From: Thermococcus celer Vu 13 = JCM 8558
Lineage (GTDB): Archaea > Methanobacteriota_B > Thermococci > Thermococcales > Thermococcaceae
DNA length: 64,000 nucleotides
Assembly: GCF_002214365.1 (NCBI RefSeq)
Contig: NZ_CP014854.1
Span: 248,001-312,000 of the forward strand
Reading direction: 5' to 3'
Shown here: positions 1 to 64,000 of the stretch, in pieces
How positions within the stretch are numbered: position 1 is the first letter of the stretch
Layout of the letters: every line of letters starts with the position of its first letter
The notes under the pieces: generated by a model
The model's input: only the letters and a program-made list of their open reading frames with translations
The model's database searches: none
What the model was told of the DNA's origin: nothing
Translations under genes and position numbers: made by a program

Positions 1-1
1 C

Positions 2-946
2 ATGCACCGCGAGAGGACGAGGGAGACGCTCGCGAAGGAAGCCGGAGTTCCCACCTCGCGTTACGCTTACGCAACAACGCTCGACGAGCTCTACGACGCC
101 TGCGAGAGGATAGGTTACCCCTGTCACACGAAGGCCATAATGAGCTCCTCGGGAAAGGGCTCCTACTTCGTCAGGGGGCCGGAAGACGTCCCGAAGGCGT
201 GGGAAATAGCCAAGAAGAAGGCCCGCGGCAGCGCTGACAAGATAATCGTGGAGGAGCACATCGACTTCGACGTCGAGATAACGGAGCTGGCGGTCAGGCA
301 CTACGACGAAAACGGCGAGCTCGTCACGACCTTTCCGAAGCCCGTGGGGCACTACCAGATTGATGGCGACTATCACTCAAGCTGGCAGCCTGCGGAAATA
401 AGCGAGAAGGCCGAGCGCGAGGTTTACCGCATAGCCAAACGGATAACCGACGTCCTCGGCGGTCTCGGGCTCTTCGGCGTCGAGATGTTCGTGAAGGGCG
501 ATAGGGTCTGGGCCAACGAGGTCTCGCCGAGGCCCCACGACACGGGGATGGTAACCTTGGCCTCTCATCCCCCCGGCTTCTCCGAGTTCGGACTGCACCT
601 GAGGGCCGTTCTGGGGCTTCCGATTCCGGGGGAGTGGGTCGATGGATACCGCCTGTTCCCGATTGTAGCACCTGCGGCGACCCACGTCATCAAGGCCAAC
701 GTCCCCGGTTATTCCCCGCGCTTCCGCGGCTTAAGCAGAGCTTTAAGCGTTCCGAACGCCACAATCAGGCTCTTCGGAAAGCCCGAGGCCTATCCCGGAA
801 GGAGACTGGGGGTCGCGCTGGCGTGGGATAAGGACGTTGAGGCCGCGAAGAGGAGGGCCGAGAGGATCGCGCACACCGTTGAGCTGAGGACGAGGAGCGG
901 GGGGTGGCAGAGCCAGGAGTTTATTAAAAAGATGCACCTGCTCTGA
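2..946 (+). CDS. purT: Formate-dependent phosphoribosylglycinamide formyltransferase 2 (5'-truncated by window edge)
   Basis: PurT uses ATP and formate to convert GAR to formyl-GAR, the third step of IMP synthesis. The visible 314 residues hold the ATP-grasp core: MSSSGKG at 47-53, the metal-binding region SPRPHDTGM at 175-183, and a C-terminal FGKPEAYPGRRLGVAL stretch typical of the PurT/PurK group. Family members are about 390-430 residues long, so roughly 100 N-terminal residues lie to the left of the window. The ATG at position 2 is therefore an internal Met and not the start. It faces purE convergently and belongs with the downstream purine genes. Formate-dependent PurT suits an archaeon without folate-dependent PurN. 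Confidence 0.95.
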   Translation: MHRERTRETLAKEAGVPTSRYAYATTLDELYDACERIGYPCHTKAIMSSSGKGSYFVRGPEDVPKAWEIAKKKARGSADKIIVEEHIDFDVEITELAVRHYDENGELVTTFPKPVGHYQIDGDYHSSWQPAEISEKAEREVYRIAKRITDVLGGLGLFGVEMFVKGDRVWANEVSPRPHDTGMVTLASHPPGFSEFGLHLRAVLGLPIPGEWVDGYRLFPIVAPAATHVIKANVPGYSPRFRGLSRALSVPNATIRLFGKPEAYPGRRLGVALAWDKDVEAAKRRAERIAHTVELRTRSGGWQSQEFIKKMHLL

Positions 947-957
947 TTTTTCTTTTT
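947..957 (+). terminator. T-tract after purT
   Basis: A run of T residues (ttttctttttt-like) directly follows the purT stop codon, and A/T-only sequence follows in the 40-base gap to convergent purE. Archaeal RNA polymerase terminates on such U-tracts without a hairpin. This is inferred from composition only. Confidence 0.5.
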
Positions 958-994
958 AAAGTCTTTTAAAAAAATAAATTAAAAAATAAAGCCA

Positions 995-1426
995 CTAGCC
1001 CCTCATCTTTTCCCTGTACTCCTCAAGCTTTTTCTTCATGCTTTCATCTTTTAGCGCCAAAATCTCAATTGCGAGCAAAGCCGCGTTCTTCCCGTTATCT
1101 ATCCCGACGGCGGCTACCGGAACACCCGGGGGCATCTGGGCCATGCTCAGGAGGGCGTCGAGACCGCCGAGCTTCGCCGAGACTGGGACCCCTATCACGG
1201 GTTTGGTCGTGTGGGATGCGATAACGCCCGGCAGGGCGGCACTTAAGCCCGCTATGGCTATGAAAACGTCGTAGTCTCTCTTTGCCAGCTCCTCGACCTT
1301 CTCCGGGTTCCTATGGGCGGATGCAACCTCAACGTCGTATTCAACTCCAAACTCCTCCAGGACTTTGGCAACCTTCTCGGCGATGTGAGAGTCGCTTTTG
1401 CTTCCCATCACCACGAGCACCTTCAT
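995..1426 (-). CDS. purE: PurE, N5-carboxyaminoimidazole ribonucleotide mutase or AIR carboxylase
   Basis: This enzyme converts AIR or N5-CAIR to CAIR in purine synthesis. The 143-residue protein has the PurE signature GSKSD near its start and SAHR about 30 residues later, followed by an [10 protein letters not shown] loop and [12 protein letters not shown], so it is a complete single-domain PurE. The ATG at 1426 is preferred over the in-frame GTG nine bases upstream because a GGTGA ribosome-binding site sits 5 nt before it and overlaps that GTG. No purK is present in the window, so class I (mutase) versus class II (direct carboxylase) activity is not settled by context. It diverges from purD across a short shared promoter region. 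Confidence 0.93.
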
Positions 1427-1466
1427 GGCCTTCACCGGTCTCTGTTCTCCCCAGCCCTTATAAGTT

Positions 1467-1500
1467 TTGCCATTTTAATGTAAAAACAAAGCTTAAAAAT
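1467..1500 (+). promoter_or_regulatory. purE/purD intergenic operator-like palindrome and purD TATA box
   Basis: Positions 1467-1484 read TTGCCA-N6-TGTAAA, fitting the symmetric pattern TTnnCA-N6-TGnnAA. A TATA-like cttaaaaat follows at 1492-1500, 8 nt downstream, in front of purD. The same pattern and spacing recur before purL and the second purP. Because the site is symmetric and the gap is shared, it could also serve purE, for which cttataag at 1458-1465 is a possible TATA. It is a candidate site for a purine-responsive regulator that has not been identified here. Confidence 0.55.
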
Positions 1501-1531
1501 TGAATTTTTTGACTTATAAATGGTGAAACCT

Positions 1532-2848
1532 ATGAAGGTTCTGCTCGTTGGAGGCGGCGGCAGGGAGCACGCCATAGGCGAGGCGCTCGTGAGGGGTGGT
1601 GCCGAGCTCTACGTTGTCTCAAAGCACAGAAATCCGGGGCTTCTCAAAATCGCGGAGGGCTACGCCCTCGCCAGGGAAACGGACGTGGAAAGGGTTCTCG
1701 CCCACGCCGAGAGGTTCGGGGTCGACCTTGCCTTCATCGGCCCGGAGGCCCCGCTCGAGAGGGGAATCGTAGATGTCCTTGAGGAGAACGGGATCCCCGC
1801 GGTTGGTCCCTCAAAGGAGGCGGCCCGGCTCGAGACGGACAAGGCCTTTGCGAGGCACATGATGGAAAAATACGAAATTCCGGGGAGGAAGCACTTCAGG
1901 GTCTTCGACGACGTTTCCGAGATGCGCTCGTGGGTGGACGACTTCGGAAGGCCCGTCGTCGTAAAACCCCTCGGACTGACAGGGGGTAAGGGCGTTAAAG
2001 TTGTCGGCTACCAGCTGAGGGACAACGAGGAGGCGAAGGCCTACGCCGAAGAGCTCATCCGGAGGGACGGGAAGGTTCTGATCGAGGAGAGGACGGACGG
2101 CGTTGAGTTCACATTCCAGGTCTTCACGGACGGAAAAAATGTGATCCCGATGCCCCTCGCCCAGGACTACCCCCACGCCTATGAGGGCGATGTTGGGCCG
2201 ATAACCGGAGGGATGGGCTCTTACTCATGTGAAAACCACACCCTGCCCTTCGTAACGGGGGAGGATTACGAGAGGGCCCTCGAAACCCTGAGGGCAACCG
2301 TTGAAGCCATGAGGAAGGAGGGAACCCCCTACAAAGGCATCCTCTACGGCCAGTTCATGCTCGCCAAGGATGAACCAAAGATAATCGAGTACAACGCCCG
2401 CTTCGGCGACCCCGAGGCCATGAACGTTCTTCCTATTCTGAAAACACCGCTCCCCGAGATAGCGGAGGGGATAGTTGGCGGGAGGCTCAAAAAGGCTGAA
2501 TTTGAGAAAAAAGCCACCGTCGTCAAGTACCTCGCCCCGCGGGGTTATCCCGCTGATCCAATAAAGGGCGTCGGGGTTGAAATCAGGGAGGATAAAATCA
2601 GGGAAGAAGGTGCCAGGGTTTACTACGCCTCCGTGGATGAGAACTTAACCCTTCTCGGCTCCCGTGCGGTGGCGGTCGTTGGAATCGCCGGTTCCCTTGA
2701 AGAGGCGGAGAGAATCGCATCCGCAGGAATAAGGCACGTTAGAGGGGAGGTTTTCCACCGCGCCGACGTGGGGACGAGGGAGAGCGTCGAGAAGAGGATA
2801 CGCGTTCTAAAGGAACTCGGGAAGGAGTTTGAGCCGAATCCGTGCTGA
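1532..2848 (+). CDS. purD: Phosphoribosylamine-glycine ligase (GAR synthetase)
   Basis: PurD joins phosphoribosylamine and glycine with ATP to make GAR, the second step of IMP synthesis. It is a full-length ATP-grasp enzyme of about 438 residues: an N-terminal GGGGREHA nucleotide-fold motif, KPLGLTGGKGVKVV in the ATP-grasp domain, and EYNARFGDPEAM near the metal site. The ATG at 1532 is chosen because GGTGA lies 5 nt upstream; an ATG at 1520 is in frame but lacks a site. It starts a tight run purD-purP-purS-purQ, with purP 10 nt downstream. Confidence 0.95.
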   Translation: MKVLLVGGGGREHAIGEALVRGGAELYVVSKHRNPGLLKIAEGYALARETDVERVLAHAERFGVDLAFIGPEAPLERGIVDVLEENGIPAVGPSKEAARLETDKAFARHMMEKYEIPGRKHFRVFDDVSEMRSWVDDFGRPVVVKPLGLTGGKGVKVVGYQLRDNEEAKAYAEELIRRDGKVLIEERTDGVEFTFQVFTDGKNVIPMPLAQDYPHAYEGDVGPITGGMGSYSCENHTLPFVTGEDYERALETLRATVEAMRKEGTPYKGILYGQFMLAKDEPKIIEYNARFGDPEAMNVLPILKTPLPEIAEGIVGGRLKKAEFEKKATVVKYLAPRGYPADPIKGVGVEIREDKIREEGARVYYASVDENLTLLGSRAVAVVGIAGSLEEAERIASAGIRHVRGEVFHRADVGTRESVEKRIRVLKELGKEFEPNPC

Positions 2849-2858
2849 GGTGGTATGA

Positions 2859-4001
2859 ATGATAGGTCGCGACGAGATCCTGGGGATCCTTGAGGGTTAC
2901 GACCCCGGGCGGATAGCAATCGGGGTCATCGGAAGCCATTCCGCCCTTGACATAGCCGATGGAGCGAAGGAGGAGGGCCTCCCCGTTTTGGTCGTGGCCC
3001 AGCGCGGGAGGCACAGAACATACGCGGAGTACTTCAGGCAGAGAAAGAAGAAGGACGGCCTGACGAAGGGCTTCATCGACGAGGTAATCGTTTTGGAGAG
3101 GTTCGGCGGAATCATTGAAATTCAGGAGGAGCTGAGGAGGAGAAACGTCATCTTCGTTCCCAACCGCTCCTTTGTGGTCTACACGGGCATTGACAGGGTC
3201 GAGAACGAGTTTTTGGTGCCGCTCTTCGGGAGCCGCAACCTGCTGAGGAGCGAGGAGCGTAGTGAGGAGAAGAGCTATTACTGGCTCCTTGAGAGGGCGG
3301 GGCTTCCGTACCCCGAAGCCGTAAAGCCGGAGGAGATAGACGACGTCGGCCTGGTCATCGTCAAGCTCCCCCACGCGAAGAAGAGGCTCGAGCGCGGCTT
3401 CTTCACGGCCGCTTCATATAGGGAGTTCCGGGAGAAGGCCGAACGCCTGAAGAAGCTCGGCGTGATCACGGAGGAGGACCTCGCGAGGGCAAGGGTAGAG
3501 CGCTACATAATAGGCCCCGTCTTCAACTTCGACTTCTTCTACTCGCCCATCGACGGGGAGATCGAGCTCCTCGGGATAGACTGGCGCTTCGAGACGAGCC
3601 TTGACGGCCACGTGCGCCTTCCAGCGGGCCAGCAGTTGACCCTGCCCGAGCACCAGTTCGAGCCCGAGTACACCGTGTGCGGCCACGCGTCCTCGACGCT
3701 CCGCGAGAGCCTCCTTGAGAAGGTCTTCGACATGGCCGAGCGCTACGTGGAGGCAACCAAGAAGTACTACCCGCCCGGGATCATCGGCCCCTTCACGCTC
3801 CAGACCGCCGTCGACAAGGACCTGAACTTCTACATCTACGACGTCGCCCCCCGGACGGGCGGCGGGACGAACATCCACATGGCCATGGGGCACCCCTACG
3901 GCAACGCCCTCTGGAGGAAGCCCATGAGCACTGGAAGGAGGATAGGCCTCGAGGTAAAGCGCGCAATCGAGCTGGACGAGCTCGAGAAGGTCGTTACGTG
4001 A
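2859..4001 (+). CDS. purP: PurP-family FAICAR synthetase paralogue 1
   Basis: PurP is the archaeal ATP- and formate-dependent ligase that converts AICAR to FAICAR, replacing the folate-dependent PurH step. This 380-residue member opens with GSHSALDIADGAKEEG, the PurP substrate-binding signature, and has the ATP-grasp C-terminal half ending in APRTGGGTNIHM and a PMSTGRRIGLE motif. It is about 45 residues longer than the second copy at 19584 and carries extra RKKKD-rich and SEERSEEKSY segments. Thermococcales commonly carry more than one PurP; which of these is the main FAICAR synthetase cannot be told from sequence. It is 10 nt after purD and 10 nt before purS. Confidence 0.88.
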   Translation: MIGRDEILGILEGYDPGRIAIGVIGSHSALDIADGAKEEGLPVLVVAQRGRHRTYAEYFRQRKKKDGLTKGFIDEVIVLERFGGIIEIQEELRRRNVIFVPNRSFVVYTGIDRVENEFLVPLFGSRNLLRSEERSEEKSYYWLLERAGLPYPEAVKPEEIDDVGLVIVKLPHAKKRLERGFFTAASYREFREKAERLKKLGVITEEDLARARVERYIIGPVFNFDFFYSPIDGEIELLGIDWRFETSLDGHVRLPAGQQLTLPEHQFEPEYTVCGHASSTLRESLLEKVFDMAERYVEATKKYYPPGIIGPFTLQTAVDKDLNFYIYDVAPRTGGGTNIHMAMGHPYGNALWRKPMSTGRRIGLEVKRAIELDELEKVVT

Positions 4002-4011
4002 GGTGACGCCC

Positions 4012-4257
4012 ATGAGGTGGAAGGCAAAAATCATCGTTCGCCTGAAGGAGGGGCTCAACGACCCCGAGGGAAGGGTCATCGGGAAGGCGCTAAAAAACCT
4101 GGGCTATGACGTTGATGAGCTGAAGGTTCCAAAGTGCTTTGAGCTCGTTTTTGAGAGCGAGGAGCCGGAGGAGGACGTCGAAGAAATGTGCAAACGCCTG
4201 CTCGCCAACCCCCTGATCCACACCTACGAGTACGAAATAGAGCCGCTGGGTGAGTGA
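4012..4257 (+). CDS. purS: Phosphoribosylformylglycinamidine synthase subunit PurS
   Basis: PurS is the small structural subunit that bridges PurL and PurQ in the FGAM synthase complex. The 81-residue protein starts [20 protein letters not shown] and shows the family's KVTVxLKxGVLDPxG-like opening and a C-terminal [13 protein letters not shown] strand. The ATG at 4012 follows a GAGGTGA site; an in-frame GTG at 4003 lies within that site. Its stop codon overlaps the region just before purQ, consistent with translational coupling of the two subunits. Confidence 0.93.
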
Positions 4258-4258
4258 G

Positions 4259-4930
4259 ATGCCAAAGTTCGCCGTTGTAGTGTTTCCGGGGACGAACTGC
4301 GACTTTGAGACCCTTGAAGCGATTAGAAAAGCCGGGGGCAAAGCGGAGCGCGTCTGGCACGAATCAGGTCTGAAGGACTTCGATGGCGTTGTCCTGCCCG
4401 GCGGCTTCAGCTACGCCGATTACCTCAGGGCCGGGGCCATCGCCGCGAGGGCCGGGATAATGGAGGAGGTTAGGGAGTTCGCCCGGGACGGTAGGCCCGT
4501 CCTCGGGATATGCAACGGCTTTCAGGTTTTAACGGAGGCCGGCCTTCTGCCCGGGGCGCTGAGGCCGAACAAAAACCCAAGGTTCCTCTGCAGGTGGGTG
4601 CACCTCCGCGTCGAGGACGTCGAGACCCCCTTCACCGCCCTCTACGAGCCAGGGGAGGTCATCAGGATGCCGATAGCCCACGCCGAGGGGAATTATTACA
4701 CGGACGACCCCTCAAAAGTTCGCGTGGTCTTCCGGTACAGCGACGGGGAGGGAAACGTCACGGACGGGGCGAACCCGAACGGCTCCCTCATGAACATAGC
4801 GGCGATAGCCAACGGGCGCGGTAACGTCCTCGGAACCATGCCCCACCCAGAGAGGGCGAGCGATAAATTCCTAGGAAGCGAAGACGGGCTGAGGCTCTTC
4901 AGGGGCATGGTGGAGTGGGCGAAGCGTTAG
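4259..4930 (+). CDS. purQ: Phosphoribosylformylglycinamidine synthase, glutaminase subunit PurQ
   Basis: PurQ is a class I glutamine amidotransferase that feeds ammonia to PurL for FGAM formation. The 223-residue protein has the nucleophile in GICNGFQ (Cys85), the His196-Pro-Glu198 dyad in MPHPERAS, and the PurQ-type [14 protein letters not shown] stretch. The ATG at 4259 comes 2 nt after the purS stop with GGGTGAG just before it; an in-frame GTG at 4250 is less likely. PurL is usually nearby, but here it lies 9.1 kb away beyond an accessory block. A degenerate second copy of this gene lies at 12251-12360. Confidence 0.95.
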
Positions 4931-4934
4931 TCTT

Positions 4935-5927
4935 CTATTTTTTGCACAGGTGAGTGAACACCTCTTCGAGGGTCACTTGAGATGTTTGAACGTCGACAAT
5001 TTTGTAACGGGATAGGAGACCGAGCACCTCTTTGATGTCCTCATTTTTGAAGTACAGCTGGAGGTACGTGAACTCCCCATTGCGTTGAACTTCTATTTTT
5101 TGGGTGATTCCATCAAAATCCTTGGGATGAACCATTCCTTTAATCTTTGCAATGATTTTCCTTTCCGCTTTGAGGGTCTGAACTTCTTCAATGAGCTCTT
5201 TTGGGGTCCCCTCGGCGATTTTGCTCCTGTTGAATAGCAAAACCCTGTCGCACAGACTTTCAGCCTCTCTTAGATTATGGGTCGTCAATAGTATTGTTGT
5301 TCCGAGTTCTTTTGAAAGCCTCAAAATTGCATTCCAGACTTCCCTTCTCGTAAAAGCATCGAGATAAACCGTAGGTTCGTCGAGGATCAGAACTTCAGGC
5401 TGGAGGACTAAGGGTAACGCCAGGTAAACCTTCTGTCTCATTCCAGCGGAGAGTTTTTGATACCACTCGTTCCGTTTCTCTTTTAGGTGGAGTAATTCAA
5501 GTGCTTGATTAATTCTTCTATCGGTCTCTGCCTTGGGAATTCCCCACAGTTCAGCCATGAACCTGAGATTCTTCTCCACGCTCACCCTCCACTGAAAGAG
5601 TCCGAATAAATCCCTGCTCCCCCCAAAGATGGTAAATATTTTGCCCTTAACTTCGTTGTGCTCTTCAACCGATTCATACCCATCAATGTAGAGATGTCCC
5701 CCCGTAGGTATAACAAGGGCGCTGGCGATTTTGCAGAGCGTGGTTTTTCCAGCACCGTTCGGACCGAGGAGACCGTATATCTCGCCTTCCTTAACCTTGA
5801 AATTCAAATCAACCAGAGCCGGGATTTCCTCCCTGGGCTTTCCAAGAAAATCCCCAAGACTTTTCAAATCAAGGGGGGACTTTATTGGGGGAGGGTAGTA
5901 TTTGGTTAGCTTAACCGCCTCTATCAC
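4935..5927 (-). CDS. ABC transporter ATP-binding protein (ABC-2 type exporter)
   Basis: This is the nucleotide-binding subunit of a probable exporter. The 330-residue protein has Walker A GPNGAGKT (55-62), a variant signature LSAGM (159-163) in place of LSGGQ, Walker B LILDEP (180-185) and a switch His in LLTTHNL. About 100 C-terminal residues form the regulatory extension seen in drug and antibiotic exporters. It is the last gene of a minus-strand unit that follows a winged-helix regulator (0 nt gap) and a permease (6213-6840). That permease has lost its start, so this subunit may have no working partner. The substrate cannot be inferred. Confidence 0.85.
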   Translation of the reverse strand: MIEAVKLTKYYPPPIKSPLDLKSLGDFLGKPREEIPALVDLNFKVKEGEIYGLLGPNGAGKTTLCKIASALVIPTGGHLYIDGYESVEEHNEVKGKIFTIFGGSRDLFGLFQWRVSVEKNLRFMAELWGIPKAETDRRINQALELLHLKEKRNEWYQKLSAGMRQKVYLALPLVLQPEVLILDEPTVYLDAFTRREVWNAILRLSKELGTTILLTTHNLREAESLCDRVLLFNRSKIAEGTPKELIEEVQTLKAERKIIAKIKGMVHPKDFDGITQKIEVQRNGEFTYLQLYFKNEDIKEVLGLLSRYKIVDVQTSQVTLEEVFTHLCKK

Positions 5928-6203
5928 TTAAACCACCCTGATTACGTACGTTTTTCCCTTTCTTTCACGTCGAACCAATCCCATAGCCTCAAGATTCCTG
6001 ACGGCCCTGCAGGCGTTGGCCCTGCCGAACAGCTCTCCCAATTCCTTCTGGGTTATCTCATTGTTATCAAGGATAAAGTCCAATACCTGCCCTTCCAAAT
6101 CGCTCAGCTCGTGCTGGTGCAGGTTGTTTATCTCGATCTCAATCTTGAGTAGCAACACGAGTTTCCCGTTTTCACACTCCTCCCTTAAGATACTTACTCT
6201 CAT
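5928..6203 (-). CDS. Small winged-helix transcriptional regulator
   Basis: A 91-residue protein whose C-terminal half has the pattern of a winged helix-turn-helix: ...VLDFILDNNEITQKELGELF... followed by a recognition helix (ANACRAVRNLEAMGLV) and a basic wing ending RERKGKTYVIRVV. It is MarR/archaeal-MarR-like in arrangement. It sits inside the ABC operon, 9 nt after the permease and abutting the ATPase, which suggests it controls that operon. The ligand is unknown. Confidence 0.7.
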   Translation of the reverse strand: MRVSILREECENGKLVLLLKIEIEINNLHQHELSDLEGQVLDFILDNNEITQKELGELFGRANACRAVRNLEAMGLVRRERKGKTYVIRVV

Positions 6204-6212
6204 CTTACCACC

Positions 6213-6840
6213 TCACGTGTGTCCCAGTGTTCCCAGCTGTCTCGCCTTGTTAAAGCCCCATCTAAAAGTCAGGTATCCTACGAGGAGCATTATGGCGGTG
6301 ATGAGGAGCATGTTCGTCAGGCTTGGAAGGATTCGAGATAAAGAGTAGCCGCCACCCATTGTGAGCCTGCCCATCTGGAGGATATACGTCTCTGGATGGA
6401 TTTTTGATAATGGTTGAAGCCACCATGGCAAAGCCTCGGGTGGAAAGTATAAACCACTGACGAGCTGGGCGGTAATGTTGAAGAACCAGTTCAGCGGGTC
6501 CTGTTTCGCTTTAGTGCCAATTCTAAAGCCGGCTGAAAACAGGTCGAGGGCGAAAATTAGCAATATTCCGCTCAGGATAACGATTATAACGCCAAGGTTA
6601 AGGTGGATGGTTAACCCGAAGAAGAGGACATAGATTATTGCTATCACTACGGTAAGTCCTAAGTTCCACAGGATTCGCCAGGCGTTAATCCCAATGAAGA
6701 TTGAAGTTAAAGATGCCGGAGAATTGTAAAGAACCGGAAAAATTCTGCCGAGTACAAAGGACGAGATGCTCCCCCTGGGCAGGAAGACGAGGTTGTGGAT
6801 TATTGAGCCTATGAGAAGATAATCAAGGTAGTTGGGCTGT
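6213..6840 (-). pseudogene. ABC-2 type permease, 5'-truncated next to a TnpB unit
   Basis: Reading the minus strand from about 6840 gives a continuous permease-like sequence beginning PNYLDYLLIGSIIHNL and ending with hydrophobic helices, including a segment with FPPEALPWWLQPLSKIHP, the motif typical of ABC-2 permeases between late helices. The frame stays open upstream to a TGA at 6876-6878 but has no ATG, GTG or TTG until GTG 6645-6647, well inside the conserved region. About 60-100 N-terminal residues, including the first membrane segment, are missing. The homology ends where the TnpB-RHH unit begins, so the insertion most likely removed the 5' end and promoter. It could still be expressed as a 144-residue fragment from the internal GTG. 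Confidence 0.7.
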
Positions 6841-6931
6841 TTCTTGGTTGGTGGTTTTTGTAACTTTGTTGTCTTTCATCACCGCAAGGTTTAAATACTA
6901 CAACTTAGTATTCCCTTGACGGGTGTTAGTA

Positions 6932-7096
6932 ATGCCTAAAGCGACTTTTGTCATCGACAGTGAAACGCTTGAAGAATTCAAAAGGCTGGCCAAAGAACGC
7001 TATGGGAACAAGAGGGGAGTCCTAAGCATTGCAGTTGAGGAAGCGATAAAAGATTGGATTAAGAAAACAAGAAAGGAACTGGAAAATGCCGAATGA
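6932..7096 (+). CDS. Small ribbon-helix-helix protein overlapping tnpB
   Basis: A 54-residue protein reading MPKATFVIDSETLEEFKRLA at its start, with a basic helix RYGNKRGVLSIAVEEAIKDW. A short strand, then two helices with an Arg/Lys-rich turn, fits the MetJ/Arc/CopG ribbon-helix-helix fold. It precedes tnpB and overlaps it by 11 nt, so the two are translated together. The likely role is an autoregulator of the unit or a factor that acts with TnpB; neither is shown by the sequence. A TATA-like tttaaatact lies about 35 nt upstream. Confidence 0.75.
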   Translation: MPKATFVIDSETLEEFKRLAKERYGNKRGVLSIAVEEAIKDWIKKTRKELENAE

Positions 7097-8276
7097 AACG
7101 ATAAAACTCACCGCAAAATTCAAGCTCAAAGAGATTCCAGACGGGTTAGATGGCCTATTCCAAACTTACCGAGAAATAGTGAACACCCTCATCACCCACG
7201 CTCACGAGAACAACATCACCAGCTTCTACAGGCTGAAAAAAGAAACGTACAAAAGCCTTCGCAAAGAGTACCCGGAACTACCAAGCCACTACCTCTACAC
7301 GGCCTGCCAGATGGCCGCGTGGATTTACAAGAGTTACAGGAAGAGGAAGAAGAAGGGAAAGGCAAAGGGGAGGCCAGTCTTCAGGAAGGAAGTCATAATG
7401 CTCGATGATCATCTCTTCAAGCTCGACCTCGACGGAAAGATAATAAAACTCTCCACTCCTAACGGGAGGATTTCGCTGGAGTTTTACCCCGCAAGGTACC
7501 ACGAGAAGTTCCGGGGCTGGAAGGTTGGGCAGGCCTGGTTGGTTAAAACCCCAAAAGGCGTCTTCGTGAACGTCGTCTTCTCCACGGAAGTTGAAGTTGG
7601 AGAAGCAAAGACTTTCGTCGGCGTTGACCTGAACGAGAACAATGTAACCCTGAGCCTCCCGGATGGTGAGTTCGTGCAAATCATCACTCATGAGCGTGAA
7701 ATCAGGACGGGTTACTTCCTGAAGAGGCGGAGGATTCAGAAGAAGTTTAGGGCAGGCAAGAAGCGGGAGAAACTCCTCGAGAAGTATGGGGGAAGAGAAA
7801 AGAACAGGCTGAACGACTTGTACCACAAAATAGCGAATAAGATTGTTGAACTGGCGGAGGAATACGGTGGAATAGCTTTGGAGGACTTGACGAACATTCG
7901 GGATTCGATAAGGTATTCGGCTGAAATGAACGGGAGGCTTCACCGCTGGAGTTTCCGAAAGTTGCAGTCAATCATCGAGTACAAGGCGAAGTTGAGGGGC
8001 GTGAGTGTTGTTTTTGTTGATCCGGCTTACACTTCTTCCCGGTGCCCGGTATGTGGGGGAAAGTTAAGCCCGAATGGGTACCGGCGGGTGAAGTGTGAGT
8101 GTGGTTTTGAGGCTGATAGGGACGTTGTTGGGAGCTGGAACATCCGCTTGAGAGCCCTGAAGATGTGGGGAGTGCCCGTTCCCCCCGAAAGCCACCCGAT
8201 GAAGATGGGAGGGTGGAAGGTTAGCCGTAACGATGTTTACAAAAGTTACGGCCAACCAGAACGGGTACCGTATTGA
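7086..8276 (+). CDS. tnpB: TnpB, RNA-guided nuclease of an IS200/IS605-type element
   Basis: TnpB proteins are RuvC-type nucleases guided by an omega RNA made from the end of their own element; they are related to Cas12. This 396-residue protein keeps the three acidic RuvC positions: Asp181 in VGVDLNE, Glu266 in ALEDL, and Asp346 in ADRDVVGSWNI. It also has the zinc ribbon C320-x2-C323...C337-x-C339. Length and motif order are normal, so it looks catalytically intact. The DxN motif after Asp346 has Val where Asn is common. No tnpA is present, making it a solo (IS1341-like) tnpB with an RHH partner. Confidence 0.9.
   Translation: MPNETIKLTAKFKLKEIPDGLDGLFQTYREIVNTLITHAHENNITSFYRLKKETYKSLRKEYPELPSHYLYTACQMAAWIYKSYRKRKKKGKAKGRPVFRKEVIMLDDHLFKLDLDGKIIKLSTPNGRISLEFYPARYHEKFRGWKVGQAWLVKTPKGVFVNVVFSTEVEVGEAKTFVGVDLNENNVTLSLPDGEFVQIITHEREIRTGYFLKRRRIQKKFRAGKKREKLLEKYGGREKNRLNDLYHKIANKIVELAEEYGGIALEDLTNIRDSIRYSAEMNGRLHRWSFRKLQSIIEYKAKLRGVSVVFVDPAYTSSRCPVCGGKLSPNGYRRVKCECGFEADRDVVGSWNIRLRALKMWGVPVPPESHPMKMGGWKVSRNDVYKSYGQPERVPY
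8167..8252 (+). ncRNA. Candidate omega-RNA scaffold hairpins within the tnpB 3' end
   Basis: Two hairpins can be drawn in the last 110 bases of the tnpB reading frame: GGGGA (8167-8171) with TCCCC (8180-8184), and GCCGTAAC (8224-8231) with GTTACGGC (8245-8252), a perfect 8-bp stem. In characterised IS200/IS605 elements the guide RNA scaffold overlaps the 3' end of tnpB and runs to the element's right end, with the guide beyond it. The scaffold here probably continues past the stop codon, but its end is not visible. Confidence 0.4.
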
Positions 8277-8380
8277 GAGATGTTGGCATTAATGGTTATT
8301 AGCTTTGCAAAGATGCCTATCTTCTCATGATGCGGTTCATAAGTGGTTATATTAAAATCAACGATGGTAACAATGAAAGG

Positions 8381-8415
8381 TATATAAGTCTCATCGATAT
8401 TATACTCACGGAGGT
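8381..8415 (+). promoter_or_regulatory. Promoter and ribosome-binding site of the second ABC operon
   Basis: A TATA box tatataag at 8381-8388 lies about 40 nt before the ATG at 8424, and a strong GGAGGT site lies at 8410-8415 with 8 nt spacing. Transcription would start near 8410. The 147 bases after tnpB hold only this promoter and, possibly, the right end of the element. Confidence 0.6.
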
Positions 8416-8423
8416 AGATTGAG

Positions 8424-8819
8424 ATGGGGAGGCTTAAAACCCTTAGCATAGCGTTCCTTGGAATCGGAATCATCTCCCTTATACTTGCGTTCCTGAAAGG
8501 GGAAGTAGCCCTCTATATTGTTGGAGCCTTGCTCCTCATGTTTTTCCTAATTACACCCTACGATGTTCAGCTCAGAGGTGACCGTTTAATCGTGAAACAT
8601 CCCCTTATCACACGGAAATATAAAGTGATTGAAACAATCCCTGTGTCTGTTTTTTCAATAGCTAAAGCTAGAAAGTTTGGCATGCGGATTGGTAACATAT
8701 GCATTGGTTATTTTTCAACAAGGGAAGGGCAGGATGCATTTTTTGCAACCACACAGTCCTCTGCACTTTTAGTCAGAACCGAAAAGGGGCTGTTCGTCAT
8801 AGACAATCCCAGTAAATAA
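8424..8819 (+). CDS. Small membrane protein with PH-like C-terminal domain
   Basis: A 131-residue protein with two N-terminal membrane segments (about residues 5-23 and 28-44) and a C-terminal beta-rich part beginning YDVQLRGDRLIVKHPLITRKY. The two-helix plus beta domain layout resembles bacterial PH-domain (bPH) membrane proteins. It is first in a plus-strand operon with an ABC-2 permease, its ATPase and a HELAH protein. Its DNA is AT-richer than the purine genes. A role as accessory subunit of the transporter is inferred only from position. Confidence 0.6.
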   Translation: MGRLKTLSIAFLGIGIISLILAFLKGEVALYIVGALLLMFFLITPYDVQLRGDRLIVKHPLITRKYKVIETIPVSVFSIAKARKFGMRIGNICIGYFSTREGQDAFFATTQSSALLVRTEKGLFVIDNPSK

Positions 8820-8835
8820 CCAAGGGGGCTGTGAC

Positions 8836-9642
8836 ATGCGGTGGGACAACGTTAAATCCATCGTGCTAAAGGAATACTGGACGTACGTTGGAAATAGAAA
8901 AATAATCTTCTCGACTTTGACAGTTATAGTGCTCTACGCGATAATCATCGGGATCAACTATATCACAGGTCCAAAAGCTTTAACATCATATTCTCGAGCA
9001 ATTGCTATAAAACAAATATCTTCATCCCCGACTGTTTTTGGCATCGGTCCGCTTGATGTTAAGAAAATGGGCGATAATGCGATTTTACTGGCAGCGATGG
9101 TCGTCCAGCTTCCCCCCACGATTGCTGTGTTTTCATATTTTACAACATACACATCTATTTTGGCATCTTTTTTTGTGGAGCGTACATTGGGAACGATGGA
9201 GGTGCTGTTCTCCACCCCCCTCGAGGATGGGGAAATCCTTGGGGGAAAAATCATAGCCTCCGTGAGCATGGGGATAACTACGTGGATGGCCCTGTTTTTA
9301 ACAAATACCCTGGGAATCGAAGCCCTGACTTTGAAGAGTCTGGGCAGGATGTGGGTACCCACGCAGGATTACATTATACTGTCCGTCCTATATCCACTAT
9401 CGATCGTTCTTCTGGCAATTCCCATCGGCCTCTTAATTAGCGCAAGGGCAAAAGAACTTGGAGAACAGGTGGGAAGTTTGATTGGAATCATCCCCGTTGT
9501 CATCGTACTCCTTCTCATCCGTATGGATCTTGTAGATTTTTTCAGGCTTATCAAAATACTCACAGTGGCGGATTTCTTAATGATACTCGCATCTTTAAAG
9601 TTCCTGAAATTCAACCGCCTTTCCTTCATATCCAACCCGTGA
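8836..9642 (+). CDS. ABC-2 type transporter permease
   Basis: A 268-residue integral membrane protein with about six hydrophobic segments. The stretch FFVERTLGTMEVLFSTPLEDGEILGGKI is the typical cytoplasmic loop of ABC-2 permeases, where substrate exporters couple to the ATPase (residues about 113-140). The ATPase gene follows after 9 nt and the membrane protein precedes by 16 nt. The permease and ATPase should form an exporter; the substrate is unknown. Moderately AT-rich. Confidence 0.8.
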   Translation: MRWDNVKSIVLKEYWTYVGNRKIIFSTLTVIVLYAIIIGINYITGPKALTSYSRAIAIKQISSSPTVFGIGPLDVKKMGDNAILLAAMVVQLPPTIAVFSYFTTYTSILASFFVERTLGTMEVLFSTPLEDGEILGGKIIASVSMGITTWMALFLTNTLGIEALTLKSLGRMWVPTQDYIILSVLYPLSIVLLAIPIGLLISARAKELGEQVGSLIGIIPVVIVLLLIRMDLVDFFRLIKILTVADFLMILASLKFLKFNRLSFISNP

Positions 9643-9651
9643 GGTGATCCC

Positions 9652-10575
9652 ATGCTCACAGTTGAGGGCATAAGTGCCGGCTACGGTGAGAGGGATGTAA
9701 TAAGGGATCTGAGCTTTTCTGTAAAGGAGAATGAAGTTTACGTCCTCCTGGGGGCAAACGGTTCGGGAAAAACCACGACCTTTAGAGTTGTCACAGGCGT
9801 TCTCCCGCCTTCTAAAGGTAGGGTTCTGGTCAATGAAGTTGACTTGTGGCTTGAACCGGGTAGTGCCAAAAGGAAAATTGGATACCTGCCTGAAGGTGAG
9901 AGAATTTACCCGGATCTAAGCGTTTACAGAAACCTGCTGTTCTTTGCTAAAGTCTACGACATCAATGGGGGAAGGGTTGATGAACTTATAAAGGAGTTTG
10001 GACTTGAAAGGTACCGGAATGTTAACGCCGGGAACCTGAGCAGGGGCTTCAGAAAGAGACTTGCGCTGGCCAGGGCGCTCCTCCATGACCCAGAGGTTTT
10101 GGTTTTGGATGAGCCGTTCAGCAATCTTGACGTTCCAGGGGTTCTGAGTTTGAGAGATAAGATATTGGAAATGATCAGGATGGGTAAGGTCGTTCTTTTC
10201 TCAACCCATATCTTCACGGAACTCCAGCACTTTGAGGGTGTGAAATGCAGGGTTGGGATAATAAACGATGGAGAGCTCGTTGTTGAGGATAAGCTTGACA
10301 ACCTGCTTTCAAGGGTTTCCAACATCGAGATTGGAATAACAACGGACAAACCCGAGTTGGCGATAAACCTCCTAAAAAATCTTGGGTACGAAGTGAGGCG
10401 CGATGAGGGATCCGGCATCGCCGTTCGTGTCTCCAATTACAACGCTGAAGTGCCGGGGATAATAAAAACCTTGGTTGCCGAGGGCGTCAACGTCTACCAG
10501 GTAAAACCTAAGGAGACACCGTTGGAGAGCATCTTCGTGAAGGTATCAGGAGAAGGAAGAGGCTTGAGTAAGTGA
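9652..10575 (+). CDS. ABC transporter ATP-binding protein
   Basis: A 307-residue nucleotide-binding subunit with Walker A GANGSGKT (34-41), signature LSRGF (129-133), Walker B LVLDEP (150-155) and switch His in FSTHIF. The C-terminal 90 residues are the regulatory extension common in CcmA/NatA-type exporters. It is preceded by the permease (9 nt) and followed by the HELAH protein gene, with which it probably forms one transcript. The ATG is supported by GAGGTGAT 5 nt upstream. Confidence 0.85.
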   Translation: MLTVEGISAGYGERDVIRDLSFSVKENEVYVLLGANGSGKTTTFRVVTGVLPPSKGRVLVNEVDLWLEPGSAKRKIGYLPEGERIYPDLSVYRNLLFFAKVYDINGGRVDELIKEFGLERYRNVNAGNLSRGFRKRLALARALLHDPEVLVLDEPFSNLDVPGVLSLRDKILEMIRMGKVVLFSTHIFTELQHFEGVKCRVGIINDGELVVEDKLDNLLSRVSNIEIGITTDKPELAINLLKNLGYEVRRDEGSGIAVRVSNYNAEVPGIIKTLVAEGVNVYQVKPKETPLESIFVKVSGEGRGLSK

Positions 10576-10599
10576 AGCAACCCGATAGAACGCATCATA

Positions 10600-12135
10600 A
10601 TGGATGGGGAAAAGATGCCGGATGTTAAGTCCCTGATGGTGCCCCTTTTAATTCTCCTCATTTTCTTCGCCTATTACATCACCCCTTCGGGAGTTCAGCA
10701 AAAGCCTGTCATTCATCTCAACCTCTCCCCCATTTCCGATTGCTCGGGTAACGTCTGCGTTGAAGTCAATCCCTACCTTGAACTCACGGATGTTGTCTTC
10801 CACATGGCCGGCTGGAACTATAACGACACGCCCTATGCCAGGGAGGCAATGTCTTACTTCTCCCCTTACAAAAACCATAAGGCGGTGCTCCTCGCCAGAA
10901 AGGCTATGAAGAAAGGTTTGAAATACGATGCAATCCCCAGGTTTGCCATGCAGCTGAACTCCACGGAGTGGGATGAACATCTAATAGGGAGGGTTCACGG
11001 GGACGAAAAACTCCTCAACGAACTCGCTTTAGCTATGAAGGAGTTCGCCAGGGACTCGAACTTTTCAGGATTCTACGAGGGACATGGAAAATTCTATGAG
11101 GGGCAGATAAACCTCTCCCTTAAGGAGAACCCGAATCTTTTCAGCATTCCAAATTTTGAGGAGAACTTCTTCGGAGGGAGGAAGGAACGCTATGTCTTTG
11201 TCCTTCAGCCCCTTGAGATGTATAGCAGTTACGGTGGCTACATGGATGGCGGTACCGTTTATGGATTTCTCGGCGTTTGCTCTAATGGCTCATACTGCGA
11301 TGCCTCTGTCCATGAGTTAGCCCACAGCTTCGTCAATCCCGCGGTGGACGCTCATTACGCCGAGTTCAAAGAATACTCCCAGATGTTCTCACCTGTAAAG
11401 GAGGTTATGCCATCCATGGCGTACTCCACCTGGAAGGTCTATCTTGATGAGACCTTCATCAGGGCTTTCAACGCTTACTACATCCTCGAAACGGAGGGAA
11501 ATCAGAGTGCTGAAAGGTTCATAGAGGGTCAGGAAAGTCTCGGTTTCTACCTCGTTGGAAAGGTTTACAGGGCTTATCTAACCGATTACCTTCCGAACAG
11601 AGATAAATACCCCACCTTCGGGAGCTTCATGCCAGAGCTCGCGAGGCTCATGGGGAAGTGGTACAGGGATGGCTTCTGGAAGAACGTCTCTCCCGAACCG
11701 ACCATCGAGAGGGCTTTCCTGGAATTTAAACATAAAGGAGTTAAAGTCTACGTTGTGGGAAACCTCTCAGAGAGTACCTACGTCAAAAACTACGTTGAGA
11801 TGCTCAAAGAGGCGGGCTTTAATGCGAGGCTTACAGACAGGCTCGATGGGGGTAACCTTATCGTAATCGCACCGCTGGATTCCCCGATAACCCGTAACCT
11901 GAATAAATACGTTGAACTTAAGAACTGCTCAGTCGTTGTGGATGGTACCGCTTACTCGAGTGGCGTCTTCCTCGTTGAAGCACTGAAAAATCCGAATGGG
12001 GATGGCTTCCTACTCCTGATCGCGGGAACGCCCGACGTGTTCGGGAGAAAACCATCGAATGGGGATGAGAGCCTGGGGGACTACCATTACTTCGTTTACC
12101 TGACGAGCATTAAACGGGTCGTTGCCTTCGGGTGA
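10600..12135 (+). CDS. DUF4932-like membrane-anchored putative zinc metalloprotease
   Basis: A 511-residue protein with an N-terminal membrane anchor or signal (LMVPLLILLIFFAYYI) and an outward-facing body. Residues 238-242 read HELAH, an HExxH zinc motif, within SVHELAHSFVNP, and a nearby AEFKEY could supply a third ligand. This matches what is known of DUF4932 proteins. The last gene of the ABC operon, it could process an exported peptide or protect against one; that is inference. An ATG at 10615 has a better ribosome-binding site (GGATGGGG) and may be the true start. Confidence 0.65.
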   Translation: MDGEKMPDVKSLMVPLLILLIFFAYYITPSGVQQKPVIHLNLSPISDCSGNVCVEVNPYLELTDVVFHMAGWNYNDTPYAREAMSYFSPYKNHKAVLLARKAMKKGLKYDAIPRFAMQLNSTEWDEHLIGRVHGDEKLLNELALAMKEFARDSNFSGFYEGHGKFYEGQINLSLKENPNLFSIPNFEENFFGGRKERYVFVLQPLEMYSSYGGYMDGGTVYGFLGVCSNGSYCDASVHELAHSFVNPAVDAHYAEFKEYSQMFSPVKEVMPSMAYSTWKVYLDETFIRAFNAYYILETEGNQSAERFIEGQESLGFYLVGKVYRAYLTDYLPNRDKYPTFGSFMPELARLMGKWYRDGFWKNVSPEPTIERAFLEFKHKGVKVYVVGNLSESTYVKNYVEMLKEAGFNARLTDRLDGGNLIVIAPLDSPITRNLNKYVELKNCSVVVDGTAYSSGVFLVEALKNPNGDGFLLLIAGTPDVFGRKPSNGDESLGDYHYFVYLTSIKRVVAFG

Positions 12136-12250
12136 AATTGAGGACGGGGGATGCTCTCACTTTAGCCTTCCCCCTGTTGAGCGTAGTGTAATAACGGAGA
12201 ATTCACACTCGACGGGATTAAAATAAGAATAGAGTAATCAAAAGCTTCAA
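12136..12250. other. Non-coding gap before the purQ remnant
   Basis: AT-rich sequence between the HELAH gene and the purQ remnant. I see no open frame of note, no convincing promoter and no repeat. It probably holds only the end of the ABC transcript and the rearrangement junction. Confidence 0.5.
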
Positions 12251-12360
12251 TACTGCGATTTCGAAACGGAAAAACAATAGAAAAAGCGGAGCGCGTCTGA
12301 TATACAGCTATCCAAGGACTTCGGTGGCATAATGATTCACCCGAAGAGGGCTTCTTATAG
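12251..12360 (+). pseudogene. Degenerate purQ fragment
   Basis: Compared with purQ at 4259-4930, this stretch repeats tgcgatttcgaaac (Cys-Asp-Phe-Glu-Thr region), the 17 identical bases aaagcggagcgcgtctg (Lys-Ala-Glu-Arg-Val), and aaggacttcggtggc (Lys-Asp-Phe-x-Gly), in the same order. It then reads IMIHPKRAS in one frame, matching the purQ C-terminal TMPHPERAS. The frame carries a stop and shifts, and most of the gene centre is deleted. It lies on the purL side of the accessory block, as expected if an ancestral purQ next to purL was split or duplicated when the block arrived. It cannot encode a working enzyme. Confidence 0.6.
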
Positions 12361-12361
12361 C

Positions 12362-13849
12362 TCAGCTCACCTCTAAATCCTTAGGCGTGAGCATCTTAAC
12401 TCCCTCCTTCTCGCATGACTCCCCGGCTTTCTCCGTGAACCCGGATTTTGAGAAGAAGAACATCACAGCGGAGCCAAATTCACTCCTAACCTTTCCGACG
12501 AACTTCTCTATGTCCCTGCGGGTCGCGGGCCGGTTCCTCCACTTAACCTCAAGCACGTAAACCTTATCACCAAAGGCGACCCCGTCGAACTCAACGTCAC
12601 CCCTCTGGTAGGGACGAAAGTCAACGCCCAGGGTTTCCCGTAGTTTCTCCCTGACCATGGCCTCTTCTGCAATTCCAAGCTCTTGTTTTGCCCTGAGGTA
12701 TTTCTCCTCCAGCTCCTTAATAAGTTCCTCCAGAAGTTTCTCCCGCCTGAGCTCCAGCTCGGTAATGCCAAGGTAGGTCTTTGCGAGCCAGAAGCGCATA
12801 AGCTTGTCCGTAAAGTAGTACCTCCCGTCCTGCCTCGTGATTAAATCAGTCCTCAGGAGGAACTTCAGGTAGTTCGACACCTCCCCGCTGGGTTTGTTCA
12901 AACGCCTGGCTATCTCCGAAAGCCTCAGTCCCTCCTCCTGGGCCAGGATAAGAAGTATCTGTTTGTGTATAGGCCCCTTATATGCCCTTGAGAGGGACTC
13001 GTTGAAGACGTATTCAAGGTGCGCGTAGATGTCCCCCTTCTCACTCAGCAGTTCGGTGAGGAAGGCGTAGTGGACGTCTTTACGCCGGATCTTCTCAAAG
13101 CCCTCCTCGACCAGACGCCTGCAAACTGCTAAAACATAAAAGGGATGTCCCTGTGTGAGGCGGTGGAGCAATTCAAGGGCCGAGTGAGTGGTTTCAGTCC
13201 CTGCCCTTTCCAGGATTGCTTTTGAGAGCGCTATCGTATCCTCCTTCGGCAGGCCCCTCAGGTAAATCCGTCGGAATTGCCCAAAGAAGGGATTCTTTGA
13301 GGCCAAAATTTCCTCCATCATCCTAACGGCGGAGCCGGAAATGAAGTACGCTATTTTCTCCTGCTTTTCTGTGATGGCACGCATCGTCTCCAGGAACCCT
13401 TTAAAGTTAAGAACCTCCTGAAATTCGTCCAGAATGAAAACGGCTTTTTGTTCTGTCTTTTCTAAAATTGACTCCTGCATTTCAAAGAGGGTCTCGAGGG
13501 TTCCCCCCTTGATCGCCTTAACCTCTCCATCGACGTTAAGCTTTGCCGAGAGGATCAGCAGGTCGTCCCACGTCAAGAGCTCGCTCCTCTCGACCTTCGT
13601 ATCCAGCGCATTGGCGAGTTCATAGAGGAGTTCCCGGGTGTAAGCGAAGATGAACGACTCCAGGCTTCCAATACGCTGAAGGTTCAGGTATGGGATTACT
13701 CCGTGAGCCTCTTTCTTAAACCTGAGGAGAAGTTCCGTTTTTCCGATCCTCCTCGGCCCGATAACGGCCACGTTGACCTTCTCACCCTTTCTCAGCGAGT
13801 TATAGGCGGAATGCAATACCCTCAATTCAAGCCTTCTGTCCACGAACAT
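12362..13849 (-). CDS. Archaeal AAA-type ATPase with C-terminal DUF234/nuclease-like domain
   Basis: A 495-residue protein of the archaeal ATPase family common in mobile regions. Walker A is GPRRIGKTEL (31-40), Walker B is VFILDEFQE (137-145). A winged-helix segment around residues 290-350 (LSEIARRLNKPSGEVSNYLKFL) is followed by a PD-(D/E)xK-like part with FDGVAFGDKVYVLEVKWRN near residue 430. Members of this family are linked to plasmids, proviruses and genomic islands, with unknown physiological role. It is monocistronic, with a perfect palindrome between its start and promoter, and lies between purQ-like remnants. Confidence 0.85.
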   Translation of the reverse strand: MFVDRRLELRVLHSAYNSLRKGEKVNVAVIGPRRIGKTELLLRFKKEAHGVIPYLNLQRIGSLESFIFAYTRELLYELANALDTKVERSELLTWDDLLILSAKLNVDGEVKAIKGGTLETLFEMQESILEKTEQKAVFILDEFQEVLNFKGFLETMRAITEKQEKIAYFISGSAVRMMEEILASKNPFFGQFRRIYLRGLPKEDTIALSKAILERAGTETTHSALELLHRLTQGHPFYVLAVCRRLVEEGFEKIRRKDVHYAFLTELLSEKGDIYAHLEYVFNESLSRAYKGPIHKQILLILAQEEGLRLSEIARRLNKPSGEVSNYLKFLLRTDLITRQDGRYYFTDKLMRFWLAKTYLGITELELRREKLLEELIKELEEKYLRAKQELGIAEEAMVREKLRETLGVDFRPYQRGDVEFDGVAFGDKVYVLEVKWRNRPATRRDIEKFVGKVRSEFGSAVMFFFSKSGFTEKAGESCEKEGVKMLTPKDLEVS

Positions 13850-13859
13850 GTCATCACCT

Positions 13860-13883
13860 TATAGTTTTATGCATAAAACTATA
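13860..13883. promoter_or_regulatory. Perfect 24-bp palindrome before the ATPase gene
   Basis: The arms tatagttttatg and cataaaactata form an uninterrupted perfect inverted repeat of 24 bases. It ends 10 nt before the ATG of the minus-strand ATPase and directly precedes its ribosome-binding site (AGGTGAT). Position and symmetry fit an operator bound by a dimeric repressor. The protein that binds is not known; autoregulation through the winged helix of the ATPase is possible. Confidence 0.6.
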
Positions 13884-13961
13884 ATGCATTAGAGTTTAAT
13901 AGTTTTTGGTTGTCTATGGGATGAGCGACATAATGCCTCACCCGATCCCGTTTCCATTATT

Positions 13962-13995
13962 TTTACATTTTACTGCCAAAATAAATCTTAAAAAC
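13962..13995 (+). promoter_or_regulatory. purL operator-like palindrome and TATA box
   Basis: Positions 13962-13979 read TTTACA-N6-TGCCAA, fitting TTnnCA-N6-TGnnAA, and cttaaaaac at 13987-13995 is the TATA-like box 8 nt downstream. The arrangement matches that of purD and of the second purP. purL therefore has its own promoter and is not dependent on the distant purQ. Confidence 0.55.
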
Positions 13996-14038
13996 TTTAA
14001 ATTTTTACATATTTCTGACAATAAGGGAGGTGATCCTC

Positions 14039-16177
14039 ATGTTTCCTCACGAGGAGAAAATCATCAGGGAAAAGCTTGGAAGGGAGCCGAACGAAGTTGA
14101 GTGGGCCATGATTGAGGTCATGTGGAGCGAGCACGCCTCCTACAAATCGAGCAGGCCCTGGTTAAAGCTCCTCCCAACAAAAAACGAGCACGTAATTCTG
14201 GGTCCCGGAGAGGACGCCGGGATAGTGAGGTTCGACGATAACACCGCAATAGTCGTCGGAATCGAGAGCCACAACCACCCGAGCGCGGTTGAGCCCTACG
14301 GTGGTGCCGCAACGGGCGTCGGCGGAATCGTTAGGGATATCCTATGTATGGGCGCCCGCCCCATAGCGCTTCTGGATCCGATTCGTTTCGGACCTCTCGA
14401 GAAAGAGAGGAACCGCTACCTATTGGGTGGTGTTGTGAAGGGCATAGCCGACTACGGCAACAGGATCGGTGTTCCGACGGTTGGCGGAGAAACCGAGTTC
14501 GATGAAAGCCTCGATGGCTACGCGCTCGTAAACGTCGCCTGCGTCGGCATTATGAGGCCGGAGCACCTGACCCACAGCTACGTTACCGAGGCGGGCCTGA
14601 AGCTGATCCTGGTCGGCAACAGAACCGGGCGGGACGGGATCCACGGCGTCACCTTTGCGAGCGAGGAGCTGGGCGAGAACGCGGATGAGGAGGACCGCTC
14701 AGCGGTGCAAATTCCCGACCCTTTCACGGAGAAGCTCCTAATCGAGGCCACTCTCGAGGCCGTTTACACCGGAAGGGTAAGGGCCCTCAAGGACCTGGGC
14801 GGTGGCGGGCTGACGTGCGCCGCCTCCGAGATGGCGGGAAAGAAGGGCTTTGGTGCAATAATTTACGCGGATAGAGTTCCCCAGAGAGAACCAAACATGA
14901 ACGCAATGGAGGTCATGATTTCGGAGAGCCAGGAGAGGATGCTCTTCGCGGTTAGACCGGAGGACGTTGGGGAACTCGGAAGGGTATTCGAGAAGTACGG
15001 TCTCGAGTGGGCGGTGGTCGGTGAAGTTATCGAGGAGCCGCGCTTCGTCGTCATCTGGAAGGGGAAGAAGGTCGCCGACCTGCCGATTGACCTTCTCACG
15101 GACGTTCCGACAATGAAATGGGAGCTAAAGCCCCGCGACATCGAGCGGGGCGTTGAGATGCCCGGCCTTCCCTTCGAGAGGGCCTTCCAGCTCGTCTGGG
15201 GCAGTGAGAACATCGTGAGCAAGCGCTGGGTATGGGAGGGATACGACCACGAGGTCGGGGGGAGAACGGTCCTCAAGCCCGGCCGAGATGCGGCGGTGCT
15301 CAAGATCAACGACGAGTACGGCCTCGCCCTCACGGCCGACGGGAATCCAAACCACAGCCATCTCAACCCCTACCACGGGGCGATGGGAGCGGTTGCCGAG
15401 GCCGTCCGGAACCTCGTGAGCGTCGGGGCCGAACCCCTCGCGCTGGTGGACAACCTCAACTTCGCATCCCCTGAAAGGCCCGACGTCTACTGGAGCTTCG
15501 CGGAGACGGTCAGGGGCCTCGCCGACGCCGCGAGGGCCTTCGGCTTGGCTTACGTGAGCGGGAACGTCAGCTTCTACAACGAGACGAACGGCAGGCCCAT
15601 AAAACCCACCCCGGTAGTTGCAGGCCTCGGGAGGGTGAGGCTAAAGGACATCCCCGGAATGGGCCTCGAGGAGGGTCTCCTGATAGGTACCGTGGGGTTA
15701 ACCCGGGGGGAACTCGGTGGCTCCGAGTTGTTCTCGAGGCTCGGCCTCGGAGGGGGCTTCGCCCCCCGGGTGGACCTTGAACTGGAGCGGGCCAACGCCG
15801 AAGGGATCCTAAATGCTGTAAGGGCGGGCCTCGTGAAGGCGGTCCATGACGTGAGCGGGGGAGGAATCGCAGTCGCTTTAGCCGAGATGGCGGTAAACGG
15901 GGTCGGTTTCCGGGTGGATCTCTCAAAGGTCCCTGCAGAAACCACGAACCCACTGGAGGTCGCCTTCAGCGAGAGCCACGGCCGCTACATCGTGGCCTTC
16001 CCGGAGGGAAACCTCGATGAGCTAAAGGGCTTCTTCAGGCACTTCGCCATCATCGGAGAGGCCGGGGGGAGTGACGTGGTCTTCCGGTGGAACGGAAGGG
16101 AGCTCCTGAGGCGGCCCCTCGAGGAGGTTAAGGCCATCTACGAATCCTTCCCAGAGCTCCTGGGTGAGGGGGAATGA
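14039..16177 (+). CDS. purL: Phosphoribosylformylglycinamidine synthase, subunit PurL
   Basis: PurL carries out the ATP-dependent amidation of FGAR to FGAM with ammonia from PurQ; PurS links the two. The protein is about 712 residues, normal for small PurL. It shows the N-terminal MWSEHASYKSSRP motif (catalytic His), NHPSAVEPYGGAATGVGGI and DLGGGGLTCAASEMA in the first half, and the repeated HDVSGGGIAVALAEMA in the second half. The ATG at 14039 follows GGGAGGTGAT; the in-frame GTG at 14030 is part of that site. It is separated from purSQ by the accessory block and has its own promoter. Confidence 0.96.
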   Translation: MFPHEEKIIREKLGREPNEVEWAMIEVMWSEHASYKSSRPWLKLLPTKNEHVILGPGEDAGIVRFDDNTAIVVGIESHNHPSAVEPYGGAATGVGGIVRDILCMGARPIALLDPIRFGPLEKERNRYLLGGVVKGIADYGNRIGVPTVGGETEFDESLDGYALVNVACVGIMRPEHLTHSYVTEAGLKLILVGNRTGRDGIHGVTFASEELGENADEEDRSAVQIPDPFTEKLLIEATLEAVYTGRVRALKDLGGGGLTCAASEMAGKKGFGAIIYADRVPQREPNMNAMEVMISESQERMLFAVRPEDVGELGRVFEKYGLEWAVVGEVIEEPRFVVIWKGKKVADLPIDLLTDVPTMKWELKPRDIERGVEMPGLPFERAFQLVWGSENIVSKRWVWEGYDHEVGGRTVLKPGRDAAVLKINDEYGLALTADGNPNHSHLNPYHGAMGAVAEAVRNLVSVGAEPLALVDNLNFASPERPDVYWSFAETVRGLADAARAFGLAYVSGNVSFYNETNGRPIKPTPVVAGLGRVRLKDIPGMGLEEGLLIGTVGLTRGELGGSELFSRLGLGGGFAPRVDLELERANAEGILNAVRAGLVKAVHDVSGGGIAVALAEMAVNGVGFRVDLSKVPAETTNPLEVAFSESHGRYIVAFPEGNLDELKGFFRHFAIIGEAGGSDVVFRWNGRELLRRPLEEVKAIYESFPELLGEGE

Positions 16178-16185
16178 GGTAGAAC

Positions 16186-16200
16186 TCTTTTTCCTTTTTT
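16186..16200 (+). terminator. T-tract after purL
   Basis: The bases after the purL stop are ctttttcctttttt, a U-rich run without hairpin, as used by archaeal RNA polymerase for termination. The remaining 107 bases to ribD hold a TATA-like tttttttaaa at 16277-16286 but no clear operator. Confidence 0.5.
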
Positions 16201-16307
16201 GACAGAGTGATGTGAGGGACGTTAGCTTCGCGGTGGTCCGTTTAACCTTAGATATATTCCATTTTCAGAACAAATTTTTTTAAATTCGGAACATACATGG
16301 GGTACCG

Positions 16308-17357
16308 ATGGCCATGGACGACGGGTACTTCATGAGCCTGGCGCTGGAACTCGCAAGAAAAGGGGAGGGCGCGGTAAACCCAAACCCGATGGTGGGGGCC
16401 GTTATCGTAAAAGATGGGGAGGTGATAGGGAAGGGCTACCACGAGCGTTTTGGCGGCAAGCACGCCGAAGTCAACGCCATAGAAGACGCCAAGAGCAAAG
16501 GCCACTCCATTGAGGGGGCAACTCTCTACGTTACTCTGGAGCCGTGCTCCCACTGGGGCAAACAACCCCCGTGCGTCGATAGGATCATCCAGGAGGGGTT
16601 CTCCAGAGTTGTGGTGGCAATGAAGGACCCCAACCCGTTGGTCAACGGAAGGGGCATTGAAAAGCTCGAGGCGGCGGGGATTGAGGTTAAGGTTGGTGTC
16701 CTCGAGGGTGAGGCGAGGAAACTGAACGAGGTGTTCGTCAAGTACATTACAACTGGGCTTCCCTTCGTGTCGATAAAGCTGGCCTTGACCCTCGATGGGT
16801 TCATAGCAACGAGTGGGTTCTCTTCTAAGTGGATCACGGGTGAAAAAGCCCGAAGGAAGGTGCAGGAGCTCAGGAGAAAACATATGGCGGTAATGATCGG
16901 GGCCAGCACCGTCCTCAAAGACGATCCGAGACTGACCTGCAGGATAAAGGGGTGCACCGAGAAGGTCAAGGTGATACTCGACAGGCACGGGCTGACCGCG
17001 GACGGGAATTTTAGGGTCTTCAACGACGGGAAGGTCATCGTCTTCACGGATAGCGAAAGGGAGTGGGCCAAAGCAGAGGTCATCAGGGAAACGGATCCAG
17101 GGAGAATACTCGAAATTCTCGGCGAAAAGGGAATTGACAGCGTTTTAATAGAAGGGGGAAGGTCAGCGTGCCAGTTTCTTCCCTTTGCTGACAGACTGTA
17201 CCTGTTCTACGGACCCAAGCTCTTTGGGAGGGGCATCTCTCCGTTTGAGTGCCTGGACGTTGAAACCGTCGATGATGCGTTCAGGCTCGAGTTCCTCGGG
17301 GTTGAAAGGCTCGATGACGGCATCTACGTGGAGGCGCGGCCATGTTCTCGGGGATAG
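16308..17357 (+). CDS. ribD: Bifunctional riboflavin deaminase/reductase RibD
   Basis: RibD deaminates diaminohydroxyphosphoribosylaminopyrimidine and then reduces the ribosyl chain, early in riboflavin synthesis. The 349-residue protein has the complete bacterial two-domain layout: zinc-dependent deaminase with His52-Ala-Glu54 and Cys80/Cys89 (PCSHWGKQPPC), and a C-terminal reductase with LTLDGFIATS and a DSVLIEGG motif. Most archaea use separate, unrelated-order genes (arfA/arfC route), so a fused RibD points to acquisition from bacteria. First gene of ribD-ribE-ribBA-ribH; its last 16 nt overlap ribE. Confidence 0.95.
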   Translation: MAMDDGYFMSLALELARKGEGAVNPNPMVGAVIVKDGEVIGKGYHERFGGKHAEVNAIEDAKSKGHSIEGATLYVTLEPCSHWGKQPPCVDRIIQEGFSRVVVAMKDPNPLVNGRGIEKLEAAGIEVKVGVLEGEARKLNEVFVKYITTGLPFVSIKLALTLDGFIATSGFSSKWITGEKARRKVQELRRKHMAVMIGASTVLKDDPRLTCRIKGCTEKVKVILDRHGLTADGNFRVFNDGKVIVFTDSEREWAKAEVIRETDPGRILEILGEKGIDSVLIEGGRSACQFLPFADRLYLFYGPKLFGRGISPFECLDVETVDDAFRLEFLGVERLDDGIYVEARPCSRG

Positions 17358-17911
17358 TGGAAGAGGTTGCAAAGGCGCATTACTCCAGCGGGAGGCTCTA
17401 CGTGGATAGCGCGCTGAACGTGAGGCCGGGGGACAGCGTCGCCGTTAACGGGGCCTGCCTGACGGTGAGCGAAATTGGGCGCCAGGTGGTCTTTGACGTT
17501 GGGGGAGAGACGCTTAGGAGGACCAACCTCGCAGAGACAAGGCTCGTCAACCTCGAGAGGGCCATAAAGCTTGGTGATAGGATCAATGGGCACCTCGTTA
17601 CAGGGCACGTGGACGGAACCCTGAGGCTGAGAAAGGTCCTGGGGAAGGGGAACACCCACTGGATGGCCTTTGAAATGCCAAAAGAAAAGTTCGGGGTGGT
17701 GGAGAAGGGGAGCATAGCCATCAACGGGGTAAGTCTAACGATCGCCCGGATTGGGAAAAACTGGTTCTGGGTTCAGGTCATCCCCCACACATGGGAGAAC
17801 ACCAACCTGAAGTTCCTGAGGGTGGGGGACCGGGTGAACTACGAGATAGACATCGTTGCCAGGTACCTGAAGGGCATTCTGGGTGATGGCTATGGACCTG
17901 AAAGGACTTAG
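17342..17911 (+). CDS. ribE: Riboflavin synthase, alpha-type (two lumazine-binding domains)
   Basis: This enzyme makes riboflavin from two molecules of dimethylribityllumazine. The 189-residue protein starts with the hallmark MFSGIVEE and shows two repeated lumazine-binding barrels, marked by VNGACLTV in the first and INGVSLTI in the second. The bacterial-type trimeric enzyme is unrelated to the pentameric riboflavin synthase (RibC) found in many archaea. Overlaps both neighbours, so translation of the operon is coupled. Confidence 0.96.
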   Translation: MFSGIVEEVAKAHYSSGRLYVDSALNVRPGDSVAVNGACLTVSEIGRQVVFDVGGETLRRTNLAETRLVNLERAIKLGDRINGHLVTGHVDGTLRLRKVLGKGNTHWMAFEMPKEKFGVVEKGSIAINGVSLTIARIGKNWFWVQVIPHTWENTNLKFLRVGDRVNYEIDIVARYLKGILGDGYGPERT

Positions 17912-19064
17912 GAAGAGCGTTCTTGAGGGCAAACCGATAGTCCTTATCGACGAGGAAAGGGAAGCTGAGGCTGATCTGGTCTATCCAGCCGAGATCGTTA
18001 CTCCTGGAACACTGAACCTCATGCTTGAGGCCAAGGGGATGCTCTGCTTGGCCATGGACGAGGATGAGGCCCTGAGGAGGGGCTTCTTCAGACTTCCGTC
18101 GAAGGGGAGCGAGACCAACTTCCTGATGAGCGTCGATTACGGGGGAACCTTCACGGGGATCAGCGCCGAGGAGAGGGCGTTAACAGCTAAGAAGATCGCC
18201 GAGGAGCTTACAATCGACCACTTCCGCTACCCCGGCCATCTGCACCTGCTGGGCGGGATCGGGATAACGCGCAGGAGGGGACACACGGAGGCTTCCCTTG
18301 AACTTGTGGAGATGCTTGGCTTCAAGAGGTACGCGCTGATAATCGAGCTCCTGGATGAAAGCGGGAACTCCCACAACTTCGAGTTCGTCAGGGGTTTCGC
18401 GAGGAGACACGGTCTGCCAGTGGTCACGATCAGGGAGGTCTTTAGGGAGACGGTGAGGCGGAAAAGCTTCGTTAAAGTTGCCGCCCGGGCAAAGCTCCCC
18501 AGCAAATACGGAACTTTCAAGGTAATCGCCTTCGACAACGATCTGGACTTTAGGGAGCACGTGGGGATAGTGAAGGAACCCCTCGGTGAGGTGCCCCTCG
18601 TCAGGATTCACTCCGAATGTCTAACAGGGGATACCCTGGGTTCCTCAAGGTGCGACTGTGGGAGCCAGCTAACGAATGCCCTGAGAATGATAGCCCAAAA
18701 CGGCGGGATTCTGCTCTACCTGCAGCAGGAGGGAAGGGGCATAGGCCTGAAGAACAAGATCAAAGCTTACGAACTCCAGGACAGCGGTCTCGATACGGTT
18801 GAGGCGAATGAGGCATTGGGCTTCAAAGCGGACGAGAGGGACTTCAGCGTCGCGTACCAGATGCTCAAGGCACTCGGGGTATCAAAGGTCAGGCTCCTGA
18901 CGAACAACCCGCGGAAGGCCAAAGCCCTGGAGGAACTTGGTATTGAGGTCGTTGAGGTGATTCCCCTATTCGGGGAGGTAAACGAGGTCAACCGACCTTA
19001 CCTTGAGGTGAAGATGCTCAAGCTCGGACACGATTTAAAACCTCTTCTGGAGGGAGGGAAATGA
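17892..19064 (+). CDS. ribBA: Bifunctional DHBP synthase / GTP cyclohydrolase II (RibBA)
   Basis: RibBA supplies both precursors of riboflavin: dihydroxybutanone phosphate from ribulose 5-phosphate and the pyrimidine from GTP. The N-terminal half has DEEREAEADL and RRGHTEAS of DHBP synthase; the C-terminal half has the zinc motif C-x10-C-x-C in CLTGDTLGSSRCDCGS and QEGRGIGL of GTP cyclohydrolase II. The start at ATG 17892 follows GGTGAT; the upstream ATG 17886 and GTG 17883 are in frame. Archaea normally use the unrelated ArfA enzyme for the GTP step, so this fusion is another bacterial trait. Confidence 0.95.
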   Translation: MDLKGLRKSVLEGKPIVLIDEEREAEADLVYPAEIVTPGTLNLMLEAKGMLCLAMDEDEALRRGFFRLPSKGSETNFLMSVDYGGTFTGISAEERALTAKKIAEELTIDHFRYPGHLHLLGGIGITRRRGHTEASLELVEMLGFKRYALIIELLDESGNSHNFEFVRGFARRHGLPVVTIREVFRETVRRKSFVKVAARAKLPSKYGTFKVIAFDNDLDFREHVGIVKEPLGEVPLVRIHSECLTGDTLGSSRCDCGSQLTNALRMIAQNGGILLYLQQEGRGIGLKNKIKAYELQDSGLDTVEANEALGFKADERDFSVAYQMLKALGVSKVRLLTNNPRKAKALEELGIEVVEVIPLFGEVNEVNRPYLEVKMLKLGHDLKPLLEGGK

Positions 19065-19519
19065 TATACGAGGGGGGATACAACGGCGAAGGTCTGAGGA
19101 TAGGAATAATCGTGAGCAGGTTTAACGACCTGCTGACCAGGGGACTCCTGGATGGAGCGCTGGATTGTTTCAAGAGACACGGTGTAGAGGACCCGGATGT
19201 GTTCAAGGTTCCGGGGGCCTTTGAAATCCCCTTTGTGGCCAAGGAACTGGCAAAGAGAGGCAAGTACGATGCCGTTCTGGCGCTGGGGGCCGTCGTCAGG
19301 GGTGAAACGCACCACTTCGATCTGATTGCCGGCGAGGTCGCCAAGGGCATCGCCCAGGTGAACCTGAACTATGAAACGCCCGTTGTATTCGGTGTTATAA
19401 CCGTTGACGATGAACTTCAGGGGCTCGATAGGGCGGGGATAAAATCCAACAGGGGCTTTGAGTACGCCCTTACTACGTTGGAGATGGCGAACCTGCGGAG
19501 GAAACTTGAGTCCATATGA
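19061..19519 (+). CDS. ribH: 6,7-dimethyl-8-ribityllumazine synthase
   Basis: RibH condenses the pyrimidine and dihydroxybutanone phosphate to lumazine, the substrate of RibE. The 152-residue protein has IIVSRFNDLLTRGLLDGA, VPGAFEIPF, and the catalytic-loop GAVVRGETHHFDL, all canonical. Its ATG overlaps the ribBA stop (ATGA). Last gene of the riboflavin operon; a gap of 64 bases with a new promoter separates it from the second purP. Confidence 0.96.
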   Translation: MIYEGGYNGEGLRIGIIVSRFNDLLTRGLLDGALDCFKRHGVEDPDVFKVPGAFEIPFVAKELAKRGKYDAVLALGAVVRGETHHFDLIAGEVAKGIAQVNLNYETPVVFGVITVDDELQGLDRAGIKSNRGFEYALTTLEMANLRRKLESI

Positions 19520-20585
<1,066 letters not shown>

Positions 20586-20653
20586 ACATGTTTAAGTCTC
20601 GGGAGAATAGGTTTATAAATTGACGTCCGAATGCTGGGAAAAAGGTGGTGTCC

Positions 20654-21577
20654 ATGTGGGAGAGGTTCATCGGGGAGAAGGTTGAGGAGATCAGGGAGAC
20701 GGTAGGGGACGGAAGGGCGGTAATAGCGCTCTCGGGTGGCGTTGACAGCTCCGTGGCGGCGGTGCTCGCACACAGGGCCATAGGAGACAGACTCCACGCG
20801 GTCTTCGTCAACACCGGCTTCTTGAGAAAGGGTGAACCGGAGTTCGTGAGGAAGACCTTCGGGGAGGAGTTCGGCCTGAACCTGCACTACATCGATGCAA
20901 GTGAGCGGTTCTTCGGCGAGCTCCGCGGTGTAACGGACCCCGAGGAGAAGCGGAAGGTGATCGGGAGGGTCTTCATCGAGGTCTTCGAGGAGGTCGCGGG
21001 GGAAATCGACGCGGAGTTCCTAATCCAGGGGACGATAGCCCCGGACTGGATAGAGAGCAGGGGAAAGATCAAGAGCCACCACAACGTCGGTGGACTGCCC
21101 GAGAGGCTGAACCTGAAGCTCATAGAACCGCTCCGCGACCTCTACAAGGACGAGGTCAGGGAGCTTGGGAGGGAGCTCGGTCTTCCGGAGAAGATCTACA
21201 GCAGGATGCCCTTCCCGGGGCCTGGCCTGGCGGTCCGCGTCCTCGGGGAGGTCACGCCCGAGAGGATCGCCATAGTCAGGGAGGCCAACGCGATAGTCGA
21301 GGAGGAGATAGAGAAGGCCAAGCTGAAGCCCTGGCAGGCCTTCGCCGTCCTGCTCGGCGTTAAGACTGTGGGCGTTCAGGGCGACATAAGGGCCTACAAG
21401 GAAACGGTGGCCGTTCGCGTCGTCGAGAGCCTCGACGGCATGACCGCCAGCGCCATGGCCGTTCCCTTCGATGTCCTCCAGCGGATAGCCTTCCGGATAA
21501 CGAGCGAGATCCCGGAGGTCGGAAGGGTCCTCTACGACGTAACGAACAAGCCACCCGCGACGATAGAGTTCGAGTGA
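20654..21577 (+). CDS. guaAB: GMP synthase subunit B (ATP pyrophosphatase)
   Basis: Adenylates XMP and aminates it to GMP with ammonia from the separate glutaminase subunit. The protein has the PP-loop SGGVDSS at 27-33, the [20 protein letters not shown] region and a C-terminal dimerisation domain ending [11 protein letters not shown], which is characteristic of GuaA. The ATG at 20654 is chosen over the GTG at 20645 because AAAGGTGG lies just upstream. Archaea split GMP synthetase into two genes; the partner is at 21988, with a dead toxin-antitoxin pair in between. The promoter is likely gtttataaat at 20611-20620. Confidence 0.95.
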
Positions 21578-21624
21578 TGCGATACCCTTATCCCCATTTC
21601 AACGTAGTATCGAAGGGTGGGATC

Positions 21625-21821
21625 GTGGAGGCCATCTACGGGAACGGGGTGTCGAAATCCCTCAGGCCCCTGAGGCTGAAGGAGGGGCAGAGGCTAAGGG
21701 TGAGGACATACCCCGGGATTTCCTTGAGCTCGCGAGGGAGATGAGGCGAAAAGTAACGCCGGAGAGGTTTAGAGAGAACCCAACGGATTATCTCCTGCGG
21801 CTTCGGGAGGAGGAAACATGA
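21625..21821 (+). pseudogene. Frameshifted VapB/DUF104-type antitoxin remnant
   Basis: The first frame reads VEAIYGNGVSKSLRPLRLKEGQRLRV, the pattern of DUF104 (UPF0165) antitoxins that pair with PIN toxins. Near 21700 the coding sense passes to another frame, EDIPRDFLELAREMRRK...RLREEET, and ends at 21821, overlapping the toxin ATG by 4 nt as in an intact pair. The first frame itself stops at about 21742. A single-base indel explains both halves. Confidence 0.6.
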
Positions 21822-21991
21822 AGGTCGTGGCTGATACCTCCGCGGTTTTCCCACTGTTTTCGAGTTTTTATCCAGAGCTCATCACTAACGATAAAAAGAT
21901 GGCCGAGTTGGCAAAGATGATCGGACTGCGGGCGTTTTACCTTGTCGATGAAGCGGACGATTTCTTCGAACTCCTGGGGGTGAACCCATGA
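21818..21991 (+). pseudogene. Internally deleted VapC (PIN) toxin remnant
   Basis: The 57-codon frame joins a PIN-domain N-terminus, MKVVADTSAVFPLFSS with the first acidic residue, directly to a C-terminus, LITNDKKMAELAKMIGLRAFYL with the last acidic residue. The 80-90 residues between, including two catalytic acids, are missing. It is bounded by the ATGA overlaps of an ordinary vapBC and of guaAA (21988). It is therefore a decayed toxin that no longer needs an antitoxin. Confidence 0.7.
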
Positions 21992-22554
21992 TTTTGATAA
22001 TGGACAACGGCGGGCAGTACGTCCACAGGATATGGAGGACGCTTAGATACCTCGGCGTCGAGGCCAGGATCGTTCCCAACACGACGCCGCTCGAGGAGAT
22101 AAAGGCGATGGGGCCGAAGGGGATAATCTTCTCCGGCGGGCCCGACATCGAGAGAACCGGGAACTGCGGGGCGATTCTGGAGCACTACGACGAGTTCAAC
22201 GTTCCGATCCTCGGGATATGCCTCGGTCACCAGCTGATAGCGAAACACTTCGGCGGAAGGGTCGGGAGGGGTGAGAAGGCCGAGTACAGCCTCGTCGAGG
22301 TCGAGGTAATCGATGAGGACGACCTCTTCGCAGGCCTTCCCGGAAAGCTGAGGGTCTGGGAGAGCCACATGGACGAGGTCAAGGAGCTTCCGCCGGGCTT
22401 CAAACTCCTGGCCCGGAGCGAGACCTGCCCCGTCGAGGCGATGAAGCACGAGGAGTTGCCGATCTACGGGGTGCAGTTCCATCCCGAGGTCTCCCACACG
22501 GAGCACGGGAGCGAAATCTACAGGAACTTCGCCGCTCTATGCGGAGAGCTTTAG
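21988..22554 (+). CDS. guaAA: GMP synthase subunit A (glutamine amidotransferase)
   Basis: Hydrolyses glutamine and passes ammonia to GuaAB. The 188-residue class I amidotransferase has the nucleophile in GICLGHQL (Cys78) and the dyad His165/Glu167 in [12 protein letters not shown]. The start codon overlaps the stop of the toxin remnant by 4 nt, so the gene has kept reading continuity with the dead toxin-antitoxin unit. Complete and normal in length. Confidence 0.95.
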
Positions 22555-22725
22555 TACCCCACCTTTCTTTGTTTTATCCCTGGTTCATGTGGCTCGTGGT
22601 CATGTTCATTCCGAAAAGTCCTTGGGTAATCCCTTTCCACTCCCTATTTTCAAATTGATACAAGTAAAATCGAAAACCTTTTAACGTTTTACTCATTGCT
22701 ACCTTAGTGTAGTGGAGGGCGCACC

Positions 22726-22995
22726 ATGGGACACACGATTTACTATCATTTGGAGCTCAAAGAACCCGGAAGGGCGTTCCGGTTCATCGAGAGGGTCTGC
22801 CGGGGGCTAAACCTTGAGTACGGGCTTCTGGAGGGGGAGATTATCGTAAGATGTTCCCCCAATGTGGAGCCCCTCGTAATCAAAAACGGGGAGGGCTTTG
22901 CAAAGACCTACGGTCGGGAGCCGTGCACGTCCCTTTACCTGCTGCTCTTGCTCTCGCTCTCCTCCTTCGGCTCGGTCGAGCTCTGGGAGGACTGA
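22726..22995 (+). CDS. Hypothetical protein, 89 residues
   Basis: A compact alpha/beta-looking protein starting MGHTIYYHLELKEPGRAFRF, ending SLSSFGSVELWED. No motif is recognisable. A TATA-like ccttttaacg lies about 50 nt upstream and GGAGGG precedes the ATG, which makes it likely to be real. Its 3' end overlaps the convergent DUF2101 gene by 61 nt, which is unusual for this genome. The 171 bases between guaAA and this gene hold only the promoter. Confidence 0.6.
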   Translation: MGHTIYYHLELKEPGRAFRFIERVCRGLNLEYGLLEGEIIVRCSPNVEPLVIKNGEGFAKTYGREPCTSLYLLLLLSLSSFGSVELWED

Positions 22996-23708
22996 CCCCC
23001 GAGGTAAACCTCGAGTATCCTCGTCGGAACCGCCCCCCTGAGCTTCCTGTCCTCTATGAGGAGCTTAACGACCCGCCCCACCTCGAGGTCATCCACTGCA
23101 TCCACCCAGTAGTAGCCGGGCTTGACGTTGGCGGCTATGTCATCGTGAACGGATACCCTGGCGAGGCCGCCCCTGAGTTCCTCAACGACCCCGTAGGTGT
23201 AGTCCCGCCCGTATTTCGCCTTGAAGTACCACCTGAACGCCAGGATGGCCACGACCACCAGCGTGAGGTAGGTGTAGTAATAGTAGACGCTCGTGGCGAT
23301 CCTTCTGAGGAGGTCGTAGCCGAGGAACGCACCGAAGGATATGGTGGATATCGAGTAGTAGAAGAACCTGTAAGGTTGAAATTCGATGAAGAACTCCCTG
23401 TTTCTGGTCAGGGTGTACCTGAGGTATAGGAAGTAGATCGCGGCAAGCCCCGCGAGCCACAGTGGGTTGAGCCTCAAGAAGAGCAGGGCAAGGTTGAGCG
23501 AGAGGTAGCCGAGGAAGGTCAGCTGGAGCTTGAGGCTTAGGAACTCGTGGACGGTGAGGGGCTTTTTGGTGAGCTTTCTGAGGTACTTGAAGCGCGGAGG
23601 CTCGGAGGAGGGGGAGGGGTGCAGGAAGCCCTTTACGGACTCGATAATCCTCCTGGTTCCAGAGTCCACGGACTCACCTATTCTGTAAAGGAATTCTTCA
23701 ACGTTCAT
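22935..23708 (-). CDS. DUF2101-type membrane protein
   Basis: A 257-residue protein with about four membrane segments (around residues 60-100 and 115-160, including LTLVVVAILAFRWYF) and a soluble beta-rich C-terminus (RGGLARVSVHDDIAANVKPGYYWV, RVVKLLIEDRKLRGAVPTRIL) followed by an acidic/Ser-rich tail. This layout fits DUF2101, a family of Thermococcales with no known function. It closes the CetZ-pilin operon, 4 nt after the 816-residue protein, so a role in that system is likely. Confidence 0.7.
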   Translation of the reverse strand: MNVEEFLYRIGESVDSGTRRIIESVKGFLHPSPSSEPPRFKYLRKLTKKPLTVHEFLSLKLQLTFLGYLSLNLALLFLRLNPLWLAGLAAIYFLYLRYTLTRNREFFIEFQPYRFFYYSISTISFGAFLGYDLLRRIATSVYYYYTYLTLVVVAILAFRWYFKAKYGRDYTYGVVEELRGGLARVSVHDDIAANVKPGYYWVDAVDDLEVGRVVKLLIEDRKLRGAVPTRILEVYLGGQSSQSSTEPKEESESKSSR

Positions 23709-23712
23709 GATT

Positions 23713-26163
23713 TCACCTCTGGAGGAGGTCTTCCGCCCCCTGTTTTCCGAATATTGCCTCTGCGGTGTCTTCGTCGAGGAAGAACGGGATCGTGCTTAAA
23801 TCTCCGCTTGATGTTACTCCCTGGGAAATTCCCCACACCCTGAACCCTGAGACCTTTGAACCGCCCTTAAAATAGTAGTTGAGGAAATAGTAGTCCACGC
23901 TGGACTGCCCTTCTTCCACTGAAATCCCCAGCGTATTGAAGAGATTGAAGAGCTTCTCATCGTAGTTTGCGTGCGGTATCATGAAGCTGACGAGGCCTAT
24001 GGGATAGTATTTATCTCCGTATTTAACCCCGAGCTCGTCCTGCATCCTGTGGGCGAGGGTTACGTACGCGTCGTGGTTTGTGCTGCTACCCTCAAGGCGC
24101 TCGAAGAAAGACCATCCCCCGTATATGCCGAAGTAGCGGTTGTCCTGGATGCAATCTATGAAGGGCTGGAGGTCGTAGGCGCGGGCATTTGAATAGGTCG
24201 TTGAAGAGGTAGGTATTGTTTCTTCTGCCCCTGCACTTACCCTTGGTTCTGGATTGGCGTATTTGCGGATTCTCACCAGATCCACCCAGTAATCATAACC
24301 TCCAGCAATGTAGTAATTAGTAAAATTAGAATACTGAGTATCGGTGATAGACCCTGATGCTACAACAGTTCCTTCAGGGTATTCAAGTTCTACACGTATA
24401 GTTCCATTGCTCATTATTATCAATCTTTGCAAATACCATACATCCGTTGGAATAGTGGTGATGGTATTATATGAATGGGCTGAAGCGCTCATTCCTGTTC
24501 TTACATCTATGCGAGCTTTGTTTCCTTTAATATTAGCGGCAGAACCATATCCATTTCCATTATCATCTACAACACCAACCCTATCCCAGTTACCACCGGT
24601 TGATGCAGAGTTCCTGTTAATCCATGACTCAACTATAATATCCCTACCGAGAGGTTTTGGCAATGCTTTCCAAGCACCATTCGGGTCATTATTCTTCGTT
24701 TTATGTGCTGAATAGGTTCCTTCATATCTTCTTGACGAATCCTGAGACACTTGACCCTTTCCATATTTTCTCCAGCCTGTCCAAGTTTCCATATCATCGA
24801 AGAAATCAAAAACCTTAGTTCCATCTGATTCAGAGGAAGCAGAAGGATTGTCATAGTACATATAAATCGTTGTAGTTGAATAAGCTGGAATATAAGGAAC
24901 TCTCACCCAGACTATTGCTTTCCCCGTTGTCGTGTCCCATTTTTCTATCCAGTATGGCAAAGAATTACAGGAACTATCGGCAAACCTTATGTCGCTTCCA
25001 TCCGCTTTTGCCTTTGAAAAATCAAAGTTAGTACTGTCTAACTCAACCTTAACTTGATAATCAGTTAAAGTATTTGGATTTTGTGTGTTGTCGATCGTTA
25101 TGGGTTTCCGGTGTTTCCAGTTCTGGTAATTGGAACACCAACCCCCTGGTGTTCCACCACCAGCACTCACACCATCGAACACCAGAACACCCATATCATT
25201 GTCGTTAAACACATCAAGCGGGGATATCTTCTTCCCGTTCAGGGTTGTGTTGACAATTGCTGGCTTTGTAATACCTGTCGTGTCCCCCTCGCGGAGCACA
25301 TACCCGTCTGCCCCGCTCCCGGGATATGAATTACCGTAGAATATGTACCCTCCTTTCAGGGTTGGGGAGTATTTTCCGATCACAGGGGAACTCGTACTAC
25401 TACCTTTACCCTCTAAAACTTTAATCGGCCTGTCAATGAGTTCGGGGAAGGGATAGGAGCATGCCCTAATTGACCGCTGGTACCTGCCTCCCGTCATCGC
25501 CGAAAAGAGGGGATCCTCAAGGTTCCGGATTGAGATTATCGAGCGGGTGGGGCCGTTTCTCGGCAGGGGGCCGGTGTAGATAACGGTCCCCGATAGGTCT
25601 TTGAGGGTGGCGTTCGGGATCCTGCCAAGTACCACGATCCTGAAAGAATCCAGGGGCGCGACGGTTAGGTTGATGTGCTTTGCAAGAAAACTATTTCTCG
25701 CGGATTCATTCCTTCTCATAATCTCGTCGATGCCCTTGTTCGCTATCAGGAATTCGTATCCCTGTTCTCTGAGCTTATCCGCTATCGTTACCAGCCAGTT
25801 CTCAACGCTCTGCCCCTTCATGACCCTGTTGAAGTCGTATCCGGGCATGCTCGATGACGTACCCGTCAAAATTAAGTCGCTGATGGTGTTGTTGACCCCA
25901 TATGCAGGGCTTATGAAACTCCTCATAACCGCCACATAATCAACGGCCGCCACCACCGCCCTCTTCCCGGAGAGCTCCAGCGCTTTTTCGAAGTCCATCT
26001 CGAGGTAGGACACCACACGGTAGGTTCTCTCAACCTGGGTTCTCTCGCTCTGGGCCACTATTATCTGGGACGAGACGTCCTCGTAGGTGGCTAAGAGGAG
26101 CATCAGGGGTATGATCAGGAGTAGAACTGTTGAGTTAATCAGAAAAGCCCGCCGCTTCCTCAT
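23713..26163 (-). CDS. Large surface protein with DUF2341 and LamG-like insert
   Basis: An 816-residue protein with an N-terminal signal or anchor (MRKRRAFLINSTVLLLIIPLMLLLATYE) and an outward-facing body rich in Asn-Xaa-Ser/Thr. Residues about 343-500 look like DUF2341 (NWKHRKPITIDN, then YMYYDNPSA), and 500-640 like a concanavalin A/LamG-type jelly roll. The central part (about 24200-25150) is clearly AT-richer than both ends, as if the module was inserted later. It overlaps the preceding gene by 4 nt. A role as adhesin or tip protein of the pilin operon is inference. Confidence 0.7.
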   Translation of the reverse strand: MRKRRAFLINSTVLLLIIPLMLLLATYEDVSSQIIVAQSERTQVERTYRVVSYLEMDFEKALELSGKRAVVAAVDYVAVMRSFISPAYGVNNTISDLILTGTSSSMPGYDFNRVMKGQSVENWLVTIADKLREQGYEFLIANKGIDEIMRRNESARNSFLAKHINLTVAPLDSFRIVVLGRIPNATLKDLSGTVIYTGPLPRNGPTRSIISIRNLEDPLFSAMTGGRYQRSIRACSYPFPELIDRPIKVLEGKGSSTSSPVIGKYSPTLKGGYIFYGNSYPGSGADGYVLREGDTTGITKPAIVNTTLNGKKISPLDVFNDNDMGVLVFDGVSAGGGTPGGWCSNYQNWKHRKPITIDNTQNPNTLTDYQVKVELDSTNFDFSKAKADGSDIRFADSSCNSLPYWIEKWDTTTGKAIVWVRVPYIPAYSTTTIYMYYDNPSASSESDGTKVFDFFDDMETWTGWRKYGKGQVSQDSSRRYEGTYSAHKTKNNDPNGAWKALPKPLGRDIIVESWINRNSASTGGNWDRVGVVDDNGNGYGSAANIKGNKARIDVRTGMSASAHSYNTITTIPTDVWYLQRLIIMSNGTIRVELEYPEGTVVASGSITDTQYSNFTNYYIAGGYDYWVDLVRIRKYANPEPRVSAGAEETIPTSSTTYSNARAYDLQPFIDCIQDNRYFGIYGGWSFFERLEGSSTNHDAYVTLAHRMQDELGVKYGDKYYPIGLVSFMIPHANYDEKLFNLFNTLGISVEEGQSSVDYYFLNYYFKGGSKVSGFRVWGISQGVTSSGDLSTIPFFLDEDTAEAIFGKQGAEDLLQR

Positions 26164-28307
26164 CCGTTATCCCTCCAGACCCTAAGGGTTATGGTTATCG
26201 GCTCAAACAGGCCGGGGATGTTGCCCATCGGGGCGAAGTCTATCCTGACGCTGGACGGAAGCCCTACGTCTATGGGGTTTTCTTGAGAGCCATCGTATGG
26301 AGTTTTTTTCCATTCTCCGGGGTTTGCATCATTCTTAAAGTTGAGCTTATCGAACAGCCTCAGGATGGCGTCGTCGAGGGCGTATTTGTCCGGCTTTAGT
26401 TCATCGACGGAGATATCTTTGTAGGTTTTATCACCCACGAGAATGGTGCTCTTAACGGGTCCCTCCCCAATGTCATAATAGTAGGTTAGCCTGTAACCAT
26501 TGTACGTCCCCTGGCCCTGGAGAAGGTAGGGGAAGACGTCCCCGTAGCCAGCGTAGCCGGATATGAAATAGTTAATTATGGCCCTGCTCTCACCGGGGCG
26601 GAATCCATACTGAGAGACGTCTGAGCTCTCCGCCAGATACGTATTCTTCTGGCCCGGAACCATCATACTACCATTCAACTGGGAGTACGCCGCCCTTATC
26701 ATATATATGTCCGAATAATTGTTGTAGAACACCTGCCCGTTTTCCGAAAGGGTTGTAGTCGATGATGGGGTGAACGTTGTGAACTGTATGGCCGTCCATA
26801 CATCCACGTACCATGGTATTGCAGTTTCTGGTAGCGTGTAGGAGAAACTCATTTTGGAACATCTAACTGGGGTTCTATAATAGTAAACACAAGTGCCGCC
26901 ATAATGGATATCACTGTAGTTTTTGAATATCGAGAGAGGTATTGAGTAGGGGGTGGTGAGGGTTTTCGGCACGTAATCTATTCTTATCCACGATTGGCCG
27001 TTTCCGTAGAGGTGCCTCTTCCTGTAAGAGGTATCATAAACAAAGTACCTTTTCTGACTATCCCATTCAGCGTCGAGAGCTATGACTATTCCAAAATAGG
27101 TCTTGGACAGGTTGTCGAGAGTGAAACCATACCTGTTCAGGTTTCCTTCTATCTCCGAGGAGCTTATGTCCACGCTTTGAACTCCTGTAGTGGGTACTGT
27201 CCTCCGCGCGATTAAGTAGTTGTTGGAACCGTAGGGGTAGTAGACGCGTATATTTTCGACACCTTCAGTAACGAGATGGAGTGATATACCTGTGATGATA
27301 CCCGGAGCAAATAGGGCGTTTAGGTAGTAAATTCCCGTGTAGCTCTGAACATCGTAGAGCTCTCCGTAACGCCTTGTAGGGTCAAAAAACCGGGAGTCCG
27401 TGGTATTGGTGGAGTAGTTCACATACATCATGGAGCCGCTTGCGTATCCCAGCTCATAGCAGTTATCAGTGCCGTAAGAGGTCGAAAATGTCGCAGTTAA
27501 TACGTTATCCCCCCCCGTTAGATAGTCTTTGATATCGGAATGATATCCCGCTCCGAGCGAGTGGCCGTTGAGGTCAAAAGACGATGTTTGATATCCCGTC
27601 CTCTCAGCAAGCTGTATATCAGCTTTTTTAATATCCACATCGTCGGGAAGTCGGAAGTGGCTCCGAACAGTTAGGGTGTTTGCACCCTCCCCATAATTCG
27701 TGGTGTAGCGACATCTAGCTAAAACCCTCTGAATTCCAAAGATGTCGCTCCTCGTGTACTCCGCCTTCGTCAAATAAGCCCTCGCCATGTAGCCCCTCGG
27801 CGTCTGGTTGTAGGCGTAACCGCTCAAAACAAGGGTGGCGGGTGAAACGTCAGGGACCTTTGAAGGATCGGAGCCGACCTTACGGAGGTAGGGGCTCGTG
27901 TAGTTGTTTATCATGAGCTCGTAGTTGTAGTTCCTAAGCGTGTTGTTGAGGATGTAGCCGAGTATCACCTCCGCCTTGTGCTTCAGGTTTGCGCCCGGAA
28001 AAATGGGTGCCGTGGCCCAGTAGGTTGTCACTATATCCAGTGGGGACATGTCGGGCGTTACAAGGGTTGTGTTGAGGGTTCCGTTGCTTATCCATCCGTC
28101 CACCACGTTCTGAGGGACCAGATCCCTCAAAGAGGTCGTTCTCAGCGTTAGCAGGGTATCTTCCGCCACGTACTTGGACTGGGAGCGCATGTAGGTGGAG
28201 TAAACCTGAGAGCTTGGGTTGATCAGGGTTATGCTGGCCACGAACATCGTAACCAGCAGGAGGGCGAGCAGGGCATCAAGGGTGAACACAAAACCTTTCC
28301 TCTTCAT
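26160..28307 (-). CDS. Large pilin-like surface protein
   Basis: A 715-residue protein whose N-terminus, MKRKGFVFTLDALLALLLVTMF, resembles a pseudopilin or class III signal: short basic head, then a single hydrophobic helix. The body is long, Tyr/Asn/Thr-rich, with many N-glycosylation sequons and few charged clusters, as in exported archaeal proteins. No known domain is recognised. Its middle (about 26600-27700) is AT-richer than the ends. Overlaps both neighbours by 4 nt, so it is translated with them. Confidence 0.7.
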   Translation of the reverse strand: MKRKGFVFTLDALLALLLVTMFVASITLINPSSQVYSTYMRSQSKYVAEDTLLTLRTTSLRDLVPQNVVDGWISNGTLNTTLVTPDMSPLDIVTTYWATAPIFPGANLKHKAEVILGYILNNTLRNYNYELMINNYTSPYLRKVGSDPSKVPDVSPATLVLSGYAYNQTPRGYMARAYLTKAEYTRSDIFGIQRVLARCRYTTNYGEGANTLTVRSHFRLPDDVDIKKADIQLAERTGYQTSSFDLNGHSLGAGYHSDIKDYLTGGDNVLTATFSTSYGTDNCYELGYASGSMMYVNYSTNTTDSRFFDPTRRYGELYDVQSYTGIYYLNALFAPGIITGISLHLVTEGVENIRVYYPYGSNNYLIARRTVPTTGVQSVDISSSEIEGNLNRYGFTLDNLSKTYFGIVIALDAEWDSQKRYFVYDTSYRKRHLYGNGQSWIRIDYVPKTLTTPYSIPLSIFKNYSDIHYGGTCVYYYRTPVRCSKMSFSYTLPETAIPWYVDVWTAIQFTTFTPSSTTTLSENGQVFYNNYSDIYMIRAAYSQLNGSMMVPGQKNTYLAESSDVSQYGFRPGESRAIINYFISGYAGYGDVFPYLLQGQGTYNGYRLTYYYDIGEGPVKSTILVGDKTYKDISVDELKPDKYALDDAILRLFDKLNFKNDANPGEWKKTPYDGSQENPIDVGLPSSVRIDFAPMGNIPGLFEPITITLRVWRDNG

Positions 28308-29749
28308 GAGTCATCCCACACCAGGAGTTTTATTATAGCCTCGTCGAGTTTGGGCTCCATCAGGTACTTTATGCTGGGAACCACATCAAGGCTTACATGA
28401 TCCCTGCCCCAACCGTTTAGGGAGTAAAGCCATAGTCCTATCGGCTTGTCCTTGGCATTCGGCCCGAAGAGCTCCTCGAAGGGTACCGTTATAGTGCTAC
28501 CGCTACCCTCGTAGTACTTTAGGGAGACTTTGCCGTTTTCGTAATAGGCCAGGGTCGCTTTTAGCTCCGTGGAGTTCCCGTAAACGAAGAGTCCCCTGAC
28601 TTCAGTGCCCAGGACTGAAATTAGGGTTAAATTGCCCTGGGAGGCTGAACTGACCTTAACCCTGAGGGAAGTTCCGAGCGGGGGGTTATACCGCATTACG
28701 CCGTAAACGATGGGTTCCTCCTTTGAGGGGCCACCCGATAGGTTGTAAGCGAACCTTGAAACGGTTGTAACCCTCTCTGCGGGCTCTATCCAGGGGGAGT
28801 TGCCCATCGATTTATCTATCACAGCCCCATCGTTCACGATTGAACCGTTTATCATTGCAAAACTGTGGAAAGATTCCCCATTCTCCAGGAACTCCCGTGC
28901 ACCCGTGAAGTTCGATTTAAGCTGTGGAAGGGCGTTGTCCCGGGCTGAAATTCGGATCTGAACCTGTCCCTGCCCCCCTATGTGTATGGAGGTTATATTA
29001 CCAGGGCATCCGGTCACGCTCATGCGATACTGACTCGTAGAGTCGATAACCTCAAACTCGACCTTTACGTTCGAAGGGAGGGTTTTCTCAAACGTTTGCC
29101 CTCCCTGCACAGTGACATTTATCGCCTCGGTGGCAACAAACACCAGGTGATCACCCGGTTTAAGAAACACGTTACCAGAATTCTCCAGAGTTAAACTACA
29201 TACGTCCCCATTCACATAAGACGTTCCGTCCCTGGTTAGGTTGATGTAGGAGATGGAGAACTCCGTATTACCCGGCCCTGCTTTGGATATTTTAACGTTT
29301 CCCAAATCATTCCCTGGAAGAAGAAGGTTGTGAAGATAGTACCTCGGGAACCTTCCGGAGATGCTCACGTTAAAGCTCGAGAGATAGAACTCCATCCGGA
29401 AGTCCTTCCCCATGCTGAGGTTCAGGAGGCTCTCCTTCACGCTGGCATCATCAAAATGGTTTTTCAGGGCCAGGAGCTTCTCGTAGCTCAGGGCGTAGGT
29501 GTAGTTCTCGCTTCTCAACCCGACCACTTTTACCCCGCTGGGGTTCGCCTCCCAGTCGGATGGAACACCGGGGTTCTTAACGAGTACGTCGAGCATGTTG
29601 TCCGCTACGTTGGCCCTCTCGTACCATCCGAGCAGAGAGGTTATCTCGCCCCTAAGGTTGTCAGCGGTGGTGGTTACCGTCCCGAGTATCATGATGACCA
29701 TGACCAGTGACAGCATCGCGTCGAGCGAGAGCAGCTGGCCCCTCCTCAT
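28304..29749 (-). CDS. Pilin-like surface protein, 481 residues
   Basis: The N-terminus MRRGQLLSLDAMLSLVMVIM follows the class III pattern (basic head, Gly-Gln, Ser, hydrophobic stretch) of archaeal pilins that are cleaved before the helix. A long beta-rich exported part with N-sequons follows. The last residues, EAIIKLLVWDDS, run into the next gene. Unknown function; the position within the series of pilin-like genes suggests a minor pilin or an anchored subunit. Confidence 0.7.
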   Translation of the reverse strand: MRRGQLLSLDAMLSLVMVIMILGTVTTTADNLRGEITSLLGWYERANVADNMLDVLVKNPGVPSDWEANPSGVKVVGLRSENYTYALSYEKLLALKNHFDDASVKESLLNLSMGKDFRMEFYLSSFNVSISGRFPRYYLHNLLLPGNDLGNVKISKAGPGNTEFSISYINLTRDGTSYVNGDVCSLTLENSGNVFLKPGDHLVFVATEAINVTVQGGQTFEKTLPSNVKVEFEVIDSTSQYRMSVTGCPGNITSIHIGGQGQVQIRISARDNALPQLKSNFTGAREFLENGESFHSFAMINGSIVNDGAVIDKSMGNSPWIEPAERVTTVSRFAYNLSGGPSKEEPIVYGVMRYNPPLGTSLRVKVSSASQGNLTLISVLGTEVRGLFVYGNSTELKATLAYYENGKVSLKYYEGSGSTITVPFEELFGPNAKDKPIGLWLYSLNGWGRDHVSLDVVPSIKYLMEPKLDEAIIKLLVWDDS

Positions 29750-30228
29750 TCTCTCACCACATCAACGTTTATCTCGATCTTTTTACCATTTAGGTAGAGG
29801 GGGTCGTTCAATTCCCCGCTCCATTCAACGTCGGTTCTTACCGAGACGTCCGTCTTGATGTACTGGGTTATACCCCTCTCGACCGTGCTCTCCGGAAGCC
29901 CGGCCCCGGTGTAGGTTATCTTAACGTCAACTTTTATGGTACCGTTGACCTCCTCCGTGCGCACCCCCAGGAGGCGGAACGCCCGGTAGGAGTAGTTCGT
30001 GGCGGTTATTATACCGTTCAGGGGATCGTGGATGTCGTCGTGGGTCACAACCCCAGCGTTCAGGTAGGCGCAGGCGTCCGAGGCCGAGCTTTTAACGTAC
30101 GATACTATAGAAACGGCCGTGTTCTCGTGTAGGTACGGAGGAATCACCACAAGAACCCCGGTTAAGATCACCGCGGTTATGAAGAGAACCTCAATCGCTG
30201 TCTGTCCCTTACGACGAGAGGACCACAT
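29746..30228 (-). CDS. Class III signal-peptide pilin-like protein, 160 residues
   Basis: N-terminus MWSSRRKGQTAIEVLFITAV contains the KGQ-x-x-x-E motif, the processing site of the archaeal class III signal peptide (DUF361), followed by one hydrophobic helix. The short beta-rich C-terminal part is of ordinary pilin size. It overlaps the gene upstream by 20 nt and the one downstream by 4 nt. Probably an export-processed pilin or minor pilin. Confidence 0.8.
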   Translation of the reverse strand: MWSSRRKGQTAIEVLFITAVILTGVLVVIPPYLHENTAVSIVSYVKSSASDACAYLNAGVVTHDDIHDPLNGIITATNYSYRAFRLLGVRTEEVNGTIKVDVKITYTGAGLPESTVERGITQYIKTDVSVRTDVEWSGELNDPLYLNGKKIEINVDVVRE

Positions 30229-30649
30229 CGACCCTCCCCTCCGCTTCGTTGTACGTTGCGGTTACGTTAAACTCCATGTTCGTTGCCGTTAGGGTTACCT
30301 TGCTGTTTTTGTATATCGGCACCTGAGCCCTCTGAACCACGTGGTAGGACTCCCCCCCGATATAGGCATCGATGGTGATGTTGCTCGGGGCGATAAGCTT
30401 AATGGTTACCTCATCCCCGCTATCCAGCTCAATTGGGAGCCTCTTCCTCACCGTGAACCCGTCCCCAACGGCGTACGCCTTGACCACGGTGTCCCTCACG
30501 TCGATGGAGAAGGCTTTAAGCTTCGCCACGGTGTCGAAGGCCTCCGAGTGGGCCTGCTCTATACTGGCAATATGGACTAAGTTGACCATTGTAATGGCTA
30601 TCAGAGTCACCGCGAACAGGAAGTCGAGGCTTATCTGCCCTTTCCTCAT
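30209..30649 (-). CDS. Class III signal-peptide pilin-like protein, 146 residues
   Basis: N-terminus MRKGQISLDFLFAVTLIAIT gives the KGQ-x-S-x-D/E class III motif and one hydrophobic helix. The remainder is beta-rich with one DxI pattern and no Cys. The ATG at 30649 follows GGTGGA; the GTG at 30658 is in frame but within that site. It starts 1-2 nt past the stop of the 211-residue pilin-like gene. Confidence 0.8.
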   Translation of the reverse strand: MRKGQISLDFLFAVTLIAITMVNLVHIASIEQAHSEAFDTVAKLKAFSIDVRDTVVKAYAVGDGFTVRKRLPIELDSGDEVTIKLIAPSNITIDAYIGGESYHVVQRAQVPIYKNSKVTLTATNMEFNVTATYNEAEGRVDVVLSS

Positions 30650-30650
30650 C

Positions 30651-31286
30651 TCATCCACCAGGTTTTATGTTTATGCGGAGCTCGCCGGCCGTTGGATCGA
30701 ATGCCCACGAGACGGGCTTGTCTGGGTTCCACTCCACTATTATTTTGAGAGTGGAAGGGAGGCTGGCCGGCTTTATCCCGAGGCCGTAGAGTGTGGTTGA
30801 GTCCACGGTTAGTCCAACCCCCGGAGACCACACGGAGGAATTGGTGTAGAGAATGGCCTGGTACATGCCCCTGCTCCAGAAGACGTTCTTGTCCCCCCCA
30901 CTGAGAACAAGGGTGCCGCTGGTTCCAACAACGGTGACGTACGTTCCATTGCCCTCATTACCGTAGTTCCCGTAGGTTATGAAGACGGTGGGGTCCTTCA
31001 CGCCCAGACCTTTGCTGAGCATCTCCGGGTCCCGTAAGTAAGTTAACTCCACGTAGGCCGTCGCCTTCGAGCCCGGCCCCTGGGCGTAGACCTGGGATAT
31101 CGTGTTCGATATCGCGTTGGCGAGGTTCTTCTCCTCGAGGCTTATCTGGATCCGGAGGTTCTCGGTCGAGGCTGAGCCCTCCTTGAAGGTCACGTTGTTC
31201 ACGGAGTAGATCAGGAGGATGAGCATCACCCCGAAGACCAGCATGAACTCCAGTGAAACCTGCCCGCGTCCCGCTTTTTTTATCAT
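30651..31286 (-). CDS. Class III signal-peptide pilin-like protein, 211 residues
   Basis: N-terminus MIKKAGRGQVSLEFMLVFGV is a textbook class III signal: basic head, G-Q-x-S-x-E, hydrophobic helix. The body is about 180 residues, beta-rich, with N-sequons. It is the first pilin-like gene after the CetZ and membrane genes, 37 nt downstream of the latter. Probably the main structural pilin of the set, on length and position only. Confidence 0.82.
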   Translation of the reverse strand: MIKKAGRGQVSLEFMLVFGVMLILLIYSVNNVTFKEGSASTENLRIQISLEEKNLANAISNTISQVYAQGPGSKATAYVELTYLRDPEMLSKGLGVKDPTVFITYGNYGNEGNGTYVTVVGTSGTLVLSGGDKNVFWSRGMYQAILYTNSSVWSPGVGLTVDSTTLYGLGIKPASLPSTLKIIVEWNPDKPVSWAFDPTAGELRINIKPGG

Positions 31287-31323
31287 ACCTCTCCCCTCAT
31301 TGGGTTTATCTCAGTGCATCTAT

Positions 31324-31974
31324 TTAATCGTTACTCCCCGTCTCTGCGGAGGTTACTACCCGGCTCTGGGGACTCACGATGGCGAAAATCCCCGTTCCGG
31401 ACTTTCTAATTTCGACACCGAAGTAATCGCCGCTGAATATCTTGAACCTGTACCTCTCCGGCCGGAGGGAGTGCTTTTCAACGAGTTCCCTCAGCTCATC
31501 GATGAAGAACTGGGTAAGCTCGTAGTAAATTAGATCGAGCTTTTCCCGGGTTAGGCTCCAAATCAGGAAAACCGCCGGAAGAACCGCGAGTCCAAGGATG
31601 ACGTACGGTTGGCGCAGGAGAGCCGTAGCGATCACGGTGAGGATAATGAACACCGCTATCGAGGCGTACGCCATTTTCTCCCTCAGCCTCGCCTTTTTAA
31701 TCTCCCTCACCTTTCTCTCCCAGATATCCAGCAGGGCGGGGTTGTAGAAATCGAAGGCAGTGTGCCGCTTCCCCTTCGCTATCCTCTCCCTTATCAGATC
31801 GTCCCAGTCGTCACGGTAGTATATGACCTCCCCGTGGAGCCTCGCCCTCTCAGCATCGAGGGAGGAGATTATCCTGACGATGTCCTCCGCGCTCTCGTGG
31901 GCTATGTGGGAGTAGACCTCCTTCTCGTCCAGCTCGAGGGCGACCTCGACGGAGTCCCTGACGGGTTCAGTCAT
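31324..31974 (-). CDS. Two-helix membrane protein of the CetZ-pilin operon
   Basis: A 216-residue protein with a soluble N-terminal part rich in charged residues, two adjacent membrane helices around residues 105-145 (SIAVFIILTVIATALL and VILGLAVLPAVFLIWSL), and a cytoplasmic C-terminus. ATG 31974 follows a strong GGAGGGGAGGGG site; an upstream ATG at 31992 lacks one. The start overlaps the cetZ stop by 8 nt, implying coupled translation. It is a good candidate to tether CetZ to the membrane. Confidence 0.7.
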   Translation of the reverse strand: MTEPVRDSVEVALELDEKEVYSHIAHESAEDIVRIISSLDAERARLHGEVIYYRDDWDDLIRERIAKGKRHTAFDFYNPALLDIWERKVREIKKARLREKMAYASIAVFIILTVIATALLRQPYVILGLAVLPAVFLIWSLTREKLDLIYYELTQFFIDELRELVEKHSLRPERYRFKIFSGDYFGVEIRKSGTGIFAIVSPQSRVVTSAETGSND

Positions 31975-33097
31975 CCCCCTCCCCTCCGGCATCGGGATAC
32001 TCCTCCGGGAATCCTCCCCTCGCGTACACGTCGTCGAAGTCCGGTAAACCGCTCAGGAGCTCCCGCTTCTTCGTCTCCGCCTCCTCCTTGGCCTCCATGA
32101 ACGAGCGGGCGTACCTCTTCGCGGTGGCGATTACCTCCTCTATGCTCCCACTCTCGTATATCCCGCTTAGGAGGGTCACGACCTCGACCTCCCTCTCGCG
32201 CGGGTCCGGGTAGAAGCCCCTGAATATCTGCTTGCCCCTTATCTTGTTGGTGAGGTAGTCGAGGGCCTCGAATATCTCGGAGGCCTTGAGGACCTCGGGT
32301 GGGCCGTGGACGGCGACGAGGCCGTAGAGGGCCGATTCTATGTTCGCGTCAAGGTAGAGACCCTCGTTCTCGAAGGATTTTATGATAAGCCTGGAGAGGT
32401 TCTTCACCCTGCTCGCATCCGCCTTGGCGTAACCGACGGTTGCGAAGCTCCCGAAGGCCTTCAGTACGAACTTCAGGTCACTGGCGTCCAGCGTTTGCTC
32501 GCCGGGAACGTCCACGAGGGCGAGGAGCGATGCTATACGCTCGACTACCGTGTAGTTTATCCGCTCGTAGGCCTTCGCTATGTCGTCGCCCCCCTCCTTG
32601 AGCCTGTTGTTGTCTATGGCTATGATTGAGTCGGCCACCTTGGAGAGCTTGTCGATGGTTATGGCGGCGTTTATCGTCGGTCTTATGCCCTCCTCCTTGA
32701 GCGGGAGCGCCCCGATGGCGACGACGAGCGAATCCGGGTACTCCTCCTTTAGGGCCTCCGCCAGGACCGGCGTCCCCCCGGCTCCGGTTCCACCCCCGAA
32801 GCCAAAGGTGAGGAAGAAGATGTCAACGTCCTCGTAGCCTATTATCGAGCCTATCTTGCGCATGACCAGCGGAAGGTCGCGCTTCATCGCCTCCCTGCCG
32901 AGTATCGGGTTCGCGTTGACTCCCTTCCCGCCCGTCAGGCTCTCACCTATCAGTATCCTCCGCTCCGGGGGGACGTGCTTGAGGTAATCGAGGTCGCCGC
33001 GGGAGGTGTTTATCGCCAGGGCCTCGAAGTCAACAAGGGCGAAGAGGTCGGCTATCTTGGTCCCGCACTGGCCGACCCCTATGATTAGAGCCCTCAC
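31967..33097 (-). CDS. CetZ-like tubulin/FtsZ-family GTPase
   Basis: A 376-residue protein of the tubulin superfamily. The GTP-binding signature GGGTGAG is at 101-107 within FGFGGGTGAGGTP, and the N-terminal GVGQCGTKIADLF and AINTSRGDL match the CetZ branch better than canonical FtsZ. In haloarchaea CetZ proteins control cell shape; Thermococcales have CetZ besides FtsZ1 and FtsZ2. No other cell-division gene is nearby. Instead it is followed by membrane and pilin-like genes in one operon. The start is GTG 33097; the preceding gene ends 7 nt upstream. The C-terminal 60 residues are charged and could be a linker. Confidence 0.88.
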   Translation of the reverse strand: MRALIIGVGQCGTKIADLFALVDFEALAINTSRGDLDYLKHVPPERRILIGESLTGGKGVNANPILGREAMKRDLPLVMRKIGSIIGYEDVDIFFLTFGFGGGTGAGGTPVLAEALKEEYPDSLVVAIGALPLKEEGIRPTINAAITIDKLSKVADSIIAIDNNRLKEGGDDIAKAYERINYTVVERIASLLALVDVPGEQTLDASDLKFVLKAFGSFATVGYAKADASRVKNLSRLIIKSFENEGLYLDANIESALYGLVAVHGPPEVLKASEIFEALDYLTNKIRGKQIFRGFYPDPREREVEVVTLLSGIYESGSIEEVIATAKRYARSFMEAKEEAETKKRELLSGLPDFDDVYARGGFPEEYPDAGGEGDD

Positions 33098-33104
33098 CTC
33101 TTAA

Positions 33105-35324
33105 TCACCCCACCACCGTTACCCGTACCTTGCCATTCTCGAGGAGGAGAACCATCGCGTGTCCCCGGATGTACCTGATGAAGCCGGTGGTGAAGACCTC
33201 CCTGGCGATCTCTGAATTTTCGGGTTCGTACAGAACGAAGAGGACGATCCCCTCCGGGGTCTTGCCGGGGACGAGGACGACGGCTTCGCTCGTCGGTACG
33301 GTGATGTTTCCAACGGTTACGGTTCCGTTGTCCACGTAGAACTTCAGATAGGGGTTGTACTCCCTTATGGGGTATCCCGTGAAGTTCGCCAGGACTATGT
33401 AGCTCCCCTCACCGATTGAGCTCGTGTTGGCCGGGAGGAAACCCCCGCTGAAGAGGTCGTTGAGCGTCTTTATTACCGCTTCGAGGCTCTCGTTGTCCAT
33501 GCCCGGTGCTACTACTCTGAAGGTGTCCCCGTCGAGGGCCCTCCTCACGTCGTAAAGGTCAACGGGCGGGATGTACTGGAAGCGCGAGAGGTATTCTATC
33601 GCGCTGGCCATCTCTATCGTTTTGCCGTCTATCGCTCCGGAGTCCCTCGCGTTCATGACGAAACTCAGGGTCTCGTTGGTGTAGTTGTAGCCGTAGTCCA
33701 GCAGAAGGTCTGTTGCCCTGACCGTGAGCTCGACGGTCGGCGTTCCGGGGAATTCCCTGTTCTCGTCCCACACGTAGTACGTCTTCCAGTAGGGCCAGCC
33801 TCCGTCCACCCTCTGCTCTATCAACCACTCGAGGTGAGGTTTGAGCTCCTCGGGAGTGGCCATCCCCTTCAGAGCCTCCAGAACGGTGATGGTAGTCAGC
33901 ACGTCCGGCTTGAGCATGTAGGAGTAATAGGCGGTTGTTACGTAGGTCCCCCATCCGCCGTTGCTTACGCTTAAAAGCCAGCTCTTTGCCCTCTGGATGA
34001 GTGAATCGTTCGCCGGAACTCCCAGCTCACGCAGGGCATCCACTGCAAGCGCCGTGTCGTAGGGTTGTGGCCCGAGCACGGTGTTGCCCCAGAGGCCCTG
34101 ATCGAGCTGAACACTCCGTATAAGCTCCCTGGCCTCCTCCTTTTCCTCCGCCGTCAGGTTACCGTAGGCGAGGAGCGTTTTCAGCGCGTAGTAGTATCCA
34201 ACCGACATCCTGCGGTTCTCCTTCATCCAGTTCGCATCCCGTTCAAACGCCTCCCTCGTCCACGCGAGGGCCCTCCTGACCCTCTCCGTTGAGGGGTAGC
34301 ACACATCAATGGCCCTGAGCGCGTAGTAGGTGGCCTTCTCGTCGGACGGAGTGTTGAGGCCGAGCCCCCATCCACCATCGGGGTTCTGCATGTTTTCAAG
34401 CGCCTGACAGGGCATCTCGTAGGGGTTGCTGACTTTTTTTACCGGCGGCAGCTTGGAAACGCTCGAGAGTGCCATCAGGGCGTAGGAGGTGGTGGCTATA
34501 AGCTCGGAGGACGAGAACATGTACGGGGTGCTCACCCAGTAAACGAGGTTTCCCGCTTCCGTGCTGTAAGATTCGAGCCTGATGAGCATCCTCATCGTGT
34601 CGAAATCCCAGGGGGCGTAGAGAACGAGGACGTAGGTGAGCATGGCCCTCTCCTTCATGCTCAGGTCTCCGCCCTTAAGGAGAAGCTCCTTCACCGTCTC
34701 CAGCGTCCCGTTGGACACGGGGTAGCCCACGCTATGGTAGGCTATTAACTTGAGGGCGAGCGCCTCGTACTTCGGGAGCTCACAGGTGGCGTTCCCCACG
34801 TACTTGACGGCGTTTCTAACGGCCCTGCTGTTGTAGCTGTAACCGTTCTCGCCGAGGGCCCAGATGGCCGCAAGCGTCGGGTAGCAGGAGGTCGGGGTTC
34901 CGGGCACGTAGCCCCATCCATCGTCGTTCTCCGCCGAGAAAAGGTACGAGAGGCCGCGATCGATGGCGAGCTTCACTGTCCCCCTCTTCTGGCTCTCGAG
35001 GTACGGGTAGACCCTGCTAAAGGCCACAACGGCGTAGGCCGTGTCAACCACGTTGCTAACCTCTCCTGGATAGAAGCCCCATCCGCCGTCAGGATTTTGA
35101 TAATCGAGCATTCTGTCGACGAGGGTAACGAGGTCGGGGGTTACATCCCAGGCCAGGTCATCTGCCGCCGCCGAGAGGGCCATTATCGCCAGGCTTATTT
35201 CTCCCGTCTGCTGACTGGACCCGGCGGCGTCTTTGAGGAACCTCACGGAGCCGTCTATCGTTCCTGCGGCAACTGCTGGGATCAGCATGAGAACGATCGT
35301 TATCAGGGCAAGAATCCTCTTCAT
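33105..35324 (-). CDS. Secreted GGWG-repeat protein with terpenoid-cyclase-like fold
   Basis: A 739-residue protein with a signal peptide (MKRILALITIVLMLIPAVAAG) and at least six repeats of about 45-60 residues, each with a D/N-G-G-W-G core followed by a helix pair (for example NPDGGWGFYPGEVSNVVDTA). This is the alpha/alpha-barrel repeat of squalene cyclases, prenyltransferases and alpha-2-macroglobulin thioester domains. No DxDD or metal motif of a cyclase is apparent. The last 170 residues are beta-rich. It is the first gene of the CetZ operon and would act outside the cell; function unknown. ATG 35324 follows a second GAGGTG site. Confidence 0.8.
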   Translation of the reverse strand: MKRILALITIVLMLIPAVAAGTIDGSVRFLKDAAGSSQQTGEISLAIMALSAAADDLAWDVTPDLVTLVDRMLDYQNPDGGWGFYPGEVSNVVDTAYAVVAFSRVYPYLESQKRGTVKLAIDRGLSYLFSAENDDGWGYVPGTPTSCYPTLAAIWALGENGYSYNSRAVRNAVKYVGNATCELPKYEALALKLIAYHSVGYPVSNGTLETVKELLLKGGDLSMKERAMLTYVLVLYAPWDFDTMRMLIRLESYSTEAGNLVYWVSTPYMFSSSELIATTSYALMALSSVSKLPPVKKVSNPYEMPCQALENMQNPDGGWGLGLNTPSDEKATYYALRAIDVCYPSTERVRRALAWTREAFERDANWMKENRRMSVGYYYALKTLLAYGNLTAEEKEEARELIRSVQLDQGLWGNTVLGPQPYDTALAVDALRELGVPANDSLIQRAKSWLLSVSNGGWGTYVTTAYYSYMLKPDVLTTITVLEALKGMATPEELKPHLEWLIEQRVDGGWPYWKTYYVWDENREFPGTPTVELTVRATDLLLDYGYNYTNETLSFVMNARDSGAIDGKTIEMASAIEYLSRFQYIPPVDLYDVRRALDGDTFRVVAPGMDNESLEAVIKTLNDLFSGGFLPANTSSIGEGSYIVLANFTGYPIREYNPYLKFYVDNGTVTVGNITVPTSEAVVLVPGKTPEGIVLFVLYEPENSEIAREVFTTGFIRYIRGHAMVLLLENGKVRVTVVG

Positions 35325-35360
35325 CACCTCACACCTCTAAACTCATCCTAAGCCGCCGGA

Positions 35361-35370
35361 ATAAATAAAC
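35361..35370 (-). promoter_or_regulatory. TATA box of the CetZ-pilin operon
   Basis: On the minus strand gtttatttat lies 37-46 nt before the ATG at 35324, with a purine-rich element (ggaaaaa) directly upstream as a BRE. It is the only good promoter before the ten-gene unit that runs to 22935. Confidence 0.5.
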
Positions 35371-35414
35371 TTTTTCCATGGGCATGAGGCATGAATTGAA
35401 AAATCGAAAGGGGT

Positions 35415-36416
35415 TCAGTGTTTTATGAACCTGCCCCCCGTGCCCGATGCGTGCGGGTCAACGTCGTCGCGCATTATGAGAACCACCCTGCTGGGCTCGT
35501 ACTCGTCCTCGATGTGGTAGCCCGGAAGGTGCTTCACCAGCTCCTCCGCGAAGGCCTTTATCTCCCCGTGCTTCGGCATGTTGTCTATGGTCAGCCGGTT
35601 CCTCGAGAAGCCGACGAACATGTACGCTTTGGCCTCGACGAACATGGGCCTGGCCTTCATTATGAGCCTCGCGTAGCCCTCGGGGTTGTGCATGTTCTCG
35701 CCCCTGACGAGCGTCATCCTTACCACGGTCCTCGTCGGCAGGTCTTTCATGAGCTCGAGTGTCCTGAGGATCCTGTCCCAGCCGTCGGGGATCATGGGAA
35801 CGTTGACGCGGTTGTAGGTCTCCAGGTCCGGGGCGGTCAGCGAGAGGTAGAGCTGGGTCGGGAGCTTGTCCTCCCTCAGCATCTCCTCGATCCTCTCGGG
35901 AACCGTGCCGTTCGTGACTATGAAGGTCGTGAAGCCCCTCCTATGAAACTCCTCAACGAGGTCGCCCATGTAGGGGTAGAGCATCGGCTCGCCGGAGAGG
36001 CTTATGGCGGCGTGCTTCGGGTTCCACGCCTCCTCGAACTTCTTCATGTTTATGCCCGGCATGCCCTTGTAACCGACGAGGAGCCTCCTCTGGGCCTTTA
36101 TGCTCTCCTCGACTATGAAGGCCGGGTCGTCCCAGGGCTGGGGCAACTCCGTCCCGAGGAAACCCTCCATCGGGCGCCAGCAGAATATGCAGTTGTGGGT
36201 GCACCACGCGGTGACGGGCGTCATCTGCAAACAGCGGTGCGAGTGGATACCGTAGAACTTCTGCTTGTAGCAGAAGCGGTCGTGCTTCAGGCTCTCCTTC
36301 AGCCAGTGGCAGAGCTTGACCGAGCTGTGATGGCCCACGAGGGCGTAATGCTGCCTCTGGAACAGTCTCGCAATCTCCTCCGGCATGTTCGGATTGGACT
36401 GGAACGTTATCGCCAT
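35415..36416 (-). CDS. taw1: 4-demethylwyosine synthase (TYW1/Taw1), radical SAM
   Basis: Taw1 condenses pyruvate carbons with N1-methylguanosine-37 of tRNA-Phe, forming the tricyclic base of wyosine. The protein (about 333 residues) has the radical SAM motif C-x3-C-x2-C in CTHNCIFC and three further N-terminal cysteines (LCHWLK, RFCYK, HRCLQ) that hold the second iron-sulfur cluster. It is complete. The ATG at 36416 is preferred to GTG 36425, as GGTGAG overlaps the latter. A TATA-like ctttttaaaagg lies at about 36457-36468. It diverges from a small gene at 36560. Confidence 0.95.
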   Translation of the reverse strand: MAITFQSNPNMPEEIARLFQRQHYALVGHHSSVKLCHWLKESLKHDRFCYKQKFYGIHSHRCLQMTPVTAWCTHNCIFCWRPMEGFLGTELPQPWDDPAFIVEESIKAQRRLLVGYKGMPGINMKKFEEAWNPKHAAISLSGEPMLYPYMGDLVEEFHRRGFTTFIVTNGTVPERIEEMLREDKLPTQLYLSLTAPDLETYNRVNVPMIPDGWDRILRTLELMKDLPTRTVVRMTLVRGENMHNPEGYARLIMKARPMFVEAKAYMFVGFSRNRLTIDNMPKHGEIKAFAEELVKHLPGYHIEDEYEPSRVVLIMRDDVDPHASGTGGRFIKH

Positions 36417-36559
36417 TAGCCTCACCTACGTCTCTCTGTGGTTGGGTTCGGGGAGCCTTTTAAAAAGGTGATGGGAACAGAACTGGCCAATATTTTATCG
36501 TCGAAAAATACTTCGGCAATCTGCGAAAGGTTTAAAAGTGGGGTATCGATGTACCTTCC

Positions 36560-36697
36560 ATGTTCGAGACGATGAAACCTGAACCGTCCTTCAATCCAAG
36601 GGAGATTAGAATCGAGTTCCTCGAGGACGACCCCGAGCCCGTGGAGAGGCCAAAGGTTAAGTTCCTCTTCGAGGTCAGGAGGAATCACCTGGCGTAG
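36560..36697 (+). CDS. Small hypothetical protein, 45 residues
   Basis: The frame MFETMKPEPSFNPREIRIEF and onwards to VRRNHLA uses codons like its neighbours. A strong promoter, cgaaaggtttaaaag, has its TATA centre about 25 nt before the ATG, so the mRNA would be leaderless. The product is charged, with a Pro-Glu rich centre, and has no recognised motif. Its 3' end overlaps the convergent methyltransferase by 13 nt. A larger minus-strand frame across the same bases has no promoter or ribosome-binding site. Confidence 0.5.
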   Translation: MFETMKPEPSFNPREIRIEFLEDDPEPVERPKVKFLFEVRRNHLA

Positions 36698-37263
36698 CCG
36701 TTTATCAGGACTATGTCCTCGAAGAAGAAGTGCCTCGTGGCGATTACCCTCCCGTTAAACCCGGCCTCTTCCAGCAGTCTCAGGGTCTCCTCCACCCCGG
36801 TTATCGAGCTCTGGACTATCTGGACGACTCCGCCCGGTTTGATGTACGCGGGAACCTCCCGGATGAACCTGTCGAGGACTTCCCTCCCGTTTTTGCCTCC
36901 GACCAGCGCGAGGTCTATGGGTTCCTCGGGTTCGCCGGGCAGGTAGGGGGCGTTGAAGGTCACCACGTCGAACTTTCCGGAGACGTTCTCGAAGAGGTCA
37001 CTCACCCTGAACTCGACGTTTTCAAGGCCGTTTATCCGGGCGTTCTCCTTCGCCAGTTCAACGGCCATGGGGTTTACATCGACCCCCAGGACAAAGCGGG
37101 CCTTCCTCGCCATCAGAAGGGCTATTACGCCAGTCCCCGTGCCCACGTCGAGGGCGACGTCTCCCGCCTTAACGGCAAGGTTCTCGGCCAGTAGAAAGGT
37201 GTCCTCGGCCGGTTCGTAGACCTGCGGGTGAAGCTTGAGATCGATGCCGTAGTAGGATGGCAT
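36685..37263 (-). CDS. HemK2-type S-adenosylmethionine-dependent methyltransferase
   Basis: A 192-residue Rossmann methyltransferase with SAM motif DVGTGTG (39-45), acidic motif VDVNP, and NAPYLP at 104-109. The last replaces the NPPY motif of HemK/PrmC glutamine methyltransferases with one Pro-to-Ala change. The size without an extra N-terminal domain fits the archaeal/eukaryotic HemK2 (Mtq2) group that methylates aRF1; substrate is not proved. The true start is ATG 37263; a longer open frame upstream runs antisense-like through eS27. Separated from the ribosomal genes by a short gap. Confidence 0.8.
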   Translation of the reverse strand: MPSYYGIDLKLHPQVYEPAEDTFLLAENLAVKAGDVALDVGTGTGVIALLMARKARFVLGVDVNPMAVELAKENARINGLENVEFRVSDLFENVSGKFDVVTFNAPYLPGEPEEPIDLALVGGKNGREVLDRFIREVPAYIKPGGVVQIVQSSITGVEETLRLLEEAGFNGRVIATRHFFFEDIVLINGYAR

Positions 37264-37318
37264 TAAACACCACGCGCCAGTTGATATAGGGGTAAAGGAG
37301 CAGAAAAGCCGAAAGAGG

Positions 37319-37474
37319 TCACTTCCTCTTCCACTCGGTGTAGCCGCACCTTCCGCAGCTCCAGCGGTCCTTGTGCTCGGCCATGAAGACGCCCGGACCG
37401 CAGCGCGGGCAGAACTTGTTCTTCCTCCTGACCTTGCCGCCCTTGACCTCGTAGAGCTTCCACTTCTGGCCCAT
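37319..37474 (-). CDS. rps27ae: 30S ribosomal protein S27ae (eS31)
   Basis: A 51-residue zinc-ribbon protein of the small subunit starting [15 protein letters not shown], with four Cys at 22, 25, 40 and 43 (CPRC...CGRC) holding zinc. It is too short for many gene callers. It starts 1 nt after the eS24 stop, in the usual archaeal order rpo7-spt4-dephospho-CoA kinase-eS24-eS27ae. Confidence 0.95.
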
Positions 37475-37475
37475 C

Positions 37476-37772
37476 TCACTCCTCCTCCTTCTTTATTATC
37501 CCGTCCCTCACGAGGACGTATTCGGGTTCGATGTAGAGCATCCTCTCCTTGCTCTCGTAGGCCTTGGCGTAGCCCCTGCTAACGCGGCTACCGAAGTAGC
37601 TCCTTATGTACTGGATGACCACGGTTTCAGGGTTGAGGTCGAGCATTGCGACGAGCTTGCCCTTGACGTCGGCCCTGCTCGGGGTCGCCTCGCCCTCGTG
37701 GATTACGTCGAAGTATATCTCCTTTCTCCCGAGGAGCCTGTTCTCCTTCATCTCCCTAACCTTAATCTCCAT
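37476..37772 (-). CDS. rps24e: 30S ribosomal protein S24e
   Basis: A 98-residue small-subunit protein with the family's [19 protein letters not shown] opening and a [16 protein letters not shown] basic region. It overlaps the dephospho-CoA kinase gene by 11 nt and precedes eS27ae directly. Confidence 0.96.
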
Positions 37773-38295
37773 CGCGAACCACCTCCATCTTCGACATGAT
37801 CTTCCCGCATTTGAGCTTGCATTCGGGTGTTACCCTTATAAGCACCACTCCCTCATCGGGCTGGCCGTAGAGCACGATCGAGTCGGGGGGCGCGTAGAGC
37901 ACGGCCGGGATGGCCGCCAGATCCTCCTCACCGTTCACCTTTATGTAGACCCTCCTGCCCCTCTCGGCCAGTCCAAGGCCCTTTCTGACTGCATCTAATA
38001 AAGCTTTCGTTATCGTCCCGGGGGGATTCTGAACCGTTATCACCACGGCGCCGATCTCGATCCGGGGATTGTACTCGTGACGTTTGGTTCTGTGGTCGTA
38101 TATCGCCACGCTCGGCCTTATCCCCAGCTTGAGGACGTTCTCGGTGACGACGTCGCCGACGGTAATCAGGTGGGGGGCCTTTTCAAGCTCTTCCCTAACC
38201 CTGATGTAGGGCTCTGGGATCTCCCCCCGGATGAGCTCGCCGAGGGGGTTCTTCAGCTCCCCCCGGAGTTCTGGAGTTAGTACGAACAGCATCAT
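37762..38295 (-). CDS. GTP-dependent dephospho-CoA kinase (DUF359)
   Basis: Catalyses the last step of coenzyme A synthesis with GTP, replacing the bacterial CoaE. The 177-residue protein matches DUF359, shown to be this kinase in Thermococcus kodakarensis. Conserved parts include [12 protein letters not shown] near residues 43-54 and [10 protein letters not shown] soon after, with [16 protein letters not shown]-type sequence (here [13 protein letters not shown]). It overlaps spt4 by 4 nt and eS24 by 11 nt. Confidence 0.88.
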
Positions 38296-38480
38296 CTGAC
38301 CCTTACTGCGTACTTTCCTGGGGCCTTAACGCCCAGTTTTTGGGCTATCCTCGACTTCTCGGGGTCGGTGATTATGACGAGGTCGAACCACTCGTCGCTC
38401 AGGTCCCTGCTCCCGCAGATCGGGCATCGGTCCTCGGTCGTTATGTAGTGGCAGTGCCTGCAGGCCCTCTCCTTCGTCAT
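38292..38480 (-). CDS. spt4: Transcription elongation factor Spt4 (RpoE'')
   Basis: Forms the Spt4/5 clamp on archaeal RNA polymerase. The 62-residue protein has a zinc site of four Cys (7, 10, 19, 22: CRHC...CPIC) and ends KYAVRVR. It overlaps rpo7 by 4 nt and the kinase gene by 4 nt. Confidence 0.95.
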   Translation of the reverse strand: MTKERACRHCHYITTEDRCPICGSRDLSDEWFDLVIITDPEKSRIAQKLGVKAPGKYAVRVR

Positions 38481-39037
38481 GCCTCGGCCTCCTTGCGCTT
38501 CTCCTTCTCTATCCAGTCCCTCTTTCCGAGACCGGGCTGACGCATCGTGAGGCCTATCTTGTTCTCCCTGATGACGCGGCTCTTACCGCTTACGGTAATG
38601 ATCCTCGCCCTGACCTCATCGCCGAGCTTCAGCGTCCTCTTGGTCTCCTTGCCGAGGAACTGCTTGTTCTTCTCGTCGAAGACGACGTAGTCGTCCATGA
38701 GCTGGCTGATGTGGACGAGACCGTCCATCGGGCCGATCCTGATGAAGGCACCGTACGGGGCCACGTCGATGACCTCGCCCTCAACCACTTCGTGCATCTC
38801 TGGCTTCCAGACGAGGACGTCAAAGACAACCTCGTGGTAGGTCGCTCCGTCTCCCGGCACCACGACCCCCTGGCCTATCTCCTCAACGTCCATGACCGCA
38901 AGGATAACGCCCTCTTCGCGGTCGTAGATTCCCTCGTAGGTCTCGCGGAGCACGAGCTTCGCCGCGTCCTTCGGATCCATCGTGAACATGGTGGGCGGGA
39001 TCCTCACGACGTCCTTAACCTTCAGGAGCTTGTACAT
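38477..39037 (-). CDS. rpo7: DNA-directed RNA polymerase subunit Rpo7 (RpoE')
   Basis: Rpo7, with Rpo4, forms the stalk of archaeal RNA polymerase and binds emerging RNA. The 186-residue protein has the N-terminal RNP-like fold starting MYKLLKVKDVVRIPP and an S1 domain with GAFIRIGPMDGLVHISQL near residues 96-113. First gene of the operon with spt4, 40 bases after the pyrophosphatase. Confidence 0.96.
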   Translation of the reverse strand: MYKLLKVKDVVRIPPTMFTMDPKDAAKLVLRETYEGIYDREEGVILAVMDVEEIGQGVVVPGDGATYHEVVFDVLVWKPEMHEVVEGEVIDVAPYGAFIRIGPMDGLVHISQLMDDYVVFDEKNKQFLGKETKRTLKLGDEVRARIITVSGKSRVIRENKIGLTMRQPGLGKRDWIEKEKRKEAEA

Positions 39038-39076
39038 TCCTTTACCTCCCGCGGGATGGGAATAAAAGAAGGGAAA

Positions 39077-39613
39077 TCACTCCTTCCTGCCGAACTTCTC
39101 CCTGTACATCTCTATGGCCCTGAGTATCTCCCTCTTGGCCTCCTCGGCGTTGCCCCAGCCCTCAACGGTGGTGGTCTTGCCCTGAAGCTCCTTGTAGCGC
39201 TGGAAGAAGTGGGCCACCTCGTCGAGGAAGGCCCTCGGAACGTCGTCGATGTCCTTCCAGTCCTTGAAGTAGGGGTCCTCAACCGGGACGGCCAGAACCT
39301 TCCAGTCCCTGTCCCCGGAGTCGTTCATCTTCATTATGCCTACAGGCCTCGCCTCGATGATGGTGAGCGGATAGACGGGCTCGCGCATGATCACCATGAT
39401 GTCGAAGGGGTCCCCGTCGTCGTACCAGGTCTGGGGGATTATTCCGTAGTCCACCGGGTAGAAGAACGGGCTGTAGAGGACGCGGTCAAGCTTTATTAGT
39501 CCGGTCTTCTTATCGAGCTCGTACTTGTTTCTGCTCCCCTTTGGTATCTCTATGAGGGCGTAAACGACCTCTGGAACCTCCGGGCCGGGTTCAAGCTCGT
39601 GGAACGGGTTCAT
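39077..39613 (-). CDS. ppa: Inorganic pyrophosphatase
   Basis: Hydrolyses pyrophosphate and pulls biosynthetic reactions forward. A 178-residue family I enzyme with [19 protein letters not shown] (the DxDPxD-like metal site) and a DSGDRDWK motif. The ATG follows GAGGTGG, with a TATA-like cttttaaag at about 39668-39676 on the opposite-facing intergenic side. Confidence 0.95.
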
Positions 39614-39714
39614 CTCTAACCACCTCTTACCTCTTGTAGAACTTCTACTTAGCCTTTCGGATAGGTCTTTTAAAGTTGTTGGTTACGAAAATTAGAAACG
39701 CAAAGGAGAGAGCC

Positions 39715-40737
39715 TCAGTTGGGCTCGTTCCTCTTCCCGGGCAGGGGTTTCCTGTACTCGTACGATACCCCCTCGTCGATTATGGCGAAGACCTCTTCAT
39801 TATCGTCCACGTAGTGGAGCACCGGCCTGTCCAGGAGCTCGAAGGCCGTCTCCAGGTCCTTCGGGGTCTTCAGAACGACCCGTTTCTGGACCTGCCCCGG
39901 TACGCCGTTGACCATGTACCGCTTTATCCTCGCCATCTCGTCCTTTGGCGGTCTCGAGGTGTAGGCGTAGCCCACCACGGGTATCAGCATCAGGAGCGCC
40001 ATCAGTGTGGTCACTACCTTCGCCGTATTGAGGTCGCCCGTTACCCCCAGAACGCTTGCGCTGACCTCTTCCCTGCTGGTCGCCGTCAGCGGCTTCCTGG
40101 TGGTCTTCTCCGTGTTCGTGAAGTAGTAGAGCCCGGCCCCGCCGTCTCTGACGAGCTCAACCTCATGGTCGAACTTCTCGTTTACGGCCTTCCCGCCGAC
40201 CTCGCCGGTCCCGGAGGCCTTCACCGTCACGGTTATCCGCCGCTTCAACCGCGTCATCCCGAGCTCTCTGGACACGTTACCGCTCATCTCCTCGATCTTC
40301 CCCATGTCCAGCTTTCTCTCCACCGTGAACCCACCGTTCTGGAGCTTCCCCCTCTCGTCGAAGAGCGTTTCCTCCCACAGGGTAACGTCTTTGCTCCCCC
40401 TGGTGACGTAGTAGGTGACCTTCCCCGTGACTTCGTACGTACCCGTGCTAAGCGGGGGGTTGGAGCGGTACGTGTAGTTAAGCAGGAACCGGTCAACGAG
40501 CGATATTGGGTATTCATCCCTGGAGATCAAATACCCGTAGATTTCGTTGGGCTTGAGGTACGCGGAGTGCCTCAGCTCCCCCATATCACTGAACGTCCCG
40601 AGTTTCTGGGTCTTCACCACGTACGGGCTCGCGCTCATGAACTTCACCGAATAAAAGGCGAAGAGCAGGAAGAGTATCAGGAACGCCCCCAGGACTTCCT
40701 TCCGTCCAATAAACCAGATCAGCTTTTTCTCCTTCAT
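39715..40737 (-). CDS. DUF5305 membrane protein
   Basis: A 340-residue protein with an N-terminal membrane anchor (VLGAFLILFLLFAFYSVKF), an outward-facing beta-rich domain of about 200 residues and a second membrane segment near 240-258 (LMALLMLIPVVGYAYTS), then an inside tail. This is the DUF5305 layout. It is the last gene of the DUF1102/signal peptidase cluster and overlaps the previous gene by 4 nt. DUF5305 genes commonly accompany archaeal SipW-type clusters; the function is unknown. Confidence 0.72.
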   Translation of the reverse strand: MKEKKLIWFIGRKEVLGAFLILFLLFAFYSVKFMSASPYVVKTQKLGTFSDMGELRHSAYLKPNEIYGYLISRDEYPISLVDRFLLNYTYRSNPPLSTGTYEVTGKVTYYVTRGSKDVTLWEETLFDERGKLQNGGFTVERKLDMGKIEEMSGNVSRELGMTRLKRRITVTVKASGTGEVGGKAVNEKFDHEVELVRDGGAGLYYFTNTEKTTRKPLTATSREEVSASVLGVTGDLNTAKVVTTLMALLMLIPVVGYAYTSRPPKDEMARIKRYMVNGVPGQVQKRVVLKTPKDLETAFELLDRPVLHYVDDNEEVFAIIDEGVSYEYRKPLPGKRNEPN

Positions 40738-41732
40738 CCTTCACATTCTCCCATGTCGTTTTCATGATTGTAACCCTGGTCGTGATTGCACCAGCAGTTG
40801 TTATGACAGCACCAGCCGTCCACGCTTACGGTGAGGGCGTTGCTCGTTATGCCGTAGTGCAGTATGGTCGCCCCGTCGTTCAGGTTGTAGTCGCCGCATG
40901 AGGTGAACTCCTGTTTTCCTCCATTGTTCACCCTGGTGAATATCGTCACGTTCATGCGGGCGCTTCCTCCCGCTGGGATCGTGACGTTCCACTCCATCTT
41001 GGTGGCGGAATGGGAGTGACCGTTGTTGGCCGCCGCCCAGAACCTGTAAGTGCCGGCGCTTGCACTGGTTCTCCCCGGACTCACGTTGAACTCTGCGGGC
41101 ACGGTGTCGGTGATGGTCAGGGAAAGGTCGTCCGCCGTTGGGTTCGTCACCAGTATCTGGAAGGTCCATTCCTGGTACGTGAACATGGGTATCCCGCTGG
41201 TGTTGCCGTAGAGGAGTACCTTCTCCACCGTCGGGTCCGCGGGTGGATCACCGACGATGAGCTTTATCGGGCAGGTTTCTATAACGGCATCTCCACCGTC
41301 CCAGCGGGCGCGCATCGTGACCGGAATAACGTACTCCCCCGGGGCCGTGTTGCTTGCGTTAACGTGCCCGGTGAACGTGTATTCAGCACCGGAGGCTATC
41401 ATCCGCTCGGCGCCGTCCTCGGTTTCTATGAACGTGTCCGCGTTGCCCTGAATGCCCGAGTAGTCCGGGTCGAGCGATATCCATACGTCCTTTCCCCCGT
41501 TCAGGTAGTTCCTCACGGTCAGCGCGTCGAAGTCAGTCCCGTTGTTGGGGTTAACCTCCACGACCGCGGCGTAGCCGTCTTCACAGTCAAAGCCGAGGTA
41601 CTCGTTATCGTGGGGGACGACGGCAACTTTGACGTCCCTTGATGCGTTAAGACCCACGAACGTCCCGCTGGAGCCCATGAGAACCAACGCTGCCAGTGTG
41701 AACGTTACGATAATTGAGAACAGAGCTTTCAT
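40734..41732 (-). CDS. Secreted SipW-type protein with Cys/His-rich tail
   Basis: A 332-residue exported protein. Its N-terminus ends GSSGTFVGLNASRDVKVAVVPHD, matching the DUF1102 group's SATFRDYRAQRSTHIAVVPDD, so it shares their processing signal. Two beta-rich parts follow. The last 25 residues carry CCHNNCWCNHDQGYNHE, five Cys and several His, a possible metal site. It lies between the signal peptidase and DUF5305 and overlaps both by 4 nt. Confidence 0.72.
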   Translation of the reverse strand: MKALFSIIVTFTLAALVLMGSSGTFVGLNASRDVKVAVVPHDNEYLGFDCEDGYAAVVEVNPNNGTDFDALTVRNYLNGGKDVWISLDPDYSGIQGNADTFIETEDGAERMIASGAEYTFTGHVNASNTAPGEYVIPVTMRARWDGGDAVIETCPIKLIVGDPPADPTVEKVLLYGNTSGIPMFTYQEWTFQILVTNPTADDLSLTITDTVPAEFNVSPGRTSASAGTYRFWAAANNGHSHSATKMEWNVTIPAGGSARMNVTIFTRVNNGGKQEFTSCGDYNLNDGATILHYGITSNALTVSVDGWCCHNNCWCNHDQGYNHENDMGECEG

Positions 41733-42796
41733 ATCCTGAACACCTCCGATATTCCACTAAGAAAGGAACCCCTTCTCCTCCTGATTCTGATGACCTCCTC
41801 GTTCCCGACGCCCGAGATGACGTACAGTGCCCCCAGGAGCACGGATATCTCGGCTAAAATTGCCATCAGCGGCACCATTGGGTGGATTTCGTACAGGTAA
41901 ACGAGTATAGGGGCCGGGAGGAGCGGTGGGTACGCGTTAACCTGCAGTTTTGGCGAGTACAGGCCCGTTGCATTCGGGGCCCTGATGGTCAACACGAGGT
42001 CTTTCTCCTCCCCACCGCCCAGTTTGAATCCCCCGCTCGATACGTCCGTTATCGTGGGTCCGGCCGAGGTGCGGTACATCATGGGGTAACGGTTGTCGTT
42101 CCTCACCGTGACGTTCTGCCGGAACTCCTCTCCCGGGAGGTACCAGCCCTCCCTCAGTCCCCCCGCGGAGGTGGAGGAGTAAGTCACCGGAAGGGCCTCC
42201 CACGAGACGAAGGTCGAAACGGCCACCATGATGAGTAGGAGAATGGAGGCAAGGAGGTAAAGGGTCTTGAACCTGAGAACGGTCTCCCTCTTCCTCTTCT
42301 TGTGGCCCTTCGAACCCCCGTCCCCCGCGAAGGAGAGGATGCCGAGAACTATCAGCCCCCCAGCGAGGAGCACCCTCGTCCTGCCGGAGAGGCCGCCTTC
42401 GAGGTAGTTCCCGATCTTGGGTACCTTTATCGGTTTTCCGTTTACCGTTATCACGGTTCCCGCCACCTTATCCTTCGGGATGGGCGGGATCTTGTGGCTC
42501 TGCTGGTCCGTCGCCACGTTGTTGTCGCCCTTCGTGACGTATCCGTCTTCGGTAACGGCGTAGACCCTGTGAACGGTCCACACGCTCCCCGTTCGGAAGA
42601 CCATTATCTCACCGACCCCGGGGCTCCTCGCCAGGGGGTTGATGAAGAAGACGTCCCCCTTGCCTATCGTCGGGGCCATGCTCCCGGAGTAAGCGTAGGA
42701 GACGAACACGGGCCTGTCGAGGAGCACACCCACGAGGGAAGCCACCGCGAGAACGCCGACGATGAGCAGGGCCGCGTACTCGAGTAGGGTCTTCAT
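41729..42796 (-). CDS. Signal peptidase I, archaeal/ER (SipW-Sec11) type
   Basis: A 355-residue membrane protease with the catalytic Ser in SGSMAPT (about residue 40), His in WTVHRVY (about 78) and Asp in TKGDNN (about 91). It is thus the ER/SipW type with Ser-His-Asp in place of the bacterial Lys. A C-terminal extension of about 200 residues with extra membrane segments sets it apart from the general enzyme. ATG 42796 overlaps the previous stop. Its location among DUF1102 genes argues for a dedicated processing peptidase. Confidence 0.85.
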   Translation of the reverse strand: MKTLLEYAALLIVGVLAVASLVGVLLDRPVFVSYAYSGSMAPTIGKGDVFFINPLARSPGVGEIMVFRTGSVWTVHRVYAVTEDGYVTKGDNNVATDQQSHKIPPIPKDKVAGTVITVNGKPIKVPKIGNYLEGGLSGRTRVLLAGGLIVLGILSFAGDGGSKGHKKRKRETVLRFKTLYLLASILLLIMVAVSTFVSWEALPVTYSSTSAGGLREGWYLPGEEFRQNVTVRNDNRYPMMYRTSAGPTITDVSSGGFKLGGGEEKDLVLTIRAPNATGLYSPKLQVNAYPPLLPAPILVYLYEIHPMVPLMAILAEISVLLGALYVISGVGNEEVIRIRRRRGSFLSGISEVFRI

Positions 42797-43296
42797 CCGC
42801 AACTTCTCCCCCAGGCCTCTATGGTTATTTCATCGCTGTAGTCTCCAAGCGTCAGGTTGTGGGTGTCGATCCTGACCCCAACGCTCGTGCTCTCGTTCGC
42901 CGCGAGGGTTACCTCCACCGCGTCGCTCCAGTTTCCCCCGAAGCCCCCGGTGAAGAGGCCCACGTTCGGGGCGTTTGAGGTGACCCTCACGCATATCTCG
43001 TCGTATCCGGTCTGGCTCCGATTGTTCTCGATGGTGAACACGTGGTCAAAAACGAAGGTGCCGTTCACGCCCAACCCATCGCCGTAACCCGGATAGAAAG
43101 GGTTTTCGGGCGAGACGTCAACGAACAGAACCCCGCCTTTGGAGTAAGCGTAAGGAGGAACGGGGTTAATGGAAGGGTTTACGCCCTCGGAGGTTGCGTA
43201 AACCACGGTTAAAGGATTGGAGGGGTAAAGTCCTCCGATCCCCATGAGCAGGATAATAACTCCAAAACCAATGACGGCTGTTATATTTTTTCTCAT
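42793..43296 (-). CDS. DUF1102 surface protein, third copy
   Basis: A 167-residue secreted protein with one signal helix (ITAVIGFGVIILLMGIGG) and a beta-rich body matching the two downstream DUF1102 copies in the blocks PPYAYSKGGVLFVDVSPENP and VFDHVFTIENN. It lacks the N-terminal VVPDD segment. ATG 43296 is preferred to GTG 43317. It is 61 bases from the next copy and overlaps the signal peptidase gene. Confidence 0.75.
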   Translation of the reverse strand: MRKNITAVIGFGVIILLMGIGGLYPSNPLTVVYATSEGVNPSINPVPPYAYSKGGVLFVDVSPENPFYPGYGDGLGVNGTFVFDHVFTIENNRSQTGYDEICVRVTSNAPNVGLFTGGFGGNWSDAVEVTLAANESTSVGVRIDTHNLTLGDYSDEITIEAWGRSCG

Positions 43297-43357
43297 CTTC
43301 TTCCCTTCCTTCCGCAAACAACGGTAAGGGGAGCAAAGGCTCCCGAACTAAAGTTCA

Positions 43358-43903
43358 TCACGGTGAGGTCTCGCAGGGCCCCGGAACCGCGTAGAGCTGT
43401 ACCTGGCCGTTTATGCTGTCTCCGGCCTCAAGGTCGGTGCTGTTCAGGATCATGCCGATGGGGACAACGTCTCCAGGCATAACGGTTACGTCGAGGCTCG
43501 TCTCGCCCGGCTGGCCGGTGTAGTTCCCAACGAAGAGACCTACCTCGTCGCCGTAGGCGCTACCGCTGTAGGTCAGGTGCATGCAGATGGGGGTTCCCTC
43601 CCAGAGGTCGTTGCTGATACCGAAGACTTCCTCGAACACGTAGGTGCTGTTCGGGCTGACGCCCTCACCGAAGCCTTCCTGGTAGTTCAGGTTGTTGTGG
43701 CTGAAATCAACGAGCAGCATTCCGTTGTCGTTGATGTACGCGTAGGGTTGCATAGGTCTTAGATCTATGAGCTCGTTGTCATCCGGAACAACCTGGATGT
43801 GAACTCCCCTGTCCGCCTGGAAATAAGCGAAGTGGGCACTGCTTGCCGCGACCGCAACTAAAAGACCCATCATCAGTGCGAATAGTCCCATGAGTTTTCG
43901 CAT
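43358..43903 (-). CDS. DUF1102 surface protein, second copy
   Basis: A 181-residue secreted protein with a signal helix (LMGLFALMMGLLVAVAASSA), the processing-site block HFAYFQADRGVHIQVVPDDNELIDL, and the DUF1102 body with PYAYINDNGMLLVDFSHNN and VFEEVFGISNDLW. Only 2 nt separate it from the first copy. Together with its neighbours it looks like a subunit of an extracellular assembly. Confidence 0.8.
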   Translation of the reverse strand: MRKLMGLFALMMGLLVAVAASSAHFAYFQADRGVHIQVVPDDNELIDLRPMQPYAYINDNGMLLVDFSHNNLNYQEGFGEGVSPNSTYVFEEVFGISNDLWEGTPICMHLTYSGSAYGDEVGLFVGNYTGQPGETSLDVTVMPGDVVPIGMILNSTDLEAGDSINGQVQLYAVPGPCETSP

Positions 43904-43905
43904 TT

Positions 43906-44541
43906 TCAGTCACCTCCGCAAGTGAACGGTGCATCGTCCGCCGGCCATGCCTGGATGTTTATATCCACGTCGTAGCCTCCAAGGGTGTTTGATGCCGCAA
44001 GTTCCATGCCAACGCCGAGGGCCTGTCCGGGCTCAAGGTAGAAGCACACGTCTCCAACCGCGGTGTCCGAGTTGTAGGGAACGCCGCCGCCGTTGGTGTT
44101 GTACATCAGTTCGTCGGGGCTGTAGAACGAGACCATTCCGGGATCCGAGGAGGTTATCCTCACGACTATCGTTTCGTTTTCCCAGAGGTGGTTGCTGACG
44201 TTGAAAACCTCGTCGAAGTTGTACCTGCTCTGCGGGCTCAGGCCGATTCCTCTGCCTGTGTACCCGTCGAGCTCCCCCTGGTACTCGGCCCAATCGCTTC
44301 CGTTATCGTTCCCGGGCCAGTTGGGGTTGTCCTTTGAGAAGTCAATAACGAGTTGCCCACCATCGTTCAGGTAAGCGTAGGGCTGAACCGGCGTCAGATC
44401 GATGAGCTCGCTGTCGTCGGGAACGACGGCGATGTGAGTGCTCCTCTGGGCTCTGTAGTCCCTGAAGGTTGCGCTCGTGCCCAACGCGAAGGCCGCCGCT
44501 ATCATCAGCCCCAGCATACCCAGGGCCAGAATTTTCTTCAT
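43906..44541 (-). CDS. DUF1102 surface protein, first copy
   Basis: A 211-residue secreted protein starting MKKILALGMLGLMIAAAFAL, with a GTSATFRDYRAQRS processing region like SipW-type signal peptides, then HIAVVPDDSELIDL and the DUF1102 body (PYAYLNDGGQLVIDFSKDN, FDEVFNVSNHLWEN). First and largest copy in the operon; ends with a Cys near FTCGGD. It has its own promoter (44623-44630). The TasA-like identity is inference from layout and signal. Confidence 0.8.
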   Translation of the reverse strand: MKKILALGMLGLMIAAAFALGTSATFRDYRAQRSTHIAVVPDDSELIDLTPVQPYAYLNDGGQLVIDFSKDNPNWPGNDNGSDWAEYQGELDGYTGRGIGLSPQSRYNFDEVFNVSNHLWENETIVVRITSSDPGMVSFYSPDELMYNTNGGGVPYNSDTAVGDVCFYLEPGQALGVGMELAASNTLGGYDVDINIQAWPADDAPFTCGGD

Positions 44542-44622
44542 GGTACATTACCTCCATGTTTTCCAACGACACCCTCGGCGAAGGCCATCATAAGATGCCT
44601 GATGACGTTAGAGGGGTCGGGG

Positions 44623-44666
44623 TATATAGTAAATTCCGGCTTACTCAATGGTAATACCCCGTTACC
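44623..44666 (-). promoter_or_regulatory. DUF1102 operon promoter with an inverted repeat
   Basis: On the minus strand the TATA box (tatata, plus positions 44623-44630) lies about 85 nt before the ATG. An inverted repeat GGTAA-N7-TTACC (44650-44666) lies upstream, about 20 nt from the box on the far side, where an activator would bind. The 178-base gap contains nothing else of note. The DUF7344-like regulator next door is a candidate binder. Confidence 0.45.
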
Positions 44667-44719
44667 GGAACAAAAATGACTGGATTTTATCAAAACGGGC
44701 GGTTCACGACCGTGCTCCG

Positions 44720-45154
44720 CTAAAACAGCCTCTTGATCTTCCTGTGGTGGACGATGCTTATGAGGAGGTACACCACGGAGGCCAGCAGCAGGTGCAGGTT
44801 CCCGAGGTACCAGCCGGCCACGATGAATATCACCGACGTCCCCATGTAGAAGGTGCTCCAGCTTATGTCGTGCCTGTTGACGGTCTCCATGTAGACGGTA
44901 ACGTTGTCCGGGATCCTCAGGAGCTTAACAACGCCGCGGTCGAAGGTTACGACGCCCTCCCTCTCCAGCTTTGGTATGTGGGTCTGGACTAAACTGACGT
45001 ATACGCTCTTCCTGTGCTTCCGGTCGGTGTCCCCCTCCCTCTCCGCTATGTACTCCACGAGTTCCCGAAGTTCCGCGTTGCCCTCCATCTTCTGGAGGTA
45101 CTCTATCATCAGCATCCTCCTGTCGTTTCCGAGTATAGCCGTTGTCGCGCCCAT
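44720..45154 (-). CDS. Membrane-anchored winged-helix regulator (DUF7344-like)
   Basis: A 144-residue protein with an N-terminal winged helix (LGNDRRMLMIEYL, then RKHRKSVYVSLVQTHIPKLEREGVV) and two C-terminal membrane helices (STFYMGTSVIFIVAGWYL, LHLLLASVVYLLISIV). The YxSLxQxHxPKLxxxGVV block is that of the DUF7344 type domain common in haloarchaeal regulators. A membrane-tied regulator beside a surface-protein operon fits control of envelope genes. It is 4 nt after the small helix-turn-helix gene. Confidence 0.7.
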   Translation of the reverse strand: MGATTAILGNDRRMLMIEYLQKMEGNAELRELVEYIAEREGDTDRKHRKSVYVSLVQTHIPKLEREGVVTFDRGVVKLLRIPDNVTVYMETVNRHDISWSTFYMGTSVIFIVAGWYLGNLHLLLASVVYLLISIVHHRKIKRLF

Positions 45155-45158
45155 TCTC

Positions 45159-45374
45159 TCACCGCAACCGGTAGTGATTTCTCCTGTTTCCGTTGGTGTA
45201 GAACGCCTCCACCTTTCTCTGCTCCACGAGCTTCCTCAGGGTTCTCTCAACCTTCTGCCTCGTGCAGAAAATGCCCCTCTCGTTGAGGAACCTGGTCAGA
45301 AACGCCACGCTGAGCGGTCCACGACTCCGGAGGATATTCCCAATCTCTCGCTCCAGATCAACCACGTTGCTCAC
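45159..45374 (-). CDS. Small helix-turn-helix protein
   Basis: A 71-residue protein (MSNVVDLEREIGNILRSRGP onwards) with a winged-helix pattern: LSVAFLTRFLNERGIFCTRQKVERTLRKLVEQRKVEAFY. GTG 45374 is preferred because GGGGGTGG lies just upstream; a GTG at 45386 is also in frame. It precedes the membrane regulator with a 4-nt gap, so the two are co-transcribed and may regulate the DUF1102 operon or themselves. Confidence 0.65.
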   Translation of the reverse strand: MSNVVDLEREIGNILRSRGPLSVAFLTRFLNERGIFCTRQKVERTLRKLVEQRKVEAFYTNGNRRNHYRLR

Positions 45375-45402
45375 AACCACCCCCACATGTTAGGCAACGA
45401 TT

Positions 45403-45442
45403 ATGTAACGCTACATCCGGTTGGTAGTCATACTATTTAAAG
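45403..45442 (-). promoter_or_regulatory. Regulator-operon promoter with a 14-bp dyad
   Basis: On the minus strand ctttaaatag (plus 45433-45442) is the TATA box. ATGTA-ACGC-TACAT (45403-45416), a perfect dyad with 5-bp arms, lies where transcription would start. That position fits a repressor site, perhaps for self-control by the small helix-turn-helix protein. Confidence 0.45.
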
Positions 45443-45776
45443 GTGTTTGAAAAGTCCGATTTTCGACTTTTATTGGCTCAAAAGGAGTATATCCCATCGT
45501 AGGGCGAAAACAGCCGAGAAAGACTCTAAAAATCCACTGTCCACCTGTTTTTATCCTCCGGATTTCCGGCCGTCATTGGGAACTGAACAACTTTCCGTCA
45601 ATCTCCCGGCAATACGCCAAACATCCGCGATTTTCCCGGGGAAGTTAACCCCTGGAATATTCACGTCGGATATTAAAAACCGCTTCGAGATACTAACCGG
45701 AGTATAACACGAGGTTCGAAAGGGGAAAGGAGGACATGGAAAAGAGTGGGGTTCGATGGTCTGGAGCCCGGTTGAA
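45443..45776. other. Non-coding gap before tRNA-Gln
   Basis: About 330 bases, GC-poor in parts, with no supportable gene. A few short inverted stretches are visible (for example around agtccgattttcgact) but no consistent structure, repeat or promoter on the plus strand. Confidence 0.5.
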
Positions 45777-45852
45777 TGGTAGCCCCGCGGGGATTCGAAC
45801 CCCGGTCGCGGGATCCAGAGTCCCGCATGCTTGGCCGCTACACCACGGGGCT
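45777..45852 (-). tRNA. tRNA-Gln (CUG)
   Basis: The minus strand folds as a tRNA: acceptor AGCCCCG/CGGGGCT, anticodon stem CGGGA/TCCCG with loop CTCTGGA (anticodon CTG), T-arm GGGGTTCGAATCCCC. The discriminator A is followed by encoded CCA (45777-45779). A TATA box tttataaata lies about 30 nt upstream (45881-45890). Confidence 0.93.
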
Positions 45853-46563
45853 GTGCCCGTTGATAGCTTAAGGGAGGTATTTATAAATTTTATCCCTACG
45901 CTTAACCCTTCCGGGAGCTCAAACCATGCGCCTCCATCGGCCTTTTGGAAGAAGGCTGGGGAAAAATGGCCCTTTCTCATGAGAGGCTGGGATGAGAGCG
46001 TGCGCTCTAAAAGTTGGAGAATCAAAGAGGGATTAGCATTAAGACCAATCCCTGAACAGGTTTCACTTTTTATTCTGGCGTTCTCCGAACGCCTTGTGGG
46101 AGTGAAACACTACAAAACGGGCCGATTAAAAGCAATCCAACTTGATAGCTGGCGTCTCTGAGAAGCACCTGAACTTCCGCCATCCGTCTGGATGTTCGAA
46201 CGATAGTGAGAACAGCGCTTGCGAAGCAAGGGCTGAAGGCTGGCGAAAAATGGTGATTCCTTTTAACTGCCCTCCCGTGAGTGTTTGCACCCTCAAACGG
46301 CCATTGAACTCCGAATTCGAGATTAAAAGGCCAAATCCAAGGGGTTTGCAATCTCCCGCGCTCCGAAGGAGCACCATCCAAAAGCAAACCCCACCATAAA
46401 AGCTTTCTTAAGAAGAGTGAATTCAAAACCCAAGAGCAGTCTTTACCTTAGCAAACACCCTTAAACTGCTCCTTGAAAAAAGAATCACCCTTTTCCGTCA
46501 ACGCTTTGAGAAACAAGAACCTGTTCCAGGGGTGTGGGGGCTCCGCCCCCTTGTCTTTCGTTA
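45853..46563. other. 0.7 kb non-coding stretch between tRNA genes
   Basis: No convincing gene. Short hairpins recur (gctcc-gaa-ggagc, cttg-cgaag-caag, gagcg-tgcgctc), and two similar blocks, gaaggctggggaaaaatgg (45951-45969) and gaaggctggcgaaaaatgg (46235-46253), differ by one base. Several short frames lie antisense to each other without ribosome-binding sites. It may be an old repeat or a non-coding transcript; there is no stronger evidence. Confidence 0.4.
46536..46550 (-). terminator. GC hairpin downstream of tRNA-Ile
   Basis: GGGGGC-tcc-GCCCCC forms a perfect 6-bp stem, 13 nt past the 3' end of the minus-strand tRNA-Ile gene. It could mark the 3' end of the tRNA transcript. On the plus strand it is followed by ttgtcttt. 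Confidence 0.35.
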
Positions 46564-46641
46564 TGGTGGGCCCGCGGGGCTTCGAACCCCGGACCTCCCG
46601 CTTATCAGGCGGGCGCTCTGACCAGGCTGAGCCACGGGCCC
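46564..46641 (-). tRNA. tRNA-Ile (GAU)
   Basis: Minus-strand tRNA: acceptor GGGCCCG/CGGGCCC, anticodon stem CCCGC/GCGGG with loop CTGATAA (anticodon GAT), T-arm CGGGGTTCGAAGCCCCG. Discriminator A is followed by encoded CCA (46564-46566). It lies 12 nt downstream of tRNA-Glu and is probably made from the same transcript. Confidence 0.93.
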
Positions 46642-46653
46642 GCGAGAAGATTT

Positions 46654-46731
46654 TGGTGCCCCGGCCGGGATTTGAACCCGGGTCGCGGGATCGAGAGTCC
46701 CGCATGATTGACCGGGCTACACCACCGGGGC
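46654..46731 (-). tRNA. tRNA-Glu (CUC)
   Basis: Minus-strand tRNA: acceptor GCCCCGG/CCGGGGC, anticodon stem CGGGA/TCCCG with loop CTCTCGA (anticodon CTC), T-arm CCGGGTTCAAATCCCGG, discriminator A, encoded CCA (46654-46656). A TATA-like ctttttaaacc lies at about 46760-46771. It heads a two-tRNA unit with tRNA-Ile. Confidence 0.93.
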
Positions 46732-46798
46732 GCGTCCGAGATTAGAGAGCCTGGAGGGTTTAAAAAGTTTTTGGTAATATGGAGCCCTGGGGGTGTCT

Positions 46799-47755
46799 TC
46801 ATTGAATACCTCCCAGAAGCTCCCTGACGGTTCTCCTAACCGCCTCGTAGCTATCCAGCCTTGGCTTCCAGCCGGCTTTCTTCGCCTTCTCTATGCTCAG
46901 GCGCATGAACTTGACGTCGCCCTTCCAGCCGCGACCACCATCAACGCCGCCCGTGAACCTGAAGGCCGGCCTCAGCCCCATCTCCTCGCTCACTATCTCC
47001 GCTATCTCCCCCACGGTTATCCAGTCGTCGTTGCCGAGGTTGTAGAAGTCGACCCGCGCCTTTCCTTTCTTGAACGCCCCGAACAGGTGGAGCATGCCGT
47101 TAACGGTGTCGCTCACGTGGAGGTAGCTCTTCCTCTGCGTTCCGTCGCCGAGTATCTCGAGCTCGTTCGGGTTCCTTCTGAGCTTGTTGATGAAGTCGTA
47201 GATGACCCCGTGGTTGGAGCGCTCGCCTATGATGTTGGCCAGACGGAAGATCAAAGCCCTGAAGTCAAAGGTGTGGGCGTAGCCGCTGATGAGGGCCTCG
47301 GCGGCAAGCTTCGCCCCGCCGTAAACGCTTATCGGCTCCAGCGGCGCGTAATCCTCTGGAGTGGGTATCACCCCGGCGTCGCCGTAAACGGTCGAGGAGC
47401 TCGTGAAGACGAGGTACTTAACGCCGGAATCCTTCATTGCACTTAGCAGGTTGTGGGTTATCAGAACGTTCGTCTCGTAGAGGAGCTCTGGACTCTGGGA
47501 GCCTATCCTGACCTCGGGGTTGGCGGCGAGGTGGAAGACGGCCTCGACGCCATCGACGGCCTTCCTGACGGTTTCGACGTCCCGCATGTCCCCCCTTATG
47601 AACTCGAACCCCTCGTGGTTCATCCAGCGCTTTACGTTGTCGAGGCTACCCGCGCTCAGGTCATCGAGAACCCTGACATCATGACCGGATTCCATCAGGG
47701 CATCCACGAGGTGCGAGCCTATGAAACCAGCACCGCCCGTAACGAGAACCTTCAT
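46799..47755 (-). CDS. NAD-dependent nucleotide-sugar epimerase (GalE-like)
   Basis: A 318-residue short-chain dehydrogenase of the extended (GalE/UDP-glucose 4-epimerase) group: NAD motif GGAGFIGSH at 7-15, catalytic Ser in SSSTVYG and Tyr-x3-Lys in VYGGAK. The substrate (UDP-glucose, UDP-GlcNAc or other) cannot be fixed from sequence. It diverges from a sugar nucleotidyltransferase across a 96-base promoter region and probably supplies sugars for glycans with it. Confidence 0.88.
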   Translation of the reverse strand: MKVLVTGGAGFIGSHLVDALMESGHDVRVLDDLSAGSLDNVKRWMNHEGFEFIRGDMRDVETVRKAVDGVEAVFHLAANPEVRIGSQSPELLYETNVLITHNLLSAMKDSGVKYLVFTSSSTVYGDAGVIPTPEDYAPLEPISVYGGAKLAAEALISGYAHTFDFRALIFRLANIIGERSNHGVIYDFINKLRRNPNELEILGDGTQRKSYLHVSDTVNGMLHLFGAFKKGKARVDFYNLGNDDWITVGEIAEIVSEEMGLRPAFRFTGGVDGGRGWKGDVKFMRLSIEKAKKAGWKPRLDSYEAVRRTVRELLGGIQ

Positions 47756-47851
47756 CGTACCACCAACCCCGATGAAACGGAATAGTTTAAATACGTTTAG
47801 GGAGTACCCTTTCAGGAATTACAAGCGTTAAAGGTTATCCCGGTGGTGACC

Positions 47852-48847
47852 ATGAAGGTTCTCATAATGGCCGGCGGCTACGCGACCAGGCTGTGGCCCA
47901 TCACGAAGGACAACCCCAAGGCCCTGCTGCCGGTGGGGAACAGGACGATACTCGACTACATCCTGGAGAAGGCCGGCGAACTGGGATTCGAGACGTACAT
48001 CTCCACGAACCGCTTCTTCGAGGCGCACTTCAGGCCCTACGCCGAGAGGTACGGGGTCGGGCTGATAGTGGAGGACACGCTCCACGAGGAGGAGAAGCTC
48101 GGCACAATCGGGGCCATGAAGAGGGCCGTTGATGAGCTGGGCCTCGACGACTACCTCGTGATAGCCGGCGACAACCTCTTCTCCTTCTCCCTCAGGGAGT
48201 TCCTGGGCGCGTACGACGGAACGACGCTCATAGCCGTTTACGACGTCGGCGATCTGGAGCTGGCGAAACGCTACGGTGTCGTTGTCCTTGAGGGTGATAG
48301 GGTAGTCTCCTTCCAGGAGAAGCCCGCCGAGCCCGGCTCGACTCTCGTGAGCACCGGCGTCTACGTCTTTCCGCGGAAGGTTATGGGGCTCATAGACGAG
48401 TACCTCTCCAACGGGAACCGCGACTCCCCGGGCTACTTCATCCAGTGGCTCCTGTCGAGAGGCGTTGACATCAGGGCTTACAGGTTCGACGACTACTGGT
48501 ACGACATCGGCTCCGCCGACAGCTACCTGGAGGCTCTGAAGACATTACTCCGGGAGAGCCACATCGAGGAGATCCAGATAAGCCCCTACTCGAAGATAAT
48601 TCCGCCGGTGGTCATAAAGCGGGGGGCGAAGGTACTCGGGCGTTCGATAATCGGGCCCTACGCCTACATCGGCGAGGACTGCCTCATAGAGAACTCCGAC
48701 GTCAGCGATTCGATAATCTTCAGGGGAACGACGATAAGAAACGCCACCATCTGGCGCTCGATAATAGACGAGAGGTGCGAGATAAGGAACCTCGAGCTGA
48801 GGAAGAGCCTCGTCGGCGGGCACGCAAAGATACAGAGGGGAGAATGA
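47852..48847 (+). CDS. Sugar-phosphate nucleotidyltransferase
   Basis: A 331-residue enzyme with the nucleotidyltransferase motif MAGGYATRLWPITKDNPKAL (residues 5-24) and a C-terminal left-handed beta-helix of hexapeptide repeats (GPYAYIGEDCLIENSDV). It transfers NMP to a sugar 1-phosphate; UTP/glucose, dTTP/glucose or GTP/mannose cannot be separated here. ATG 47852 follows GGTGGTGA; a GTG at 47843 is in frame. It precedes the oligosaccharyltransferase gene by 12 nt, suggesting shared use in protein glycosylation. Confidence 0.85.
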   Translation: MKVLIMAGGYATRLWPITKDNPKALLPVGNRTILDYILEKAGELGFETYISTNRFFEAHFRPYAERYGVGLIVEDTLHEEEKLGTIGAMKRAVDELGLDDYLVIAGDNLFSFSLREFLGAYDGTTLIAVYDVGDLELAKRYGVVVLEGDRVVSFQEKPAEPGSTLVSTGVYVFPRKVMGLIDEYLSNGNRDSPGYFIQWLLSRGVDIRAYRFDDYWYDIGSADSYLEALKTLLRESHIEEIQISPYSKIIPPVVIKRGAKVLGRSIIGPYAYIGEDCLIENSDVSDSIIFRGTTIRNATIWRSIIDERCEIRNLELRKSLVGGHAKIQRGE

Positions 48848-48859
48848 GGGGGCGAAGGA

Positions 48860-51223
48860 ATGGACACCGAAGACCCTAGAAGGAGGCTCGGGAAGGCGGT
48901 CGACCTGATTTTAGCCCCAAAGTACGCCATCTTAACCCTCCTTATCGTCTCCTCCGCCGTCCGCCTCCTCCCGATGCGCTTCAGGTACCTCCTCGGCTAC
49001 GACCCCTACTTCCACCTTGCCTACACGCGCTACGCCCTGACCCACGGCTGGGTGAACTTCTTCCCCTACGCCCTCGGCCCATGGGGGTACCAGGTTCACA
49101 GCTTCCATCCCCTCGGCCTCTGGATGACACCTGCCTTCGTTTACAAACTCCTGAAGCCACTCGGCGTTTCCCTCTTCAACGCCTTTCGCCTGACCCCCGT
49201 CATCTTCGGTGTCCTCACCCTGATCTTCACCTATCTAACCATCCTCAGGCTCTACGGTAAAAGGGAGGCCTTTCTCTCGGCCTTCTTCCTGTCCGTTCTC
49301 TTCGGCCACGTCTTCCGCTCGATGGCCGGCTACTACCGCGGGGACAACTACATGCTCTTCTGGTACAGCGTCGGGCTCTACGGGATGGCCCTCGGTCTCA
49401 CCCTGAGGCCAGGGAAGTGGGGTTACAGGAGGTTCATCATCTACGTTATCCCCGCCGTCGCGGGCGGCCTCTCGGCGGTGTTCTGGCAGGCGTACTACCC
49501 GATATTCGCCTTCCTCCTGGCCAACACCCTCCTGCTTGCGGTTGGAGCCTTCTTACTCAGGAAGGATAGGTACCTCCTCGATTCCCTCGTTCTCACGATC
49601 TCAACCGCCCTTGGAGCCCTGATCGCCAACTACCTCGGTGGGATCTTCGGCTACGGCATGGTTGGGCACAACAGGTGGCTGGGCAGGAAACTGGCCGAGG
49701 AGCTGGGACTCAGCTTCGGATGGATGAAGGACGTTTTTCTGCTGGCTTTTCTGAAGTACGCCGTTCCTCTGGCGGTTCTGGCGATCGTGGTGCTTCTCAT
49801 CACATCGAGGTTCCTCAGGGGAAAGAAGGAGCGGGCGCTGGTCGTTGCAATCGGACTCCTTCTCGCCCTGTGGCTGGCGGTGAGGTACTACGGGACGGTT
49901 AACGAACTCCTGCAGAGGCTGTTCCCCCAGTCCCCGATAGTCGAGACGCAGAGGACGGGTTTCGGAGACTGGTGGGAGGCCTACGGCGTAGCCGGCCTCC
50001 TCTTCCCGCTCTTCGCCCTGAGGTTTCTCCCGTCGAGGGCCAAACTCAGGGATTTCCTCCTCCTCGGAACCCTGGTGGTTCAGCTTCCGATGGTCTTTCT
50101 GTGGACGAGGTTCCTGTTCATAAGCTCCCTCTCAATAGCGCTGGGGACGGGAATCGGACTGGTCGAGCTTTACGATGTCTTAAGTCCAAGGCTCTCGCTT
50201 AAGAAGGGTGGCGCGCTGGCGTTGTCTGCGCTGTTGCTCTTAATTCCTGTCGTGGGGGCCTACCAGGGCTTCCGGACCACCCTGAGCGTTAAACCCCTGG
50301 CGGACGAGCACTGGGAGAGGGCTTTAACCTACCTCGGGGAGAGCTCCAGCATAAACGACGTTGTCCTGACCTGGTGGGACCAGGGGCACTGGGTGACGTA
50401 CTTCGCCGGACGGGCGCCCGTCGCCCAGGGAGGTCCCAATGGGGCCGTTGCCAAGTATTATCTCGGACTGGAGAACGGGAGGTACCTGATGAACCTCGGG
50501 GTTGACTACGTGGTCGTCTCCTACGACACCGTGCTGAAGTTCGGCTCGGTGCTCGAGACGGCGGGTGCCTCGCCTCGAGAGTACGCAATGATTCCAATGC
50601 CGCTCGTCTCCGCCGGCGGGGTGCTCGTCTTCTCCACAGGGGGTTACTCGATAATGGCTGTGCCCGAAGGGGATCGCTGGAACGTTCAGGTCAACGCGGG
50701 GGGAACCGTACTGATACCGGGGAAAGTCTTCGTTGAGCGGGGGAAGTCCCTGGAAAGTGTGGTCCTCACAGGGAGGCCGAACGCCGACGCCTACGTTTAC
50801 ATCAACCTGAACTACGGCTACGCCGTCCTGATGAACGGGAAGGCCTTCAACACGCCCCTCGCCAGGCTCATGTTCACGGATGAGTACCCTGGTTATTACA
50901 GGCCCGTTTACTCCGATGGCGGTTACGTCAAGGTCTTCCGGTTCGAGCATCCCAACGTCGTCGTTGCCGCCGGGAACGGCTCGGTGGTTCTTAGGTTCAC
51001 GAACGCCACCGGGACTGGGATTGGGATCTTCGGCTACCTGGACAATGGAACCAGGGTCTTCAAGAAATGGTACGGCGTTAAGGGAAAGGACGAACTCATC
51101 CTGCCCGGCGACCTGAACGGTAGCGTCGTCGTCCGCTACACCTACACCCAGAAGAAGACCGTGCTCGACAGGGGCGTTTTCAGGATATCGGATGTGCTGT
51201 CCGGTACTGATACAGGGGATTAA
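48860..51223 (+). CDS. Oligosaccharyltransferase, STT3/AglB family
   Basis: AglB moves a lipid-linked oligosaccharide to Asn in exported proteins. The 787-residue protein has about 12 membrane helices in the first 450 residues, an early metal-binding Asp in GYDPYFH (residue 48), YRGDNY near residue 160, and the hallmark WWDQG at 505-509, followed by a beta-rich outer domain. It is shorter than the main Pyrococcus AglB (near 970 residues), so it may be a second, short-type copy. The N-sequon-rich surface proteins in this window are plausible substrates. Confidence 0.92.
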   Translation: MDTEDPRRRLGKAVDLILAPKYAILTLLIVSSAVRLLPMRFRYLLGYDPYFHLAYTRYALTHGWVNFFPYALGPWGYQVHSFHPLGLWMTPAFVYKLLKPLGVSLFNAFRLTPVIFGVLTLIFTYLTILRLYGKREAFLSAFFLSVLFGHVFRSMAGYYRGDNYMLFWYSVGLYGMALGLTLRPGKWGYRRFIIYVIPAVAGGLSAVFWQAYYPIFAFLLANTLLLAVGAFLLRKDRYLLDSLVLTISTALGALIANYLGGIFGYGMVGHNRWLGRKLAEELGLSFGWMKDVFLLAFLKYAVPLAVLAIVVLLITSRFLRGKKERALVVAIGLLLALWLAVRYYGTVNELLQRLFPQSPIVETQRTGFGDWWEAYGVAGLLFPLFALRFLPSRAKLRDFLLLGTLVVQLPMVFLWTRFLFISSLSIALGTGIGLVELYDVLSPRLSLKKGGALALSALLLLIPVVGAYQGFRTTLSVKPLADEHWERALTYLGESSSINDVVLTWWDQGHWVTYFAGRAPVAQGGPNGAVAKYYLGLENGRYLMNLGVDYVVVSYDTVLKFGSVLETAGASPREYAMIPMPLVSAGGVLVFSTGGYSIMAVPEGDRWNVQVNAGGTVLIPGKVFVERGKSLESVVLTGRPNADAYVYINLNYGYAVLMNGKAFNTPLARLMFTDEYPGYYRPVYSDGGYVKVFRFEHPNVVVAAGNGSVVLRFTNATGTGIGIFGYLDNGTRVFKKWYGVKGKDELILPGDLNGSVVVRYTYTQKKTVLDRGVFRISDVLSGTDTGD

Positions 51224-51317
51224 CCTTCCAGATCTCATGCCTTTTTCGAAACCTTTATATTGCCTGCTCCCATGTATCGAGTGTAATTAAATATCATTAA
51301 GGCAGGAGGTGTTTGGG

Positions 51318-51545
51318 ATGGCCGATGAGAAGAAGTACACGACCGTTTCCATACCGAAGCCCCTCTACGACAAGATCAAGGCCAGAATAGAGGGCACAGG
51401 GTTTACTTCGGTTTCGGACTACGTCACATACGTTCTCCGCGAGGTTCTGGCGAGCCTCGAAGAGGAGGAGAAGGAAGAGGTCTTCACAGAGGAGGAGGAA
51501 GAGAAGGTCAAGGAGAGGCTCCGCGCCCTCGGTTACCTCGACTGA
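51318..51545 (+). CDS. Ribbon-helix-helix protein with acidic tail
   Basis: A 75-residue protein: strand KKYTTVSIPKPLYDKIK, helix pair with SVSDYVTYVLREVL, then a Glu-rich coil (LEEEEKEEVFTEEEEEKVKERL). RHH fold with a possible acidic oligomerisation tail. ATG 51318 follows AGGAGGTG; a GTG at 51309 is in frame. It lies 25 nt before sat, so it may regulate the sulfate-activation genes. A TATA-like ctttatattg at 51252-51261 lies upstream. Confidence 0.75.
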   Translation: MADEKKYTTVSIPKPLYDKIKARIEGTGFTSVSDYVTYVLREVLASLEEEEKEEVFTEEEEEKVKERLRALGYLD

Positions 51546-51570
51546 GGCCTTTCCTTTTTGAGGTGGTACC

Positions 51571-52710
51571 ATGGTCTCAAAGCCCCACGGCGGCAAACTC
51601 GTCAGGAGGCTCGTGGCCGAGAGGACGCGCGAGAGGATCCTGAGCGAGCAGGAGGAGTACCCCCGCGTCCAGATCGAGCACGGCCGGGCCATAGACCTCG
51701 AGAACATCGCGCACGGCGTTTACTCCCCCCTCAAGGGCTTCTTGACGAGCGATGACTTTCAGGATGTACTCAACCACATGCGCCTCAGCGACGACACGCC
51801 CTGGACGATCCCGATAGTCCTCGACGTAAAGGAGAGGGCATTCGACGAGGGCGACGCGGTGCTCCTCTATTACGACGATATCCCCGTGGCCAGGATGCAC
51901 GTTGAGGAGATATACACCTACGACAAGAGGGAATTCGCGACCAAGGTCTTCAGGACCGACGACCCGGCCCACCCGGGAGTCGCCCGCGTTATGGGCATGG
52001 GGGACTATCTCCTCGGCGGCGAGATAGAGCTCCTCAATGAGCTCCCGAACTCTTTCGCCAGGTACACCCTCAGGCCGGTCGAGACGAGGGTTCTTTTCAA
52101 GGAACGTGGCTGGAGGACCATCGTTGCTTTCCAGACGAGGAACGTGCCCCACCTCGGCCACGAGTACGTCCAGAAGGCGGCGCTAACCTTCGTCGACGGG
52201 CTCTTCATCAACCCCGTCCTCGGAAGGAAGAAGAAGGGGGACTACAGGGACGAGGTCATAATCAAGGCCTACGAAACGCTCTTCAGGCACTACTACCCCA
52301 GAGATGCGGCCGCCCTGGCGACCGTCCGCTACGAGATGCGCTACGCCGGTCCGAGGGAGGCGATCCACCACGCCATAATGAGGAAGAACTTCGGTGCGAC
52401 GCACTTCATAGTGGGGAGGGATCACGCGGGCGTTGGCGACTACTACGGCCCCTACGATGCGTGGGACCTCTTCGAGGAGTTCCCGGACCTCGGGATAACC
52501 TCGATGTTCATCCGCGAGGCCTTCTACTGCAGGAAATGCGGCGGCATGGTAAACGCGAAGATATGCCCCCACGGCGAGGAGTTCCACGTCCACATAAGCG
52601 GCACCAAACTCAGGAAGATGATAATGACGGGGGAGAAACCCCCGGAGTACATGATGCGCCCGGAGGTCTTCGAGGTCGTGAGGAGCTTCGAGAACCCCTT
52701 CGTTGGGTGA
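51571..52710 (+). CDS. sat: Sulfate adenylyltransferase
   Basis: Makes APS from sulfate and ATP. A 379-residue enzyme with QTRNVPHLGHEYVQ (nucleotide site) and GRDHAGVGDYYGPYDA, and a C-terminal zinc-type FYCRKCGGMVNAKICPHG. It is complete, with GAGGTGGTACC before the ATG. It opens a run with a DHH phosphoesterase, a phosphodiesterase-like enzyme and APS kinase (55159). Together they should make PAPS, so the pathway is sulfation, not dissimilation; no reductase genes are present. Confidence 0.95.
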   Translation: MVSKPHGGKLVRRLVAERTRERILSEQEEYPRVQIEHGRAIDLENIAHGVYSPLKGFLTSDDFQDVLNHMRLSDDTPWTIPIVLDVKERAFDEGDAVLLYYDDIPVARMHVEEIYTYDKREFATKVFRTDDPAHPGVARVMGMGDYLLGGEIELLNELPNSFARYTLRPVETRVLFKERGWRTIVAFQTRNVPHLGHEYVQKAALTFVDGLFINPVLGRKKKGDYRDEVIIKAYETLFRHYYPRDAAALATVRYEMRYAGPREAIHHAIMRKNFGATHFIVGRDHAGVGDYYGPYDAWDLFEEFPDLGITSMFIREAFYCRKCGGMVNAKICPHGEEFHVHISGTKLRKMIMTGEKPPEYMMRPEVFEVVRSFENPFVG

Positions 52711-52738
52711 CCCATTATTTTTTTGCGGGGTGGGTTAG

Positions 52739-53674
52739 GTGAATCTAATCGTCCACCACTGGGACACGGACGGGGTAACCTCTGCGGCGCTCCTCGTGAA
52801 AGCGCTCGCCCTGGAGGACTTCACCAACATGACGGCGCCCATAGGGGAGTTCTCCTTTGATGAGCGCATCTGGGGTGCCGTTGGGAGGGCCAAAAGGCTC
52901 TACGTACTGGACTTCAACGTCCCGGGTGAGGCGGAGAAGGTTGAGGTGCCGACGCTCTTCATCGACCACCATACCCAGCCGAGGATCCGGAACCCGCTCG
53001 TGGAGCAGGTCAATCCGTCGCTCGGAGGCGAATATTACCCCTCCTGTTCCCTCGTCGTCTCGGAGCATTTCGGGATATGGAACGCCTGGAGCGCCCTCGG
53101 TGTCGTCGGGGACATCGGGGAGAGGGCTTTCGAGCTGGAAAAAGTCAGGACACTCCTTGAGAGGGAGGGGATTTCGCGGGATGAAGCTTTAAGGCTCGTC
53201 GAGCTCGTGGATTCGAACTACATCGCCATGGAGAGGGAAGCCGTGGAGGAGGCCGTGAGGGTTCTCCTCAACAACGATATCAAAGGTCTCCTCGAGTACG
53301 AACCGTGGGTGAAAAAAGCGGAGGCGATAAGGGAGGCCATTGAGGAAGCCACCTCAAATCCCGAGGAGAGGAACGGCTTCGCCATCGTCCGCTTCGAGAG
53401 TCCCTTCAACGTAATCTCGAAGGTCGCCAGAAAGCTCGTCTGGGAGATGAAGTACAGGGGCGCGGTGGTCGTCAACGGGAACTTCCACGGAAATGCTCAG
53501 GTGTACTTCAGGGTCTCGGGCGAGGAGGCGGAAAGGACGGACATGGCCGAGCTCATCGAGCGCGTTAGGGCCCTCGGAACCAACACCGGCGGCAAGAGGG
53601 AGGTCATGGGGTGCGTCTGCGAGAAGGGTAAAACCAACGACGTGCTCTCAATCATCGAAGAATACCTGAGGTGA
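52739..53674 (+). CDS. DHH-family phosphoesterase (candidate pAp phosphatase)
   Basis: A 311-residue member of the DHH/DHHA1 group with HHWDTDGVTSAAL (DxD-type metal site) at 6-18, FIDHH near residue 80 and a C-terminal GGKREVMGC of DHHA1. The family includes RecJ, NrnA and pAp phosphatases. Lying between sat and cysC, the best guess is removal of pAp, the by-product of PAPS-dependent sulfotransfer. It starts with GTG, 28 nt after sat, and overlaps the next gene region at 53671. Confidence 0.78.
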   Translation: MNLIVHHWDTDGVTSAALLVKALALEDFTNMTAPIGEFSFDERIWGAVGRAKRLYVLDFNVPGEAEKVEVPTLFIDHHTQPRIRNPLVEQVNPSLGGEYYPSCSLVVSEHFGIWNAWSALGVVGDIGERAFELEKVRTLLEREGISRDEALRLVELVDSNYIAMEREAVEEAVRVLLNNDIKGLLEYEPWVKKAEAIREAIEEATSNPEERNGFAIVRFESPFNVISKVARKLVWEMKYRGAVVVNGNFHGNAQVYFRVSGEEAERTDMAELIERVRALGTNTGGKREVMGCVCEKGKTNDVLSIIEEYLR

Positions 53675-53679
53675 GGAGG

Positions 53680-55110
53680 ATGGAGTTTGAGAGGAAGGTT
53701 AGGGAAGGGATGGCCCGGACGAAAAGGGTCCTCGTCATAGGACTGGATTCGGCCCCTCCGGAGCTGATGTTCAACCGCTTCTACGACGAGCTCCCCAACA
53801 TTAGAAGGCTCCTCGAGAGATCCGTTCACGGGCCGATGCAGACCGGCATTCCGGCCATAACCATTCCGATGTGGATGGTGATGGTCACCGGTAAGACCCC
53901 GGGCGAGCTCGGGCTCTACGGCTTCAGGCACAGGAGGGGGAACTCCTACACTGACTACTGGATAGCCCACAGTAAAAAGGTGAAGGAGAAGACCCTCTGG
54001 GACCACCTCGGGGAGAGGGGCAAAAGGTCCGTAATCGTCGGCGTGCCACCGACGTACCCACCCAAGCCCATCAAGGGGCACCTCGTGAGCTGTTTCATAA
54101 CCCCCGATGCGAGCGTCGACTACACATATCCGAAGGAGCTGAAGGGCGAGATAGAGCGGCTCGTCGGCGAGTACATCTTCGACGTCCCCTTCAGGAAGGA
54201 GGCCAAGGACGAGGTGAAGGAAGGCCTCTGGGAGATGACCGAAAAGAGGTTCGAGGTGATTCGCTATCTAATTCAGGAGAAGGAGTGGGACTACTTCCAC
54301 TTCGTCGAGATCGGCCTCGACAGGGTTCACCACGCCTTCTGGCGCTACTTCGACGAGAACCATCACCTTTACCCAGGGAAGGGGAACAGGTACGAGAACG
54401 TCATCCCAGACTACTGGAGGCTTTTGGACAGGGAGATCGGGAAAACCCTGGAGCTTGTGGACCTCGACGAGACGGCGGTCTTCATAGTCTCCGACCACGG
54501 GATAAAGGCCATGCACGGCAACTTCGCCGTGAACCAGTGGCTGGCGGAGGAGGGCCTCCTGAAGGTGAGGAACCCCGAGGCGCTGCACGACGGCAGAACG
54601 AAGCGCTTCGAGAGCCTCGACGTCGACTGGAAGGAAACAACCGCCTGGGGCTGGGGCGGCTACTACTCGCGCGTCTTCCTCAACGTGCTCGGCAGGGAGA
54701 GGGAGGGAAGGATACCGCTCTCCCGGTTCGAGAGGGTGAGGGACGAGGTGGCGGAGCAGATAAAGTCCATACGCGGCCCGAACGGGGAGGGGTGGAACAC
54801 GAAGGTGTTCTATCCGGAGGAGATCTATCCTGTGGCGAGGGGCAACAAGCCCGACGTGATGGTCTACTTCGACAACCTCAACTGGCGCGCCGCGGGAACG
54901 GTCGGGCACCCGAGCAACTACCTGCCGGAGAACGACACGGGGCCGGACGACGCGAACCACTCCGAGTTCGGGGTGTTCTCCATGTACCTCCCCGGCTTCG
55001 ACGAGAGCAGGGCAACCAGGCTGAGCATCTACGACTTCGCCCCGACGATGCTGAGGCTCTTCGGAATTGAAGAACCCCTCGCGGAAATGCACGGGAAGAG
55101 CATCCTCTGA
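53680..55110 (+). CDS. Alkaline-phosphatase superfamily phosphodiesterase/nucleotide pyrophosphatase-like
   Basis: A 476-residue protein of the AP superfamily: metal-site VIGLDSAPPELM at about 20-31, a possible nucleophile Thr in GIPAITIPMW, GLDRVHHAFW near 210, and VSDHGIKAMHG near 272, all in family order. Substrates in this family are phosphodiesters, phosphonates or sulfate esters; none can be chosen. ATG 53680 with GAGGTGAGGA upstream is preferred to GTG 53671. It is in the sat cluster, so sulfate or phosphate release from APS, PAPS or sulfated glycans is possible. Confidence 0.8.
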   Translation: MEFERKVREGMARTKRVLVIGLDSAPPELMFNRFYDELPNIRRLLERSVHGPMQTGIPAITIPMWMVMVTGKTPGELGLYGFRHRRGNSYTDYWIAHSKKVKEKTLWDHLGERGKRSVIVGVPPTYPPKPIKGHLVSCFITPDASVDYTYPKELKGEIERLVGEYIFDVPFRKEAKDEVKEGLWEMTEKRFEVIRYLIQEKEWDYFHFVEIGLDRVHHAFWRYFDENHHLYPGKGNRYENVIPDYWRLLDREIGKTLELVDLDETAVFIVSDHGIKAMHGNFAVNQWLAEEGLLKVRNPEALHDGRTKRFESLDVDWKETTAWGWGGYYSRVFLNVLGREREGRIPLSRFERVRDEVAEQIKSIRGPNGEGWNTKVFYPEEIYPVARGNKPDVMVYFDNLNWRAAGTVGHPSNYLPENDTGPDDANHSEFGVFSMYLPGFDESRATRLSIYDFAPTMLRLFGIEEPLAEMHGKSIL

Positions 55111-55158
55111 TCTTTTACCCTTCGTTTTCCAATCACAGCTCGAAACGAGGTGGATGGA

Positions 55159-55704
55159 ATGGACGGGCTCAGGAACATCGAAAAGGGCTTTACGATATGG
55201 CTCACCGGGCCGAGCGGTGCGGGAAAGACGACCTTAGCGGTGAAGCTCGCCAGGAAGCTCAGGGAGATGGGTTACCGCGTGGAGATACTCGACGGGGACA
55301 CGATAAGGAAGACCCTTTACCCGGAGCTTGGCTTCTCGAAGGAAGCGAGGGAGATGCACAACAGGATAGTTATCCACATGGCCAGGCTCCTGAGCAGGAA
55401 CGGGGTTATAGCGATAGTTTCCCTCATCTCGCCTTATAGAGCGGTCCGCGAACGCGCGAGGAAGGAGATAGGGGACTTCATCGAGGTCTACGTTTATGCC
55501 CCCCTCGAAGTGAGGATCCAGCGAGACCCGAAAGGGCTCTACGCCAGAGCAATGAGGGGCGAGATAAAGGGCCTCACGGGTTACGATGGGGTCTACGAGG
55601 AGCCGGAGAACCCGGAGGTGAGGGTGGACAGCTCCAGGATGACGCCTGAGGAGGAGGTCGAGGCGGTAATAGAGAAGGCCCGGGAGCTCGGGTACCTGCC
55701 GTAA
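55159..55704 (+). CDS. cysC: Adenylylsulfate (APS) kinase
   Basis: Phosphorylates APS to PAPS. The 181-residue protein has P-loop GPSGAGKT (17-24), the DGD motif in EILDGDTIRKTLYPELGFSKEAR, and the lid VYVYAPLEVRIQRDPKGLY. ATG 55159 follows GAGGTGG; an in-frame GTG lies at 55150. Together with sat it gives a full PAPS route. The TauE-like transporter follows after 15 nt. Confidence 0.95.
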   Translation: MDGLRNIEKGFTIWLTGPSGAGKTTLAVKLARKLREMGYRVEILDGDTIRKTLYPELGFSKEAREMHNRIVIHMARLLSRNGVIAIVSLISPYRAVRERARKEIGDFIEVYVYAPLEVRIQRDPKGLYARAMRGEIKGLTGYDGVYEEPENPEVRVDSSRMTPEEEVEAVIEKARELGYLP

Positions 55705-55719
55705 TCCGGAGGGAAAACC

Positions 55720-56459
55720 TTGAGCCCGCCTATCTTTGTGGGTCTGGGCTTTCTCGTGGGCTTCCTCGTCGGCCTAACGGGGGTCGGCGGCGGGGCCCTG
55801 ATGACCCCCCCCTCATCTTCCTCGGCATCGAGCCCCTAACGGCCGTCGGAACGGACCTGCTCTACGCCACGATTACGAGGGTCTTTGGCCTGTTCTTCCA
55901 CGGGAGAAGAGGCAGGATAAGGTACGATATAGCCCTTCGCCTCCTGGTGGGAAGCATCCCCGCGGTCTTCATGGGAGGCCTGATACTGCGGGGGCTGAAC
56001 AGGGAAGCCCTCAACGCCTACCTCACACTCCTGCTCGGCCTCATCCTCGTCACCAGCGCCTTTTTGAGCATCCTCAAAGGAGAGCTACACGTCCCCGTGA
56101 GGCCGAGGTGGGCCTACGTTTACCTCCTCGGCTTCATCGTTGGCCTGACAGTCCAGTTCACGTCGGTCGGGGCGGGCGTTGTAGTGAGCTTCACCCTGAT
56201 GAACGTGGCCAGACTCGATCCAAAGGACGTCGTGGGGGTCACCATACTCTACGGGCTTGCGCTCTCCGCCATGGGTTTTCTGAACTACGCGGGCATCGGC
56301 GGGGTTGATTACGGCCTCGCCGGAGCGCTGATCCTTGGGACGGTTCCCGGGGTTTACCTGGGGACCCACATCAGCAGGATCTCCGATGGGGAGAACCTTA
56401 AAAGGGCCATGAACGTGATGATACTGCTGATTGGGCTGTTCACCCTGCTGGGAGGTTGA
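55720..56459 (+). pseudogene. TauE/SafE-family permease, interrupted by a C-tract frameshift
   Basis: TTG 55720, with GGAGGG upstream, opens SPPIFVGLGFLVGFLVGLTGVGGGALMT, the TauE/SafE N-terminal motif (GxGGG). A run of eight C at 55805-55812 then puts the frame out; with 9 C (or 6) the sequence continues as LIFLGIEPLTAVGTDLLYATITRVFG and on to the normal C-terminus at 56459. In the given sequence translation from the start ends at a TAA at 55838-55840. The family exports or imports sulfur anions, such as sulfite or sulfate, which suits the PAPS cluster. It is either a true pseudogene, a phase-variable gene, or a sequencing error. Confidence 0.72.
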
Positions 56460-56464
56460 GGTGC

Positions 56465-57997
56465 TTGGATGAGGTCAACCGCGCGCTTCAGAGGATGGCG
56501 AGGGGTACGGGCATCGTGTTCTTCGGGGGAATAATAGGGGTTATCCTGGGGTTTACATCCCGGACGCTTATAGCGAGGTATTTTGAAAGGAGCCAGTACG
56601 GAACGTTCAACCTGGCATTGACAATTCTGAGCGTGGGTTTGGTTATCGCCATGCTCGGTCTGTCGAGCGGGGTCACCAGGGAACTTTCCCGTTACCGAAA
56701 GGAGGCCCCTGAAAGAGTTACTTCCCTAATATCCACGGCGTTCTTCATCGTTCTGGTGAGTTCCCTCACAGTTGCCGTGGGGTACGTTATCCTCGCCCCT
56801 TACATCTCCCTGCTGTTCCATGATGGGTTGCTCGAATATGCCCTCAGGGTGAGCGCGCCTGCGATGCCCTTTCTGGCTTTGACTTCGCTCCTGGTTGCGA
56901 TCTCCAGGGGGTTCAACAGGGTCCGTGAGAACTTCTACTACCAGAGAATACTGTCGCCGCTCTTGTATCTCTTGGTTGTCCTTGTTGTGGTCTTTGGCGG
57001 TTTGGATTTTGGTACTCTCTTCACGGGATACGTACTTGCCCAGGCGGCGACCTTCACGGCACTCCTTTTTGAGATGCTCCGGTTGGGTATCCTCCGGCTC
57101 AGGCTTTCCTTTAGCTCCCGGCTGGCCAGGGAACTGGTAGTCTTTTCCGCGCCTCTGATGCTCACTGGAATACTGGAGTACATCATGAACTGGACGGACA
57201 CCCTGATGCTGGGTTATTACCTCAACTCCGATGTCGTTGGTCTCTACAACTCCGCTTCACCTCTGGCCAGGTTTATCCCCGTGTTTTTGGGCTCCGCCGG
57301 TTTCCTGTTCATGCCAATAGCCACCGCTTTTTACACCGAGGGTAAATTGGGGGAGCTCAACAGGATATACCGGATAATAACCCGCTGGATTTTCCTGCCA
57401 ACGTTTCCCCTCTTCACGCTGCTCGTGGTGTTTCCCGAGACCACCATAACCGGGTTCTTCGGTCCGAAATACTCGGCCGCCTCCACTGCCCTTCAGATAC
57501 TCGCGGTGGGCTTCATGTTCCACACCTTCCTTGGCCTCAACGGGATGAGCTTAGTAGCCATCGGAGAACCAAACGCCAACCTCGTTGGTAACATCTTCGC
57601 CGCGACCTTCAACGTGATCCTCAACGCCCTGCTGATACCCAGTTACGGGATCAACGGGGCCGCCGTGGCGACGTCTGTCTCGTACGTAGTGGCGAACCTC
57701 TTCCGCTCCTGGTGGCTCTACCTCAGGACTAAGATCCACCCCTTCGGAAGGAGCTACCTCCGCCAGCTTGCCGTTGCCGTTGTGATCGTGCCGATACTGA
57801 TGCTCTTGGCTCCAGCTGATGTGGGTCTTCTCATGGCCCTTCTACTGGTGGGGCTATCCTTTTTGGTGTACCTGGTAATTATACTACTTCTGAGGACCGT
57901 GGAGCCCGAGGACGTTGCTCTGCTGAGGGCGGTTGGTCAGAGGTTGGGATGGAACGTTGAACCCCTTGCGAGGGTTCTGGAGAGGTTTTCCGTCTGA
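56465..57997 (+). CDS. Polysaccharide/lipid-linked oligosaccharide flippase (MOP family)
   Basis: A 510-residue protein with 12-14 membrane helices and the layout of RfbX/Wzx flippases; the N-terminal helix VFFGGIIGVILGFTSRTLIARYFERSQYGTFN, with the ARYFxxxxYGTFN signature, is typical. It moves lipid-linked glycans across the membrane. TTG 56465 follows GGAGGTTGAGGTG; TTG 56456 is in frame but abuts the site. It overlaps the end of the TauE-like gene. It links the sulfation genes with glycan assembly in the same locus. Confidence 0.85.
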   Translation: MDEVNRALQRMARGTGIVFFGGIIGVILGFTSRTLIARYFERSQYGTFNLALTILSVGLVIAMLGLSSGVTRELSRYRKEAPERVTSLISTAFFIVLVSSLTVAVGYVILAPYISLLFHDGLLEYALRVSAPAMPFLALTSLLVAISRGFNRVRENFYYQRILSPLLYLLVVLVVVFGGLDFGTLFTGYVLAQAATFTALLFEMLRLGILRLRLSFSSRLARELVVFSAPLMLTGILEYIMNWTDTLMLGYYLNSDVVGLYNSASPLARFIPVFLGSAGFLFMPIATAFYTEGKLGELNRIYRIITRWIFLPTFPLFTLLVVFPETTITGFFGPKYSAASTALQILAVGFMFHTFLGLNGMSLVAIGEPNANLVGNIFAATFNVILNALLIPSYGINGAAVATSVSYVVANLFRSWWLYLRTKIHPFGRSYLRQLAVAVVIVPILMLLAPADVGLLMALLLVGLSFLVYLVIILLLRTVEPEDVALLRAVGQRLGWNVEPLARVLERFSV

Positions 57998-58014
57998 GGC
58001 TCAAATGGCTCTCA

Positions 58015-58308
58015 TTGTGGGTTTCTCTCTGTAAGAAAAATTTAAGCGAAGATTTCAATTATCTTCTAAAACTTGGCGGATTGCCTTCTCATTCGGATAA
58101 GTTCCTGAGAGTCCTAGAGCTCATCACAAAGTTTTATCACATTAAGGGAGATTTTCGGAACGAATTGATTGTTAAATTGCCCCAGGCAAAGAAAAATGCC
58201 CGTGGAATCGGCAATTCAACCAACCACTTCATCCAAAAGACTTTGAGTCCTAACTGGGAGGAGCTCATTGAAAGCCTGCACTTCAAGATAGAAGAACTCT
58301 TTAAGTGA
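58015..58308 (+). CDS. Hypothetical fragment, 97 residues
   Basis: An AT-rich frame reading LSEDFNYLLKLGGLPSHSDKF and further. There is no ribosome-binding site, the start is a TTG, and no family is recognised. Basic, helical content. It lies in a decayed region and is probably a fragment of a larger lost gene. Confidence 0.25.
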   Translation: MWVSLCKKNLSEDFNYLLKLGGLPSHSDKFLRVLELITKFYHIKGDFRNELIVKLPQAKKNARGIGNSTNHFIQKTLSPNWEELIESLHFKIEELFK

Positions 58309-58428
58309 ATGGAAAAGTCAAGTACAACCGGAGTTTAACCCCTTTATCTCGGTTCATCTCTCAATGGAGTGGCATTATATCCTCTACTGGATTATTCCGG
58401 TTATGCCCAAAACCAAGAATACTGATAC

Positions 58429-58793
58429 CTATCTATTCTTCTCTTTATAAGCCGGGCAGGCGGCGCAGAACATGTAAAACCTATCAACGTTCACCCTGTA
58501 GAAAGTCTCTCCATTTTCTTTAAATTTTCTCAATTCCCCTCTCCAAACACTGGCTCGCTCCATCTCCAATAGTGGCAGTAGCCGTTGCGGTTGTATTCGC
58601 AACGATCTTTCTTCCATAAAGCATGGTCCTCCATAGCATCCCATAGACTCCAGAACTCATCCCAAAAGTCATCGGCGAAGAAAAGAAGTCTGCTACTCCA
58701 GAGCCCTCCACTCTTTTTAATGAATAGATAGGCGTACAAGGCCATTTCAGCAACCTGCTCAGGAGTCAACTCTTTGGCCTTCTCACCGCAGTA
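58429..58793 (-). pseudogene. Frameshifted Cys-rich small protein gene
   Basis: One minus frame reads CGEKAKELTPEQVAEMALYAYLFIKKSGG... and on to CEYNRNGYCHYWRW, stopping near 58533. A second frame takes over close to 58560-58580 with SVWRGELRKF...FYRVNVDRFYMFCAACPAYKEK to 58429. Joined, the two halves make a coherent protein of about 120 residues with a Cys-x6-Cys and a Cys-x2-Cys site, likely zinc-binding. The upstream end has no start (in-frame TAA at 58794-58796). So it is both truncated and frameshifted. Confidence 0.55.
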
Positions 58794-59216
58794 TTAAGGG
58801 GCCCCATGTCTAAGCCCAATTCCACTGCCTGCTGCGTGAGTTCCTGACTCAACCCTTATCCCATTTTTTCTGTACATGACTTATTATTGTATCCCCGTAT
58901 CCTGAAGGGGATTGTAGTTATAATGGAGTGTTTATACTGCATGGGATGGCAAGCTGGTTGCGATAGTGCCTGTAAGGAGGGAGACTTAACCATATGAAAG
59001 GGAAATTGTGAGGAACTTCTCCACTTTGGAGTGCGGCATCTCAACTTGGCCTTAGCGAGCCCACCATTTGACATCTTTATCATGGAGTGCCATAGCCGGA
59101 TTAATAAATTGGAAAAGTGAGCCTGTTGAGCACGACACCTGCTGGCCTTTACAGGCTCTTATTTCATAGCTCAGTATTTTCCTCAGGTCCAACCTCACAC
59201 GATAGATTTTTATTTT
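58794..59216. other. Non-coding, decayed stretch before rmlA
   Basis: About 420 bases without a supportable gene. A 24-codon frame at 58923-58997 encodes a peptide with four Cys (CLYC...CDSAC), likely chance or a zinc-site remnant. A TATA-like tttttatttt at 59205-59214 is the probable rmlA promoter. Confidence 0.4.
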
Positions 59217-59246
59217 GTGAGGTTGTATAGGGGGCGGTGGAATGAC

Positions 59247-60305
59247 ATGAAGGCCCTTATTCTCTCAGGGGGTCACGGTACGAGGCTCAGGCCTTTAACG
59301 TACTCACAACAGAAACAGTTGATCCCGGTTGCGAACAAGCCTGTCCTGTTCTACGCCATCGAAGACGTCATCGAGGCCGGGATCCATGACATCGGAATCA
59401 TCGTGGGCCCCAACGCCGAGCAGGTGAAGAAAACCGTTTTAAGCAGGGACTGGGACGCCCGCATCGAGTTCATCTATCAGGGCGAGCCCAAGGGACTGGC
59501 CCATGCCATCCTGGTGGCTCGAGACTACCTCGGCGACGATGACTTCGTCATGTACCTGGGCGACAACATCCTCAGGGAGGGCATCGTAGAGCACCTGGAG
59601 CACTTCAAGGAGGGAAACTTTGACGCGAGCATTCTGCTCTGTGAGGTCCCCAACCCCCGGCAGTTCGGGGTCGCAGAGATTAGTGAGGACGGGAAGACCA
59701 TACGTCGCTTGGTTGAGAAACCGAAGGTGCCGCCGAGCAACCTGGCCCTGGTCGGGATCTACTTCTTCAAACCCGTCATCCACGAGGCGGTGAAGAACAT
59801 AAGACCCTCATGGAGGAACGAGCTCGAGATCACCGACGCGATCCAGTGGCTCATAGATCAAGGCTACCGCGTAGGATGGACGAAGGTTCGGAACTGGTGG
59901 AAGGACACGGGAAAACCGGAGGACCTGCTGGAGGCAAATAGGCTGATCCTTGACGACATAGAGGCCGATGTAAGGGTGCAGACCAGCGCGCGCATCCACG
60001 GGAGGGTCGTCATCGGCGAGGACAGCGTAATAGATGAAGACACGGTCATTAAGGGTCCCGTGGTTATCGGGAAGAACGTCAGGATAAAGAACTCGTACAT
60101 CGGCCCCTACACCAGCATTGGGGATAACGTTGTGATCGAGAACACCGAGATAGAGGATTCCATAGTGCTGGAGGGAAGCGAGATAAGGAACGCCGGCAGG
60201 ATCGTCGAAAGCCTAATCGGGAGGGGCGTGAGGATAATAAACAGCACGTCCCACCCATTGGGTAGAAAGCTGGTCATAGGTGATAACTCAAGGCTGATAC
60301 TGTGA
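59247..60305 (+). CDS. rmlA: Glucose-1-phosphate thymidylyltransferase, long archaeal type
   Basis: Makes dTDP-glucose, first step of dTDP-rhamnose synthesis. The 352-residue protein has GGHGTRLRPLTYSQQKQL near its start, YLGDNIL, and a C-terminal hexapeptide-repeat helix (VIGEDSVIDEDTVIKGPVVIG) as in archaeal long RmlA forms. ATG 59247 is chosen with GGTGGAATGA upstream; the open frame extends 10 codons to GTG 59217. rmlB follows after 6 nt. Confidence 0.93.
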   Translation: MKALILSGGHGTRLRPLTYSQQKQLIPVANKPVLFYAIEDVIEAGIHDIGIIVGPNAEQVKKTVLSRDWDARIEFIYQGEPKGLAHAILVARDYLGDDDFVMYLGDNILREGIVEHLEHFKEGNFDASILLCEVPNPRQFGVAEISEDGKTIRRLVEKPKVPPSNLALVGIYFFKPVIHEAVKNIRPSWRNELEITDAIQWLIDQGYRVGWTKVRNWWKDTGKPEDLLEANRLILDDIEADVRVQTSARIHGRVVIGEDSVIDEDTVIKGPVVIGKNVRIKNSYIGPYTSIGDNVVIENTEIEDSIVLEGSEIRNAGRIVESLIGRGVRIINSTSHPLGRKLVIGDNSRLIL

Positions 60306-60311
60306 GGTGGA

Positions 60312-61316
60312 ATGATGCGGCTCCTGGTAACAGGTGGAATGGGATTCATTGGGAGCAACTTCATACGTTACATCATGGAAAAGCATCCCGACTGGGAAGT
60401 GATAAACTTAGACAAGCTCGGTTATGGGTCAAACCTGGCAAATCTGAAGGATATTGAGGATGATGAGAGATATACTTTTGTTAAAGGGGATATAAACGAT
60501 TTTGATCTTGTAAAAAGGCTAATTAAGGAAGTTGACGCCGTTGTGAACTTTGCAGCCGAATCACACGTTGATAGGAGCATCTCGAATCCTTATGCATTCA
60601 TAGAGAGCAATGTTCTTGGAGTTTACACTCTCTTGGAGGCAATTAGGAAGTACAATCCAGAGGTAAAAGCCGTTTTTGTCTCGACAGACGAGGTCTATGG
60701 AGATATAGAGAAAGGCTCCTTTACCGAGGAAGATAGGCTAATGCCATCCTCTCCATATTCGGCAAGCAAGGCTGCGGGTGATATGCTGGTTTTGGGCCAT
60801 GCGAGGACCTACAATCTGAATGCCTCGATAACGAGGTGCACCAACAATTACGGCCCCTACCAGTTCCCCGAAAAGCTAATCCCGAAGACGATAATAAGGG
60901 CCAGCATGGGGCTTAAAGTTCCGGTCTACGGCACCGGCCAGAACGTGAGGGACTGGCTCTACGTTGAGGATCACGTGAGGGCGATCGAGAAGGTCCTGCT
61001 GAAGGGTGAACCACGGGAGATCTACAACATCTCCGCCGGAGAGGAAAAGACCAACATTGAAGTCGTCAGGACGATTCTGAGGCTCATGGATAAAGGCGAG
61101 GAGTTTATCGAGTTCGTTGAGGACAGGCCCGGCCACGACCTGCGCTATTCCCTTGATTCATGGAAGATAACAAGGGATTTGAAGTGGCGCCCGAAGTACA
61201 CCTTTAAGGAAGGAATCAGAAAGACCGTTAACTGGTACCTCGAAAACGAGGACTGGTGGAGACCGCTGGTGAACGATAAGGTTCTCCACCCAACGCCCTG
61301 GAAGCTGGGGTGGTAA
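60312..61316 (+). CDS. rmlB: dTDP-glucose 4,6-dehydratase
   Basis: Dehydrates dTDP-glucose to the 4-keto-6-deoxy sugar. A 334-residue extended SDR with GGMGFIGSNFIRY (NAD motif), STDEVYGDI, and the YxxxK pair in PYSASKAAGD, and the typical IGNxRDWLYVEDH-like block (NVRDWLYVEDH). GAGGTGGA precedes the start, and rmlC follows after 1 nt. Base use is somewhat AT-richer in its middle than in rmlA. Confidence 0.96.
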   Translation: MMRLLVTGGMGFIGSNFIRYIMEKHPDWEVINLDKLGYGSNLANLKDIEDDERYTFVKGDINDFDLVKRLIKEVDAVVNFAAESHVDRSISNPYAFIESNVLGVYTLLEAIRKYNPEVKAVFVSTDEVYGDIEKGSFTEEDRLMPSSPYSASKAAGDMLVLGHARTYNLNASITRCTNNYGPYQFPEKLIPKTIIRASMGLKVPVYGTGQNVRDWLYVEDHVRAIEKVLLKGEPREIYNISAGEEKTNIEVVRTILRLMDKGEEFIEFVEDRPGHDLRYSLDSWKITRDLKWRPKYTFKEGIRKTVNWYLENEDWWRPLVNDKVLHPTPWKLGW

Positions 61317-61317
61317 C

Positions 61318-61875
61318 ATGCCCTTTGAGTTCAAACGGCTGGAGATTCCAGACGTCATCCTGATAAAACCCAGAGTCTTCGAGGATGAGCGTGGATTCTT
61401 TATGGAAACTTACAAAAAATCAGATTTTGAGAAAGCCGGGATCAGGGGGGAGTTCATCCAGGACAATCATTCAAAGTCCAAGTACGGCGTTTTAAGGGGA
61501 TTACACTTTCAGAGAGAGCCCTACGCTCAGGCAAAGATAGTCCGCTGTATTCGAGGAGTAATCTATGATGTCGCCGTCGATTTGAGGAGGAACTCGCCGA
61601 CTTTCGGAAAGTGGGTTGGCGTCATACTCTCGGAGCATAACAAATACCAGCTCTACATCCCGAGGGGCTTTGCCCACGGTTTTCTCGTGCTGAGCGACGA
61701 AGCCGAAGTGATCTATAAAGTGGACAACATCTACGCGCCTGATTATGAAGGGGGAATCATCTGGAACGACCCTGATGTAAACATTCAGTGGCCAATCGAT
61801 GAGCCGATAGTCTCTAAGAAGGATGGGAGATGGCCAACTTTGAAAGAGCTGATTGAGAGGGACGAACTGTTTTAG
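61318..61875 (+). CDS. rmlC: dTDP-4-dehydrorhamnose 3,5-epimerase
   Basis: Epimerises both C3 and C5 of the keto sugar. A 185-residue cupin protein with KPRVFEDERGFFMETY, the catalytic His in LRGLHFQREPYAQAK, and RGFAHGFLVLSD. It is adjacent to rmlB. A VapBC pair (61928-62540) separates it from rmlD. Confidence 0.96.
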   Translation: MPFEFKRLEIPDVILIKPRVFEDERGFFMETYKKSDFEKAGIRGEFIQDNHSKSKYGVLRGLHFQREPYAQAKIVRCIRGVIYDVAVDLRRNSPTFGKWVGVILSEHNKYQLYIPRGFAHGFLVLSDEAEVIYKVDNIYAPDYEGGIIWNDPDVNIQWPIDEPIVSKKDGRWPTLKELIERDELF

Positions 61876-61884
61876 CCCTCAAAA

Positions 61885-61927
61885 TTTTTATATGTTTGTA
61901 ATACGAAATTGTATTCGGGTGTCGTAT
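61885..61927 (+). promoter_or_regulatory. vapBC promoter with operator-like inverted repeats
   Basis: A TATA box tttttatatg (61885-61894) is followed by AATAC-N6-GTATT (61900-61915) and by ATACGA...TCGTAT (61901-61906 and 61922-61927), which ends at the start codon. Such nested dyads are usual for sites where the VapB-VapC complex represses its own genes. The pair thus has its own promoter inside the rml operon. Confidence 0.5.
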
Positions 61928-62149
61928 ATGGAAGTTCTCAGCATAAGGATCCCCCGCGAGCTCAAGAGGAAGATGAAGGAGGTTGACGTTAACTGGAGCG
62001 AAGAAATCAGAAAATTCATTGAAGCCAAGGTTAGAGAATACAGGAAAAAGAAGGCCCTGGAGGAGATCGATAAAATGCTTGCAGGCTTACCGGAAACAGA
62101 GAAAGGAACCGCGAGAAAGTACGTGAGGGAGGACCGTGATAGTAATTGA
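61928..62149 (+). CDS. vapB: VapB-type antitoxin, ribbon-helix-helix
   Basis: A 73-residue protein: strand MEVLSIRIPRELKRKM, helices with WSEEIRKFIEAKVREY, and a Lys/Glu-rich tail that would neutralise the toxin. ATG 61928 is the start; it overlaps the toxin gene by 14 nt. AT-rich relative to the rml genes. The pair looks whole, in contrast to the dead one at 21.6-22.0 kb. Confidence 0.82.
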   Translation: MEVLSIRIPRELKRKMKEVDVNWSEEIRKFIEAKVREYRKKKALEEIDKMLAGLPETEKGTARKYVREDRDSN

Positions 62150-62540
62150 TGCATCTTCCCTGACCAAGTACATCTTGAGGGAGGAGAACTGGAGAAGGGT
62201 TAGGGAATACCTGCTGGACGATCCATACTCCTTAACTCTGGCTTTGGCTGAAGTATCAAACGCCATCTGGAAGCATCACGTGTTATACCGGAGGATATCA
62301 AAAAAAGAGGTCGAGGTAATGTTTGAGGCCGTGAAAAAGCTCAGGGAGGACGTTGTGATTTTTGAGCCGTTCGAAGGCTATCTCGGGGATGCCGCAAAGA
62401 TAGCGATTGACTGGAGGATTCCGGTTTACGATGCGCTCTACTTGGCCCAAGCAAAGAAATACGGAGGTCTCCTAACGAGTGATGAGGAACAGTGGAAAAT
62501 TGCAAAAAAGCTCGGAATTAAAGTGGAATACGTGGAATGA
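62136..62540 (+). CDS. vapC: VapC-type PIN-domain toxin
   Basis: A 134-residue PIN ribonuclease with four acidic positions: Asp5 in VIDASS, Glu39 in ALAEVSNA, Asp99 in VYDALYL and Asp116 in TSDEEQ. It starts with GTG 62136 inside the vapB end. Such toxins cut tRNA or rRNA. It appears catalytically complete. Confidence 0.88.
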   Translation: MIVIDASSLTKYILREENWRRVREYLLDDPYSLTLALAEVSNAIWKHHVLYRRISKKEVEVMFEAVKKLREDVVIFEPFEGYLGDAAKIAIDWRIPVYDALYLAQAKKYGGLLTSDEEQWKIAKKLGIKVEYVE

Positions 62541-62593
62541 TCACTCTTTGGAAAAATTGAAAGGATGAAACTAATCAAACTCGGTGGTTGAAG

Positions 62594-63457
62594 ATGAGGG
62601 TCGCAATAATCGGAGCCAAAGGTCAATTGGGGACGGATCTGGTAAGAACCTTCGGGGAGGATCCGGCTTTCGGGGTCATTCCATTAACCCACGCCGATCT
62701 GGACGTCACCGTCCCCGAAACCCTGAAGGTCCTGAGGAAATTGAAGCCCAACGTCATCATCAACACGGCCGCGTACGTAAGGGTGGATGATGCCGAGCTT
62801 TACCCGGAGAAAGCCTTTCAAGTTAATGCAATCGGAGCTTTGAATGTTGCACGGATAGCCAACAAAATTGATGCTATTAATGTCTACATCAGCACGGACT
62901 ACGTCTTCGATGGAGAGAAGGGCGAGCCCTACACTGAGGAAGATGTTCCCAACCCGATAAACGTCTACGGGGTGAGTAAACTGGCCGGGGAGGTGTTCAC
63001 GAGGAACTATTCTCAAAAGCACTATATCATCCGTGTGGCGAGCCTCTACGGGAAGGCCGGTGCGAGCGGGAAGGGAGGTAACTTCGTGGAGTGGGTTATC
63101 GAAAGGGCAAGGCGCGGGGAGGAGCTAAGGATAGTGGACGACCAGTTCATGAGCCCCACCTACACAATGGACGTCGCCAGAACCCTGGGGAAGTTTTTAA
63201 AGCTCGGACCGGAGTTTGGAGTTTATCACATGGTGAACGAAGGCTTTTGCTCGTGGTATGAATTTACAAAGGCAATATTTGAGATTTTGGAGTGGGATGT
63301 TGAGGTGAAACCCATAAAGTCGAGCGAGCTTAACAGGCTGGCGAGGAGGCCGGGGTTCTCGGCCCTGGAGAACGCGAAGATTCACGACATCGGCTTAAAA
63401 ATGCCCGGATGGAAGGAGGGGCTGAGGGAATATTTAAGTGAAAAGGATTATTTTTAG
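62594..63457 (+). CDS. rmlD: dTDP-4-dehydrorhamnose reductase
   Basis: Last step of dTDP-L-rhamnose formation, reduction of the 4-keto group. The 287-residue SDR has GAKGQLGTDLV (NAD motif), NTAAYVRVDDAE, STDYVFDG and the YxxxK pair in VYGVSKLAGE. ATG 62594 follows GGTGGTTG; a TTG at 62588 is in frame. It is separated from rmlC by the vapBC pair, so it may depend on read-through or on the toxin promoter. Confidence 0.94.
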   Translation: MRVAIIGAKGQLGTDLVRTFGEDPAFGVIPLTHADLDVTVPETLKVLRKLKPNVIINTAAYVRVDDAELYPEKAFQVNAIGALNVARIANKIDAINVYISTDYVFDGEKGEPYTEEDVPNPINVYGVSKLAGEVFTRNYSQKHYIIRVASLYGKAGASGKGGNFVEWVIERARRGEELRIVDDQFMSPTYTMDVARTLGKFLKLGPEFGVYHMVNEGFCSWYEFTKAIFEILEWDVEVKPIKSSELNRLARRPGFSALENAKIHDIGLKMPGWKEGLREYLSEKDYF

Positions 63458-63482
63458 CAGTGTAAAAAGATTTTCGGGAAAT

Positions 63483-63974
63483 TTAAAGGGAGTTATTGTT
63501 CTTTTTGTCGTCCTTTAAAATTTCTTGGAGCCTTTTGGCTCTTTCGACAAGATAATCATAACCGGTTAAGGAGTTAATAAAATTATAAGGTAGAACGTCT
63601 AAAAAGTTTCTGAGTTCCTCCCTTTTTATTTCTGGAGGGGCTTCTTGCAGTCGTTCTACTATCAATTCCAGCTCCCGCAGGCATTGCTCAAGAGAACGTT
63701 CAAGATCTCTCTTGACTTCCGGCTTGACATCTGAAGAGGAATAAATGGGGTAAAGAGTAATCATAATGTCAGTAAAGAGAGTTCTAAAGATTGGGTGTAT
63801 TATATCCAATATCCATATTGCCTCATTCTGACTTATCCTGCTCGTGTTAAATTGATCAATGGTATGTAAGGTAATAAAACGCATCCAAAAGGCTAATTCT
63901 TCACTAAAGTTTAATATTGTTTTGAACTCATTTAAATCCTGCTCTGTTTTTGTTTCTGTTCTTTTTGTTACCAT
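63483..63974 (-). CDS. Hypothetical protein, 163 residues
   Basis: An AT-rich gene convergent with rmlD. The product is soluble and mostly helical with charged C-terminal coils (RELELIVERLQEAPPEIKREEL) and no recognised motif. AGGA lies before the ATG. The composition differs clearly from rmlD and suggests recent arrival. Confidence 0.5.
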   Translation of the reverse strand: MVTKRTETKTEQDLNEFKTILNFSEELAFWMRFITLHTIDQFNTSRISQNEAIWILDIIHPIFRTLFTDIMITLYPIYSSSDVKPEVKRDLERSLEQCLRELELIVERLQEAPPEIKREELRNFLDVLPYNFINSLTGYDYLVERAKRLQEILKDDKKNNNSL

Positions 63975-64000
63975 TTTTCCTATTGTTTCTAACTTTTTTG

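Follow-up and report, generated by a model that had tools for sequence, protein, structure and literature searches.

The window, a stretch of 64,000 nucleotides from the Thermococcus celer Vu 13 = JCM 8558 genome (contig NZ_CP014854.1, positions 248,001 to 312,000), contains ten minus-strand open reading frames arranged head to tail at 22935-35327, the positions given in the original prediction. From the first to the last gene, the encoded proteins are 740, 376, 222, 211, 149, 160, 481, 715, 816 and 257 residues in length, the third (tm2) being 216 residues when counted from the ATG at 31974. The features are as follows.

35360-35377, minus strand: conserved BRE/TATA-like promoter box preceding the operon, GGAAAAAGTTTATTTATT
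33105-35327, minus strand: secreted alpha-alpha toroid protein with GGWG/QW repeats, arCOG03396-like, with SQHop and TED matches; 58 of 60 loci
31967-33097, minus strand: CetZ, tubulin-superfamily GTPase, with Tubulin and CetZ_C matches and the near-invariant C-terminal peptide LLSGLPDFDDVY
31324-31974, minus strand: tm2, two-helix membrane protein, start corrected, conserved cytoplasmic N-domain
30651-31286, minus strand: minor pilin A (pilA), RGQVSLE
30209-30658, minus strand: minor pilin B (pilB), KGQISLD
29746-30228, minus strand: minor pilin C (pilC), KGQTAIE
28304-29749, minus strand: bigA, large pilin-like protein, RGQLLSLD
26160-28307, minus strand: bigB, large pilin-like protein, KGFVFTLD
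23713-26163, minus strand: bigC, large pilin-like protein with DUF2341, KRRAFLIN, lacking an acidic residue at +1 to +7 (GspK-like)
22935-23708, minus strand: membrane protein of Pfam family DUF2101, final gene; 59 of 60 loci
23210-29550, minus strand: exchangeable tip cassette, limits inferred from relatives

The frames were in place and their order is kept in relatives, consistent with the ten-gene operon that had been proposed. The predicted gaps of 4-37 nt hold, and overlaps of 4-20 nt are present as well. The BRE/TATA-like box of the operon (TTTATTTATT at 35360-35369) confirms the promoter expected near 35361-35370. A corresponding box lies approximately 30-50 nt upstream of the first operon gene in most relatives. 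In two loci in which the toroid gene was not found (L047 and L067), it is retained immediately before cetZ.

The conservation of gene order was evaluated in 60 loci from 60 Thermococcales genomes representing six genera. The cetZ gene, tm2 and the six pilin-like genes were in the same order in all 60, with the toroid and DUF2101 genes found in 58 and 59, respectively. The order was kept even in the eight loci with no detected upstream tyw1-like gene. This conservation is far beyond chance and shows that the linkage of cetZ to pilin genes, predicted from the single locus, is not restricted to one strain. As the genes are neighbours, their co-occurrence does not count as independent evidence. 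Of 94 Thermococcales genomes, 89 had a CetZ_C match, including 73 of the 74 good ones. The linkage itself is not new since it was reported in 2016 and 2023. An FtsZ-family GTPase (arCOG02202) and a squalene-cyclase-like gene (arCOG03396) are described for most clade 1 pilus loci of Thermococci (PMC4858521, citing Szabo 2007), and all 15 Thermococcales cetZ regions analysed by Brown and Duggin (2023, PMC9856176) were described as pilin-associated, with CetZ proposed as a scaffold for type IV systems.

The product of the second gene matched the Pfam families Tubulin (6e-30, 105 bits against a cut-off of 33) and CetZ_C (5e-16, 59.2 bits against a cut-off of 21.6), whereas the match to the FtsZ family TIGR00065 was 117 bits, below the cut-off of 295. 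The best PDB matches of the CetZ profile were 4b46, 4b45 and 3zid, the CetZ structures, ahead of every FtsZ. In a tree with a single long-branched FtsZ as outgroup, the CetZ sequences of the Thermococcales grouped in a single clade (98), which lay outside the remaining CetZ-like groups (99). Judged by sequence, the second gene of the operon is CetZ and not FtsZ, as the original prediction had it, and no placement within the FtsZ clades that would argue otherwise was obtained. Two other, FtsZ-like genes are present in the same genome. The AlphaFold model of CetZ, obtained with a shallow alignment, was poor (pLDDT 57). The tail of CetZ in the Thermococcales loci carries a near-invariant LL(S/T)GLPDFDDxY sequence followed by a variable end, and canonical CetZ of other archaea ends in peptides of the LDYLLGDIExL type. 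In bacterial and archaeal FtsZ, the C-terminal motifs 'PAFLR' and 'GID' bind membrane anchors (PMC8178401).

The best start of tm2, at 31974, is backed by relatives and results in the predicted 8-nt overlap with cetZ; overlapping reading frames of the two genes were found in 60 of 60 loci. The helical cytoplasmic N-domain of tm2 is conserved as strongly as CetZ, with a mean column identity of 82-93%, and the membrane hairpin is not (approximately 44-50%). The predicted structure was good (pLDDT 85, pTM 0.77), and a fold search with the model returned no PDB match. Comparison with the known FtsZ membrane anchors SepF, FtsA and ZipA likewise yielded no family above cut-off and no PDB fold match. 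The gene is present as a single copy in exactly the 89 Thermococcales genomes with CetZ, and a search of 21 further genomes of the phylum produced only two marginal partial matches. These are weak relatives of the C-terminal half of tm2 in genomes of the same class (locus L156 at 6135-6836 and locus L157 at 10639-11379), in which no CetZ_C match was found and no pilins were evident near the tm2-like genes. The conserved GLPDFDDxY peptide of CetZ, together with an overlapping gene encoding an equally conserved cytoplasmic domain, suggests that tm2 is a tether for CetZ. The membrane partner that had been postulated is thus plausible, with tm2 as the putative partner.

The operon encodes six pilin-like proteins and not three as first described, because the three large proteins, previously regarded only as surface proteins, have pilin-like N-termini. 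A [KR][GA] site, a hydrophobic helix and an acidic residue at +5/+6 were found in every scored copy of pilA, pilB, pilC, bigA and bigB, with 13 of the 300 copies of these five genes unscorable, mostly due to start or motif variants. The Pfam class III signal was above cut-off for one protein and below for another. In contrast to the five, bigC had the acidic residue in none of 60 loci. The tip pseudopilin of bacterial type II secretion, GspK, is also without the acidic residue, a likeness that makes bigC the strongest candidate for the outermost position on the pilus. It also matched DUF2341 (9e-30), and DUF2341 proteins have been proposed as tip adhesins (Makarova, Koonin and Albers 2016, PMC4858521). 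In some alleles of bigA, the part presumed to lie at the surface has bactofilin-like (PF04519) repeats (locus L051 at 7585-10089 and locus L091 at 10367-12823). Of the flanking genes, the last matched DUF2101 (4e-78) and the first matched SQHop (2e-11) and TED (6e-5). An enzymatic role of the toroid protein as a squalene-hopene cyclase was rejected, the DxDD motif of these enzymes being absent in five of the five toroid proteins examined.

No motor genes were found in the 60 cetZ loci. A secretion ATPase and two TadC proteins, which a clade 1 type IV pilus requires, are encoded in the genome 1.03 Mb from the operon, in a locus (L037) comprising DUF515, an ATPase with an intein and two TadC-like proteins. 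This locus is the only one with a secretion ATPase and TadC besides a presumed archaellum locus and a PINc-type ATPase, both assigned by gene content and N-terminal sequence. The pilus motor of the genome is putatively of the clade 1 type (T2SSE ATPase and two TadC-like proteins). The motor TadC gene was found in 93 of 94 genomes, and the pairing of motor and minor pilins, which are unlinked, is suggested by the near-universality of both. Elsewhere in the genome there are also small class III genes that stand alone, as well as a weak candidate for the prepilin peptidase. The intein of the secretion ATPase contains a LAGLIDADG homing endonuclease (L037, 6166-9375).

The large proteins are encoded in a cassette that is swapped between species, in contrast to the strong conservation of the operon's inner half. 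Among relatives with CetZ 94-99% identical, the tips are only 32-43% identical. In 24 close pairs with cetZ identity of at least 94%, which are not independent of each other, bigA, bigB and bigC were below 50% identity in 11, 10 and 8 pairs, respectively. The correlation with the pairwise identity of tm2 was 0.80 for cetZ and 0.64-0.75 for the remaining operon genes, compared to 0.15 for bigB, 0.25 for bigC and 0.38 for bigA. Distant genomes can have close tip alleles: L091 and L075 share 68% identity in bigB and 48% in tm2, while the sisters L091 and L090 are only 37% identical in bigB despite 97% in cetZ. A short bigC (361-377 residues) was found in nine of the 60 loci, and a long bigB (843-878 residues) in exactly these nine. 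This combination requires six changes on the scaffold tree and forms one clade in the trees of bigB and bigC. Approximately unbiased (AU) tests on bigB rejected three scaffold clades, picked after the trees were seen, with p values of 5e-51, 6e-5 and 5e-48. A domain transfer from bigC to the long bigB alleles was rejected, as there was no BLAST similarity between the two and no DUF2341 in those examined; therefore, the coupled lengths represent alternative alleles.

At the DNA level, the identity of sister loci, mostly 82-94%, stops abruptly approximately 160-280 nt into bigA, or in minor pilin A or B, and resumes in or near DUF2101. The breakpoints cluster directly after the pilin N-termini, although the breakpoint counts are not independent events because close pairs share branches. 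The sharp edges and the resumption of identity past the cassette are the expected trace of recombination between conserved flanks. In the window, the cassette extends from approximately 200 nt into bigA to the inside of DUF2101, with a GC content of 0.47-0.53 as compared to 0.56-0.59 on either side. Ectodomains of large pilins evolve fast in general, and the variation of the tips could in principle be explained by rapid divergence in place or by relaxed constraint with no transfer between species. This explanation is very improbable given that distant genomes have closer tips than sisters (L091/L075 versus L091/L090), that identity persists right to the edge of abrupt breakpoints, and that the rare short-bigC/long-bigB allele is a single clade for both genes. 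The simplest reason for the exchange of the cassette would be diversifying selection on the specificity of the tip, for example in adhesion, self-recognition or avoidance of viruses.

The results are consistent with an operon encoding the minor-pilin and tip half of a clade 1 (Tad-like) type IV pilus together with CetZ and tm2 as a membrane-linked positioning scaffold, an interpretation to which we assign about an even chance. The three short minor pilins and the three large pilin-like proteins would form the initiating and tip complex, with bigC displaying its adhesin domain at the extreme end by analogy with GspK and PilY. The shared motor approximately 1 Mb away, the stand-alone small major pilins and the prepilin peptidase, all with functions assigned from their genes, would then assemble the pilus. 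It is envisaged that CetZ polymerises beneath the membrane, that its GLPDFDDxY peptide binds the cytoplasmic domain of tm2, and that tm2 marks or holds the site of the pilus. By the pattern observed, the surface cassette is replaced across species by recombination and the CetZ/tether half is inherited vertically. The more specific proposal, that a tubulin-family cytoskeleton anchors the pilus via a two-helix tether that reads the peptide, with a three-protein tip traded by recombination, is tentative and on balance doubtful. The predicted link to pilus-like surface assembly is borne out by the linkage of the genes, to which a contact between CetZ and the pilus may be added as a supposition.

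It is also possible, though somewhat unlikely, that CetZ has a general role in cell shape or the envelope and is placed in this operon merely to be co-expressed with the surface genes, making no contact with the pilus. Cell shape in Haloferax is stated to be affected by CetZ1 (Duggin 2015, cited in PMC8178401), Archaeoglobales, Methanosarcinales and other groups are reported to have CetZ with no pilin genes linked to it (PMC9856176), and the CetZ/tm2 half evolves separately from the surface half. However, none of the Thermococcales loci examined departs from the linkage, and in Halobacteria cetZ is described as independently linked to pilus genes (PMC9856176, PMC4858521). The original suggestion of cytoskeleton-guided secretion is not favoured, as there is no motor in the operon, and the putative clade 1-type motor, the stand-alone small class III pilins and the peptidase candidate of the genome agree with a pilus whose parts are encoded at several dispersed loci. 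In a related scheme, the operon would build a pseudopilus, a piston like that of type II secretion, that exports the toroid protein or other cargo through a port placed by CetZ. The minor appearance of all six pilin-like genes, the secreted product of the first gene and the GspK-like bigC agree with such a piston, which is nevertheless improbable since archaea have one membrane only, the genome has stand-alone class III genes of small size that would suit a filament, and the length, modular make-up and interspecies swapping of the large proteins would be expected of exposed tips and not of pistons.

In the type II pseudopilus (GspI-J-K) and in the minor pilins with PilY1, several minor pilins form the tip and the largest is without the acidic residue at +5. 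The tip proposed here resembles GspI-J-K in having several minor pilins and a bigC without the acidic residue, but homology was detected only in the N-terminal pilin signature, and three large modular proteins are present instead of one. A close likeness is to the clade 1 pili of Thermococci and Methanococci described in PMC4858521, with class III minor pilins, large DUF2341 proteins, two TadC components and stand-alone small major pilins. The present analysis differs from the available text of that account in a two-helix gene as candidate tether, a tip pilin lacking the acidic residue and exchange of the tip cassette. The Thermococcales CetZ regions of PMC9856176 contain the same genes, and a conserved C-terminal peptide, a membrane partner coupled by overlap, a separate motor and swapping of the tip are additions made here to the available text of that account. 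The VARTIG hypervariable module (PMC8416519) is similar in that surface genes of Thermococcales are diversified by interspecies recombination, but it comprises Ig-domain proteins of variable gene content that are neither in a fixed operon nor linked to CetZ. What appears new, by computation, is the pilin-like character of the large proteins, the acid-less bigC, the putative pairing of the CetZ peptide with tm2, the exchange of the cassette and the location of the motor apart. No experiments on a CetZ pilus in Thermococcales were found in a literature search of limited reach. The analysis offers a concrete partner (tm2) and a peptide for the mechanism behind the known linkage of CetZ and pilins, in a genetically tractable group. 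Exchange of the exposed part of a machine with the inside frozen points to strong selection on the specificity of the tip and, if true, would be an archaeal counterpart of the switching of surface antigens or receptors.

A compact operon with three tubulin-superfamily genes, encoding a canonical CetZ, a tubulin of approximately 338 residues and a third CetZ-like protein, was observed in other archaeal families, and the literature search found no report of it. Between the genes lies one for a protein of approximately 272 residues with a signal peptide and a C-terminal anchor, mostly ending in ELG. The operon was found at loci L158 (8353-12551), L159 (6673-11783), L160 (7208-11351), L161, L162 (8554-12680), L163 and L177 (1486-5653), and partly at L173. 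In the window, the GC content dips to 0.45-0.50 at 6000-14000 and 58000-64000, which are possible acquired segments.
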